Part shown: positions 1-64,000 of the stretch, piece after piece | Layout of the letters: each line of letters starts with the position of its first letter | Position numbering within the stretch: the stretch's first letter is position 1 | Origin: Xanthostigma xanthostigma | Lineage: Eukaryota; Arthropoda; Insecta; Raphidioptera; Raphidiidae | Direction: 5' to 3' | Assembly: GCA_963575645.1 (NCBI GenBank) | Contig: OY754465.1 | Span: forward strand, 28,593,501-28,657,500 | Length of the DNA stretch: 64,000 bases | Notes under the pieces: generated by a model | What the model was told of the DNA's origin: nothing | The model's database searches: none | The model's input: only the letters and a program-made list of their open reading frames with translations | Program-made: the position numbers and the translations under genes

Positions 1-333
1 CGCGGTCGGTTGTCTTTGTTTGCCGTACATGGAAATTAGAAGCAAACGTATGTCTTGTCTTAACATGAAAACAGCTGCATTTCTAACGTTTAATTCAATT
101 TTTTGACATTAGTATATTGTGAAATGCAAAGCCTTCTAAGTTAAGTATTGGAATAACTAATTATTATTAGAACATAATACTTTGTAAGTTGCAAACGTCA
201 CTTTTGACATTTCTTATCATTCCGACACCAAGGATAAGCGGATTGAAACCAAATTTTGGGAGGTTTAGGTTATGTATTACGGAATACGTTATCACGTAAA
301 ACTATCGTCCGTAAACCGACTTTACAGACAACC
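1..333 (+). repeat. Repeat family F1, copy A (cut by window start)
   Basis: This sequence recurs at 16060-17013 (+), 46846-47502 (-) and 60098-61076 (-), with shortened relatives at 43721-43900 and 54286-54517. It runs from a GTCTTTGTTTGCCGTACATG block to the terminus reading ACGTTATCACGTAAAACT and CTTTACAGACAACCAA. Complete copies begin with GACGTGATAACGTC, so the ends carry short inverted GTGATAACGT blocks. No coding sequence is seen, and it looks like a non-autonomous DNA element of unknown superfamily. This copy lacks the minisatellite units found in copies B and C. Confidence 0.75.
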
Positions 334-355
334 AATTTTTTATCCCGATTCTGAC

Positions 356-465
356 GAAGTTCAAATCCGGACCGAAACATTAATGTATTGAATTATTATT
401 ACTTATATATTTTTGTTAATAATAACTGTCTGAAAAATTGGTCGACAATTTTATTTATTGAAGAG
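356..465 (+). repeat. Penelope-like/hammerhead-like repeat arm
   Basis: It contains the box pair CTGACGA ... CCGAAAC followed by TTAATGTATTGAATT and ends with GTCTGAAAAATTGGTCGA. The same ~110-bp module recurs at 45378-45478 (+), 54131-54256 (-) and 63333-63455 (+). The CTGANGA...GAAAC pair is the conserved core pattern of hammerhead ribozymes reported in Penelope-like retroelements. That family assignment is inference, because no reverse transcriptase of that type is present. Confidence 0.4.
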
Positions 466-607
466 TTCTAATAGAATAGAATAGAATAGAATAGATATAT
501 ATTTTGTCAGTCGAGATATACAAAATCTGTTTGACACGTCAACAAAATATTAAACATTATAAATTACAACGTATAAATTACACGATATAAAATATTACAG
601 AATAAAA

Positions 608-907
608 TTATTGGCAACATAAAAATTCATCTACGCTGTAAAAGACCCGTTCTAATAAAAATGTTTTTACATTCCTTTTAAAAATGGAATATGTATTATT
701 TTTACACCTTTCAGGTAGTCTATTGTATACATAAGCTGCGTAATTTTCTGGGCAATACTTAAAAACGTCTTTCGTCGCTAGGGGAATTTTAATAGATTTT
801 TTTCTTCGAGTATTATGACCATGTCCATCCTCTGCCAAGGCATAGTTTGCCATATTTTTGTGAGCGTAAAGCAACAAGCAAAAGATATAAATGCATGGAA
901 CTGTCAT
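608..907 (-). pseudogene. C-terminal part of the same LINE ORF2, shifted frame
   Basis: The frame contains the C-terminal signature GHGHNTRRK and a following NRLPERCKN stretch typical of the end of Jockey/CR1-type ORF2 proteins. It overlaps the last codons of the RT frame in a different phase. The simplest reading is one indel in the homopolymer near 908-918 that split a single ORF. It is not an independent gene. Confidence 0.75.
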
Positions 908-2282
908 GATTTTTTTTTTCGAGAAAAATAGCCCTACAAGATTGGTTTCTTTTCAGTTTGAACATTGCGCGTACTATACTCTTTTGCTTGATGAAAACAC
1001 TCACAAAAGAGGCATTATGACCCCAAGCTGCAATACCATACCTTAACACAGGATAGACATGGCCATAATAAATTGTTTTTACTATGTCTGGACTCGCTAA
1101 AACATTGGCCCTTTTCATCACGTACACAAACTTTGACAAGCTTTTACATAAATTACAGATGTGCTGATCCCATTTTAAATTGTTTTGTAAAAATATGCCC
1201 AGAAATTTACTCACCTCAGTCTCTTTTATTTTTATATTATTGACTACAATATCTATGTTATAGTCTATCCTGGACTGAACATTCCTGAAAAACATTAATT
1301 TAGTTTTATTTTCATTAAGCACAAGTTTGTTAAATAGACACCATTCTCTTATTTCACTTAATGCTAAAGCTGTTTTTATTTTGAGTTGTTCGATACTAGA
1401 TGTTGCAGTTATGATATTGGTGTCATCAGCATATATTATTATTTCCGAAGCAGATTTAATATTCTGAGGTAGATCATTTATATATAAGAGAAATAATATC
1501 GGACCTAACACGGACCCTTGAGGAACTCCAGTATTAATTTGACGAGAGTCTGAAAATTCACCATTAACGAACACCCGCTGAGATCTGTTTTTCAAGAATG
1601 TTGCAATCCAGGATAGACTGTTCCCACGAAAACCTATCAGTTCTAATTTAGAGAGAAGTAACGCATGATCAACAAGATCGAAGGCCTTTGAAAAATCGCA
1701 AAAAATTGCTGATACATACTTTTTTTCGTTCAGATTTTTAGATACTAAGTTTATGAATTGATATGTTGCCGTTTCTGTTGATTTAGACTGACAAAAACCA
1801 TGCTGTGATTTATTAATAATGTTGTTCTTATCTAAAAATGATTGGATTCTATATAAAAAAGAATATTCTAAAATTTTAGAAAATGTTGACAGTACTGAAA
1901 CAGGTCTGTAATTAGAAATCATTGATTTATCACCATTTTTAAACAGAGGAGTAACTTTAGATTCTTTTAAGATATCAGGGAATTTACCACTAGAAAAGGA
2001 CAAATTAATTAGATAAAGTAAAGGCGGCATAATTAAATAATATGTTTTTTTCAATAACATACTGCTAATTTCATCTGTTCCACAAGAGTTGGAATTTTTT
2101 ATTTTAGAGATTATCAGATGTAATTCATGTTCAGTTATTGGTGAAAGGAACACAGTGCCCAAGACCTCATTTGTATTATTATTATTATTACTAGTAATGT
2201 TAATGTTATTATTCATTAAGTTGGCTGCCCCTGATATATTTTTTATAGAGTCAACGAAATAATTGTTGAACAGATTACTCAC
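813..2282 (-). pseudogene. Reverse transcriptase domain of non-LTR retrotransposon ORF2 (truncated)
   Basis: The 489-codon open frame shows the ordered RT motifs: NYRPVSVLSTFSKILE, the KSTETA region, FCDFSKAFD (motif A), NTGVPQGSVLGPILF (motif B), YADDTN (catalytic motif C) and a KFLG block. This enzyme copies element RNA at a nicked target. The N-terminal endonuclease domain is absent and the frame simply begins inside ORF2. At its 3' end the reading frame is lost near an A10 run (plus-strand T run at about 908-918), after which the C-terminus continues in another frame at 608-907. It is not functional as it stands. Confidence 0.9.
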
Positions 2283-3054
2283 TACATCCGGACGCTAATC
2301 AAAGATTTGAATTTAAATTTTGTCTATAAAGCGTTTTTTGCTTGAAGTTTAAAACCCACAGGTTTTGAGATATTTTAGGAAAACTGAGAAAGACGACATT
2401 TAAAACTTAAAGCATTTGTCTAGGCAATGTTTCTGATAACGTTGACTGTTTTTGAGATATTTGTTATGTTGAATAAAAACATGTGTTTATCTTGAGTATA
2501 AATTTGCACACAGCGGATGCAGCTCACCTAGCAGGAGAGGGAAAACTTAGTTATGTTCATTTCAGACCTTAAAATTGTTCAAATTTTCCCTAATTAATTC
2601 CGAATTAAACTTATATTACTCCCCAAACACTGACTGATAGCCACTATTTCAAAATTAAAAAAAAAATAAATAATTACAATTTTTTATATAACGTCAGCAT
2701 GATTTTTGTCTGTATACATTTCGCAGAACCCATCAATAATTTTATCATTATTATTTTGCATGTGTTAATTTTGCCTTAAAATTAAATTGAACAAAGGAAT
2801 ATTGAAATATTCCATTTCTAACAAGTATTTTGTCAATTTATTTGAGTACTACATCTAGTATAAAATATAAATAAAAAGCGTAAAATAACTCACAAGGGAC
2901 AACGCAAGGTTCTTTTAAATTAAAGTAAGTAATAACTAATAGATCAGAGTCACAAAACAGTGGTAATAGATTATTATCTATACTTATCACAAACAATTTT
3001 TATTATAAAACAGAGCAATTTGCATTTAAATTTTTTAGTTTATAATATTATAAA
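2283..3054. other. AT-rich gap upstream of ZAD gene 1
   Basis: There is no coding sequence or recognisable repeat between the truncated LINE and the first ATG of the zinc-finger gene. It must hold the promoter and 5' leader of that gene, but I cannot point to a convincing core promoter. Confidence 0.5.
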
Positions 3055-3165
3055 ATGGTAGATAGAAGTATATGTCGTGTATGTTTGTCATCAGATGTGA
3101 CGTTATTTTCAATATTCAAGACTGACGGTATTGTAATAAAAATTAGAGAGTGTGCTTCAGTAGAG
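3055..3165 (+). CDS. ZAD gene 1, exon 1
   Basis: It encodes residues 1-37, including the first ZAD cysteine pair (CRVC). It ends GTAGAG followed by donor GTAAAT, and the intron is phase 0 and 97 bp long. It was too short to stand out as an ORF and was found by the CxxC motif and splice site. Confidence 0.88.
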
Positions 3166-5080
3166 GTAAATTTGTTTTTATTCATATTTATAATTAAGAA
3201 CAATATATGATTAAAAAAAGTTTCAGAAATAACATTTGCCTGATACATTTGATTTTTATTAGATTAATGTCGGAGATGCCCTTCCATCAACAATATGCTC
3301 AACTTGTTTAACTAAAGTAAATGATTTATATGACTTTAGAACTCTTATTAGACATTCTGATAATGTTTTAAAAAATCAGTTGCTGTCAAATCAGTATGAA
3401 TTAAAAACAGAAAAAAATGAAGACATCAAAAAGGAAGATAATTATTCAGATTATAATATAGCAAGTTTTTGTTCACCGTATATTCAAAATGCAGAATCAG
3501 AATCTGAATTTAGTAAGCCCGTTGAAGGTTCAATGTCGGATAATAGTGACGACTATGCCAGATCAAAACAAAGAACCTATAAAACGCGAATATGTAAAAA
3601 ATCAGGTAAAACTAATAAAATTAAAACTATAAAACCGAAAAGAAAAAGAGCTGTTAAAAGACGACTACGAAACAAAAAATCAGATCAAATTCTGCAATCT
3701 GTTGATAAAAACGAGTACATAGAGACAAAAGATAATGAACAAACATCAGATGAAATAGATCACAGTGGTGACGAGAATAAGTCGCAAAATGTTCAACATA
3801 GAAGAACAAAAAAGACATTGTCTAAAGGTTCGCGAACACACAATAAAGGTTTAAAATGTGAGGACTGCGGTGAAGTTTTTGCATCGATGTCTGCACTAAA
3901 ATGTCACGGAAGAATCCATGGAAAAGGCTCGTATTTATGTGCTACCTGTGGCAGATCATTTCCATATCCATCGGAGTTAAGAATACATCAAAGGGTTCAT
4001 GAAAACAAAAAATCGTTTATTTGTGAGCAGTGTGGAAAAGGTTTCAATCATAAATCAAATTTAACCGCTCATAGAAAAATTCACACTGGTCTACGACCAC
4101 ATATTTGCCACATATGCAATAAAGGCTTTACACAGTATCCAGATTTAAAAAGACACATCAAAAGACACTTAGGTATATATACATCTTTTTATATATATTT
4201 TTTTGTGTTAATAAATAAAAACGACTCTTCGGAATTTTATTCCAACGTTAGGGCCGCCGTTCACACAACTTTTTGTATAATATAGGACTTGTATGGGGAT
4301 ATGTGTTTTCCATACGTCCTCGTATACTGTCAATGCAAACGCTTCCCAAAGGTCGCTTATATGGATTATTTTAAAATGGCCTCCGCGTCCAGATAAAATT
4401 CCAATAGGTCTAGCGAATCGTTTTTAGCGCAACACAAATTCCCGCGCGCCCAATTTTAGACCAGAGTTACATGCATTTATTTTTACGTTGTATCTAGTAT
4501 TCTATTTGATAATAATATTATATTACTTGAAGAATGCTTTTTATACAGTAATTTGAAATACCAAGGTATGCAATTAGTAATTAATATACTTTTTATCAAC
4601 AGTTTGTTCACCTCTGCTTGGGCCTTTTGGAAATTTTGAAACTCTCAAGTTGTAATAATTATAAATGATCTAGTAATTTATGTTATTTTTGCAGAGATTA
4701 AAAACTACAAGTGCACTTACTGTGATAAGGCCTTTGTTACAAAGCCGATGTTAACTAAACATATTAGAAGTCATACGGGTGAGAAACCATATGGCTGTGA
4801 ATATTGTGGACGCCGTTTTGCAGACAAATGGAATCAAACACAACACGTTCGACTACACACAGATGAAAAACCTTATAGTTGTCGACATTGTCCTATGAGT
4901 TTTGCTACTACATTGAAATTAAAAATACATGTCACAAAAACACATCCTGACACAATTTCAGATGAAAATAAAGTCAAAGGTCATAAATCTACTAGTATTA
5001 GTGTTGTTAACAGTGAAATGGAAAATAATACAAAACCGTTTTGTAAACCGGAATATGATTCAGTACAACCAGTATTGTAA
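3055..5080 (+). CDS. ZAD-C2H2 zinc-finger protein, complete 3-exon gene
   Basis: This is a probable sequence-specific DNA-binding nuclear protein. Exons 3055-3165, 3263-4172 and 4695-5080 join to 1,407 nt (468 aa plus TAA). The N-terminus is a zinc-finger-associated domain (ZAD), an arthropod-expanded protein-interaction module, with its four zinc cysteines at C7, C10, C49 and C52. A basic/acidic linker (residues ~77-235, with KPKRKRAVKRRLRNKK as a likely nuclear-localisation signal) follows. Seven C2H2 fingers (from ~236, e.g. CEQCGKGF...HRKIH) then include one TGEKP linker. All introns are GT-AG. The stop TAA lies within TTGTAAGT, which could also be a donor site, so a longer isoform is possible. 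The ATG was chosen because it starts directly before the ZAD. The target DNA is unknown. Confidence 0.9.
3263..4172 (+). CDS. ZAD gene 1, exon 2
   Basis: It follows acceptor TTTTTATTAG. It starts INVGDALPSTICSTC, the second ZAD half, and carries the charged linker and fingers 1-4. It ends in phase 1 at CACTTAG before donor GTATAT. Reading past the donor gives a low-complexity run without zinc-finger character, which supports the splice. Confidence 0.88.
4695..5080 (+). CDS. ZAD gene 1, exon 3
   Basis: It follows acceptor TTTTTGCAG after a 522-bp intron. The split codon G|AG restores frame and opens directly onto finger 5 (CTYCDKAF...HIRSH), then fingers 6 and 7 and a ~50-residue tail. The stop TAA ends at 5080. 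Confidence 0.88.
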
Positions 5081-5281
5081 GTTTATTTATTACGTAATGT
5101 TAAGAGTCCGTTTGCCGATCTCAGAGGGGAAACTATGCGGCGTGTGGTGAGGAAACATTTTGAAACATTCCATTCATAATAGTACAACAAATATATTGTG
5201 GTCTATGAGAATTGAATGCTCTCTCTCTATCTTTCACACATGTGAGAAGGTTTGACAAAGAGAACCAAATTATCATATGTC

Positions 5282-5690
5282 TATGGGCTATGTGCACGGA
5301 GGCGCAGTTATAAATTTTTCAATGCGAGCGTTTGTGGTGAGCACTAGGGGAATTAGTGAAAGTAGTTATAATTTTATAAAGTTTTTTAATTACAAAGAAA
5401 ACATAGGAAAACTAAGCGATCTGGAATTGCTTGTTGTGTTCCAGGCTGTTGCGCTGATGGCGATTTAAGTAAAATAAAGACCACTGGCGCCCTGATTTGA
5501 CGTTCCGCTGTCAGTGTAAACAAATTGACATCAGTTTTCCTTATTACATTTTTTTTTTGACACATCATGGCCAACTAAAGTTTTCGACTTATCACCATAG
5601 AAACATGTCGCGATTTTCATAAAAAATTAGTTCAATAATTCTCTATTACCCACTAGCGGCGCTAATAGGCTTCGTGCACACAGCCTATAC
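5282..5690. mobile_element. Possible small TIR element
   Basis: The ends are imperfect inverted copies: TATGGGCTATGTGCACGGAG on the left matches the reverse complement of CTTCGTGCACACAGCCTATA on the right. The interior has no coding signal. No clear target-site duplication was seen, so the boundaries are tentative. Confidence 0.4.
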
Positions 5691-5988
5691 TGTTGGATTT
5701 TTAAAAGAAGACCGGTCTGTGGTATGTAGTCCTATGACCTTATTGCAGAAGAGCGCACAAGTATTTTATATTAGTAAAAGGTAATGATCCTGGAACCGCT
5801 TCTATGCAATAAGGGAGTCCAGTCGACCAATAGTGTAACAATTGTCGTACCGCGATAATTGTACTCTTGCCACAGCTGTACGACTATACAGCGACACTTG
5901 CTAACAGTACAAAAAAATCATACACCAGACAGTACATAGGTGTGCGTTCACGGACTAAGTTGAGGGGTGTTGTCTGAATATCATCAAA

Positions 5989-6147
5989 ATGGAAAGTAAA
6001 AAGGGAAAAACAGTTAGAAGTGGCGCTAGGGAGCTCATAGCGAATGTAATTAAAATGTGCGAGTTAGAGGCTCAAAATAATGCCTTAAAATTTAAAGCTA
6101 TACATTGTTTGCATGCCTTGCTATGCGCCGCCTATGAATTCCGATAA
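5989..6147 (+). pseudogene. N-terminal scrap of a TE-associated protein (52 codons)
   Basis: The short open frame starts MESKKGKTVRSGARELIANV and continues with a charged helical stretch (KMCELEAQN) before a stop. From memory, this 'KGK.v.s..R..I.nV..f...E' pattern starts many insect TE-encoded proteins with an N-terminal helix-turn-helix. That family identity is inference. The frame breaks after about 40 relevant residues and nothing downstream continues it, so it is probably a broken copy. Confidence 0.45.
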
Positions 6148-6598
6148 TTTGGGAACACATCAACGACTTCTTGCCCTTTCCCCACCGGTCTTCTTTCGCC
6201 GATCGCACAGTACTAGAGTGATATACATACTATTACATATTTTGTTGGTACACAGTGCATACACATAGTATACACCAGGTATCAAATAGGGATGTGCTAT
6301 ATTCATTTTATATACAGAATTACGTAACATTACAACATAAATTATCTGCAATGAAATATTTTACAAAAAATAGAATGATAGTAAATGTCACATAATGAAA
6401 ATTCAGAATTAAAATTATGAACATATGTGTTACAAATTTTTAATTAAAAACATAATGGAAATGTATGGCACGCCGCTTTACTATTTAATCGTAAAATATT
6501 TTTACAAAATATATAATAATATTTAACACTTTTAATTTCAGATATTATTTTGAGTGATTTTCTTTATATACTGACATAATAATATGTAATAAAAAAAA

Positions 6599-6945
6599 CA
6601 AAATTAAAAATTTTGAAAGAACAAAATCCCCCGACTTAAAACAGGTAAGTAACCAAGGAAAATCCGTCGGGCGCTGCCATTCGTTGCCCTGAAATGATCT
6701 AAAATCCTGCAATTTTGGAGCATGTGGCTGATTGAAATCACGTTTGATACGTAATTAACTATAGTCTAATTTAAATTGGCCTATTCTTAATTCAGGGCAG
6801 CAAATGGCAGCCCTCGACGGATTTTCCTTGGTTACTTACCTGTTTTAAGTCGGGGGATTTTATAATTTTATTTAATTCTTTTTCTGTTACCTACACTTAA
6901 TTCCGTCGTGGGTTCTTTCAAAATTTTTAATTTTGTGTTTTTTTT
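6599..6945. mobile_element. Nested inverted-repeat MITE
   Basis: The left arm contains CCCCCGACTTAAAACAGGTA then CCAAGGAAAATCCGTCGGG. The right arm holds the exact inverse, interrupted by ~47 extra bases (TTTTATTTAATTC...) before the outer AGAACCC-type end. It lies within the larger 6464-7733 element and so inserted later. Confidence 0.75.
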
Positions 6946-7079
6946 TTAATTTTAAACTTTTTAGAGATTTTGTAAATGTGTCTTTGGGTGGTCTTGCCGA
7001 ACTAGCGTAAGTAGTGTAGCTATATCTAGCTGTCGAATTGCGTTATGTGCGAGAGTGCTCTTAACTATGTTTTTAATAA

Positions 7080-7225
7080 ATGTGCAAGTGTATTGCTGTA
7101 AAATTCACTACTAACGGACGCTTATTAGATCTGTTCGTGCGTAGCACTTTTGTTATGGTTTTTAGATGTTCATGTATTGCTGTAAAATTCACTACTAACG
7201 GACGCTCGCTAGATCTGTTCGTGCA
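7080..7225 (+). repeat. Tandem duplication, ~88-bp period
   Basis: The block TATTGCTGTAAAATTCACTA / CTAACGGACGCT / AGATCTGTTCGTGC occurs twice in direct orientation. It produces a spurious repetitive 76-codon open frame. Confidence 0.8.
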
Positions 7226-7829
7226 GCGCTCCCTGGGGCGCCACCATCGTAATATCTATCTAAGAAAACAGAAAACCGCATCTGAATTGATGAAACAGTT
7301 TTCCAGATAAATGGCGACATTTAAGTGCACAAACACACTAACAAACAACCTCTAAGGCTAAACGCATATACCTGCTCTGTTCCGTCGTGGGTAAAAATAG
7401 GTAAAGAAACTTTTACGTCAAACGCTTTTATTGTACAAATGATAATGTACTAAAAACTAGAAAATAAATATGAGTCACCATAGGGGGCTTTGATTAAATA
7501 AAATAAAATCGTGGGGGACATTTAGTAGAAAACGTTCATTTGTTTTAGATTAAAAATCATATTTAGCTTTCGACTGTCTTCTTAATTTTATGTCAGAACA
7601 TAATAATATTGTATTTTTATTGTCAGTATATAAAAAATTTACTCAAATTTTTTTTCAGAAATGAAAACAGTTAAATATTTCTATATATTTTGTAAAAATA
7701 TTTTGCGATTTAATAGTGAAACAGCGTGCCATAGTAAACCGTGAAAAAACGCGATCCTAACGTTACAATTAATTTCGCTGTGTCTGACAAATTTTCTTCT
7801 CTTTCTCTCTTTGTAAAATTAAGTTTTTA

Positions 7830-8095
7830 TAGGACACAAAAAAATAAAATGGCGTCAGATTTCAAAATCGCGGTCATATGAACTTTTGCAAAAATTATTC
7901 TATCCTTCTGAAAATTCATATTTAAAAGTTTTATGGGACACAAAAAATATAATGGCGGTAGTTTTCAAAATGTCGGCCATATGTACTTTTGTAAAAATTA
8001 TCGGATCCTTTTGAAACTTGATATCTGAGAGGTTTATAGGACACAAAAAAATAAAATGGCGTCAGATTTAGAAATGACGGTCAAATAATAATTTT
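7830..8095 (+). repeat. Imperfect tandem repeat, ~105-118 bp, just over two copies
   Basis: Each unit starts with GGACACAAAAAAATAAAATGG or a close variant, then a GGCGTCAGATTT/GGCGGTAGTTTT block, then TATGAACTTTTGCAAAAATT or a variant. No gene is seen. It probably belongs to an older TE that I cannot name. Confidence 0.7.
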
Positions 8096-8362
8096 TCAAT
8101 TGTTTATATTTTTATAGCTTTGATTCAGTTTTGAGTTTTTTGACAAAATTTCACCAAAACCCTGAAATCAAAAATTTATGTCTGTAATTTGTGATTTCTT
8201 TACTTTATAATCCATGTTATAGTATTAAATTAAAATACATTACAACGAATAACTCAAACGCCATAAAACCATAATATAGTACACTTCACAGCCCTAAATT
8301 TGAACGGCACATATCAGCAGTCTTAGTGATTTCAAAAACACCCGTTCTTTCCGTAATGACTG

Positions 8363-8885
8363 TAGTGATGTGCCGGATATCCGTATCCGCGGATATCCGA
8401 GGGAAAGATCCGTATCCGTTAGTTTTTGGCGGATCTTATATGGATCTTTTACCTTATTAATTTTCAATTCATAGATGAAATTTTATGTATATAGGTGATT
8501 AGGTAATAAATGAAAAACTGTTAAATTCCATTCAGATTATTCTTTATTTTTTAAAATCGTATTTGGCACCTTTATATTGCAAAAACTTATCGCAGTGAAT
8601 ACCATACCAATAGTACATAACTCAAAGGTACTAAAAAACTATCTTTATAATGAGATATTGCACATCGATCTTTGGAAAGAGACAATCTGTTATGAGAGTT
8701 AACTCTTAAAGAAGTCAATAACTTTTTCCCATAACAGATAGTCTCTTTCCAAGGGTCGGTGTGCAATATTTACCGCCGCGTACTCTAGGAAAGTTAAGAT
8801 CCGTATCCGCGGATCTTGAAACCAAATATCCGTATTCAGATCCGTATCCGCGGATATACATTTCTAACGATCCGGCACATCACTA
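8363..8885. mobile_element. hAT-type non-autonomous element with 8-bp TSD
   Basis: The termini are TAGTGATGTGCCGGATATCC and its inverse ATCCGGCACATCACTA. The flanking 8-mers AATGACTG (8355-8362) and AATGACAG (8886-8893) form a target-site duplication with one mismatch, as expected for hAT elements. Sub-terminal GATCCGTATCCGCGGAT blocks repeat in both orientations. A second inner hairpin of ~45-bp arms lies at about 8650-8772. There is no transposase. Confidence 0.85.
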
Positions 8886-8893
8886 AATGACAG

Positions 8894-9873
8894 TACCTGT
8901 CAGTTCGACATATTAAGATATTTTTTCATTGCAGAACTACGGCTCTTCCTATAAACTGGGTCGTAATTTTGAAAAACAGGCTACGGAATATTTTTTTCTA
9001 GTTATATTAAGGATCAATCTAGGACCGTATTCTAACAAATTTTTCATATTTTACTTTGTTAATTAATGGCGAATGCTTTTAAAAGACACTTTTTACGATT
9101 TTTAAAATTTGTTTAAAAAATTTTCTCCTAAAAAAATTTAAAAAGTGGTACAATAGAGACCTGCATTGACCCTTAATCTTCATAAAAATCATTTTTCATA
9201 ATTTTATCTCTTGTTTTACGATCAGATTTATAGGAGGCCGCAGACCACTGTATTGCATTGAGAAAACCAGGGGAAACGGGCTCTTAAGATATAGAGGAAA
9301 GATGCCTATTAAACTTAACAAACATCATACACGATAATTACTGTAGAATATAATTTTACTGTCGTGTTTTCAGTACATGTTGTTCATGTTAAATTTAACA
9401 TATTTTTGTGGGATACAGAGGAAAAACAGCGTTCCCAAAATCTGATTATTAATTTTAAACGATAGGATAATTTCTAGGAGTCATGTAACATATTAAAAAA
9501 AATACAGCCAATTGGGCGACAGGGCCATTCCAACTTAAAAAATATTGACTTTTGACATTATAAATAAAGGAAATGAAATTTCTGCTAACGCGTGGGATAA
9601 CACGGGTAACGGCTAGTATTAAATATTAATACACATACAATATGAAAAGCAAATATCATAATGTTTATTACTCCATTATACACGTCCTTCATGGACATAG
9701 GAATATGTCCATGACGTCCTTGCACCCCTTAGTAGAAATTTTATTTTATTTAATATGGGGACCGTGCGTGAAACATAGAGGCAGCACTACTGCCGAAGTT
9801 GGCGCTCTCTAGTATGTAATTAATGAACTATATGGTATAATTTTATAAAAGTAAATAAAAGTAAACAACGGAA
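8894..9873. other. Intergenic stretch with a Helitron-like 3' end
   Basis: No gene was found. Sequence at about 9480-9616 ends GGGTAACGGCTAG|T and matches 52660-52785 (AATTCCAGCCAAATTGGTGA versus AATACAGCCAATTGGGCGAC, then CATTTGACAT-type blocks). This suggests two copies of one Helitron-like family. The remainder is AT-rich and unassigned. Confidence 0.5.
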
Positions 9874-10016
9874 ATGATTTTAAAAATGGACAAAATAATC
9901 AAGTATGGATTTCTACCTGTTATTAATAATCGTGTACATGTCCAGAATAGTTCAAAAGGCGAAAAATTATATAATTCTGGTCATGTATATGATGTAGTAA
10001 AACATAATTTAAATGG
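9874..10016 (+). CDS. Candidate orphan first exon (unrecognised, possibly TE-derived)
   Basis: The open frame runs from ATG (second in-frame ATG at 9886) through MDKIIKYGFLPVINNRV and YNSGHVYDVVKHNLNG, and stops precisely at a strong donor, ATGG|GTAAGTTG. The GHV.dV phrase resembles uncharacterised proteins found in many insect genomes, often TE-linked. I could not find a following exon. It may be the first exon of a decayed gene or chance. Confidence 0.3.
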
Positions 10017-10191
10017 GTAAGTTGTGATAATCGGCAAACTTGTACCGCAAACAAGTGTGTCTAAAGTATATGATGTGAAAATTACGCTATATATAAAATA
10101 ATTTCTTCTTTATAATACATATAATATTTTGTATAATATTAGTATTTTACTTTGTAATTGACTTATATTTTCGATAACTGAAAAGCGAAGG

Positions 10192-10240
10192 GTGCATTCC
10201 TAAATTCGCTACAGCTACTGTAGCGAATTTAGGAATGCAC
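10192..10240. repeat. Perfect 23-bp palindrome with 3-nt loop
   Basis: GTGCATTCCTAAATTCGCTA plus CAG is followed by CTA and then the exact inverse. Both arms are identical over 23 bp, so the sequence could extrude as a cruciform or fold as RNA. Confidence 0.95.
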
Positions 10241-10374
10241 ACGAACTGTCACTAATTGACATACATGCAATTTTTTTATCCAAAGCCTGCTCATAATATA
10301 CCATTAGTTTTGAATAAATCCTTCCATAAAATGAACATTTTTACCACCAGAGAGCGTAAAAATCACGAAACTCG

Positions 10375-10887
10375 GTCCCCTATCAACTTAACCGACTTCA
10401 ACAAAAAGGAGGAGGTTCTATGTTCGTCTGTATATTTTTTTTTTATTTTTTATTTTTTTTTTATTTATGTTCACCGATTTCTCCGTCAATTATGGACCGA
10501 TTTTCAATTTTTTTTTTATTCGAAACAGTGCACCTCAGAGGTGGTCCCATCGGAATCAAGTCAGGATCTGATGGTGGAATCCGGAGAAATCAAGGGAAAC
10601 TCTCAAATTTCAAAGGCATGCATAATGTTTTTTGTGTATGTTCACCGATTTTTAGTGTTAGATTAACACTAATAAGAGAAAAATAAAATATTTTTAATAA
10701 AAAAATTGAGCCGACTTCACACTAAAAAGTAAAAAAATAATTGCGTATTTCAATGTTTTGTAGTCGGTGTAGTTCTCGGAATAGATTTCATTTTGGCTGA
10801 CACCGACTCCAAATCATTTCAATACGCTATTATTTTTTACTTTTTAGTGTGAAGTCGGTTCAATTTTTTTGTTAAAAATATTTTTTA
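10375..10887. mobile_element. 'CCGACTTC' insect repeat ending in an inverted-repeat MITE
   Basis: It starts AACCGACTTCAACAAAAAGG and then AGGTTCTATGTTCGTCTG, a sequence I know as a common lepidopteran and insect repeat. It finishes with an inverted repeat (10686-10887) whose arms carry GAGCCGACTTCACACTAAAA and its inverse around a TAGTCGGTGTAG...CTGACACCGACT centre. Open frames here are low-complexity and spurious. Confidence 0.65.
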
Positions 10888-11739
10888 ACCCTTAAAATCT
10901 ACATAGCACAATTCTGACACTCTAGCACATACGTGATGTATCGGTATACCTACTGATACCACAAACTTTTATCGACAATGACATCATAAAAAAAAAATGA
11001 TTATAAGAACAGAATAAACCCTTCTATAAAGTTAAGCTTTTTGTCACCAGTTGGCGTGTAAGTCACAGATTTGAAAATACGTTGAATATTATCTAAGAAT
11101 TCTGCTCAAAGTTTCATGTAACTATTCTCGAAACACATAATATAACAAATGTTTAAAAGAATAGTCACCTTTTACACATGCATTAAATTTTTAGATGGCA
11201 AAACATATTGAAATATAAACGATATTAATTTAGGAGAAAATGAACGAACCATTCTCTGTATTTGTTAATGAATGGTAGAGTTTTATTTTTGTTCACATTA
11301 AAAGACTGTCTCATAATCGACATCTTTCCTCTGCGATTTTCAGAATTTATATCCATAAGGTATTCTACAGTGGCAGTACGTAACAAAACAAGGCATTTAT
11401 ATTGAAGACATTACAGTAATTATTGCAGTAAGAATGTGTTGCGTCAGTTTATAACAACATCACAAGCCTAACTACGGTACTAGCTAAATAAAACTAAAAA
11501 GCTTCAATTTAAAGGTTTTTAAATACTATATTATTTAATTTTACATAGGAATTTTTTTTTTAATTCTCAGTAAATTAATGAAAGGCTTATTTATGAATCG
11601 ATTAATAATGTGGATTTGATAAAATTTCCATAAAAATGCATTTAAAAAATAATAAATTTTGTCTCGTAAGTGGTATTTTTGTCTAAAAATACTACTTTAT
11701 ATTATATACTTATAACTGCATACACAATACACATAGTCC
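10888..11739. other. AT-rich intergenic sequence, no gene seen
   Basis: A segment near 10975-11062 (CCTTCTATAAAGTTAAGC, CACCAGTTGGCGT) resembles 10315-10370, so it is probably part of the same repeat cluster. Nothing else was recognised. Confidence 0.4.
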
Positions 11740-12801
11740 AGTAAATAAGCCGGAAAATCTGGAAAAGAGGTGGAACAGGTCTGATTTCAAAAATTCTTTT
11801 TTTCCTTGATTCCTTAGACCCTCAGGAACATTCATCACCACTAACCTCCGCCTCACTCCAAAAATTGAAAAAAGTAGGGTGGTTTTAACCCTCTCAAAAG
11901 GACCCGCCAGTAAAACAGTGGAAAAAAATTTTGAAAAATAATTTTGTCTTAAAAATCGGCTCTCGGGTGTTTTCGAGGTCGCTGATTACGAATTCGAGGT
12001 CTGTAATAAAATAAGGGTAGTTCCAACCCCTCAAAACCACTCCCAGTCGTCACTGTAATGAAAAAAACAGTAAAAAATAATATTTTGTCTTAAAAATCGT
12101 CTCTCGGGGGTTTTCGAGGTCGCTGATTACGAATCCGAGGTCTGTAATCAAGTGAGGGTAGTTACAACCCCTCAAAACCACCCTTAGGCGCAACAGAAAG
12201 TTTTAAGAATCTTGTGTGAGTTATTGACGTGCGAAAATGTAATTTTATGTTTTGAATTTCGCTCTGCATCTGCTAACCTTCATTTTTGTAACGAAAGGGG
12301 GCGTTCTATACACACTTTCTAGTTATACGTAGACTGGGGGTGGTTTTGAGTCGTTGGAACTACCCTTACTTGATTACAGACCTCGAATTCGTAATCAGCG
12401 ACCTCGAAAATCCCCGAGAGACGATTTTTAAGATTATTTTTTACTGTTTTTTTCATTACAGTGACGACTGGGGGTGGTTTTGAGGGGTTGGAACTACCCT
12501 CACTTTATTACAGACATCGAATTTGTATTCAGCGACCTCGAAAACCCCCGAGAGCCGATTTTTAAGACAACATTTTTATTTTTCAAAATTTTTTTCCACT
12601 GTTTTACTGGCGGGTGCTTTTGAGAGGGTTAAAACCACCCTACTTTTTTCAATTTTTGGAGTGAGGCGGAGGTTAGTGGTGATGAATGTTCCTGAGGGTC
12701 TAAACTCTAAGGAATCAAGGAAAAAAAGAATTTTTGAAATCGGAGCTGTTGCTGTTCCACCACTTTTCCAGATTGTATAGTATTTTCCGGCTTATTTACT
12801 G
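11740..12801. mobile_element. Foldback element, ~1.06 kb, with repeated inner blocks
   Basis: The termini AGTAAATAAGCCGGAAAAT and the inverse ATTTTCCGGCTTATTTACT bound two long arms. Each arm contains matching GAGTGAGGCGGAGGTTAGTG blocks. Each also holds two copies of a GACCTCGAAAACCCCCGAGAG / CGATTTTTAAGA block with GGTTGGAACTACCCTCACTT. There is no transposase, and open frames inside are by-products. Confidence 0.85.
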
Positions 12802-14418
12802 AACTAACAGGCATCGGAAATATATCCAGTTGAGAGCCATATATTATTTTAACAGTAGGTAATTAAAAAACATATCAGCCTCTACAATATGATGGAACGA
12901 GTTTATTTATTAATAAAAATCTATTTTAAAAAGTCATTGTTCTAATAATTATATTCTTCGGCTGACATAAAACAAGAGTTGGCACTAATTTACATTATTA
13001 GTGTACTGCCCCTTACTCATCGGGGTAGAAAAGCATTTTTTCTATAAGAGGTTGGCTGTAAAAATTAAAAACATAAAACTGGTCATGTCTGTACTCTGTG
13101 GGTTGGTTGTATCGAATATGTGTTACATTTGGTAGTCTAATTTCGAATTTTTAATTATTGCTGTATTACCAGTAATCAAGTAAATTACAATTTTATAAAA
13201 AATAACTGTCAAAAAGTTTATTTGTGGTCAAAGTTCACTCAGAAAATTATTAAAGAAATTATAAATGCGAAAACAAATTCAAATACCAAAATAATTGAAC
13301 GTTTTTTATTTTTTACTTTGTGTCATTTTATTAGAACCTTCTGTGAGGAGTCGTCAAAATTTAGTGTTGTTTTCTGTTATGTTCCAACTTCCAATTCTAA
13401 ATAAAGTGAATTGTGTTTATAAGTGACATCAGCTATTATGGCTGATTTTCGCATTTTGAATACTGATCCTGTCCCACCCTCCTTGTTCCACTTGATTCAA
13501 CATCAAAAAACGAGCCACCAGAAGTTAATAACAATTAATAGACAGTGTTGAGACTAACCTAAATAATTAATTAATTTTTATCTTTATCTAGATAAATGTC
13601 ACTACTTTTATATTTTATCCGTATCTAGATAAGAAAATTAGTGCAAGATTTTAGATAAATAGATAAACATTATTTTAAATGCAGTTTTAAATTAGTAAAA
13701 ATCAAAGTAGGGGGGAGTCCCCTAGTGGCGAATACCCAAGGTTTTCAGAAAATAAAATAAAAACTACTACGTGACACCTAGTACCCGACGGACAACTTCG
13801 AACACCAAACGCCGGACATTTTTAAAACATTGTGCATCAATCGCATATATTTTTATATTCAGAAAATAATGTCTGCACATGCTTCATAAGCATGGAGAAG
13901 AGTTCATAAGTCCACCCTTGACAGCTAAAGCATTGTATCCAGTCTTCATCATCAAAATCATAGTAGTAATACTCACTTGGAATTTATGTGACCCTAGGGC
14001 CAACGCAGTGCTTTTCCGCCAAAAAACAGCAATTGACCGCTCCCACTGTATCGCTGCGTTCCCCCGCGCCCTTGTTCCCGATTTTTTAATCAAACGCGTT
14101 GTGACTTGTCAAGATCGCGCGAGTGTCCGACGCTAGGTTCCGTCCAATGTTACGAGACTTCCCCCTAATATTAATACATCAGAAAATTTCACATCAACCA
14201 GTTTATCTGAAAATGAAAACTATTCGTTTTTTTTTTAATTTTATTTCTAAGAGTCAGAGTTAAGACTAATTCTAATCCAACCAGGAAAATTACAACCAGC
14301 CAGAAAGTAACAAACTGTGAAGCTTAAACTTATTTAAACGAAAAGAAAAAGCCTTATTAATTTTTCATTCAAACTACCCTAATTACACCGTTATTTTTTA
14401 AATATAATACCTACAATA
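12802..14418. other. Intergenic, decayed repeat sequence
   Basis: There is no intact gene. From about 13541 (CAGTGTTGAGACTAACC) onward, TATCTAGATAA motifs recur. They may be the left part of an old hAT whose transposase tail is at 14419-14541. Overlapping opposite-strand open frames near 13880-14136 show no family resemblance. Confidence 0.4.
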
Positions 14419-14541
14419 CCATCATCAGCTCCTGTGGAACGTTTGTTTAACAGTGAGATGCAAATTTTAACTTCAAGAAGAAACCGTCCTGGAGACAAAC
14501 CTTTTGAAATGTTCATAGTACTAAGAGGAAATAAAGAATAA
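14419..14541 (+). pseudogene. hAT transposase C-terminal dimerisation fragment
   Basis: A 40-codon frame reads PSSAPVERLFNSEMQILTSRR, NRPGDKPFEMFIVL, then stops. This matches the hAT_C signature (a 'SSAPVERlFS...ltprRnrl...e.l..L' pattern) at the end of hAT transposases, where it mediates dimerisation. Upstream catalytic sequence cannot be followed in frame, so this is a remnant. Confidence 0.8.
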
Positions 14542-14690
14542 ATAAGTTATTTAATTTTGATTAATTATTTTATCTGTAGATAGTATATTTTTTTTAATTT
14601 TATCTTTTATCTAGATTCTAGATAAAAAAAGAACTGAATGACTAAGTACCTATAGCGGTGGAGGGGTTAACGATGGACAGCCCCCCAGAC

Positions 14691-15545
14691 CAGTGTTGTC
14701 ACATCTACCAACTTTTTGGTACTTCTACCTATTTCGCTCCTAGTCTACCTATCTACCAACATGATCTATAAATCTACTTATTTATAAAGTTATGAAAACA
14801 AATCAAATCAAATTTTACCAACTTTTGAATTAAGTCGTATTGTGTAACGAATTACGGATTAAGCAAGAAATTAAAGCAAGTGGAGTAGCGAGTATTTTAG
14901 TAACTAAATTACCCACTACTTGACTACATTATACTAGCTTTATACTAACCTTTATTCAAGTAGGCAAAATTCGGGTTGGTAAATAGTAAGTTACCATTTA
15001 ATAATCCAAATTTTACATACCAAAATATTTATTACCAAAAATGGGGAGCCTAGCTCTGAGCACTTAAAACTGTTTAACAAAAACATAATTAATATACGTA
15101 TATTATGTAATATTATTATTTATGTTTAATATATAAAATAATACACATGTTATGGTCTAAGAACTGGCTACGGAAAAAATGGGTGACTCGGTGTAAGTAG
15201 GGAAAAAATTGCCAGAAGGCTAGGCGGAAGATAAAGAGCCGCCAGAAGGCGCTAATGTTACGAAATTGCCAGAAGTGCACTGATTTTTTGCAACATTAGT
15301 GCCTTCTGGCGGCTCTTTATCTTCCGCCTAGCCTTCTGGCAATTTTTTCCCTAATTACTTGTACTATCTCCTATTATTCTGCAAATTTTCAGCTCTGCAC
15401 CGAGTCACTTATTTTCTCCGTAGCCATCTCTCCGTCTATTACGGTAGATGAAGATCTACCGATTTTATTTTTTCAAATCTACCAATTTCTACCAATTTTC
15501 TGCAGTTCATCTACCATTTTTCTAAAATTAGGGTTGGCAACACTG
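14691..15545. mobile_element. hAT-type element with perfect 8-bp TSD
   Basis: The termini CAGTGTTGTCACATCTACC and GGTTGGCAACACTG are inverted. The flanks CCCCAGAC at 14683-14690 and 15546-15553 are identical, an 8-bp hAT target-site duplication. The interior repeats CTACCAA-like motifs near both ends and hosts a second MITE at 15166-15426. There is no transposase. Confidence 0.9.
15166..15426. mobile_element. MITE nested in the hAT element
   Basis: The ends GGCTACGGAAAAAATGGGTG and the inverse of GTCACTTATTTTCTCCGTAGCC enclose a near-perfect stem (TTGCCAGAAGGCTAGGCGGA / AGATAAAGAGCCGCCAGAAG) around a short centre at about 15265-15290. Confidence 0.85.
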
Positions 15546-16059
15546 CCCCAGACAGTCGAATATCGACGGCAGCGGGCAGAGTAGGTACATCTTCTCTATG
15601 GCAGAGTACAAGAAGCGAGTGCATATGGCGCACGTATATTATGAGCTAATATATTGAAATTGATATAATAAATTACAGTACCTAATTGAAATCAGTAGGT
15701 ACTTGTTTTATTGTGAGAACCCGCAGAGTCGTAACAATATACCTATTATCTGTGTCTAAATAATTTGAGTTTTAATTATCTTTATCTGCATCTATTAGAC
15801 GAATAAGATGCGCTCGGTCGGCGTGGATTTTTTAGCCAAAAATGTATTAAAATAAATTATATATTGTAAAATGTCTTTAATGTTTCCCTGTCATCGCGCG
15901 GATTTTGATCTTTCCTAGGTAATTTTGTGCAAAATTTCGTACTTATTCAGAAAAAATCCGGCCGACCACTGTTTTTTAGCCGGAAAAGTCCCGCAGACCC
16001 ATTTAAATGATGACGTGATAGGGGGTACAATTTCTCCATTATCACGCAATCCTTTTTTT

Positions 16060-17013
16060 GACGTGATAACGTCTTATAAATTGATGAATCACCAATCTTA
16101 TAAATTGATAAAACACCGGCTGCATGCACGAAAAAGTGTAACGTTCCTAACGCGTAACGTTCCGCCTGACCCTGTGCGTGCTTTTTGCTAATTTCTCGCT
16201 CAATTTAAATCAGATCGGTTTGAAACCAGTCTTAAACGAAAGAGAACATTTTACATAGATTTCGTATAACAGAATTTGCCTAAACAGTTTTTTTATACAA
16301 ATTTATATAGAAAAATGCTGTATAAATGCAATATTGTCTAATGCATGGCGCGACGCGGTCGGTCGTCTTTGTTTGCCGTACATGGAAATTAGAAAATAAC
16401 GTATGTCTTGTCTTAACATGAAAACGGCTGCATTTCTAATGTTTAATTCAATTTTTTGACATTAGTATTTTGTGAAATGCAACGCCTTCTAAGTTAAGTA
16501 TTGGAATAACTAATTATTATTAGAACATAATACTTTGACAGTTGCAAACGTCACTTTTGACATTTCTTATCATTCCGACACCAAGGATAAGCGGATTGAA
16601 ACCAAATTTTGGGAGGATGTTTGATATGCAAATATGAAGTGGCTTATTGTTTTTGGGGAACATCGGCGCATGCGTAAAAGAATATATCTCTTATAATGAT
16701 GTTTTATATAATAATATAGTTTTTAAAACGGTTTTTACTCTATCCATTTTTACTAGAAATTTTTGTAAATTTTTTGGGGAAAATCGGCGCATGCGCAAAA
16801 GAGATACATGCCATAGTTGTTTTTTATATAATAATAGTATACTTTTTATAGTGTTTTATTATTCTACTTAATAAAATTTACCTAAATTTGAAGCGAAAGA
16901 TGCAATATCATAGATTCGAATTATTATAATTATTATATAAATTTAGGTTATGTATTACGGAATACGTTATCACGTAAAACTATCGTCCGTAAACCGACTT
17001 TACAGACAACCAA
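16060..17013 (+). repeat. Repeat family F1, copy B (full length, two satellite units)
   Basis: It starts GACGTGATAACGTC and ends TACAGACAACCAA, and it is inserted in a T-run of the host foldback arm (compare the intact arm at 17845-17870). Between GGGAGG and AAATTTAGG it holds two ~122-bp minisatellite units with cores ATCGGCGCATGCG at 16661 and 16783. The coding-looking stretch over the units is spurious. Confidence 0.8.
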
Positions 17014-17120
17014 TTTTTATTTTACGTGTTTTAATGTCAATTTCAAAAATATCTTGGTATGCGTGCTTAGAAACAGCCGGAAGTATCGCGCATACCAGTT
17101 TTTTTATATAGTTAGGTACA

Positions 17121-17731
17121 TCTATACTAATATATAAAGCTGAAGAGTTTGTTTGTTTGAACGCGCTAATCTCAGGAACTACTGGTTCAAATTGAATAAT
17201 TTTTTTTTTGTTGGATAGCCCATTTACCGAGGAAGGCTATAGGCTATATAATATTACGCTACGACGATTAGGAGCGGAGCTTTAATGAAAAATGTTGCAA
17301 AAAGTATCTCAAAAATAAGCTTCTATTCATGTGAAATGCACTAACTAGATATACTCATATTAGTGATGAAAGAACACAACCTCTGTTAGATCAATCGGTA
17401 GCGCATGCGACTGTCAATATCAGGGTCGTGGGTTCGAGCCCCACGTTGGGTGAATATATTTTCATTTTTTTTTTTATTTTTTACATTGCTTTCTTCTAAG
17501 GCTTACATTTAAATTTATTTTAATTTTATTTAATTCATTTAAAAAAATTATTCGTTAAAAAAAGTTTAAATACTGCTCTTTATCGACAAAAACTTTTGAA
17601 CGGTAACTCCGATCATCATGAAATTTGGACACAACATTCATCTCGGTAAACTAAGATGAATGTGTGTACTCATGTCCCTTCCTTCCCCATTCATTCTTTT
17701 GCACCCGGGTGAAACCGGGCGGGACCGCTAG
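17121..17731 (+). mobile_element. Helitron-like element with tRNA-like insert
   Basis: It begins 5'-TCTATACTAATATATAAAG after an A and ends ...GGGACCGCTAG before a T. A CCCGG-GTGAAA-CCGGG hairpin lies a few bases before CTAG. TC...CTAG ends, A/T insertion and a 3' hairpin are the Helitron hallmarks. The body has the widespread insect text AACGCGCTAATCTCAGGAAC. It has no Rep/helicase and is non-autonomous. A tRNA-like segment sits inside it. Confidence 0.75.
17380..17452 (+). tRNA. tRNA-like pseudogene inside a Helitron
   Basis: It has a perfect T arm (GTGGG-TTCGAGC-CCCAC) and a recognisable D region (GATCAATCGGTAGCGC). The anticodon loop CTGTCAA would read GTC. The anticodon stem (TGCGA/TATCA) and the acceptor stem are badly mismatched, so it is a tRNA-derived relic or SINE head rather than a working gene. 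The loop suggests Asp, but the rest also resembles tRNA-Lys. Confidence 0.5.
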
Positions 17732-18055
17732 TAGTATACATAGTTATATTACTTATGTTATATAATAAAAACTGGTATGCGCGAAACTTCCGGCTGTTTC
17801 TAAGCACGCATACCAAGATATTTTTGAAATTGACATTAAAACACGTAAAATAAAAAAAAAAGGATTCCGTGATAATGTAGAAATTGTACCCCCTATCACG
17901 TCACCATTTAAATAGGTCTGCGAGACCTTTCCGGCTAAAAAACATTGATCCGCCGGATTTTTTCGGAATAAGTACGAAATTTTGCACAAAATTACCTAGG
18001 AAAGATCAAAATCCGCGATGACAGGGACACATTAAAGACATTTAACAATATATAG

Positions 18056-18743
18056 TGTTGCGCCCCCCAGTTAGGATGACTATGAACTCTAAAAAATTAT
18101 GTTGCGTATTCCCCCCCCCCCCCCAGTGATGCGCCTATGGAGTTTCTAGAAAATACTTGATGGTCAACCAACAACAATGAAAACAGGTAACGAGCACCCG
18201 ACCTTGGAGACCCACACAGGAAAGGAACTCAGCAGGTAGCCAAGTTAGACCCGGTTTCTTAGAATCGCTTGGAGAGAACAATAGAAGAAATTTCGATTCG
18301 TCCAGAACCTTCTAGAAGATTGGACCGAAAAACTATATAAGAAAGCGGAGTAAGCAAGTCTGTCGGTCAGTTATTGGAGCTGTTCGTTGTGTTGACACAG
18401 TGCTCTGGCATTACGTCATAAATTCAGTTAATCTGTGGAAATAAATTAACTCTAGTGAGTGCAATTATATTAAATAAATGACTTATAGTGAATAGACAAA
18501 TGTGCTGATAAACTTTGTGTTGTGTTCCTGTGTGTTGTAAATATTTCTTTGTACATAATTTAGTGACTCTTTATTCTCTGTTACTTAGTCTTTTATTTTA
18601 TAATTTAGAACTATTAGTTTTGTTAACGTTATTATTCGTCAAGTTAAAGAAGTACGCTTTCGTTTGTGTGTTTAACCGTTTTGTTAAACAATTATTCTTG
18701 TAAATAAATAATTTCCGCCACGGACTACAGCAGTTTTATTACA
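18056..18743 (+). mobile_element. Solo LTR, copy 1 (688 bp)
   Basis: It starts TGTTGCG and ends TTATTACA, flanked by ATAG (18052-18055) and ATAA (18744-18747), a 4-bp target duplication with one change. A second copy is at 54902-55565. A TATA box (ACTATATAAGAAAGCGG) with downstream GTCGGTCAGTTATT suggests a promoter, and AATAAATAATTT near the end suggests a poly(A) signal. There is no internal region, so it is a solo LTR from recombination, probably Gypsy-like. Orientation is set by the TATA box. Confidence 0.8.
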
Positions 18744-18810
18744 ATAATTTATTTTAAAATATTTTCGGCTAATAAAATCCACGCCGACCAAGCGCATCTT
18801 ATTCGTCTAA

Positions 18811-19055
18811 GTGTAAACTTTCAATTTTCATTAAAAATTGTATTATCCTTAATCACGGAGCTTTCAGGATTGCTGGCTCCGGACTAATATGAAACTGGTC
18901 AGTGCAGTAACGAGCGGCATCCGCAACAGCCGTTGCGGATGCGATGCATGTTTTTACAAGATTATCAGAGACGGGTCCGAAATTTGACGCGTGCTACAGT
19001 TCATTGACTACTTGACCAATAGGGATTAATATATTGTGAACGTTGCGAAATCGCC
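18811..19055. other. Short spacer with an 11-bp hairpin
   Basis: GCATCCGCAAC-AGCC-GTTGCGGATGC (18917-18942) is a perfect hairpin. No gene is seen. Confidence 0.6.
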
Positions 19056-19775
19056 TTAAGGGGTTAGGTGGGTTTCAAAGGCTCAAAACAGGTACATTTT
19101 TACGAATTTTTTTTTATTTAACCAACAAAATATTTCATTCCATCAATTTACCATATAAAAGGTATATATTTCATAAGTAGTTTGTGAAATTTTCATTAAA
19201 AAATATTGAAAATTAAGGCGTGGGCACGTCGTTTCCTGTGACCCCTCAAAAAAACGTTCTATCGGCGTGGTCTGGATAACTCATGACAGATTCATCGGAA
19301 ATGCAAAAACCAAAAATTTTCTGTTAGTAGATGCTTAAAGCTTGTGCTTGGACGAAGGAAAAAAATAAATAAATAAAATTGCATTTTTGGCGGCGTTGAG
19401 AACAAAAAAACCCTTTTTTTGAGTAAAATTTGCACCCTTCATGGCCTTGAAAAATCACTTAAAATAGAAAAAAAATCCTTCGTTCAAGCACGAGATAATG
19501 CTATTTTGAAGAAGTGTGCAAAATTTCAAAAAGATCGGTTCATAATTTTTCGAGAAATCGTGACCACCGATTTCAAAAACGTAGTTTCGAGAAAAACGCG
19601 ATTAAAGATTTACATTCAAATAACATAGCCTGAAGGGTAGAACATCCGAAGGCTATATCTCTTAGAATATTACTCAGATCGTTTTAAAACTTTAAGAGAA
19701 TATTCTAAACATATTGAATTATAAGATAAGCAAAAAAAAAAAAATCGATTTTTTGAAACCCACCTAACCCCTTAA
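19056..19775. mobile_element. TTAA-flanked TIR element (720 bp)
   Basis: The ends TTAAGGGGTTAGGTGGGTTT and AAACCCACCTAACCCCTTAA are perfect inverted repeats bounded by TTAA. TTAA duplication is characteristic of piggyBac-type elements, and the superfamily is inferred from that alone. The interior is non-coding; a 69-codon frame inside has no family resemblance. Confidence 0.75.
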
Positions 19776-21146
19776 TCCTGAAAAGACTGCAGTATTAAAT
19801 TAATTATTATTCTTCAAATACATTGTAGCAATTCTGAAATTTGTTTATTGAGACGTAATTAAAATAATAGTTTTCTTAATAGAAATGATAATAAATTACA
19901 ATATCTGACTTAAGTTTCACTAAAATTTTATACTTACATTATTGTTAAAAATATAATTATTTTCACATTCGCATCTGTAGATGTTAGTAAAACCCACATC
20001 TGTAACATTCCGTATTTGAATGACAGTATGCATGCAGTTACGCTTTTAAGTCTCATTTTTCGTCGCTCAATTTGGACTGTGATGCTTTCAAGTTGTCGTT
20101 CGTTTTGTTTGTCGAGCGTTTGAGCGCGTCAAATGAATGGTGTGATAGAAATTTTATCAATTACTTAACCAAATACGCTTTAGTTCTTTGTACAAATGTC
20201 ATTTGTTTCAGCGTCTTTAAGCAATATCAATACCCTGTCTGATGATATTTTTATAAATACAATAACTAGGTATAGATTATAAAAAGCTTATACTGCCCTA
20301 CCTCGGTGGAAGCGTTTATACTATCATCCCAAACAGCGTCAGTTTAGATTGTAGAACGTTAGCGCTTATCCCGAATTCACGCGATCTAAATTTATCCAAC
20401 GGTATCGTGAACCCTTGTCATTACTTACATTGTTAATTCTCCACGTATCATCCTATGAACGAATGTAGACTAGCGCCGGCCTGAGGAAACTTGGCGCCCT
20501 AGGCGAATGATTTTAATGACGTTCCTTTAAAATTCAATTATCGCAACAAAATAAAACACAAAACAATAAAATATTTGTGTTGCTAGGGATGGCAGTTTGC
20601 ATCGGAAAAAATCTGTAGTGTATTTTTTTCTGGTACAATTAATGTACCGTTCCTTGCAGACTGTAGTATAATGATCGAAGAATTGCCAAATTATTGTTAA
20701 TTTTTTAGTGTATGTTTATTAAGTTCTTTAAACAAATCCAAATTCCCCTACGTTTATTGGCCGACCCAGCTGAAGAGACAATTTCTATTATTTAAAAAAA
20801 AAAACATATTTACACCAGTTCACATTATTTTTTTATTAACGAAAATGTTTCATAACAACCATATTATTCAAATAAATTTGCAACATATGTTGTGACGATT
20901 TTAAATACAAAACAAATCCACAACTAAAAAGCAAATTTGCTTTTAAGATATTTTGTAATAGACGTGTTATTTGTATCAGATATAATATATTTTTATCCGT
21001 TGGATTTTTTATAATAAAAAAACTATTGTTAATTATATAATACAACCACATTGATTGTAAATGATAGTACATAATAATGACTTAGGCACCATTACAATAA
21101 AAAATAATATACAAACGTAACATTTATATTTATGAAATACTTAGGG
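19776..21146. other. Intergenic and Tango1 3' side
   Basis: No further gene was recognised. Tango1 transcription must end in this region; one AATAAA on the minus strand lies at 20832-20837. The rest is AT-rich and unassigned. Confidence 0.4.
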
Positions 21147-21223
21147 CTATACATTCTGATTTTCTCGATTAATTTTATCAACTGAACCTGATGAATGTTC
21201 TGAACCAGAACTAAGAGCCGATC
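21147..21223 (-). CDS. Tango1: Tango1 exon 7 (terminal)
   Basis: This short exon follows acceptor ATATTTTAG. G plus GA makes Gly, then SALSSGSEHSSGSVDKINR and a TAG stop. It was found only by the splice sites and by restoring total length to a multiple of three. Confidence 0.85.
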
Positions 21224-24200
21224 CTAAAATATGCATAATGTATCAGTAATTATTTTTCTTCTATTGGAAAATTAAGTAATTTTCAAATACAATCTAAATT
21301 TAATATACCTTTTTGTTTTCTGCGCTGATCATGTGGTGGTTTGAACCCTTGCCTTATATCTTCCCAATTTGTCCTAGAGCTATCACGATTAACGTAAGGA
21401 AGTAAGGGGGGAGATTGATGTCTATAGACATCCATATCGCGATAAGGTGAATCAGAAGATCGATAGGGATTTCTAGGAGGTGAAGGAGGTGGACTGCCAT
21501 CTCTATTATAAGGAGAATAATTTCTACTCGAAGGTGAAAATGTGTTTGGCGGAGGTGGAGATGACATTCTTCCCAAAGGTGGAGGCCGGCGATCGCCAGG
21601 AAACAATGTTGGTGGGGGTGGCATAAATGGAGCACCAGGAGGTGGCGGCAAAAATGGAACACCAGGTGGTGGCGGAGGTAAACCCAAAAATGGGAGAGAT
21701 GGAGAACCACCGCGGTGCGAAAACAGTAAAGGAGGTGATGTAGGAGACTCCATTGAAGCTATGTGTATTGGAGAATTACTAATGTCACCATTTGTATTTA
21801 TTGGTGGAGATAAAACACCTTAAAAATCAAGCACAATTTCAACATTAAATTCAACACTTGAAAAAAAGAAAACAACAAAAAAAAAACTTACGATATTGCT
21901 CCTTTAATTCATCTGCATGCTGTGTACTGTTGTTCAGATTTTTCTCTACAAGTGTGAGTCTATTACGTAGTTGGCTGGCTTCCTGTTTAGATTCTTCTAA
22001 TTTACGTTCTGCTTGTCGGGCAAGCAACCAATTTTCATGTGCCTTTTTTTCAAGTATTGATATCTGGCTTTTTAAACAGACCTCCTGATCTATTATTTCT
22101 TGCTTAAGCATTTCGCTTTGTAATCTGAAAAGGTATGAATATTTTAAAGAAAATTTTAAAATATATTACTCATAATAATCTGCACTGACAACAAAGGGAA
22201 CTATTTATTTCTAAGTGGCATGGGTTATAATTATAACGATATGTCAAAAGGTGGATGAGCCGTGAGCGAAAGTGTAAAATAAGTCTCGGATCTAAATTGA
22301 TATACGCTGACTATGAGTAGTGCCGTGCCTCATATAATATGCAACTGTGCAAACTGCACATGATGATATGACCTAAGGATAGCAAGCGAAAAAAAAAAAT
22401 GTGAAGACACTGGTTCCTTTCAGGACCTCCGTGAGTTAAAGCACTTGCACAAAAACTTGTTAGTTATTAAGCACGTAAGTATTATAAATTGTTTAATAAG
22501 CATTCACAAGCTTATTAAGCATTAGGAATGCTTGATAAGCATTTTAAATGCTTGATAAGCTCATAAAACGCTTAATAAGCACTTTCAAAGTTTAATAAAA
22601 CATATTGCATCCATTTCTTATAATTCTTATTTTGTTTAAGGTTGGAGATCAATTCATGTCCAAAATTTATACTGCAATATTTCAATGTTGGAAGTTAAGA
22701 TTTAAGAAGTTACTTTAAAATGCATATTTTTTTTTAAGAACTTTAGTAAGTGCTCCATTTTTGAAAATGAATGTGTTTGTCGCTTGAATAAATCAAGCAT
22801 TTATGAAAGTGCTCAACGCTCGGTGCTTCAAGCACTTAAGTTCAGTGCTTTGTCCAGCTCTACACAAAATGATTTTATGATTATAAATGTAAATTAGATC
22901 TTTAAGGGGTTACATCACTATGAGATTTTCAAAAATTCGATTTTTTTTTCGCCAGTTGAATTGTTTATACTTCTGAGAATATTCTTAGCGTTTAACCATT
23001 CAAAAATTCAAACTGTTACCAAAATTATAGCAATTAGCATTGAGCGCGTTGGAATCGAGCCAAAACTCAGGTAGCGATCGGACCGTTACAAGAATCCAAA
23101 GCCATGACAAAGGATATTACATGATTCCTTTGGGGAGTTCCGGAAGCTAAAAATAACTCAGGTACGTTCATTGTCATAAATGCCGGACCCCCTTTACTTA
23201 TATACAGTTTGGTTTTTTAAAAACTGAACACCTGATTTATTCCCTTAGGTTGCATTCAAAGGAATTTTACCCCCGTAATAATCTTCATAGTTTCAGGGGG
23301 GAAATCGATTGCCGTATTTTTTTATGACCTAGTGCATTCTGGTGCAGTGCAATGCACTTGCACTCATTTTTTTTTAAATGGGGACCCCGTTTTTTTGCAG
23401 TTTCTGATTTTTTTTACAACTAGTTTATATTAGACTCGCAGAACATTCAATCAGTTAGTTTTTTCAATTGCGTTTTTCTCGAAATTATTTTTTTCAAACC
23501 GGTGTACACAATCTCAATATCTGCTCAACCGATTTGGTTAAAGTTTATTATGTTATACTATAACATAATAAACTTTAACCAATTTGGTTAAAGTTTATTA
23601 TGTTATAGGAATTTTACCCCCCGTAATAATCTTCATAGTTTCAGGGGGGAAATCGATTGCAGTATTTTTTTATGACCTAGTGCATTCCGGTGCAGTGCAA
23701 TGCACATGCACTCATTTTTTTTTAAATGGGGACCCCGTTTTTTTACAGTTTCTGATTTTTTATGGAAAAATAAACACTTTTTGTCCCGGATATTTAAATA
23801 AAAAACGCGAATCTGACCCGATAACCGCTCAAAATTATGCCACGCACGAAATCGCGTTTCGACGCGTCGAATCCAAGTTTCCGGGTATTTACCTTGCCTG
23901 TGTTGTGGGAAAACAATCAAATCAATATGGAAGGAGAAATAAGGTTATGATAGAATTTTTTTTATTTAAAAAATCAGAAACTGCAAAAAAAACGGGGTCC
24001 CCATTTAAAAAAAATGAGTGCATTGCACTGCACCGGAATGCACTAGGTCATAAAAAAATACGGCAATCGATTTCCCCCCTGAAACTATGAAGATTATTAC
24101 GGGGGGTAAAATTCCTTTGAATGAAATCTAAGGGAATAAATCAGGTGCTCGGTTTTTAAAAAACCACCCTGTATATTAAATTTCTGTATTTTACTATAAA

Positions 24201-27200
24201 ATAGGGTACGCAAAGTTAGAACTAGTTTATATTAGACTCGCAGAACATTCAATCAGTTAGTTTTTTCAATTGCGTTTTTCTCGAAATTATTTTTTTCAAA
24301 CCGGTGTACACACTCTCAATATCTACTCAACCGATTTGGTTAAAGTTTATTATAACACTTATTTTTTATATTTAAATTGTGATATAGGGTTTTTTGACTA
24401 GGTGCCATGTTCAAAAGTTACAAATTTTTTGATCTCAAAATTTGGATGCAATTTTTTTTTCAAACATCTATCATTTCTACAAAAAAAAAATAGTTTCTTT
24501 CCCTACGTCATATTTTAGCTATTTTTCTTTTAAATAAGATTTTTTTATGTTTCAAACAATGCCTAACAGAGAAATCAAGTACACCATCAGCAAGGATTTT
24601 CAAGAGGATCCTACGTATCGGCTCATATCTCCGAAAATTGTTTATAAAACGTACTATACAGGGTAAGTCATTTTAATTTCCGGATGAAATTATCTTTTCA
24701 GGGTAGGGTAGAATCAAAAAATGATTCTGGCCAAAGTTGATTGGTTCGAAGAGAGACCTTGGATGCCATGGTCACTTAATGGTTGCATCAAAAAAAGTTT
24801 ATTTTTGTACCTATTTTTCCGAGCGCCAAGGTAACCCCTTAAACAACTAACAAAAAAGGTTTTTTTAAAAAATAGATACTATAAATTCAAAAATATCTGC
24901 AGCCACTTTAAACCAAGGTATTTCAGGTATATCGAGTGAGAGCATTTCCTCCAGCGTGCTATTATTTCTGTATTTCATGCTAATTTGATATTTTAAGATT
25001 AAAGATATAAAAAACTTAACTCTATAATATAGCCCTCAAAATATTTTTTTTTTCTTAATTACAATATTATTATCACTTCAACATCAGCACCAAATGAAAT
25101 GAACCCTTCATAAAGCAAATCTGTCTCCTAAGTCCGTTCCTGTCAAACCCATTTTAATAAAATTTTAGGAGCACATTTTAATCTTTATTTAAGTGTTACA
25201 ATGTTATAGTTTTGAAATGTTTATGAGAGGACGGTGACAGAAATGGTCAAGGAGCACTTGGTGGCAGAAACGCTCTCTTTCGTGTAGTCCCTCTCTACAA
25301 ATCCGCTTAGTGGGGTAGAGGTCTAGCGCGTTGCGATACGACGCTGGGGCACTTAAAAAAAACCCGGCAAAATTCAAAATTCCTCTACTAAATGGCAGAA
25401 AATGACTAAAAGGCATCTGGGGGGAGCTCCTAATTGCAGAAAAAATATTTTCTGCCAATTTACCCCCTGCAGAGACTGTCAGTATAACAAATAAACACAA
25501 AATAAATAACTTCAAAAAAAAAAAAAAAGCTCGGTGAGTGAAACCGAGCTCAAACGATTTGTCTTCTTGTAGAGAATCCCGAGGTACAGTTTTCTGCCAA
25601 AATCGATCTTGCAAAAAGTTTAACATGGTATTCAGGTAAAGCATTAACGGCAAGTACATTAAACTGGTAGATTGTAGCAGTGACAAAATTGGTAGGTAGA
25701 TAATATTTTTTTCAAACTTTTTGGGTACTAATAGAAAGCCTGGTAAGAATTTCTGCCACCGAGCGAGGACTTTGCGAATTTTTGCCTGCGCAAATTTTGA
25801 AAAATCATCGAAAGGAATTAAGGTCACTTGGAGCCACGAAAATTTTTTCTCGTATTCTGAGCCACCCAATCAATCATTCCGTCAACTCTCAACTTCAAAT
25901 TCGGTTTTTTCATTATTTTTTTTGAAGTTTTTTATTCGATTTTTTGAAAGCCATCACTAAGATCCATTTCCCCACCACTTGTGCATTTTCCGATCGTCTG
26001 TAGTGAGATCAATGTTACTGGCCGGAGGGGGCATGGTAATAAGTGGGAGACGTGGAGCTACGTATGTAAAGCAGACACATATTTAATGCGGACATACGCG
26101 CGCAAACGGGCATCCTATGCAGAAAATCTCTTCTTTATGTGAATTTCCAGTGATTTAATTTTGTTTATAATTATTAACTTCCCAGTACATTGGAAAATTA
26201 TTTTTATTCTCGAGAATAAAAAATGATATTGACTTTGTTAGGGTGCCGACCAGAACGTATTAACGTCAATATGGTCTGAAAGAAATTTTATCAAAATCGG
26301 CCCAGTCGTTTTTTTAACAAAAAGATTTCCATTAATAAATCAGTAATAAATTAATTATTAATTTACTTAATAATAAATACCGTAATTAATTAATAAAAAG
26401 TAACGCCAGACAAATATGACCATTGTTCTATAAGCAAGACCACTACAGCATATGTCTAGCAATTCTACAAATCCAGGCGAAGCAACCGGGCTGCTAGTTA
26501 GTAGTATGCATCAAAATTTGCTTCAATTTTATTAAAAAAAAATAATAATAATAAATTTGTTGACTGTATGACATATCCATCGAAATGAGAAGTAGCATTG
26601 AAATTCCCTGAAGGGGGCAAAATTAGCTGTATATAGCTCCCTTTAGGTTCGTGGTAGTACTTACTCACACTAAATCTTTCATGCACTTTATTCACAGGAT
26701 ATTTACACAGCTAGCTCTTGAGATATTGTCAAAAATAAGGTTCCCAAATCCCAGGGTTTTTATAGACTGATGCTGGGTTACAGAAAGGATTGTCAAAAAA
26801 TTTGATTTGACAATGACCTTAGGTTGTGATCATATAATGACAGTTTCCATACATCACGAGCAGTCTAATGTCGTATTCAAACTCCCTGTCATCTAGAACA
26901 GGGGTGGCCAACAAGTCGATCGCGAGGCCTATTTTGGTCGATCATCAATAGCTCACAATGTCTGGGGTGGAATTCCGTGTATCATGGACTTTGAAGCGAT
27001 TGTAGAAGACAAAACTTTCTAGCAATAGTTTAAGTAAATCATATTATTTTTTCATGATAAATTTTCCTGACCCAAAAAAAAATAATGCGAAAGTGAAATA
27101 TTGAAATCAAATTATCAGTCATACTGTGCATTTTTATATAACAACTTTTTCATATTTACGAACAAATAGTACAACAAATCATACATTGCAGTTGATAAAA

Positions 27201-30200
27201 AAATTAAATTGCGTTTTAAGTTAGTAAAAATCTATCTTGAAAAAGTGTTGAAAAATCGAATTTTTTAGGTACTGCATGTTCGGAATGCTGCTATCAAAAG
27301 TTGGGTCTGATAATTTATTTTATTCATGAGCCTTTATCTCGAAAATTTAATAAGTGATTAAAAAATAAAAAATAGTTTTAAACATATATTTTACTTATCT
27401 ACCCATACCTCGCTGGAATGCACCTTATACTGAAACACAGTGTATACACATAGTATGCATTTCACACCCCTTCTTCCCCCTTTGACTACGCCTATGTCAA
27501 CAAGTCGATCACGATACACTTTTAAGATAAAAAGTAGATAGGTATTTATATACAGAACAGTTGGCCACCCCAGATCTAGGACATTAGATTGTACTCACAC
27601 AAAAACAAATGTTTGTTCTACATAGAAAAATATCGCTTTCCAAGTTACATTTTGATCAAAATGTGAACAAACACGATGCTAAATACATGAATGTACAATT
27701 TAAGAAACATATCGTTTCAATCGATCAATTATTTTTCCAGCAGGATTGATTCAAAACTCTACTATGCTTCTCATACGGAGAAATATTTGTATGTTCACAA
27801 TGTAAGGTCATTCTTCTTCAACCCAGTATGAGCGTATTATTTTCACGCACTGTATAGGAAACGTTTCGTTAAATACAGCCGACAGATACGGACTATACAA
27901 ATACCGAAGTATTTCGATACTATTTAACTTTGAAACTGATATGACAAAAAAAATAATATACTTTTGGTAATTTTTTCTTTACTCAAACGCAAAGAACTTT
28001 TTTACAAGTTCATTTCCAGATTGTTAATAAAAAAATTAATAATTTACTGGCTTGTTGTCGAACAGCTATAATAATCCACTACAGTGTTTTACACATAAAA
28101 TTTCAACTTACTTATAATTCTTTATTTCTTCTTGTAATGATTTCATTCGTTCAACAGTAGAATTTGTTTCGCCCTGATTTTGTAACCATAATCCTTCAAG
28201 TCTTTGTAATTCTCTGTAAAATTGAAACAAAATTAGAATTATTATTATTAAAAATTCAGTAGTCAATAAATTAAAAAAAATTGCTTACTTTTGCAATTGA
28301 CTTTCTTTATCTTTAAAATATCCTGATAAAACTTCTAATCTTGTTTGAGCTTCAATTTTCTCTCTCTCTGCTTCTTCAGTTTTAGCTTTTAAAATAACCA
28401 TTTCATTATTTACAGATTTAGTGTGGTTTTCAATACTAATACGAATTTGTTCAGCATTTTGCAATTTTTCTAATAACATTTCTTTATCACTTTTTGCTTG
28501 CTGTAATTCAGCTTGAATATGACTTATTTCAATTATATTTTCAGAAATTTCAGTTTTATCACTATTGAATTGCATTTCTTTAATTTTGTTGTGCAATATA
28601 GTGAGTTCATTTTCTTTAATGTTTAATAAATGAGTTACATCTTTTAATTTAAGCTGAGTTAAAGCAAATTCATCCTGAAGTGTTGTAATTTCAGAAATCT
28701 TTCCTTGAAGAGTTTCACTGACTTGAAGTTGAAGTTTTCTATTTTGTTCAGTCAATTCATTTTCATTATCTACCTTTTCTTTATCTAACGCTACCATTTT
28801 TTCAATAGCTCTTTCGAGTTCCAATTGAAGCATTGTAATTTTCTCTTTGGCGTTAGAAATTTCGGACTGCAATATTTCGTTTTCATTTATTTTAGAATTT
28901 ATTGTTGTGTTCATTTCACTTATAGTTTCTTGTTGACTATTCAATTGTTTTTGCAAGTGTTCCACAGTTTTAACCAGTGTATCACTACCACTTTGTGAAC
29001 TTAAAAAGTCTGACAGAATTCTATTTAATTCTAAACCTGCATCTGTGGCCGTTTCTAGTTCTTTTTCCAAGTTAGAGTTTTGTTCTTCTAACTCAGCTTT
29101 AGCCATCTTAATTTCATCTAATTCTTCCTTTAATGTTAACATCATAGAATCTGAGCCAACAAATGTGTTTTCAACTAACAACATTTTATCTCTATATTTT
29201 TGAACATCATCTTGCAAAATTGCACATTCTTTAGTAGAAACAAGTAACGCCTTTTCAAGTTCATTTATTTTTGCAATTAAAAATTCGTCTCGTCGTCGTT
29301 TTTCTATATAATAATATCCCAGTGTAAATATAAGCAAAGTAAGTGAAGTTATAACTAGATAAATTAGCACAGAGCCTGAGCTTTCTCCAAATTCCATAGA
29401 TAAAATCTGCACCTTGTTGGATTTTATTCGTTCTTCTGAACTGTCAGAGCACTGCGATGTCATTTCATCATATCGCTGGCAGGTACTCATGTCATCTATA
29501 AAAAAAAAATCTATCAAGTCACAGTGGAGAACTCTATCGACAAAATAGCGCATTAACTTATGCATGCGTTGCGACATAAAGATACATTATTTTGTGCATT
29601 TCATCTTGTATGGCTCCTCTACACAAGTGGCCAGCATCGCCACTTACAGGCACTCACGATTGTGTAGAGGGCATATTCGTCGGTGCGTGGACATAATCGC
29701 CTGTAATCGGCAGTAATCGGTTGATTGTCGGTACATCAAAGGAATGCGTGGCCAGCATCGTGCGCCCGTACACACAATTGGACCGGCACGATTGTGTGGA
29801 GGGCTAGGCAATCATCGCGGCGATGATAGGCACTTATTTGAGTGGCGGTGCTGGCCACGTGAGTAGTAGAGGCATAAGAGTTAAATTAAAATTTTTATAT
29901 AATTCTCAAAAAATTTTGGTGTTTTTTGGGTACATGTTTCAACAATTTAATACAGCCCTTAAAATGGTTCGATTCGTCTATTTTAAATGGACGGTGTACT
30001 GAAACGTTAAAATAAATTAAAACTTTAGAAAGTTTTCGCGCGCGAGCACATCTACAAGAGCGAATCCATTTCACTTTAATACCAATGGCATCTCGAGAAT
30101 GATGTGGTGCTTTAAACTTCCGTGGACTAGACCATATGCGTTGACAATAAGTTCGTTCCAAGCAGCCGCGAATGGTAATAAAACCGTACACAGTCTTGTT

Positions 30201-33200
30201 ACTGCGCAAGACTGTCTTGCGCAGTATCGATTTTTGAGCTAGTGCGCAAATTAGTCTTGCGCAGTGACAAGACTGTGTACGGTTTTATTACCGTTCACGG
30301 CTGCTTGGAACGAACCTAATAATTTTAAATATAATATGGTAGAAGTGTAATTTTGTTTTTAACAAGCATGCACGCCATTTAAATAATCACATACGGTGAT
30401 TTTTTACACAAAACTTTTTCTAAATTTTTCATTAATATGGGCTATATTATCAAGAAATTTGGAGCAAAACGTCGCTAATTAAGAAAATAAATGCAGTATT
30501 GACAACATCAACATGCTAAATTTAACCTCGAATTCGCAGTTTGCACCTAAAATCAAATTGGTTTATAATAAACAATTTAAATAAAATTTTTGGCCGTTAT
30601 GTTACATTTTATGAACTCCTGGGTAAATTTTTGGAAGTGAACCAATTTCTTAAAATGATTTAGTCTATTCATCATGCCAAAATATATGCTTTTATACAAA
30701 GTGATTATTTTGCTTAAAGCTGTCACATAATTTATAAAAATTCCAGAACAAAAATCGAAAAAAATGATTTTACTGAAAACAACTTCAACGATTTTTATAA
30801 AATATTTTCATAAATCTGTATGACTCTACAATTAATTGCATGAATAGTTTTCACTATTTAAAATAATTAGAAAAAAAAAAAACAACTTCATTTGTCCAAT
30901 TTTGCGATTGAAACAATAATTTATTGCTAACCGTAGTTTTTCAAATCAAAGCGATTCTGAATTACTTGTCATACTTCACCTACAATAAAATATGTTCACA
31001 CACATAAAATTACAATTTACTTTTAAGTAAGGTGTTTGTTTTTTTAAAAGTGACATTTAGAACTTTCATAAAATAATATAGTTACGTTATTACTTAAATA
31101 ATACAACACAAAATATCGTAAAAAATGGTGAACGCAATTTAACTACATATTAAACTTTGAAAACAGACTACGTATTGAATTTAAACAAAGCAATTACCTA
31201 CATTACAATATGGTAATAAAACTTGTGTTTTATTTATGAGAAATCAGACCATTATTATTTTCAAACTTCTTTCTTACTGTAACAAATCTAGTGAATTATG
31301 CGACAAAAATATACACGTACGGTGACGCGGGTAACGGTTAGTATTACACATAATTAAAAAAAAAAAAACAATTAGAGCACACAAGTAATTCAAGAATTAC
31401 AAGGCGCGTAATTTTCATATAATATACAATTTGACGTTAAGTAAAAACAAATTCACTAATTAAATGTTAATGAACCCTTGACTAATATTAACATTTACTC
31501 CTAAAAAATATAAGGAGTACTTAGGTATCTATCGAGATGGTTTTTGAATATTTTGTCAGAATGTACTTTACTTTTGGAACGAATTTATTTTCGCAACATA
31601 ATTTAAAATTGTTTCCATTAAATAATTTACTTTATATATTTTTACCAAGTCTCAATTTTATCAAAAAAACAAAAAATTCCTATAGGTATCATCTTAGCAA
31701 CGTCTCGTTTTCAATGACACTGACATTTTGAAATCTACTGCAATATGGTATATGCACATTTCTTGAAAATATTTAAAATCAATTATTTTCATATTTAAAG
31801 TTATCAAACACATAAAATCATTCATTAAAACTAGAGATCGACTGATACGATTTTTTTCGCCGAAACCAATAGTCGGCCAATACCGATGTTTCTATAACTG
31901 GTATCGGTATCGGCCATAGAAAGTATTTTAAACGTCTTGCACCTATAGCGCGGTCACTTCGGTTTTCGAAAACCAATAAAGTAAATCGATTTATTTTTTT
32001 TTTTCAACCGATGGAGTTCGATCCCCCACTTATACAATGTTGAGGAATTTTTAAATTTATAATTTTATTTGCTAAATATAGTGATCGTTTTCTTGTTTGT
32101 TTAAATCAAATTCCTTTAATTAGAATTATTTATTTATTGTCAAACGCTTGATGCTTAAATTTTTTTAAAGCAGTTTAGTAAGTGCTCGATGCTTTTAAAA
32201 TAAGTTGCTTATATTGATTATATATTTTATGTATTGTTGACGAATTTAAACCCTACACTGGGTCTATAATAATAAATCTATTTCTATTTCTATTCTCTCA
32301 AAATATTTCAGGTGATCGGCGGTTGTAGGGGGGGGTGGGGGGCGTATTAAATGAATCTGTAAACGGTTTTTCGAGCATATCTCAGCCGGATCTGATCCTA
32401 CAAAAAAAAATGTAAATGGCGAAATTGAAGAGCTTGAAAAAACACGTAAGCTCGTTCAAAGCTGAGCCCGATATCTCAATCCGTTCGCAAAATATCGCGA
32501 TTTGAAATTGCGAATAAAAAAAATTCAATCAGGTTTTTTCGGAAGGGGGTGGAGTTGGGGCCTCAAATTTTTTTAAGAGGGGTATCAGGGAGCACTTCAA
32601 TGGGCCGGAGGGAGGGGGTGGTGGGACAATTAGGAGGGAAGATATGGGCCTGAAACTAATTAAGCGGAAACGCTTATAGCTCCGAAAGTAATTGAGCTAG
32701 AGGGCCCTACGAGGGCTCATTTTCTTCGTTTTTCTGTGAGCTAAAAGGTGGGAGTGGAGAAAAAATTAATTTTTGCAAATGCGCAAACACGGCATGCAGC
32801 TGCTGATTATTTAATTATTATTTACATCTGTCCACTCTACATTCGGCAGCAGGTTACTCCGGTTACACGCATAACTGAATCGCCTCTCTCCGAAAATAAT
32901 CGTGAGATAAAAATTGGCATTTTTTGTTTAGTTCAATTACTTTCGGAGCTATAAGCGTTTCCGCTTAATTAGTTTCAAGCCCATATCTTCCCTCCTAATT
33001 GTCCCACCACCCCCTCCTTCCGGCCCATTAAAGTGCTCCCTGATACCCCTCTTAAAAAAAAATTGAGGCCCCAACTCCACCCCCTTCCGAAAAAAACCTG
33101 ATTGAATTTTTTTTTATTCGCATTTTCAAATCGCGATATTTCGCGAACGGATTGAGATATCGGGCTCAGCTTTGAACGAGCTTACGTGTTTTTTCAAGCT

Positions 33201-36200
33201 CTTCAATTTCGCCATTTACATTTTTTTTGTAGGATCAGATCCGGCTGAGATATGCTCGAAAAACCGTTTACAGGTAAATTTAATACGCCCCCCCCCCCCC
33301 TGCAACCGCCGATCACCTGAAATATTTTGAGGGATAAGGGGGGGATCGAACTCCATCGGTTGGAAAAAATAAATAAATCGATTTCCTTTATTGGTTTTCG
33401 TGCCGTCTATTTCGCCGAAGTGACCGCGCTACTAAGGTTTCTTAAAATCTATAAAAAAAGCTTTAAATGTAAAAATATGTGTTCCTGATTTTACCCAATA
33501 ATATTAATAATATTTGATTTTTGTTATTCTATTGCCCTTTGAGTTAATTAAAATGATATAATCTAACAAAAACTTAAAAAAATTGAACCTCCTTCAAAAA
33601 AGAGCACTTTCCAATTTAATTACTGTAGCGTTTTATATACCTATGTGTTTTTATTAAATTCACGCCAACCTCATGTGCAGGCAAATTAGCATATTATTTA
33701 GAAGCCAAGACCAACATTAATTGTAGACAGAACTTTTATCATTGTAAACGGTAAAGGGGCTTATAATGAACGTAAAAAATAAAAATGCCCGGCCAGGGGT
33801 AGTAAAGGGTTAATTCGGGGGGGTCAAAAAGGGGGGCAAAATATCTTATAGCGTTTTTCAGCGAAACTTAATGTTCTATAAAAAAATGTTCTACAGGACA
33901 GTTGTAGAACATAAAAAGATCTACAACTTTCATAGAGGTCACTTTTTACTGTGATCTCAAAATGTCCGTGAAAAATGTAAAATGTGCGAAGAAAACGATT
34001 CTTTTGTTTTTTATTTTTCATTTTCGCATAAATGACTCAATTTTGATAAAATTTTGTGAAAGCATGCCTCTTTATGTCTTAAATAAGCACAAATATTTTT
34101 ACATAAAAAAATCGAAAAGTTTTTGTGATATTTAGTTCTTTCAGTCAAAAACCATTTTTTTTCAAATGAAAATTCTACGGTGAAAATTCATCGCACAGAG
34201 TTCTTCCTGTGCTTTTTTTTATTGTTTTTAGATGTACTTTCTGATACAATAATAAAAGTTAATAGTGCCTATTTAACAACACGCTCAAAAATTGGAAAAA
34301 CTAAAAAATTACTTTTGTAACTATGAATTTTTTAGTAATTGTTGATAATTTGTTTAAATTTTTAAGAAAATTGAAAAACGGATTACACCATATAATTGTA
34401 CGGACAAATATACAAAAGAAACTGTCTTTCATTGTTTGACCGGAAACCTAATTTTTTTGCAGTAATGCTATAAACATTAAATTAGAATAATAATGCTTCA
34501 CATAAGTAAGCAAAATAATCTTTTTTTTTGTCATAGAATAAAAATATAATCAAAACAAAATTGTAGATCATGAAAAAATCTGTAACTTTTGTACAGGTTA
34601 CTATATAACATAACCTCAAAACTTCCGAGAAAAATGCAAAAAACCCTATTTTTTAGTATTTTTTACTTTTTATTTCTAAATTTTCATTTTTGAGAATTGT
34701 TTTTGAATTGTGAGTATAAATTTTCATTATTTTAAAGTATAAATGTAACAATAAAAAAATAAGCACCGACCGAACCGTGTACGATGATTTTTCACGTACA
34801 TGGTTCGGTAGGTGCTTATCTTTTTGTTTTGATATATACTTTTAGCTAAAATAATGAAAATTTATACTCACAACTCAAAAACATGTTCAAAAATGAAAAT
34901 TTAAAAATAAAAAGTAAAAAATACTAAAAAATAGGGTTTTTTGCATTTTTCTCGGAAGTTTTATAAATTTTTTGTAGAAAGTCGGTGCATGCGCAGGAGA
35001 ATTATGTTCTAATATCGTTTTTTATATAATAATCGTAGACTTTTCATAACGGTTTATTATTCTATCTGTTTTCAAGAAAGTTTTGTGATTTACTTTTGGG
35101 GAAAATCGGCGCATGCGCAAGAGATATTATGTGCTATAACGTTTTTTATATAACAATGGTATACTTTTCATAGCGGCTTATTATTCTATCTGTTTTACAA
35201 GAAATTTTTGTATTTTATTTCGGGGAAAATCGGCGCATGCGCATCAGAGATATATTTTATAACGTAGTTTTTTATGTAATGATGGTATAGGCACTTATCA
35301 AAACGGTTTCTTATTCTATTTTACAAGTTTTGTAAAAACAATTTTTGGAGAAAATCAGCGCATGCGGAGAAAAGATATACCTACTATTTAATGTTGTTTT
35401 TTATATCATAACGGTTAATTAGTGTGTATATTTTTACAGGATAGATATGAAAAAAATGTGTTTTTCTAAATTTGTAGTTTCAGAAATATTTTGAAAATAA
35501 AAAAATCTATTGTTCTTTTGTTCTGTAGATGTTAGTTAGGTATTTGACAAGCATGCTTTGTTTAATTTTAACATAACGTGATAATATATAGAAAACCATT
35601 AAAACTAATAGCAAATTGTATAATGTTTAGTGGTAACCGTTACCCGCGTTACTGCACGCGTTAACGGAAATTTTATTTTCTTTGTTATTATATGTCAAAT
35701 GTCAATATTATTATTTATTGGTTGGAAAGGCCCCGTCGTCCAATTTGCTGCAATTTTTTCGAATAGATCTAATTACTAAAACTTTGAAATTTCACACACA
35801 TGTATATAAGTCTGGTGACAATGCCTATATCCAATATGGCGGATGCCCTAAGATGACGGAATACATTTTCCTTCACAACCATCTTGAATAAAATAATCAA
35901 ATAATTTTTAAATTAATGCCATAATAGTTAAAATTTTGAAAGACTAAAAACAAGAAAAATAAAATACTAATAAAAAAAAGTTTTTATTGAAATGTACCAA
36001 AAACGAAATATAATTATTTTAATACTCCAGTGCATTTAGAAATATTTTATAGGTTTGACCCAAAAATTTCAGATACATTTTTTTTTGTTGCTTATTCGAA
36101 GGGGTCTTCGATGGAGACCTTAACCCTGAATTTGCGCATTCCCCAAATTGCCCCGTCCGCCGCCATCTTGGATTCTGTTTTTTATTTTCAATTGCTCATA

Positions 36201-39200
36201 TCTCGCGTTCTAATAATCCCACAGCAATCGTTGCGGGGTCGTTGGACTCGTCAGGATTTACTCTTTAATTGAATGTCTATCAAGTAAAACTCTCCAATGT
36301 ACTGGAAAAAAGTTATTAGCGTCCTAGGTTACAAGTTTTTTGTTAAAAGTTCTTGCGCACGGTTTTTCCGCGCGCAGCTCTTTCCAGTGCATCTGAAACC
36401 CCCACCGACAATTTACTATTCAAACTAGACTCAATTTATAGTTTAAAAAAAAAAAATCATCCCAATCGGTTGATTCCTTGCTCGCTAATCCACGCTCGAA
36501 GTTGCGCTGTTCATTATCATGCTATTTTGAAGCCTCTAAAACTCGTACTTTGCGCTGCATTTATCGCTTTTGTAACTAATATAACGCAAATTAATTCGTT
36601 AAATCGTTAAATCTATGCTAAGAACACGCGTTTTACATTAATTTTTTATTTAAATTTATAACTCAGATCAATAGTGACGTGTGTGAGTCGGACGAACATG
36701 TAAATATTTGAAGCCGGAACGAAATTATCTACCCCGCCCCCGTTTTCGATGATGCAGTATACGGTGGAAATATTAAAATTTCTCTCTGGAGTTGCGCAAT
36801 CTCCCAAAACGGCTTAAAACCACCCCCGAGCGGGGTTGAACGCGCATTACGTTATTTCCTTTCCGAAAAAAATGTTTTTTCCCTTTTTTTGAGTATGCTG
36901 AGCACGGTGGTAGTATTGAAAATGGCCGCCGACTCTCACCAACCCCTCCACCGGCCAAATCTCAACACCGAAACGGGCGAATTTTTTTCATATCACCAGC
37001 AAAATTGTGTTATCTCTCCGTTTCAGAGGATTCTGAGATTTGGGCGGAGGAGGGGTTGGTGAGTCGGCGGCAATTTTCAACACCACCACCGTGCTTAGCA
37101 TCCTCGAAAACGGGAAAATAAGTAATCTAATTCTGCCGGCGATATAAAAAAAAAATAACTCACTCGTTTCGGGGGTGAGATTTGTCCGGTGGAGGGGTTG
37201 GTGAGAGTCGGTAGCAATTTTCAACACCACCATCGTGCTCAGCATCCTCAAAAACAGGGAAATTTTTTTTTTCGGAAAGGGAATAACGTAATGCGCGGTT
37301 AACCCCCACCAGGGGGTGGTTTTTGGCCGTTTTGGGGGATTGCGCAACCCCAAAACGAAATTTTAATATTTCCACCGTATGCTGCATTCTCGGAAACGGG
37401 GGGGGGGGTAGGTACTTTCTGGCTCAAAATATTTACATGTTCGTCCAACTCACATACGTCACTATTGATCTGAGTTATAAATTTAAATAAAAAATTAATG
37501 TAAAACGCGTGTTCTTAGCATAGATTTAATAAATATGTCGTTGATCATAATTAATTTGCGTTATATCAGTTACAAAAGCGAGAAATTCAGCGCGCAGTGC
37601 GAGTTTTAGAGGCTTCAATATAGCACGATAATGAACAGCGCTACTTCGAGCGTGGATTGGCGGGCGAGGAATCAACCGATCGGGATGATTTTTTTTTAAA
37701 TACTGGAAATTGAGTCTAGTTTAAATTGTAAACTGTCGGTGGGGATCTCAGATGCACTGGAAAGAGCTGCGCGCGGAAAAACCGGGCGCAAGAACTTTTA
37801 ACAAAAAACTTGTAACTTTGGTCGCTAATAACTTTTTTCCAGTACATTGGAGAGTTTTACTTGATAGACATTCAATTAAAAAGTAAATCCTGACGAGTCC
37901 AACGACCCCACAACGATTGCTGTGGGATTATTAGAACGCAAGATATGAGCAATTGAAAATAAAAAACAGAATCCAAGATGGCGGCGGACGGGGCAATTTA
38001 AGGAATGCGCAAATTCAGGGTTGAGGTCTCTATCGAAGACCCTTTCGAATGGGCAACAAAAGAAAAAATGTATCTGAAATTTTTGGGTCAATTCCTAAAT
38101 GCACCGGACTATAATAATTTAGGGTAATAATTATAAAAAAGTTGGTTGTGACTAATAAACGATCATAGAGTTTATATTTATGAACCTAAATTATTGAAAT
38201 GATTTTTTCTTTTCTGTGTTTCAATATTTTCACCTATTATTTTTTTCTTAGTTATTAATTAAATTATATTATTAAGCTCAAAATGTCGTTAAAAAATATA
38301 CACAAATTATGAAACATAACGCAGGGGTATATTATGTAAAATTTTGCGCCTTGTAATTCTTGAATTACTTGTGTCTTCAGACAATATTTTTATTATTTAC
38401 CAATGTTTTTCAGTAATTTTGAACTGCGTTTTTTTGCTTTAAAAATAATTTAGTGATTGTCAAACCTTATTATGTACGTTTATTTTTACATACTAAAACA
38501 CTTGTTATAAACGTTTATTAAGCATTAAATGAGAAATTAGTATTTTGTTTTATTATTAAACCGATTAGCCAATATCCAACATTTATATCGGCCAAAACCG
38601 ATAATCGTCCAAACTGCCATTTTTGGCCGATATGATATCGGCGTCGGTCGATCCCTAATTAAAACATTCTTATTGAATTAAAAAATAAATATTCTTTTTG
38701 GGCAAGGATATTTTGATTACTTAAACGCGCCATTTGACGCGGGATTACTGTGACGTCATAGGCCATGTCAAAAATTTTGTAGATGGCAACCATATGAATA
38801 GTTATGTTTACTTGGTTTTTGACGTCACACTATGGTCTAATCAATAGCATTGCGTTTCGATAGTTTATTTTATATTTCGCGTGTATTTATTGTATTTTTG
38901 TTTAAAAAAATTTATTATTTAGCGAAATTTGAAAAGAAAAAACTATTTAGAGTTCAATCAATCGCAATAAAGATTACCAAAAATAATATTTGAACTAAAT
39001 ATAAGTTACATGCATATAGGTACTGTATTGCAGCGTTTCCCAAACTTTTTTGACCGCGGCCCGGTACGAGGTTATAAAATTTTTCGCGACTCACCTTATG
39101 AAAAAAAAAACATTTATTTACAAAACAAATTGTATTTTTTAATAGAAATCAAGTTATTTGTTTCCTTATTTCAAACACAAAAATTGCAAAATAATTATAT

Positions 39201-42200
39201 AAGAAAAATATATGTAAATAAAAAATTAATAATTATATTCATTTAAAACTTAAGTAAATGAATTTTGTTTGTTTTTACATTTTTTTTTTGCGACCCAGTA
39301 ACATTTTTCTACGCCCCGATGCCAGGTCTCGACCCTCATTTTGGGAAACGGTGCTCTATTGTTTTTATTGCAAGCTTACCAAAAACTTGCCAAAATTGAA
39401 TTTAAATGAAATCAGATATCTATATTACTATATATACTATTTTTACAACCATCCATTAATTTGTAAAAAAAACAATGATTTACTAACATTTATTGATTAT
39501 TAAGTTCGAAATACGATTGATTCATGTATTATCAATGAGAATGTGTATAAAATTTCAAATCGATCGGATATGTGGAAGTCGTTAAAAATTAATTTGCAAG
39601 ATTCATCCTAAACATACATATTGGCTATATAAACATTTATAATCAGTGGGAGTTTCGAGTAATTCAAGAATTACAAGGCGTGAAAATGTACACGCCAGCG
39701 TTAAAGTCTGAAAATCGGTGGAAATTTTTAATGACAATAATATAATTTAATTAACATAATTTGAGAAAAAAATAATACTTGAAAAATCGGTTGGTTTCAA
39801 TGAAACCTCTTACACAATGAAATAAAATACTAGTAAAAAAATGTTTATACGACAATTCCCTTTATTGAAATATACTAACTCCAACAAAAAGTTTTCTACT
39901 AAATTCTAAAGGTCCATTCTAAATATTGGTAAAAAAAATTTTGAAATCGCATGAGATTACCTCTACATCCAAATTTACAAACTTTACCTTTTTATAGCAT
40001 TAGAATAGTTTAATAAATGTACGGTTTTGATTGATATAGTTATTAATGTAGATAACGTTTTCATAAAATTACTGTAAAGAGGCACTACTTACTCCAGAAT
40101 AACGTTTTTTAGCATGCACTGATAGTGAAAATATAAATGTTTCTTTAACATAATTACTTATAAGTAAAATTTTCAAACATACCCTTATTCTTGAAATATT
40201 CTTGTTTTAATTCCACAAAGTGATTCATCTGTTCATTGCTTTCAACTGAATTTTCAAGATCTGATTGTATAAAACTTTGGAAAATTAGATTGTATAAACC
40301 AGAAAAGAATCCTGACTCATCAATTTCCTGAACTGTTTCGGACAATTTTATTTCACCATCATCACTCATTTCTACAGGTGACTTATTTTGGTCTGAAATT
40401 TGTTGAGGCTGTTCTTGTAACTGTAAGTTAGCTAAGTTATCTTCAACAGGTAAGTTATTTTGATACAAAATTGCTTCTGATTGCTTTCCTAATTCAACGC
40501 TATCTTCAACTAAATTAGTATGATCCATAATTTGTTTAGAATTTGGATGCAATTGTTGATCAATTTCAGCAGCTTTATCTAAAACTAGTGTAGATAAAAT
40601 TTTTTGCTCAGATTTTTCGATCGAATCACTATTAGAAATTTGTACTTCACTATCTTGAATATTATACCCATTTTTGAGTTCTGTTTTAGGATCAGATTTT
40701 GAAGGCTCCGTATATTGTTGTGATTTATCAATATTTCCTTTTTCAGGCTCTGTACTTGAAGAGTCAAATAAACTGCCGAAGTGTTCTGATGATTCAATAG
40801 CTGCTATTTCTACATTTTCTGTCAACGTAGCTTTCGTTGTAGATATCTCAGTAACATAATTTTCTGTTGTCGGTTCCTCAGGAGGCACTTGTGGAGAGCT
40901 GGCCGGCAATTCAGACGTCATCATATTATTATTGATACTATTAGTAGTTACTATTTCAGGCTGTTTTAATAATGAAATAGTCGTAGATACAAAATCTCCT
41001 TTTGAGTTTGGTTTAACTTCTTCATTAATATCTGCAAAACGGTTTATGCTGTTTTTTTCTTCTAAAATCTGCCCTATATTCATTTTTTCAATTTCAGAAT
41101 CCTGAATGTTTTGTTCATTAACAGAATTCCCCGATTTTTCAGTTTCAAAAGACTCGAACTTTTTATTGTTCTCAATTGTATTTTCCATTTTGTCAATCAG
41201 AATATTTTCAGTTGCGTTGACATTATTTTCACTACTGTTAATTAACTCTGGAACTTCGTTTTCTAGTTTCAAATGTATGTCTGAATTTAAGGTAGGTATT
41301 ATATTTTCTTCTATTGCAGCACTTGGCAAGGATTTTTCTTTCGAATCATAAGTATTCTCAAAATGTTTTGTTATTTTTTTATCATTAATTACGGAAGCAA
41401 TGTTTTCTTCTACAGATGGTTTCTCTTGCAATTCACTAATTTCATCTCTCTCTTCTTCGTCATCATTATCGATTTCATCTGGTAATGAATCATGGTCATC
41501 TTCACTTTCTACACTCATTTCATTTTCATTCTCTTCAACGGAAATTTGATTTTTTTCTTCGTTTATTAAGGGTTGTATAACATCTGTCAATTTTTTGTCC
41601 TCCAAATTCTGTTCAGTAACTTTATTTTCCGTTAAAATTATTTTTTCGAAAAATTCCGTTTTCTTTAAAACTGAAGATTCAGATGTTTTTGAAAAATCGG
41701 ATGATATTTTTATCGATTCTACATTTTTAGTTTCTTCATCTAGAACCTTTGGTCGTTCTGTATCTGAGTCTGGTACACCTGGGAAATCTTTTTCTACTTC
41801 CACATCAAAATTTGTTTCAGTACCATCTGTATTAAAGTACACAGTAGTACCATCTATTACTTCATATGGTTGTGATACTTTATTTGGAGAAGGAATATCT
41901 GCCGCGACACCTACGTAGGGAACAGTTCTAACAGTTTGCTCAGCGTTAATAATTGTCTTAAGTGGTTCCGTTGTATCAGTTTCTGTAGCAAATGATTTAA
42001 TAGTTTTCTTTGTAACTTTAATTTCGGTTCCTACTAAATGCTTAGGTTTCGATTGTAATATTTTTGTTTCACGAACAAGCCTGATTGGTACATATCCCCT
42101 TTTACCATTGATTTCAGCACCCCATAAATCTAATCGGGAGCCAGCTGATTTACTATAAATTGTAACTTTTTCATTTGGCATAAAAGACAAAATGTTTGCA

Positions 42201-42483
42201 TCGTCACTGGTATATCTCAAAATTGATTTTGCTATTGAAATTGGTTCTGAAACATGACAATTAAGAATTAACTTCACTACCAATAACAAAATAATCCATT
42301 ATAAGACGATTTAATTATATAGGTTAGTTCCGCTTGTAAAATTATTTTGGCATTATAATATGACGTATACTGTTTACCTTCACAATTCGGATCAGCACAC
42401 AATCTCTGATCAGAAATTTCTGAATATACTATAACTAAATTAACAGATAAAACTATAACCAATAATGCTAACGCGTTCTTCAT
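21147..42483 (-). CDS. Tango1: Tango1: ER exit-site cargo receptor (MIA/cTAGE family), complete
   Basis: It loads bulky secretory cargo such as collagen into COPII carriers at ER exit sites. Seven exons (42483-42378, 42246-40183, 29495-28289, 28213-28112, 22124-21892, 21818-21309, 21223-21147) join to 4,299 nt, 1,432 aa plus TAG, close to the fly protein as I recall it. In order: signal peptide (~1-21); SH3-like lumenal domain (~29-100: RLCADPNCEEPIS, SKSAGSRLDLWGAEINGKRG); acidic lumenal region to ~723; membrane segment (~766-787); coiled coils (~790-1235); proline-rich tail (~1238-1407) with PPP runs that in this family bind Sec23. The ATG at 42483 is used; a GTG six bases upstream is not a eukaryotic start. 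Introns 2 (10.7 kb) and 4 (6.0 kb) are TE-filled; the others are 73-131 bp. Confidence 0.95.
21309..21818 (-). CDS. Tango1: Tango1 exon 6 (proline-rich domain)
   Basis: C plus GT restores Arg, then VLSPPINTNGDIS opens the proline-rich region with PPPPPGVPFLPPPPGAPF and several SPP/PPP motifs expected to contact Sec23. It ends CAAAAAG before GTATAT. Confidence 0.92.
21892..22124 (-). CDS. Tango1: Tango1 exon 5
   Basis: It follows acceptor TTTTCAG and encodes the second coiled-coil block (QSEMLKQEIIDQEVC, then ARQAERKLEESKQEASQLRN). It ends GAGCAATATC before GTAAGT, phase 1. Confidence 0.92.
22912..24842. mobile_element. TTAA-type TIR element rearranged by a nested repeat
   Basis: The ends TTAAGGGGTTAC and GTAACCCCTTAA are perfect 12-bp inverted repeats resembling the 19056-19775 element. 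The interior holds a second TIR element (23201-24176) and a 133-bp direct duplication (23419-23551 and 24221-24353, ACTAGTTTATATTAGACTCG...). It lies in Tango1 intron 4. Confidence 0.65.
23201..24176. mobile_element. Nested TIR element with duplicated left arm
   Basis: The ends TATACAGTTTGGTTTTTTA and the inverse of TTTTTAAAAAACCACCCTGTATA bound arms carrying GGTGCAGTGCAATGCAC, TTTTTTTTTAAATGGGGACC and CAGGGGGGAAATCGAT. The left arm appears twice (from 23270 and from 23608), separated by the 133-bp block and a hairpin of TAAAGTTTATTATGTTATA copies. Open frames on both strands across the arms are spurious. Confidence 0.65.
26899..27573. mobile_element. hAT-type element with 8-bp TSD in Tango1 intron 4
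   Basis: The ends CAGGGGTGGCCAACAAGTCG and GTTGGCCACCCCAG are inverted. The flanks ATCTAGAA (26891-26898) and ATCTAGGA (27574-27581) are an 8-bp duplication with one mismatch. A CAAGTCGATC block is repeated internally. There is no transposase. Confidence 0.88.
28112..28213 (-). CDS. Tango1: Tango1 exon 4
   Basis: This 102-nt exon continues the coiled coil (ELQRLEGLWLQNQGE...SLQEEIKNY). The acceptor TTTTACAG and donor GTAAGT fit. Its length is a multiple of three, so skipping it would keep frame. Confidence 0.9.
28289..29495 (-). CDS. Tango1: Tango1 exon 3
   Basis: It follows acceptor TTTTTTATAG; G plus AT restores Asp-724. It encodes the membrane segment VLIYLVITSLTLLIFTLGYY with basic EKRRRDE on the cytosolic side, then a long coiled coil rich in E, K, L and Q. 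It ends TTGCAAAA before GTAAGC. Confidence 0.95.
29609..29876. mobile_element. MITE just upstream of Tango1 exon 3
   Basis: The ends TATGGCTCCTCTACACAAGT and the inverse of ACGTGAGTAGTAGAGGCATA enclose GTGGCCAGCATCGCCACT and its inverse. The middle repeats CACGATTGTGTAGAGGGC-like blocks. It sits only ~115 bp from exon 3 in intron 2. Confidence 0.75.
30149..30319. mobile_element. 171-bp hairpin MITE in Tango1 intron 2
   Basis: The arms AAGTTCGTTCCAAGCAGCCG / GGTAATAAAACCGTACACAG / TCTTG and their inverse are ~60 bp and nearly perfect. CTGCGCAAGACT motifs surround the centre. Confidence 0.88.
31945..33432. mobile_element. Foldback element, arms ~0.6 kb
   Basis: The ends TAGCGCGGTCACTTCGG and the inverse CCGAAGTGACCGCGCTA match. 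So do many inner blocks (GATGGAGTTCGATCCCCC, TATCTCAGCCGGATCTGATC, GGGGGTGGAGTTGGGGCCTC, GCGGAAACGCTTATAGCTCC). The left arm alone has a ~260-bp insertion (~32034-32295) ending in (TTTCTA)n, probably a LINE/SINE 3' scrap. The loop is around 32700-32930. Confidence 0.88.
34613..34966. repeat. Inverted repeat, arms ~170 bp
   Basis: The arms carry CAAAACTTCCGAGAAAAATG / TAGTATTTTTTACTTTTTAT and the inverse, converging on a GCACCGACCGAACC ... GGTTCGGTAGGTGC hairpin with loop at about 34775-34800. Confidence 0.85.
34977..35420 (+). repeat. 125-bp minisatellite, ~4 units (Tango1 intron 2)
   Basis: Unit cores (GAAAATCGGCGCATGCGCA or variants) sit at 34983, 35107, 35231 and 35356, a spacing of 124-125 bp. 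Each is followed by GTTTTTTATATAATAAT and TATTATTCTATCTGTTTT blocks. The same unit occurs within F1 copies B and C and at 61630-62640. Confidence 0.88.
36025..38110. mobile_element. Foldback element, arms ~0.9 kb
   Basis: The ends CCAGTGCATTTAG and CTAAATGCACCGG and long arms match in inverse: ATTTCAGATACATTTTTT, GGAATGCGCAAATTCAGGG, CCGCCGCCATCTTGGATTC, TCGTTGGACTCGTCAGGATT, CAATGTACTGGAAAAAAGTT. The centre (~36900-37150) repeats a GAGCACGGTGGTAGTATTGA / CACCAACCCCTCCACCGG block three times in mixed orientation. Open frames are mirrored artefacts. Confidence 0.88.
39031..39353. mobile_element. hAT-type MITE with 8-bp TSD
   Basis: The ends CAGCGTTTCCCAAAC and the inverse of TTTTGGGAAACGGTG are TIRs. 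The flanks CTGTATTG (39023-39030) and CTCTATTG (39354-39361) differ by one base. It lies in Tango1 intron 2, less than 1 kb from exon 2. Confidence 0.85.
40183..42246 (-). CDS. Tango1: Tango1 exon 2
   Basis: It follows acceptor TGTTTCAG. It holds most of the SH3-like fold and a ~620-residue Glu/Ser/Asn-rich lumenal region. It ends AATAAGG before donor GTATGT, in phase 1; translation past the donor stops after about ten codons. Confidence 0.95.
42378..42483 (-). CDS. Tango1: Tango1 exon 1
   Basis: It encodes MKNALALLVIVLSVNLVIVY plus the first cysteines of the SH3-like domain (LCADPNCE). It ends TGTGAAG before donor GTAAAC. The next exon adds AA to complete Glu, giving NCEEPIS. Confidence 0.93.
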
Positions 42484-43720
42484 TGTCACATATTGATACT
42501 TGGAAAATAAAAGGCCACATCACTCCAAAATGAGCACAACACTACTATATGAACATAGCAGCATATATGTCAATAAAAAGAACTTAGACTATAGAGTTAA
42601 GGACATATAAATCATTGCGTGCGTGTGTTGACTTTCAGCATCAAAACTGAAGTGCCAGTGGGGTAACAGTCCGACTAGTACCTGCTATTATATAAGAATG
42701 TGAAATTTATATTGAGTGATTATCTTGGATTTTACATCAGGAATATGTTGTAATGTGATTAATTCTTTAATTTTCAAATTTAAATTTTGTTGTTAACGGT
42801 TCTTATATACATACCTATGTGTAAATCTACAAAACGTTTCTCTATGCTTATAAGCAGTTAAGAAAAAATATTTAAAAATGAGAGAAACATGGGCCTTAAT
42901 AACTCATGAAACTACGGTTTAAGAAAATCGATTTGTACAAAAGACAAAACATTTCGTTTTTTTTCTAGAGTTATTGAGCAGAACCAAATTAATATAAAAT
43001 ATAATAAGTATCATACAATATTCTTTATTTTTGTAATCAAAACAAACAGGAGTATAATTAATATTCCAGCCAATTGGGCAACATATTCGAGGTGTCAGAC
43101 ATTTTAAATGGTTCATGTTATTTGTCAGAGAACATTATTTTAGCGTTTTGGTTGAAGTTTTTAAGCTCAATTAAAAGAACAAACAGGATCTATAAATTTT
43201 TACATGTCGTCAAAATGACATCTTTCGGAAAATTTAGAGGGAAAACGCCCCAAAATCAAGAAATGTCATAGAGGAAATAGGTGTCAGACTAGGCCTAATG
43301 AAGCCATATACAAAGTTTGGGGAGAGTATTTGTCAGTAAAATTTTTGCCGACGGGCACTCTAATATATTAGAAATTCAAAAGTAAATTGTTCTTTATTGC
43401 ACCCTACGCCACTGGAGAAATGGCGATATAGATCCAAAAAACCACATTCAAAAGCTAATTTATTAGCGAAAATTTAAAAGAATGCTTCCCAAAATATTAT
43501 TGTTAGCTTTAATACTGTATAAAATAAATCATATTTAGAAGCCATGGCTATAAAATAACTACTTTTAAAGATATTTGCGTTCATTGTTGTAGATGCCATA
43601 TATGTGATTTATTAACCTATGAAACGTTACTTCAGGCTCTATTCTACCGTTTTGGCTTTAACAGCCATAAGCTGCACACACCAACCATTGTGCACAACAC
43701 AGTATTTTTATCAAAAAAAA

Positions 43721-43900
43721 TTGGTTGTCTGTAAAGTCGGTTTACGGACGATAGTTTTACGTGATAACGTATTCCGCTCGAATATCATATTTAATAATAC
43801 ATTACTGCGCTCTCGCTTACACGCACAGGGTCAGACGGAACGTTACACTTTTTCGTGCGTGCAGCTGGTGTTTCATCAATTTATAAGACGTTATCACGTC
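43721..43900 (-). repeat. Short F1 derivative (180 bp)
   Basis: TTGGTTGTCTGTAAAGTCGG...ACGTGATAACGTATTCC at one end and AAGACGTTATCACGTC at the other are the two F1 termini, with only ~100 bp between. It behaves like a deletion-derived MITE of family F1. Confidence 0.75.
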
Positions 43901-44023
43901 AAAAACTTAGTCCGCCATATTGATTTTAGACTGACGTCACTTTATTTTTCGAGTTATTCTCAGCAAGTCCGTTCATTTGAATCATATGATACCCATATTG
44001 TAGGAAAGCATAATAAAATTAGT

Positions 44024-44307
44024 CCGCCATCTTTAGAAGTCCGCCATATTGGATTTAGAGTGACGTCACACAGCTAACCATGCATTGTCATTCAAACTAA
44101 ACGTGTATACAAATTTTCATCTCAATCGGTTGATGATATCTGCTTCAAAATTACCGAAGGCATTTCCGCCATCTTTAGAAGTCCGCCATATTGGATTTAG
44201 AGTGACGTCACACAGCTAACCATGCATTGTCATTCAAACTAAACGTGTATACAAATTTTCATCTCAATCGGTTGATGATATCTGCTTCAAAATTACCGAA
44301 GGCATTC
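44024..44307 (+). repeat. 142-bp tandem duplication with CRE and YY1-like motifs
   Basis: Two nearly identical units each contain CCGCCATCTTTAG, CCGCCATATTGG, the palindrome GTGACGTCAC, then CTCAATCGGTTGATGATATC and end GAAGGCATT. A partial third module lies upstream at about 43910-43985. It is part of a TE-like sequence between two gene starts. Confidence 0.85.
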
Positions 44308-44999
44308 TAGTCGCTCACTTAGTAACGTTAGGAACGTTACATTTTTTCGTGCATGCAGCCGGTGTTTCATCTTTTTATTTTGACGTGATTCATCAATTTA
44401 TAAGACGTTATCACGTCAAAAGGTCTTAAAACGGGCAAAATATTACAAAAAATGCTCAGGTACCAAATCGTTTGTTTAGCACCAAACTCACTGCGTCACT
44501 TCAGTTTTTGCAAACAAATAAAGAACCTTGCCATAATACAGTTGCGGTATCCCCTCCCTATACATTCATGACCTTAACTGTATGTCTATTTTATGGATAT
44601 CAAAAGTCTTATTAAGACCTATGTCAAAAGTTCTATTTCTTTAGCTATGGTGTAAGCCAATCAGAACCAACGAGTTCTTGCGACAAAAATAGACAGAAAT
44701 CATATACTATAATATATGAAAGAAATAATATATTCTGCACCCTAGTGGTTTCATTGCGAATTTATTCCTATGTTTGTATAAAAAATATATAGGTATCTAT
44801 GGTATAAAATAATAAAAGTGCCTGGGCCAGTTCTCTGGCCAGTTATATATTTCGGAATGCATGTGTTTTGTGAATGCATCCGAGTTAAGTGAAGCTGGCT
44901 ACACATTTGTTTGACAATTGACATTTGAAACTCTTCGTTCTATTTTGTTAGTTTTTTAAAGCAGAAAAAGCAAGAAGTAGAAATATATTTGAAAAAACA

Positions 45000-45137
45000 A
45001 TGGATGATAATATAAAGTTTTGCGTCGTAAAACTTGAAGATATTTGTCGTGCTTGTCTATCCGAAGCCTCGAATAATATGAAATCAGTATTCGAAGATTC
45101 GTTAGATACCATGTTAATGGAATGCACGACTATTCGT
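45000..45137 (+). CDS. ZAD gene 2, exon 1
   Basis: It starts [20 protein letters not shown] and holds the first ZAD cysteine pair. It ends ATTCGT before donor GTAAGT, phase 0. The context AACAATGG is a reasonable start. Confidence 0.9.
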
Positions 45138-48100
45138 GTAAGTGTTTTTGTTCAATCATCAAATTACAAAAATATGATTATTAAGTGTTTTGTATAATAT
45201 TAAAATCTTTGATTAACATCTGATTAGAACTCTTCAATAAATAAAATTATCGACCAATTTTTCAGACAATATATTAACAAAAAATATAATTAATACATTA
45301 ACGTTTAATTCTAATTCGCTTTATAAAGCGAATTAGAAATTAAATATTAATTATTTTTTATATTTTTTAGATCAGTTCTGAAGAAGATCCAAACCCGGAT
45401 TGAAACGTTAATGTATTAATTATATTTTTTGTTAATATATTGTCTGAAAAATTGGTCGATAATTTTATTTATTGTATAATCTTAAATTTAGATAACGCAA
45501 GATGACGGACTTCCAAGTCTTTTGTGTCACCGATGTGTTCTTGCTATTAGCAGTGCGTTTAATTTCAAACAACAGTGCGAAAAATCCGAATCAACTTTAC
45601 GAACATACATAATCAGCGTAAAAGAAGCTAACGAAAAGGTAAATAACGTACTGCAAATTATTTACTTTACATGAATTAAAAAATTATGTATTACTAGCAG
45701 CGCGGCTCGATCCGGCTTCGCCCGAATTTGTAGATTGCCACCGTTTTTTTCTCGACTTACGTTGCAAAATTGGTCTCCACGAAAAGCGTTTTTGTTTTAA
45801 CGAGTTAATAGGTATAATAGCCTATATCAATCTTGAAGGTTCATTCTAAATATTGGTGACAAAAATTTTGAAATCGGATGAGTAGTTTCGAAGATTACTC
45901 CCCACATCCAAACTTTACCTCTTTACAATATTAGTGTAGATTAGGGTTGCCAGAATATCTTTATGCAAAAATGTTCAATTTTGTTCTCTTTTTTCGGTTT
46001 CTCTTTACGAGATTTTATTTAATATTCGAACAAGCTGTAATCTCTTTGGATATACATAAAAAACTGCATTGGAATTTGCGTTCTAAATTATCAATTGTTA
46101 TCTGATAATATCGATTCTTAACGTGTAATTTTAATTGTGGCGAGATTATAATTAATGTTTTACTACAGTCTACAATTATATGGATCTTACAACATGAGGG
46201 AGCGCATTAACATTTAATTCTTAATGTCCCGATAATAACAGTCCATTTAATAGTAATTAGTCCTTTCTTCTTTTATTTATTTTTTCTTTCTTCTCTACAA
46301 CAAATTGATCTTTTTCTTTTCTTTCACTATTATAAGCACATTATTATATAATTATGTACTGAACTACAGTGCTAATAACTCTGCGAGTTGATGCACGATT
46401 TTTTATTTCCTTTTGTTTTGTATTTTATGTTCTTTTGATTTAAATAAAAAAAAAAAAAAACATTTAATTAACGAAAGATACATTTACAATATCAAAGCCC
46501 CCCCCCCTCCGAATTTGAAATAGTGGAATAAATTGTGAAAATTCACGAAGTCTTATACTTCCTACTAATCCCATTAATTTAACTTTATGGAACTTTGGCG
46601 CCTGCCAATTTCTTCGATTTACATTTAAAGGTTCGAACTATGGTTTATGATCTAATTACAGTACGTATGCTATAATCGGATGTCCATGTACTCTCATAAC
46701 TCTTGCATAGCCCCCCCCCCCCCCCACCTCCAACAAAACTTGGAGTACGCTATTGCGCATACTTATATACAATAACTATAGCTTTTACCCGCGACTTCGT
46801 CTGCATGGAATCAGTGTGTACAATTGATATAATTTATTAAAAAAATGGTTGTCTGTAAAGTCGGTTTACGGACGATAGTTTTACGTGATAACGTATTCCG
46901 TAATACATAACCTAAACCTCACAAAATTTGGTTTCAATCCGCTTATCCTTGGTGTCGGAATGATAAGAAATGTCAAAAGTGACGTTTGCAACTTACAAAG
47001 TATTATGTTCTAATAATAATTAGTTATTCCAATACTTAACTTAGCAGGCTTTGCATTTCACAATATACTAATGTCAAAAAATTGAATTAAACATTAGAAA
47101 TGCAGCTGTTTTCATGTTAAGACAAGACATACGTTTGCTTCTAATTTCCATGTACGGCAAACAAAGACAACCGACCGCGTCGCGCCATGCATTACACAAC
47201 ATTGCATTTATACAGCTATTTTTCTATATAAATTTGTATAAAATATTTTTCTATATAAATTTGTATAAAAAAACTGTTTAGGCAAATTCTGTTATACGAA
47301 ATCTATGTAAAATGTTCTCCTCTTTCGTTTAAGACTGGTTTCAAACCGATCTGATTTAAATTGAGCGAGAAATTAGCAAAAAGCACGCACAGGGTCAGGC
47401 GGAACGTTAGGAACGTTACGTTACACTTTTTCGAACATGCAGCCGGTGTTTTATCAATTTATAATATTGGTGATTCATCAATTTATAAGACGTTATCACG
47501 TCAAAAAATGATAAATTCAACATGACTCTAATTTAAACAATGTTTTTTGTTTTACCATCTTTTGCGAAAACATAAAGAGTTTGTGAATTCGATACACGTG
47601 AGCAAGCCGTATACAGCTGACCGTGCTAAAAACATGTTTTTTTCTAAATGAATGCCAGCTATCTAAAGTGTTTGCCTCTGGGATTTGTTTATAGTTATTC
47701 TGAAAGCAGTTTTTAGTAAAAATGGTAATCTTTTAAATTGATAAGGCAAATCCGTTGGTAATGTTGGTATAATTGGTATTCATGGTATTAAAACACTGTC
47801 TCGTATAGATTTGCTACTAATTTTAATAGTTCTAACAATATTTTGATCTGGATGAGAAATTTGTTAACGTCTGCCATTACACAATTTGGGCGCATCAAGA
47901 TTTCGCATTAACAATACCGAAACACCCACTTTAATCTTAATTTATGAGAAGATATTTAACCCCATAGGGGTTAATTTTTGAAAAAAGAAGTAGTTTATGT
48001 TCTTCCCTAGTTTATAAACTATCTCCATATTAAATTTAATCACAATCGGCCCAGCGGTCTGGCCTTGAAAGCATAACTTCATACGATATTACAACTCCCA

Positions 48101-51100
48101 TTTCATCCCCATAGAGATTGAAATAAAAAAAAGTAGCCTATGCTCTTCCCCAGGCTTCAAACTATCTCTATATTTTTCACCACAATCGACCCAGCGGTTT
48201 GGCCGTGAAAGCGTAACAGACAGACAGAGTTACTTTCGTATTTATAATATTAGTATGGATAATGGATATATAGAAGTTACAAATTTTATAGTCTAATCTT
48301 TAGAAACTATATCAAGTGCCGTAATGTGATCCTAATATTTCAGTGTACGAACCTTCGTTGGGCCCTCGATCTAAATAATTTCATTACAAAAACTGATTTT
48401 AGGTACATGACGGTTCAGAAATGACAAGTACAGCTATAAACGTTTTAAATAATGATCTTTCCGTTTTAAAATGTGGAAAACAACTTTCTGAAAATAAATT
48501 AAATGCAAAAGAAATTGAGAAGTTAATAGGAACTTCAGTAAAAGATAAATTTAAATGCAGTGGTAATAACCCACAATCAGGTAGTCAGTATAGATCGAAA
48601 TTTCAAAGAATTTCAAAAAAGAACCCAAGAAAAGAGATAAATAAACAAGTTAAAACTTCTGAAGTGTCAGATGAAAATGAAATTAAAAACGGTAAGAACG
48701 TTAAAACTTGGACATGTCATTTCTTTGGGTCCATAAGCAAAAATGTTAATATTTTCAGAAAACGATAAAAAGATTGAAAAGTGGGTGCAGCTAATAATTA
48801 AACAAAATTCAGAGGCAATAATAGAGAACATTACCTGTAGCATTTGTAAAAAACAATTTAAAGGTTTGTATTGTGATAATAACATGATTATTAAATTTCG
48901 ATTATAATATGACGAAAATTTATTTTAGATATTCGTCAATTTAAAAAACATTCAAAGATCCATAGTTTATCTAAAAGACACATTTGTGATGTATGCGGCA
49001 AATCTTTTTACGGAATTAGTGACTTGAAAATACATACACGAACCCATACGGGTAAGAAAAAAATGGTGTTATTTAATGGGTTAGCCATATTCATGTTTTT
49101 GTGAGCAGGAAAATGTAATCGGTCAGCCATAATAGCTAATTGGTCAGCAACTCATGGTTAGCAAACATTTCCAAATCAATCAGCAATTTATGCCATTCTG
49201 GACAGCTGTCAAAATATTTGTACAGCTGATTAAATATTATATAAGCTGCAATGAGTGACCCTTAATAAGTAAAATTTTGGTAGCACTCAGGGGGTAAGCA
49301 AAATATTCAATTTTATGCAGCAAATAAAAGTCTAGCAAAAATATCTATGTACTTTACTTCTCATGGCAGGGTCCAGTACGATAACTCAATGTGCCCAAAT
49401 TTTGACTTTTCTTAAGTCAGAAAACGCTAAATTTTGGCATTCCAAAAAAAGGTATAATTTGCTGATTGTTCACAAAATTCAAAAATACGTAAAAAAATGA
49501 ACTACTTTTCGTCTTTCACTCTCATTTTTTAATTTTACCAATCAGAAATCACAATATATACACGTCATAGCAACTTGTGTAGAATTATTAGTGTATTACT
49601 ATCTCACTTTGTATACACGATTCTGTAATTGTTTTTTAAAGAACTCCCTCCAAGCGCCCTCCCCTTTTCACTGCGAAAAAAAAAACGACATCACATCGAC
49701 ACGACCCTGAATTTGTTTTTGTTTTTTAAAGAATTTCCCCCTTTTCACTGCGCAAAAAACACGCCATCGCATCGACACGACCCCGTAATTGTTTTTCAAA
49801 GAACTCCTCCCAAACGCAAATGCAATCCAGTTGTTTATATTGTTAACCATATTTTAAATACGCATACCAATGAGATAAACTGCATATAGACATGTTTTCT
49901 CTGCTGACCAATTTTGAAATCTTGTTGACCAAGTTATCATTTTGCTGCGCGACTGTTTATTAAGCAGATACCTACATAATATTGCTAGTTGCCCGCTTAT
50001 GGTTAAAGTACTGACCCTTATTAAGATTCTTTGCAGAACATGGATTGTAGCCCGATTTTTATTTATTGCAAACAAAATCTTTGTATGCTGACCAAATGAT
50101 TTGATTGATTTTTGTTGCTAACCAAATTTCATTACTGCTAACCAATTATTTATTTCCCAAAAAAAAGAAAAAAATACTATCGAAAATAAAAAAAAACATT
50201 TTGAGTTTCAATTGATTTAACAAATACAGTATCACACTTTCGATCGTTTTCTAAAATTATTTTGTCAGATTTTGTGACAAAATAAATTTAGGTACCTATC
50301 TATATTAACATGTAAGCGGGATTTGCCTGTATTGTCATTATAACCCAAGGGATAGCGTGGCAAATGAGTAAGTAATTTCATACCGGCTGATATTCAATGT
50401 TTGTTATCATCAAAGACGTTGAAATATGTATAAAAGTTATCTGAGGTGCTAATGTAACTCGTGAGGTATCGACAATTAACTGCACTGGTAGTGATGGGGG
50501 GGGGGGGGTGGTTGTGAGAAGATGCTAAAGTTGTAAAAAAAAATCCCAAAAAATGTTTTTTTTTTGTCTTGAAGATTTGTCAAAAAGAAATTAGGTACCT
50601 GACAAGCGTGCTTTGGTAAATTTTTACAGGTAAAACCATTTTATGTAGCAATGCAAATGAATAGCAAACATAACATTTAAGTTGTTACCGCGACCAGAGT
50701 TTTTATTATGTACTAGCCGCTACCCGCGGCTACGCCCGCGATTGAGATGGAAATCGACTTTTGACATGCATATTAGGGGTTGAGGGAGGCATCGAGTAAA
50801 AAAATCTTTCAGGCAAATATTGCACATGTTTTCCCGAAAAGTTATAATTTTTGTGATAAAAATAGGTGTTCCTAAAAATGTCCAAGTCACCCTCATTCCT
50901 GTGCAGGAGTTGGGGTGGGGGTGATATTTATCTCCAAAGAATGTCCTCTTCAAACTAAACAACAACATAAAACCCCTTCATAACGGGTGCTTACGTCATA
51001 AAAGGAAACTACTGTCACATTTTATCGTGATCCATCTTAATCGCGGGAAAAAATTGTTATTTAGATCAATACAAATTAATAATAAATTATGACTTTTTAG

Positions 51101-53734
51101 AATTTTTCTTTTCAAGTGTAATAAATTGCAAAATTGATGACATTCACGTGATCAACGCCCCGACAAACCTTGAAAATGACACCCATGTTGATTTTTAGAC
51201 TATTTACCTTTTTTCACCCTCTGACGGGGTTGTTTTTAAAAAATCTCGGAACACGTGTTTATTTATTTGTTGAAAGGAGTAATCCTGCGCATTTTCGAAT
51301 TGATACATCTATCTTATATGATTTCTCCATGCAAATTTTGAACCCCCGTTACACCCTTTTAGGGGTTGAATTTTCAAAAATCCGTTCTTAGCGGATGCTA
51401 CGTCATAACAACTATCTGTGTGTCAAATTTTAGCCCACTCCCTCCAGTGGTTTCAATCGAATAACTTCAAAAACGGAAAGTTTCATACATACTTTGCACC
51501 CCCTTTTTACCCCCTTAGGGGATACATTTCCAAAAATCCTTCCTTAGTGCACCCCTAGACCTCATAAGGAACCTGTGTGCCAAATTTGGAGTCTCTAGAT
51601 CCAGCGGTTTGCGCTGTTATTTCATCCCATTTTTTTCACGTTTTGTCACCCCATTTCCCCTTTTAGGGGTTGAATTTTGAAAAATCCTGAAACACGTATT
51701 TACTCATTTAGCGCCAGGAGTATTCCTGCAAAGTTTCGAATAAAATGGTCTGACTAATTTTATTTCTCCATACAAACTTTGCACCCCCGTTTTACCCCCT
51801 TAGGGGATGAATTTCCAAAAATCCTTTCTTAGTGCTCCCCTACGTTATAAAAGGAACTCCTGTACAAAATTTCAAGTTTCTAACCCTTATAGCTTAGGCC
51901 CTGCGTTGATATGTCAGTCAGTCAGCTTCTCCTTTTATATATATAGATAGACTAGCGGCCCTGTACGTGCTTCGCTACGTATAAAGTGAAATAATAAAAC
52001 AATTTAATTGGAACATCTATCTATCTATCTATCTATTTTATTAATTGCTAGCTATTTTAAAATATACATGGGCGTATATGTGTGTATGTCGAGCACTCCG
52101 GCTGCGCCGTCGTGCCGAGCAGTTTTAAACGATATTCAGTTTTTTTACATCCTCGATCTAGATATATGGTTGTTAAGTTCGTTGCGCCATCTATTGAATA
52201 TTCACTCAATCATCTTATATGGTTGTTAAGTTCGTTGCGCCATCTATTGAATATTCACTCAATCATCTTATATGGTTGTTAAGTTCGTTTCGCCATCTAT
52301 TGAATATTCACTCAATCCAGTCAACAGCCATCTTATATGGTTGTTAAGTTCGTTGCGCCATCTATTGAATATTCACTCAATCCAGTCAACAGGTTCGCCA
52401 TCTTATATGGTTCTAGTATGACTGTCAAGGAATAGACAAATAATTTGCAATAAAATAATATTGCGACTATAAATTGAAATGTAAGCTATCCTATCTTTCA
52501 AGTTGGGTCGAATTGCACACGGTGTGCAAATCAAATTTAAAATCGGTTCAGTAGTTTAGGAGTTATCGCGGACAAACATCGGACAAACAACGTGACACGT
52601 AATTTTTATATATAAAGATAGATTTGTTTAATTAGACATGTTGACTAATCTTAGTCTTACTCTTACGTGTGGGATAAGCAAAATTCCAGCCAAATTGGTG
52701 ACAGGACCATTTCAATTTCAAAAATACTATCATTTGACATAATATTAGAATAAATAAAATTTTCCTGTTAACACGCGAATAACGACTAGTAATAAATATT
52801 GTGATATTCGTTTAGATCGTTACATCATATGGTTTTACCTACAAAATAAAAGAAATAAAGAAAATGTTTAATATACCACGTTTTTAAAGCGAACTAAAAA
52901 GTATAAAAAAAATTCTTTAGAGACAGATTTTTAACTTGTAGAATTTGAAACGAAAAACGTGGGACATTTTTTTCGTTTATCTCATAAATAGATTTTTTAT
53001 TGATAGCTACCTACTCTCTACACTTCTTATATTACTGACGCATGCGCCCCACGTTTTTCGTTTCAAATCCTACAGGTTAAAAATCTGTAAAGAAATTATT
53101 TGACACTTTTTAGTTCGCTTTAAAAACGTGGTATATTAAAACAATATTTCTTGTATTTTTATACTTTTTAGTTAAAAAAAAAATCAAAAATAAAACTAGC
53201 ATATGACCCATGGGGGATTGAACCCGCGACCTTCGCGTTATTAGCACGACGCTCTAACCAACTGAGCCATACACCACTGATAGCTAAATGCTGTGCCTTA
53301 CAACGGTAAACAAGTAAGAATGAATTATATGTATCTGTTCACCCAGGCAGACGCACAAGAAAGCGAGTTAAATAAAACGTGGTAATAAAATGAACCAAAG
53401 CATGCTTGTCAGCTATCTTACTAATTTCGTTTACAGATCTTCAGAACAAAAGAACATCTTTTGGAATGATTTTTTTACAACTTTAATATCTTTTCAAGAC
53501 CAGCCCCATCGCAGATGTGACGGCTGACTCTTACTTTCCTTATTGTTCATGCCTAATAAATAGAACTTGACTGGTATGAAAACACTATGAAAAATGCAAC
53601 GCTATCTACCGGACTATTAATTTAAATTAAATTTTATAAATATATTACAGGAGAAAAACCTCTACAATGCTCAGTTTGCTTAAAAAGGTTTGCAGACCCG
53701 AGAGGCTTAAATAGCCACATGAAAACGCACACAG
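45000..53734 (+). CDS. Second ZAD-C2H2 zinc-finger gene, 5' part (continues past window)
   Basis: Exons 45000-45137, 45492-45638, 48403-48691, 48759-48863, 48929-49051 and 53651-53734 join in frame to 295 codons plus one base, so the gene is incomplete at 3'. The ZAD has C16, C19, C58 and C61 as likely zinc ligands. A Lys/Ser/Asn-rich linker (exon 3) follows, then three C2H2 fingers: CSICKKQF...[13 protein letters not shown]...HTRTH and CSVCLKRF...HMKTH. Finger exons break inside the HTGEKP linker, so further finger exons are expected after 64000; none was seen between 53735 and 64000. It is a probable DNA-binding nuclear regulator with unknown target. It starts 2.5 kb from Tango1, head-to-head. 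Confidence 0.88.
45229..45475. mobile_element. Inverted-repeat element in ZAD gene 2 intron 1
   Basis: The arms AATAAATAAAATTATCGACC / AATTTTTCAGACAATATATT and the inverse bracket an AATTCGCTTTATAAAGCGAATT hairpin. The right arm includes the CTGAAGA...GAAACG module of the repeat family at 356-465. It fills most of a 354-bp intron. Confidence 0.8.
45492..45638 (+). CDS. ZAD gene 2, exon 2
   Basis: It follows acceptor AAATTTAG and encodes [15 protein letters not shown], the second ZAD half, through KEANEK. It ends before GTAAAT. It is 147 nt, phase 0 at both ends. Confidence 0.9.
45694..45940 (-). mobile_element. Short Helitron-like element (ZAD gene 2 intron 2)
   Basis: Read on the minus strand it begins TCTACACTAATATTGTAAAG and ends ...CGCGCTGCTAG between A and T. 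It contains TTTGGATGTGGGGAGTAATC, and a related piece lies near 39905-40015. Confidence 0.7.
46776..48259 (-). mobile_element. Helitron-like element split by F1 copy D
   Basis: The minus-strand start is TCCATACTAATATTATAAAT with ACTCTGTCTGTCTGTTACGC, a text common in Lepidoptera. The other end reads GACGAAGTCGCGGGTAAAAG / CTATAG. F1 copy D (46846-47502) interrupts it. Two internal blocks (CAATCGGCCCAGCGGTCTGG and CAATCGACCCAGCGGTTTGG) are duplicated. Confidence 0.6.
46846..47502 (-). repeat. Repeat family F1, copy D
   Basis: It has both F1 ends (TGGTTGTCTGTAAAGTCGG; ACGTTATCACGTC) but no minisatellite units, the join reading AACCTAAACCTCACAAAATT. A ~30-bp ATATAAATTTGTATAAAA block is duplicated. 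Confidence 0.8.
48403..48691 (+). CDS. ZAD gene 2, exon 3
   Basis: It follows acceptor CTGATTTTAG after a 2.8-kb TE-filled intron. It encodes a polar linker with basic [13 protein letters not shown] and ends AAAAACG before GTAAGA, phase 1. Confidence 0.82.
48759..48863 (+). CDS. ZAD gene 2, exon 4
   Basis: It follows acceptor ATATTTTCAG. It ends in the first half of finger 1 (CSICKKQFK) before a weaker donor, GTTTGT. The finger is completed only by joining to exon 5, which supports the splice. Confidence 0.82.
48929..49051 (+). CDS. ZAD gene 2, exon 5
   Basis: It follows acceptor TTATTTTAG. It completes finger 1 (HSKIH) and encodes finger 2 ([21 protein letters not shown]). It ends ACGG before GTAAGA within the linker. 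Confidence 0.88.
49075..50165. repeat. Degenerate repeat region in ZAD gene 2 intron 5
   Basis: Motifs GGTCAGC, GGTTAGCAA and their inverses GCTGACCAA and GCTAACCAA recur at both sides, suggesting an old inverted-repeat element. In the middle (49640-49820) an ~85-bp degenerate tandem (AAAGAACTCC, TTTTCACTGCG, CATCGACACGACCC) occurs about 2.5 times. No gene is seen. Confidence 0.5.
50713..51947 (-). mobile_element. Helitron-like element
   Basis: The minus-strand start is TCTATCTATATATATAAAAG. The 3' end has a CGCGG-GCGTAG-CCGCG hairpin followed by GGTAGCGGCTAG and T. The body repeats CCCCCTTAGGGGAT / TTTCCAAAAATCC blocks. It has no Rep/helicase. It abuts the next Helitron almost base to base. 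Confidence 0.7.
51952..52622 (-). mobile_element. Helitron-like element with 53-bp tandem array
   Basis: The minus-strand 5' part is TCTATCTTTATATATAAAAA with GTTTGTCCGCGATAACTCC. The 3' end has TACGT-AGCGAAGC-ACGTA then CAGGGCCGCTAG and T. The 52164-52413 array lies within. Confidence 0.7.
52164..52413 (+). repeat. 53-bp tandem repeat, ~4 copies
   Basis: The unit ATATGGTTGTTAAGTTCGTT / GCGCCATCTATTGAATATTC / ACTCAATCATCTT starts at 52164, 52217, 52270 and 52335. The last two copies are extended by CCAGTCAACAG. Two overlapping open frames here are repeat translations. Confidence 0.92.
52877..53147. mobile_element. Inverted-repeat element, arms ~90 bp
   Basis: The arms TATACCACGTTTTTAAAGCG / AACTAAAAAGT and GAAACGAAAAACGTGGG are mirrored around a centre containing GACGCATGCGCC. 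No coding was found. Confidence 0.8.
53204..53276 (-). tRNA. tRNA-Ile(AAT)-derived pseudogene
   Basis: On the minus strand, GGCTCAGTTGGTTAGAGC (D arm), TCGTG-CTAATAA-CGCGA (anticodon arm, AAT) and GGTCGCGGGTTCAATCCCC match tRNA-Ile closely. The T stem has two mismatches (C-C and G-A) and the acceptor stem is poor, so it is more likely a tRNA-derived repeat head than a working gene. A T10 run lies downstream. Confidence 0.7.
53651..53734 (+). CDS. ZAD gene 2, exon 6
   Basis: It follows acceptor ATATTACAG after a 4.6-kb intron. It encodes the linker GEKPLQ and finger 3 ([21 protein letters not shown]), and ends ACAG before GTAAAA in the next linker. Confidence 0.9.
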
Positions 53735-54130
53735 GTAAAAATATTTTTTTTATCATAGCTATGTTATGAATGCCGGTGAAGGTAGCGCAAATAAATAAAA
53801 ATTCTCTCTAACCGATTTCAATATGTGAATTGCTCAAATTAGTCGCGTTATTTGCTGCCAATTTGTTTATTAACAATTTGCGATGATTTAAAATCTTTAT
53901 CCGATGGTCCCCTCTTCTTAAAAATCGTTTAAAAAATATTTGAATAATGTCAGAATGTCCCTCCTCAGATTTTGCTCCATAAACAGTTTTTCTGTTTTAT
54001 TGCTTGTATTCACCACGCATTCTGCAACTTTGCCATCTGCGCATATGACACTCCAGTTTAGCATATTGGTACTCGGTAGTTGTTCATTAAATCCAATAAA
54101 ATAAAAAACTCAAATCTTTGATTAACGTCT

Positions 54131-54256
54131 GATAATATTTAAATAAATAAAATTATGGACCAATTTTTCAGACAATAATATAAATAATAATACAAATTAT
54201 AAAATTATAATTCAATAGAGTTACGTTTCGGTCCAGATTTGGTCTTCTTCAGAATT
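54131..54256 (-). repeat. Penelope-like/hammerhead-like repeat arm
   Basis: The minus-strand text CTGAAGAAGACC ... GGACCGAAACG followed by CTATTGAATTATAATTT and GTCTGAAAAATTGGTC matches the modules at 356-465, 45378 and 63333. Confidence 0.5.
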
Positions 54257-54285
54257 GAGCTAAAAATATAGGTATATAAAAAAAA

Positions 54286-54517
54286 TTGGTTGTCTGTAAA
54301 GTCGGTTTACGGGCGATAGTTTTACGTGATAACGTCATAAAGAAACATTGATGAACTCTCTGACGTCACGCGAGAAGAGAGAGAAATGCGTACAAGCCGA
54401 CGCTTGGGCCGATCGTGCCTCTCTATCGCTTATACCGCGCTCTCGCTTGCACGCTCAGGCTCAGGCGGAACGTGACACTTTTTCGTGCGTGCAGCCGGTG
54501 TTTCATCAATTTATCGG
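54286..54517 (-). repeat. F1-derived fragment
   Basis: It starts TTGGTTGTCTGTAAAGTCGG and carries CGTGCGTGCAGCCGGTGTTTC, the other F1 end, truncated before the final GTGATAACGTC. A TGACGTCA site lies between them. Confidence 0.65.
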
Positions 54518-54583
54518 CCATCCCCGAAACTTCCCGCAGTCCCGCTATTTTCGAGTTCAAAACGCTCAAAAATATATAAAATA

Positions 54584-55577
54584 CTAGCGGTCCCGTCCGG
54601 TTTCACCCGGGTGTAAAAGAACGAATGGGGAAGGGAGGAACATGAGTACATACATTCATCTTAGTTTACCGAGATGAATGTTGTATCCAAATTTTATGAT
54701 GATCGGAGTTACCGTTCAAAAACTTTTGTCGATAAAAAGCAGTATTTATACTTTTTTAATTAAAAAAACATTTTCCAGTGGACCAAATTGTGAATCTAAA
54801 CCATTCTCGAATCCCCTTGAACAGACACAAAAAATTTCATTAAAATCGATCCAGCCGTTTAGGAGTTCAGTTACATACACATGGACAGAAGAAATATATA
54901 TTGTTGCGCATTGTTATCCCATAATGCTACGCCTATGGAATTTCTAGAAAACTCCATAAAGTGCTCGAAGGTCAACGAACAAACAATGAAGGCAGGTAAC
55001 GGACTTCCGACCGTTAGAGGCGCCCACGCAAGCAACAATGAATGCAGGTAGCTGACACCAAGCCGTAGGAGACCCGGACGCGTGGTGAAGCAAGGTAATG
55101 GCATTTCGAACGTTCTGGAACATAGGTCAAAATCTATAAAAGGCGACCAGAGGAAGGGCGTCAAGTCAGTTGAGTTCAGTCAGTTACAACGTGTTAACCG
55201 CGAGTGGACGTACAGCTAACTGTTTTACATAAATCGTGCGTGTTCTGGCATTACAATATAAATTCTGTTACAGTATTGAGCAAATAAATATAACGCTAGT
55301 GAGTGCGGTAATAAATAAATAACTTATAGTGTGTTTGAATAGACAATTGCGCTGATAAACTCTGTGTTGTGTTTTAGTGTGAATTGAATATTTCTTTGTA
55401 CATAATTCTTTATTCTCTATTACTTAGTCTTACACTGTATAATTAGAACTATTAGTTTTATTTCTATTAACGCTATACGCTTTCGTTTGTGTTTTTACTG
55501 TTTGTTAAACAGTTAATATCTTAAATAAATACTTTCCACCACAGACTATGTAGCAGTTTTGTTACAATATATAAAGA
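54584..55577 (-). mobile_element. Helitron-like element interrupted by a solo LTR
   Basis: Its minus-strand 3' end (GGGTGAAACCGGACGGGACC / GCTAG) is the same family as 17121-17731. Its 5' TC end (TCTTTATATAT) is separated from the body by the LTR at 54902-55565. Without the LTR it is ~330 bp. Confidence 0.75.
54902..55565 (+). mobile_element. Solo LTR, copy 2 (664 bp)
   Basis: It begins TGTTGCGCATTG and ends TTTTGTTACA, and parallels 18056-18743 along its length (GCGCTGATAAACTCTGTGTT, ATTTCTTTGTACATAATT). The TATA box CTATAAAAGGCGACC precedes CAGTCAGTTACAACG. The flanks are ATAT on both sides, fitting a 4-bp duplication but within AT-repeat sequence. Confidence 0.8.
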
Positions 55578-56445
55578 TAGCTAAAAATTTACTTTTTAGC
55601 TTTAAAAAAAAATAATTTTTTGTTCACGATATCTCATGAACAAATGAACCGATTTTAATGCGGTTTGCGGTGAACGACGCAGTTTTTTTAACCTATGAGA
55701 GTAATTTATTACAAAAAATTGATCTGATAAGAATTTTTTGAGTAATTTAAAAAAAAAACACTTTATTCCTAATTTTTCATTCACGATAGTCGATATCTCG
55801 TGAAAAAATGAACCGATTTTAATGTGGTTTGCAGAAATCGACGAAGTTTTTTAAGGAAAAGAGCTGATTAGATTTTGGATTTAATCGGTTTAGTAGTTTA
55901 GAAAATATTCCAAAAAAAACAAATTTTTAAAAATTTTTGAAACTTGTATTTTTGAGATTTCTCAAAATTTATTAGGCCTAATCATTCCAAATTTTCAGGA
56001 AATCTAAGTTCAGCAAGGTCACGTCAGACGCCGCAAACCGCGTTTCAATCTGACACTCCGTTCAAAAGTAATAAGGATTACAATTATACACACACACACA
56101 CACACATACAGCCCTACGGACTTCATCGCCAAAAGAGTCAGAATAGCTTCCTAGGATCCCAAAACATCGAGATCTGACGAAAACTCGATTTTCGAAAAAT
56201 GGGGTGAAAACAATAACTCCCCGATTTTTTTGAAAAATTTTTTTTTTTGATTTTTTTTTTATACCTACTATCAAATTATTACAATTTTTTAATAAGTAGT
56301 CTTGGAAATACTCGTAAGTGAATTTTTATTTGATTTTATATGTAACATTTCCGAATAGTCCGGGAGCCGGTAACAGTAAAACTGCACTTATACGGATTAT
56401 GAAATGTATTATAGGAATGACAAGTATTTAATCATAGGTACAACA
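55578..56445. repeat. Direct repeats and a (CA)n microsatellite
   Basis: Two related blocks (55625-55690 and 55791-55852; GAACCGATTTTAATGCGGTT / GATATCTC) lie in tandem. (CA)n occupies about 56088-56106. The sequence reads like the body of another insect TE; no gene is seen. Confidence 0.5.
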
Positions 56446-57666
56446 TAGGCCCGGTGTGCCAAGGTTTATCCTGGCAGAAATATTTTTTATAAATTTTTAT
56501 TTTTTGAATAATCATAAGTAATTTGCACTTTTAAGGAAATAATTTTTCAAAGACCATTTGATTGCAAATTTTATGTATTTTCAAAAAAAAAATGGTGTGC
56601 AAGGTTTATCCTGGCAGAAAAGTCTGTCACACCACTTTACATATTAAAGCTTCAACCCTAAAAACTAATACCAGGAAGGAAAGTAAAGGTCATTGATTTA
56701 AATGTATTGCTGGAAAACATTATTTATTTATAAAATGCAGCATTCCATTTATTCATAATTTTGTCAATTTCTATACATTAGTTATTTAATAAACGCAGGA
56801 ACAAGAGAAATAAAAAATAAAGATCATACGATTAAGCCACATACAATTACAAACATCATATATTATTACAATTAGTCAAAATCATCTATATCATCACATC
56901 CATAATATTTATTTCTTTAAGATTCTAGATCTTCCTCCTCATTTTTCTCTTCATCCTGACAATTTTGAACAATTTCTTCAACAGTAAGAGGAGCTGCCTG
57001 GCCAATATACCATAATGGTTCTAGTTTATTTTTCTCACTAGTTGCCAACCACACGCTGTCGGGTCTATGTAATGCACGTTTGTTCGGTTGCATTTTGCCA
57101 CATTGTATTTATAAACGTTGTTCTTAAAATTTTTTGTGATAATGATTTCCATCAGGGAGGAATATTGCTGGAATTAAAGTTTATCATGCCCTGATAAAAT
57201 CTATCATTGTTGCTGGCACTAGCGAAAAATTTTATAAATAATTCGAATCTCGCCTTATTAACACTGTTATTATTGACTTTATAAAGTTCATTAGTAAATT
57301 TTTGTAGTATATCTGTTTTTTCTTTATTATAAATATCGTCTGGATCTGTGAGATGTTGAAAAACATGCTGGTATTCTTTACTTTGAGTTAAAAGATTATA
57401 CGCCTTTATTTTTCCTTTACGTACGAACGCTGCAGTGTAGTCACTCCCTGTGAAGGCTATAATATATAAAGTGGTGTGACAGACTTTTCTGCCAGGATAA
57501 ACCTTGGCACACCATTTTTTTTTTTTTTGAAAATACATAAAATTTGCAATAAAATGGTCTTTGAGAAATTAATTTCCTTAAAAGTGCAAATTACTTATGA
57601 TTATTTAAAAAATAAAAATTTATAAAAAATATTTCTGTCAGGATAAACCCTGGCACACCGGGCCTA
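56446..57666. mobile_element. TIR element (1.2 kb) with ~195-bp TIRs and ORF remnant
   Basis: The ends TAGGCCCGGTGTGCCAAGG and CCAGGGTTTATCCTG-type inverse copies bound ~195-bp TIRs. Each TIR contains two copies of a GGTTTATCCTGGCAGAAA block and an AATAATCATAAGTAATTTGC stretch. The minus-strand interior carries a 128-codon remnant (57152-57538). TA may be the target duplication. Confidence 0.85.
57152..57538 (-). pseudogene. Remnant of an uncharacterised TE-borne protein
   Basis: The readable part is TLYIIAFTGSDYTAAFVRKG then KIKAYNLL and FQHLTDPDDIYNKEK. The 'h..TGcDttsaff.kGK...w' pattern resembles a large group of uncharacterised animal proteins with conserved GCDT-like motifs. Here Cys is Ser and the frame is short. 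The start runs into the TIR. I do not know its function and consider it degraded. Confidence 0.5.
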
Positions 57667-57667
57667 T

Positions 57668-59346
57668 TAGCCCAGGATATTTACAGAAAACATAGCTGTT
57701 TTTTCAAATAGATCAACCGTCGATTTTCTCAACGTGATAAATAGCAGAAAAATAGTAGTAATCGAGGAAAAATACAGTAGAAAAAATCTGGCTTGGGCAA
57801 GGTTGGTAAAAAAATTCATTAAGTGGCCTAAAAGTGGTATTTTAAGATTTAAGCAGTTAAAAAAAATTTTTCCGAGAACATAAAAAATATCACGTTCTAA
57901 TGTTTAAAAAGACAAAAAAAATGAGCTTTGTAGACTTTAAATCGGCTGAAAATTGTTGGCAGAAAAAATTAAAAACGACGAAAAAGTGCCATTTTTGCAC
58001 CATTTAATTGCCAGGGCCCATTCCATCGCAGAGACTTCGTTCAAGGCTTAAATTGTAGCATTTAGTGGCTACTATATTAGGGCAAAATTTCGTTAAAATC
58101 CATACGCAAGTTTTTGCGTTATTCCCGATTAAGTGAAAACAGGTGCTTCTGTAAATCTTCTGCCATATGGCCCATAATGGTCCTAGGGTAAATATTCGAA
58201 CGGTTTTCTGTTGGGGAAGAGTTACTCTACAGCCCCTATATATGAAAATGGTGTAATTAGTACGCAAGTACGTTAAAAACGCCTTCGAAAATCGGCTTTT
58301 CCGAGCTCCGAGCGCTCCCGCTGGAAAGTGAAGGGGAAACGGCGGCAGAGTGGGGGAAGCCTATCGCAGCAGTATCAGCAGTATAAATAAATTTGAGTTA
58401 TCGCAAATTATTAATACATAAATTATTTTATCAACATATCCTATGTAACAATTACCAACATGCAATTAAAAAAAGGTATGGAAGTGACACTTGCATGGAC
58501 TCGGAAATACGCTGATTATTCATAGTTTCAAAAACTATCACTTTTTAAAAAAAAAGGAGCATTTTCATACAGTGGTTGCCGAGTTATCAGTGTTTTTACC
58601 GGTACCTGCAATTTGAACGCCCGAGCTCACGTTTCCGCGCTTACTGCTGACACTGCTGCGAGAGGCTTCCCCCACTCTGCCGCCGTTTCCCCCTCACTTT
58701 CCAGCGGGAGCGCTCGGAGCTCGGAAAAGCCGATTTTCGAAGGCGTTTTTAACGTACTTGCGTACTAATTACACCATTTTCATATATAGGGGCTGTAGAG
58801 TAACTCTTCCCCAACAGAAAACCGTTCGAATATTTACCCTAGGACCATTATGGGCCATATGGCAGAAGATTTACAGAAGTACCTGTTTTCACTTAAACGG
58901 GAATAACGCAAAAACTTGCGTATGGATTTTAACGAAATTTTGTCCTAATATAGTAGCCACTAAATGCTACAATTTAAGCCTTGAACGAAGTCTCTGCGAT
59001 GGAATGGGCCCTGGCAATTAAATGGTGAAAAATGGCACTTTTTCGTCGTTTTTAATTTTTTCTTCCAACAATTTTCAGCCGATTTAAAGTCTACAAAGCT
59101 CATTTTTTTTGTCTTTTTAAACATTAGAACGTGATATTTTTTATGTTCTCGGAAAAAATTTGTTTAACTGCTTAAATCTTGAAATATCACTTTTAGGCCA
59201 CTTAATGAATTTTTTTACCTACCTTGCCCAAGCCAGATTTTTTCTACTGTATTTTTCTTCGATTACTACTATTTTTCTGCTATTTATCACGTTGAGAAAA
59301 TCGACGGTTGATTTATTTTAAATTTTAAATTAAATACCCTGGGCTA
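57668..59346. mobile_element. Long hairpin (foldback) element, arms ~700 bp
   Basis: The ends TAGCCCAGGATATTTA and TAAATACCCTGGGCTA start arms (57668-58385 and 58641-59346) that are nearly exact inverse copies, with a 255-bp spacer. Inner blocks CGAGCTCCGAGCGCTCCCGC, CGGCGGCAGAGTGGGGGAAG and CCGTCGATTTTCTCAACGTG occur in both. A mirrored 87-codon frame in each arm differs by one residue, showing high arm identity; I read it as a by-product, not a gene. Confidence 0.92.
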
Positions 59347-59932
59347 TATACAGTATATGTAAACACGTAAGGTGTACATAGGGAAATTAACATTGGGAAA
59401 AAATGACTGGATCAGAGTGAGCCTTGAAATCTTGTTTTTCAATTTGACAGATAATATTCTTTTGCAAAATGAATGTGTATACTACCGAAGAAAATATTCA
59501 AATGATTACAACATAATCGGACTTCTTTTATTAATGGGACATTAAATTCCCAAAAATACTTAAATATGGTGCGAGATCAAATATCTCTGTCTATTCGTGT
59601 TGAACCTAAAGACAATTGGGTCACTGATTAACCAACGCGCATACGCCATACCAGTCAGACAATTTTTGAATAAAATGTTTCCAAACAGATGGAGTTATTT
59701 TTTTGTTTTATTTTTGTACAAAAAAATTAAAATAATGATTTATAAGAGCTTTTTATTATTAAAAAAGCCAAGTAAAATAAAAATAAATCAAAATAAAATA
59801 GAAATCCTCAAGATTATCACGGTAATTCAATAGAAAAAACAATTAATGCAGTCATGGCTAACTCTGATCCAAGTATTTTTTCCCAATGCTAATTTCCCTA
59901 TGTGCACCTACGTGTTTACATACTGTATATAG
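59343..59932. mobile_element. Inverted-repeat element, 590 bp
   Basis: The ends CTATATACAGTATATGTAAA / CACGTAAGGTGTACATAGGG / AAATTAACATTGGGAAAAAA and the inverse match over ~70 bp, including CTCTGATCCA-type inner blocks. It abuts the hairpin element. Confidence 0.85.
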
Positions 59933-60097
59933 ATGAGAATATCTGTTTCTATAAAATTATTGGCAGCTTTATAATTTTTAGGCGCGAATAGCGTAAGCTA
60001 AAGCGCCTATATGTACTCGCTTTGTCTGTGAATCTGTATGTCACGCTTTTTTGTGGATTGTGTACAGCTCAAACGCCTTAACCGATTTTAAAAAAAA

Positions 60098-61076
60098 TTG
60101 GTTGCCTGTAAAGTCGGTTTACGGACGATAGTTTTACGTGATAACGTATTCCGTAATACATAACCTAAATTTATATAATAATTATAATAATTTGAATCTA
60201 TGATATTGCATCTTTCGCTTCAAATTTAGGTAAATTTTATTAAGTAGAATAATAAAACACTATAAAAAGTACACTATTATTATATAAAAAACAACTATGG
60301 CATGTATCTCTTTTGCGCATGCGCCGATTTTCCCCAAAAAATTTACAAAAATTTCTAGTAAAAATAGATAGAAAAAAAACCGTTTTAAAAACTATATTAT
60401 TATTATATAAAACATCATTATAAGAGATATATTCTTTTACGCATGCGCCGATGTTCCCCAAAAACAATAGGCCACTTCATATTTGCATATCAAACATCCT
60501 CCCAAAATTTGGTTTCAATCCGCTTATCCTTGGTGTCGGAATGATAAGAAATGTCAAAAGTGACGGTTGCAACTGTCAAAGTATTATGTTCTAATAATAA
60601 TTAGTTATTCCAATACTTAACTTAGAAGGCGTTGCATTTCACAAAATACTAATGTCAAAAAATTGAATTAAACATTAGAAATGCAGCCGTTTTCATGTTA
60701 AGACAAGACATAGGTACGTTATTTTCTAATTTCCATGTACGGCAAACAAAGACGACCGACCGCGTCGCGTCATGCATTAGACAACATTGCATTTATACAG
60801 CTATTTTTCTATATAAATTTGTATAAAAAAACTGTTTGGGCAAATTCTGTTATACGAAATCTGTGTAAAATGTTCTCCTCTTTCGTTTAAGACTGGTTTC
60901 AAACCGATCTGATTTAAATTGAGCGAGAAATTAGCAAAAAGCACGCACAGGGTCAGGCGGAGCGTTACGCGTTACGAACGTTAGGAACGTTACGTTACAC
61001 TTTTTCGTGCATGCAGTCGGTGTTTTATCAATTTATAAGATTGGTGATTCATCAATTTATAAGACGTTATCACGTC
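60098..61076 (-). repeat. Repeat family F1, copy C (full length, two satellite units)
   Basis: Both termini are present (TTGGTTGCCTGTAAAGTCGG; AAGACGTTATCACGTC), and between them lie two minisatellite units (cores at about 60315 and 60443), as in copy B. Confidence 0.82.
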
Positions 61077-61439
61077 AAAAACTTTTTTTTGTTCGATTCG
61101 TCTCCGGGTAACTTAGATCCTAACGTCGCCCGATTTTTGAATTTTTGCTCCAGAGGGGAGCAATTTAGAAAAAACGCTCAATTTAAAAATTTTACATAAA
61201 TTTCGTACAACAGAATTTGTCCAATCAGTTTTTTTATACACATTTATGTAGAAATAAATTCAATTTGATATAACCGATAGCAAACATCTTTCGGTTATCT
61301 CTCTCTCTGTTGTACGGTTTAACATAGCAATTTAAAGGTTGCGTATGTTCTGTCTTAAAACAAAATTGGTCGATAATATTATTTATTACAATAATGAAAT
61401 AGAAAGATAGCATTTGTTCAAAAACGGATGCCGTTTCGA

Positions 61440-62640
61440 ATATTTGTGAAATGCAACGCCTTCTGAGTTAACAATTTGAATAATTAATTATTAGAACATA
61501 ATACTTTGACAGATGTAAACGTCACTTTTGACATTTCTTACCATTCCGACACCACGGATGAGCGGATTGAAACCAAATTTTGGGAGGATGTTTGATATGC
61601 AAATATGAAGTGGCCTATTGTTTTTGGGGAACATCGGCGCATGCCTAAAAGAATATATCTCTTATAATGTTGTTTTATATAATAATAATATAGTTTTTAA
61701 AACGGTTTATTATTCTATTTTTACTAGAAATTTTAGTAATTTTTTTTGGGAAAACGGCACATGCGCAAAAGAGATAATTGCCGTCGTTGTTTGTTTTTTT
61801 TTTTTTTTAAATAATAGTGGTGTACTTTTAATAATGGTTTTTTATTCTATTTTACAAGAAAGTTTTGTAAAATGTTTTTTTTTGAGAGAAAGTCGGCGCA
61901 TGCGCAGAAGAGGTATAAGTTATAAAGTTGTTTGTATATAAGAATGGTATACTTTTCATAACGGTTTTTTATTCGATCTATTTTTACAAAAGTTTTGTAT
62001 AATTTTTGGGAAAAATCGGCGCATGCGCAAAAGAGATACATGCCAATATTGTTTTTTATATAATAATGGCGTACTTTGTATAGGTAATGTTTTATTCTAC
62101 TTTACAAGAAAGTTTTGTGAAATGTTTTTTTGAGGGAAAGTCGGCGCATGCGCAGTAGCGGTATAAGTTATAAAGCTGTTTGTATGTAACAATGGTATCG
62201 GTACTTTTCATACAGTTTATTATTCGATCCTTTTTTACAAGAGTTTTGTATAATTTTTGGGAAAAATCGGCGCATGCGCAAAAGAGATACATGCCATAGT
62301 TGTTTCTTTATATAATAATGGTGTACTTTTTATAATGTTTTATTATTCGATCTATTTGTACAAGAGTTTTGTAATTTTTTTTGGGAAAAATCGGCGCATG
62401 CGCAAAAGATTTTCATGCCATCGTTGTTTTTTATATAATAATGGTGTACTTTTTATAATGTTTTATTATCTTATTTTAAAGAAAGTTTTGTAAAAAATTC
62501 TTTGAGCTAAAGTCGGCGCATATTTGCTATAAAGTTGTTTTTATATAATAATTAGGGTACTTTTCATAACGGTTTATTTTTCTATCTGTTTTTACAAGAA
62601 AGTTATGAATTTTTTTCTAAACTCATAATTTCAGAAATAT
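61440..62640 (+). repeat. F1 fragment with expanded 125-bp minisatellite (~8 units)
   Basis: It begins with the F1 block ATGCAACGCCTTCTGAGTTA...AAATTTTGGGAGG. It then continues into units with cores at 61634, 61755, 61885, 62017, 62142, 62268, 62392 and 62514. Units alternate between a GGGAAAAATCGG type and a GAGAGAAAGTCGG type, giving a ~250-bp dimeric order. Open frames on both strands are repeat translations. Confidence 0.88.
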
Positions 62641-63218
62641 TTTGAAAAAAAAAATTGTTCTTTTGTCCTGAAGATGTTAGTTTAGGTAGTTCTTTGTTTA
62701 ATTTTTGCATGACATAATAACACGGTTTTTTCAATATTTCTTTGAATCTTTAAGGTTATGTGAAAAAGTTGTATTCATAAAAGTTGTAGATCCTTTAATT
62801 ACCTACAACATTGCCATACAACATTTTTCGATTGGAGGTCAACTTTTGAATTTTTGGTTTTTGTATTTCTGATGGCAGTTTCTTCCCTTCCTCATCATTC
62901 GTTTTCTGTTATTAACTTCACTGGTCTATTAACTGATAAACTAATTAAAAAAAAACATTGTTTCGGCAGGATTTTCGCAGGCAACCTTAGCGATCTTTCT
63001 TAATTATGGTCTTAACTATCATCTGTAATTTTTCCGTTCGTCCACCTTATAACGACACATTTTCTGCAGCCGTCTCTTGGACTATAACTTTATATTAAAT
63101 TTTATATACTAATATTAACTTTTTGCTAATGTATATTTTTTTTATAATTTTTATTTAGATTTGTCATATTTGTTCTTTAGTTATAAATAATAATTATGTA
63201 ATCTCCATTTTTGCAGAT

Positions 63219-63253
63219 CTTTGAAGAAGTCAACAGTGTTGACGAAACGTAGC
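63219..63253 (+). ncRNA. Possible degenerate hammerhead-like hairpin
   Basis: TTTGAAGAA, then a perfect stem GTCAAC-AGT-GTTGAC, then GAAACGTAG. This is the order core-stem II-GAAA of a hammerhead ribozyme, but the first core base is T rather than C. It is similar in layout to the CTGAAGA...GAAACG modules elsewhere in the window. Confidence 0.3.
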
Positions 63254-63332
63254 AATTAAAAGTAAAAAAATTATATGTGTGTCCGGTTTCCCGTTACTTA
63301 CAATTATTTAAAATAAATTTTTATATTTTTAG

Positions 63333-63455
63333 CTCAATTCTAAAGAAAACCCAAATCCGGACCGAAACGTAAATCTATTGAATAATAATTTTATAATTTT
63401 TGTCGATATATTGTCTGAAAAATTCGTCGATAATTTTATTTATTTAAAATAGAAA
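63333..63455 (+). repeat. Penelope-like/hammerhead-like repeat arm
   Basis: CTAAAGAAAACCCAAATCCGG / ACCGAAACG, then CTATTGAATAATAATTTT and GTCTGAAAAATTCGTCGATA, match the modules at 356, 45378 and 54131 (-). Preceding TTTTTAGCTCAATT is also shared with 54257. Confidence 0.5.
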
Positions 63456-64000
63456 ACTGTTGATGGAGCAAAGTCTGGGGGAAGGTTACTGACATAATCT
63501 GAATGCGTGTCGTGTGGATACTAACTTTCAAAAGAAATAATTGATTTTGAATAAATTTTGTCCTCAAGTTTAAATCCCTCGCTGCACGAAGCCTATTTAA
63601 AATGAGCCCAATCAAGCCATTTTTACAATTTTAATAATTTTTTTGGACATAATAACACCGAATGCATTCTCAAAATCGTTTCAAAATTGGAATTTAACCC
63701 ATTAGTAAAGATTTTAATAAAATTGGCCGACAGAATCGGACTTACAAATTTTATGAGGACTAAGGTTTGAGGATATGGATTTAGTCACTGAAATGTATTA
63801 ATGGACTAAAATTAGCTGAAAACAGGACTTATATTCGGAATAATTCTCCCCTACATATTTTTTGATGAAACCAATTGCAATATCCTTCAAATTGTGTTAA
63901 CAAAAAATGCCACCTCCAGTTTTTTCGACAAATTGCTGTTTTTTTATGAAAAAATAACTGATAAATAAGCTGCAAAATGAAATATCTCGAGTATAAATCG

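Follow-up and report, generated by a model that had tools for sequence, protein, structure and literature searches.

Tandem units of about 125 bp occur inside copies of the transposon family F1 and outside them in the window, i.e., the whole 64-kb stretch of DNA analysed here, and the longest array of such units, at 61620-62616, raises the question of whether a satellite is being born there from a transposon. The first-pass annotation had answered that it is, with the units expanding out of F1 and settling into an emerging dimer order of ~250 bp.

Tandem units in the window

The units are organized in an array of eight (X), an array of four (Y) and one pair in each of the F1 copies B and C (Table 1). 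The earlier counts, about eight units at 61440..62640, four at 34977-35420 and two in each of copies B and C, are all borne out, with the array limits redrawn as in Table 1; in addition, a partial unit precedes the Y array from about 34944. The X units are anchored at 61634, 61754, 61893, 62016, 62141, 62267, 62391 and 62513 and are of three types, X1 by itself, an a-type (X2, X4, X6 and X7) and a b-type (X3, X5 and X8), with half of the core missing in X8. TRF describes the X stretch by a period of 123 over 5.0 copies with 71% matches, and by a period of 251 over 2.4 copies with 83% matches. The core of the unit, the palindromic box TCGGCGCATGCGCA, occurs 24 times at up to three mismatches in the 64-kb window, against 0.87 occurrences expected and a maximum of 4 in 100 shuffles. 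Fifteen of these matches are unit cores (16 units, X8 being unmatched), eight are opposite-strand readings of the same palindromic sites, and one (36133, minus) is unrelated. A profile built from the 16 units (8 X, 4 Y, 2 B and 2 C) recovers them and finds no further units below an E-value of 0.5 in the whole 64-kb window. A long homogenised head-to-tail array is absent from the window, the longest array being the eight X units at 64-91% identity.

The secondary structure of the unit is unexceptional in the four units folded (z from -0.90 to +0.29). Exact patterns for the unit core and for the F1 3' end, which the window contains 5 and 6 times, respectively, give 0 matches in viral_contigs, F1 copy B has no match among phages, and the string GCGCATGCGC was met, among the papers listed for it, in one on an unrelated subject. 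Two bacterial sequences in genome_contigs that match a further pattern, itself absent from the window, resemble the unit over about 20 bp only and carry no weight either way.

Table 1. Tandem units, F1 copies and adjoining features, with positions counted from the start of the window
Feature	Position	Strand	Remarks
F1 copy A	1..342	+	no units; cut by window edge; lacks the same about 325 bp as copy D
F1 copy B	16060..17013	+	complete element between T-runs, nested in foldback repeat
Copy B 5' subterminal repeat	16060..16073	+	palindromic, GACGTGATAACGTC
Copy B unit pair	16649..16868	+	B1 121 bp; B2 99 bp (truncated)
Copy B 3' subterminal repeat	16964..16975	+	ACGTTATCACGT, 38 nt before T-run
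Copy B 3' inverted repeat	16985..17007	+	able to pair (GTC.GTAAA / TTTAC.GAC)
Intact foldback arm	17759..18054	-	paralogous empty site for copy B; T10 vs T12 at site
Y array	34968..35420	+	four units (Y1-Y4), the last well defined only as far as 35420; TRF, sequence comparison
Y array 3' flank	35421..35584	+	palindromic GACAAGCATGCTTTG within 35544-35560
Short element	43713..43905	-	both F1 ends, no array
F1 copy D	46838..47508	-	no units; lacks about 325 bp, array included
Short relative	54275..54514	-	3' end as in F1, 5' subterminal region in part, without array
F1 copy C	60090..61081	-	two units
Copy C unit pair	60243..60465	-	second unit cut at 99 bp
Weaker F1 homology upstream of X	61186..61442	+	61186-61254 88% identical; 61255-61442 barely alignable
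F1-like block	61443..61619	+	directly 5' of X array
X array	61620..62616	+	eight units X1-X8, 118-139 bp; TRF, core-motif search, identities, tree
X array 3' flank	62617..62720	+	common to Y array, unrecognisable in F1

End anatomy and insertion site of F1

The ends of F1 share a short sequence, ACGTGATAACGT, which matches 11 times at up to one mismatch in the window against 0.21 matches expected; all 11 matches are exact, and all 11 lie at F1-type ends. It stands against the 5' T-run as the palindrome GACGTGATAACGTC, at a spacing that depends on the number of Ts assigned to the element, and near the 3' end an inverted copy of it, with an inverted repeat after it, precedes the T-run by 38 nt. 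T-runs adjoin all five 5' ends and all six 3' ends inspected. The 5' palindrome folds better than most shuffles, only 4 of 200 being as good. For the 3' inverted repeat of copy B, 27 and 29 of 200 shuffles fold as well, and for that of the relative at 54275-54514 the figure is 33 of 200.

HINEs, as described by Thomas et al. 2014 (PMC4067079), carry palindromic subterminal inverted repeats of 11-15 bp and a palindrome near the 3' end, with spacings, published for mite HINEs, of 2-4 nt between the 5' repeat and its end, 38-60 nt between the 3' repeat and its end, and 8-35 nt between the palindrome and the end; according to the same description, they insert in T-rich sites without target modification, vary in T number and optionally contain tandem repeats. 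F1 resembles these HINE or DINE-1-like elements (PMC4067079) in its palindromic subterminal repeats of 12-14 bp, in the spacing of the 3' repeat, and also in T-run insertion, variable T number and optional central tandem repeats, the comparison covering described anatomy; an inverted repeat is likewise present at the 3' end, though its folding is no better than that of many shuffles. On the grounds of its subterminal palindromes, T-run insertion and empty site, and of a 3' inverted repeat of unexceptional stability, we assign F1 as a probable HINE (non-autonomous Helentron) family of an insect with central repeats, known by its end anatomy and its insertion in T-runs. Central repeat arrays of HINEs have already been published, and F1 is probably another HINE family with such repeats.

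A Pfam scan of 7 of the 17 long ORFs in the window yields no Rep/helicase domain. At 813-2294 on the minus strand, a reverse transcriptase ORF (RVT_1, E 1.7e-34) is probably part of a retroelement, and one window ORF has a zf-AD domain (E 3.1e-7), an arthropod domain, beside C2H2 fingers, which makes an insect or another arthropod the probable host.

Copy B interrupts one arm of a foldback repeat, the other arm of which is intact. When the flanks of copy B are joined, the site reads T12 where the intact arm reads T10, and elsewhere the arms show ordinary divergence. F1 has inserted here in a T-rich site without target site duplication, a duplication of TT being indistinguishable from Ts brought by the element. 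The possibility that F1 is a cut-and-paste MITE was rejected, as the flanks and the intact arm differ at the site by two Ts only. The foldback (long inverted repeat) element itself is represented by parts at 15858-16059, 17014-17110 and 17759-18054, one arm being interrupted by copy B, and further long inverted-repeat structures, with pieces of 111-391 nt that are 83-99% complementary, lie at 57702-59322, 36078-38066, 11814-12703 and 32403-33228.

Unit relationships and array flanks

The same unit is nearly unchanged between copies B and C, with 97.5% identity for B1/C1 and 99.0% for B2/C2, whereas pairwise identity among the X units is 63.8-91.0%. Within F1, unit 1 and unit 2 have just about 75% identity with one another, and their closest likenesses lie in the X array, unit 1 sharing 94-96% identity with X1 and unit 2 sharing 92-93% with X6. 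No b-type unit exceeds 73.7% identity to an F1 unit, and the Y units are 65-80% identical to the other units. F1 unit 1 resembles X1 while F1 unit 2 resembles X6, arguing that at least two unit types were distinct before F1 and X split; from these comparisons, an age of the unit types greater than the F1/X split is well supported. The proposed expansion of units out of F1 is not supported by this comparison of units within and outside F1, as the F1 units are nearest to two separate positions of the X array.

A unit tree of 127 columns, in which 9 of 13 inner branches are unresolved, groups X1 with B1 and C1 (support 100/100), B2 and C2 with X2, X4, X6 and X7 (89/94), and X3 with X5 (98/93), with X8 joining the latter pair at 72/89 (94/92 on the B2 columns). 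AU tests, 13 in all with 2 rejections, were applied to groups chosen after the identity table was seen, and their p values are uncorrected. A clade of all X units is rejected (p 1.3e-57), which follows from the pairing of X1 with F1 unit 1 alone and says nothing of growth versus loss; its use as an argument against growth was therefore discarded. A clade of X2-X8 gives a p-AU of 0.017, which would fail correction for 13 tests. The tests reject none of the remaining groupings, namely X2, X4, X6 and X7 without B2/C2 (p-AU 0.225 on all columns and 0.353 on the B2 columns), X4, X6 and X7 (0.287; 0.392), B2, C2 and X6 (0.359; 0.233), B2, C2, X6 and X7 (0.359), Y1-Y4 (0.18), Y1-Y3 (0.191), b-type with unit 1 (0.191) and b-type with a-type (0.393). 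We also discarded the closeness of B2 to X6 as proof of contraction, because the tree tests allow later a-type growth, and some of the X units may stem from growth more recent than the split from F1.

The array flanks add a second line of comparison. In the F1-like block 5' of the X array, 10 of 156 sites (61443-61598) differ from copy B, and across the junction itself (61599-61640) only 1 of 42 sites differs from copy B and none of 42 from copy C; further upstream, 61255-61442 is about 42% different from F1. The same junction in X, B and C argues for inheritance of the 5' link and against two separate joinings. Over the well-aligned block, X differs from copy A at 15 of 147 sites and copy A from copy B at 5 of 147. 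Ten aligned sites split A and D from B and C, and of these X shares the B/C state at 7 and the A/D state at 2, the last site matching neither pair. With the root placed by hand at the midpoint, on about 150 columns, we infer that the array was present in the common ancestor and that its absence from A and D is a loss, another root allowing gain.

On the 3' side, the X and Y flanks resemble each other with a score of 125 (best of 200 shuffles 48). The X flank compared with the F1 flank stays at shuffle level, with 33 and 60 of 200 shuffles as good, and the Y flank resembles the F1 flank weakly, at a level that 2 and 6 of 200 shuffles reach; judged by these alignments, a very old 3' flank common to X, Y and F1 is conceivable. 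Relatives of the X/Y flank that carry the palindromic GACAAGCATGCTTTG or a near match to it, and no units, lie at 53354-53538 (minus) and 50486-50697. The Y flank scores 83 and 69 against them, respectively, and the X flank 41 and 48, values reached by none of 200 shuffles (best 39-43); profile E-values for these relatives are circular. The palindrome GACAAGCATGCTTTG is found at 35544, at 53396 (minus, 1 mismatch) and at 50599 (2 mismatches) and is absent from X. The X/Y 3' flank may represent a 3' module belonging to a second HINE or repeat family, with GACAAGCATGCTTTG as a candidate only.

No F1 5' block lies beside the Y array. As Y is both diverged and without this block, units are found in different contexts within the window, which goes some way toward the first-pass annotation's own counter-case of abundant, older units far from F1. 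At the own ends of the X and Y stretches ACGTGATAACGT is found in neither case, so that neither stretch displays both terminal modules of a HINE. Directly before the Y array, and overlapping its first part a little, lies an 87.6% palindromic (foldback) repeat at 34618-34962.

Taken together, we regard it as probable that the units are central tandem repeats of HINEs, in an array that is older than F1, was passively carried and is now old and decaying. The parts of this explanation that are directly observed are the element anatomy, the T-run insertion with one empty site, the unit relationships, and the shared and unshared flanks. The array would have arisen in an ancestor older than F1 and would have been copied along passively by the rolling-circle machinery of an autonomous Helentron, a partner presumably acting in trans, while slippage or unequal recombination may have shifted the number of units. 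Copies B and C would then have inherited a two-unit remnant cut inside the second unit, and the sublineage of A and D would have lost the array, which would make contraction and loss the direction of change in F1. The X stretch would be an old relative in decay, F1-like in its 5' block but not in its 3' flank, which also stands beside the Y array.

The X, Y and F1 arrays are similar to Cg_HINE of the oyster, described as having short satellite-like arrays of 100-200 bp units between left and right modules that differ and that are common to several element types (PMC7492417). In contrast, the Cg_HINE units mostly measure 140-180 bp (PMC7492417), versus about 125 bp here, and no related classical satellite is known here.

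Alternative origins and possible growth of the array

The array may also be seen as a portable module common to two HINE types, in which selection would keep the box TCGGCGCATGCGCA, e.g., for binding or as a recombination hot spot, as the remainder of the unit decays, a possibility that we hold to be rather doubtful. The core reaches a column identity of 91.9%, compared with 70.1% for the remainder of the unit and 71.4% immediately upstream, and 49 of 5000 column permutations are as conserved; this test covers 14 of the 16 units (the copy C pair was left out) and 120 of 149 columns, with gaps uncounted, so that the half core of X8 has no weight, and the units were cut and anchored on TCGGCGCATGCGCA, which itself favours conservation of the core.

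It is unlikely that the array is an independent repeat captured separately by two element families, the F1 units having come from outside. Such captures would fit a Y array that has no F1 5' block, and they would also fit the existence of X/Y-flank relatives without units. However, X joins its F1-like block to the array at the very junction seen in copies B and C, which these captures would have had to make twice.

Improbable, too, is a first-stage satellite, in which unequal exchange would have multiplied F1 units at 61620-62616 and a dimeric higher-order repeat would be taking shape. The X array does contain more units than copies B and C, it has the 251-bp period and the likeness of X3 to X5 and of X4 to X6, and the AU tests allow a-type growth after the F1 split as well as a b-type kin to unit 1. 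However, its units are old and unhomogenised: identities are 63.8-86.6% at lag 1 and 67.5-91.0% at lag 2 (hand-computed means about 71% and 77%), adjacent units being no more alike than others, and the b-type units are remote from both F1 units. A nascent satellite, as the first-pass annotation had it, thus finds no support in the window, given the divergence of the X units, set against the near identity of units between copies B and C.

The dimer order is weak. The unit types follow one another as X1, a, b, a, b, a, a, b, and the dimer order is limited to units 3-6, with X3 91% identical to X5 and X4 82.5% identical to X6, the step from X6 to X7 breaking the pattern. Permuting the eight units gives an excess of lag 2 over lag 1 at least as strong in 2256 of 40320 cases (5.6%), and permuting units 2-8 does so in 500 of 5040 (9.9%). 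Alternating types repeated beyond one duplication, as in a higher-order (dimeric) repeat, were not found in the X array; a single duplication of a two-unit segment (X3X4 / X5X6) would be enough to account for the ~250-bp dimer. Of the emerging dimer proposed earlier, the 251-bp period remains, and an order that extends past units 3-6 does not.

The size of the X array also finds a counterpart in the oyster. In Crassostrea gigas, the clusters CL1-13, all assigned to HINEs, comprise 7,151 arrays with an average of 3.62 units (PMC7492417), 1,729 of which have at least 5 units according to Table 1 of that paper, its discussion giving 9%. The longest among 14,591 arrays of 100-500 bp units there has 29.3 units, and one truncated HINE is described with 8.7 units (PMC7492417). 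Eight units lie within this published range of oyster HINE clusters, and by these array sizes the X array is ordinary (PMC7492417).

The row of 2, 4 and 8 copies is not to be taken as a growth series, as the longest array consists of units much more divergent than those in the F1 copies. What the window presents is one array with 0, 2, 4 or 8 units and with two kinds of flank, illustrating how the central repeats of HINEs may shrink, vanish and change partners. The suggested path from a TE-internal repeat to a satellite stands in so far as the units are transposon-internal repeats; the expansion from F1 toward a satellite is unsupported. DINE-TR1 is a case in which TE-internal repeats give satellite-like arrays. 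In other animals, too, such repeats are a published source of satellites (PMC4079207; PMC7492417), and in Drosophila virilis the internal repeats TIR-220 of Tetris also form kilobase satellite-like arrays (PMC4079207). F1 is similar to Tetris in having tandem repeats within a non-autonomous DNA transposon, proposed for Tetris as a satellite source; Tetris, in contrast, resembles foldback elements and has kilobase arrays (PMC4079207), and no such array occurs in this window.

Two other tandem repeats are present in the window. At 44023-44306 there is a perfect (100%) tandem duplication of 142 bp, which is probably recent, and at 52163-52392 there are about four copies of a tandem repeat of 53-65 bp (TRF 85% and 98% matches).
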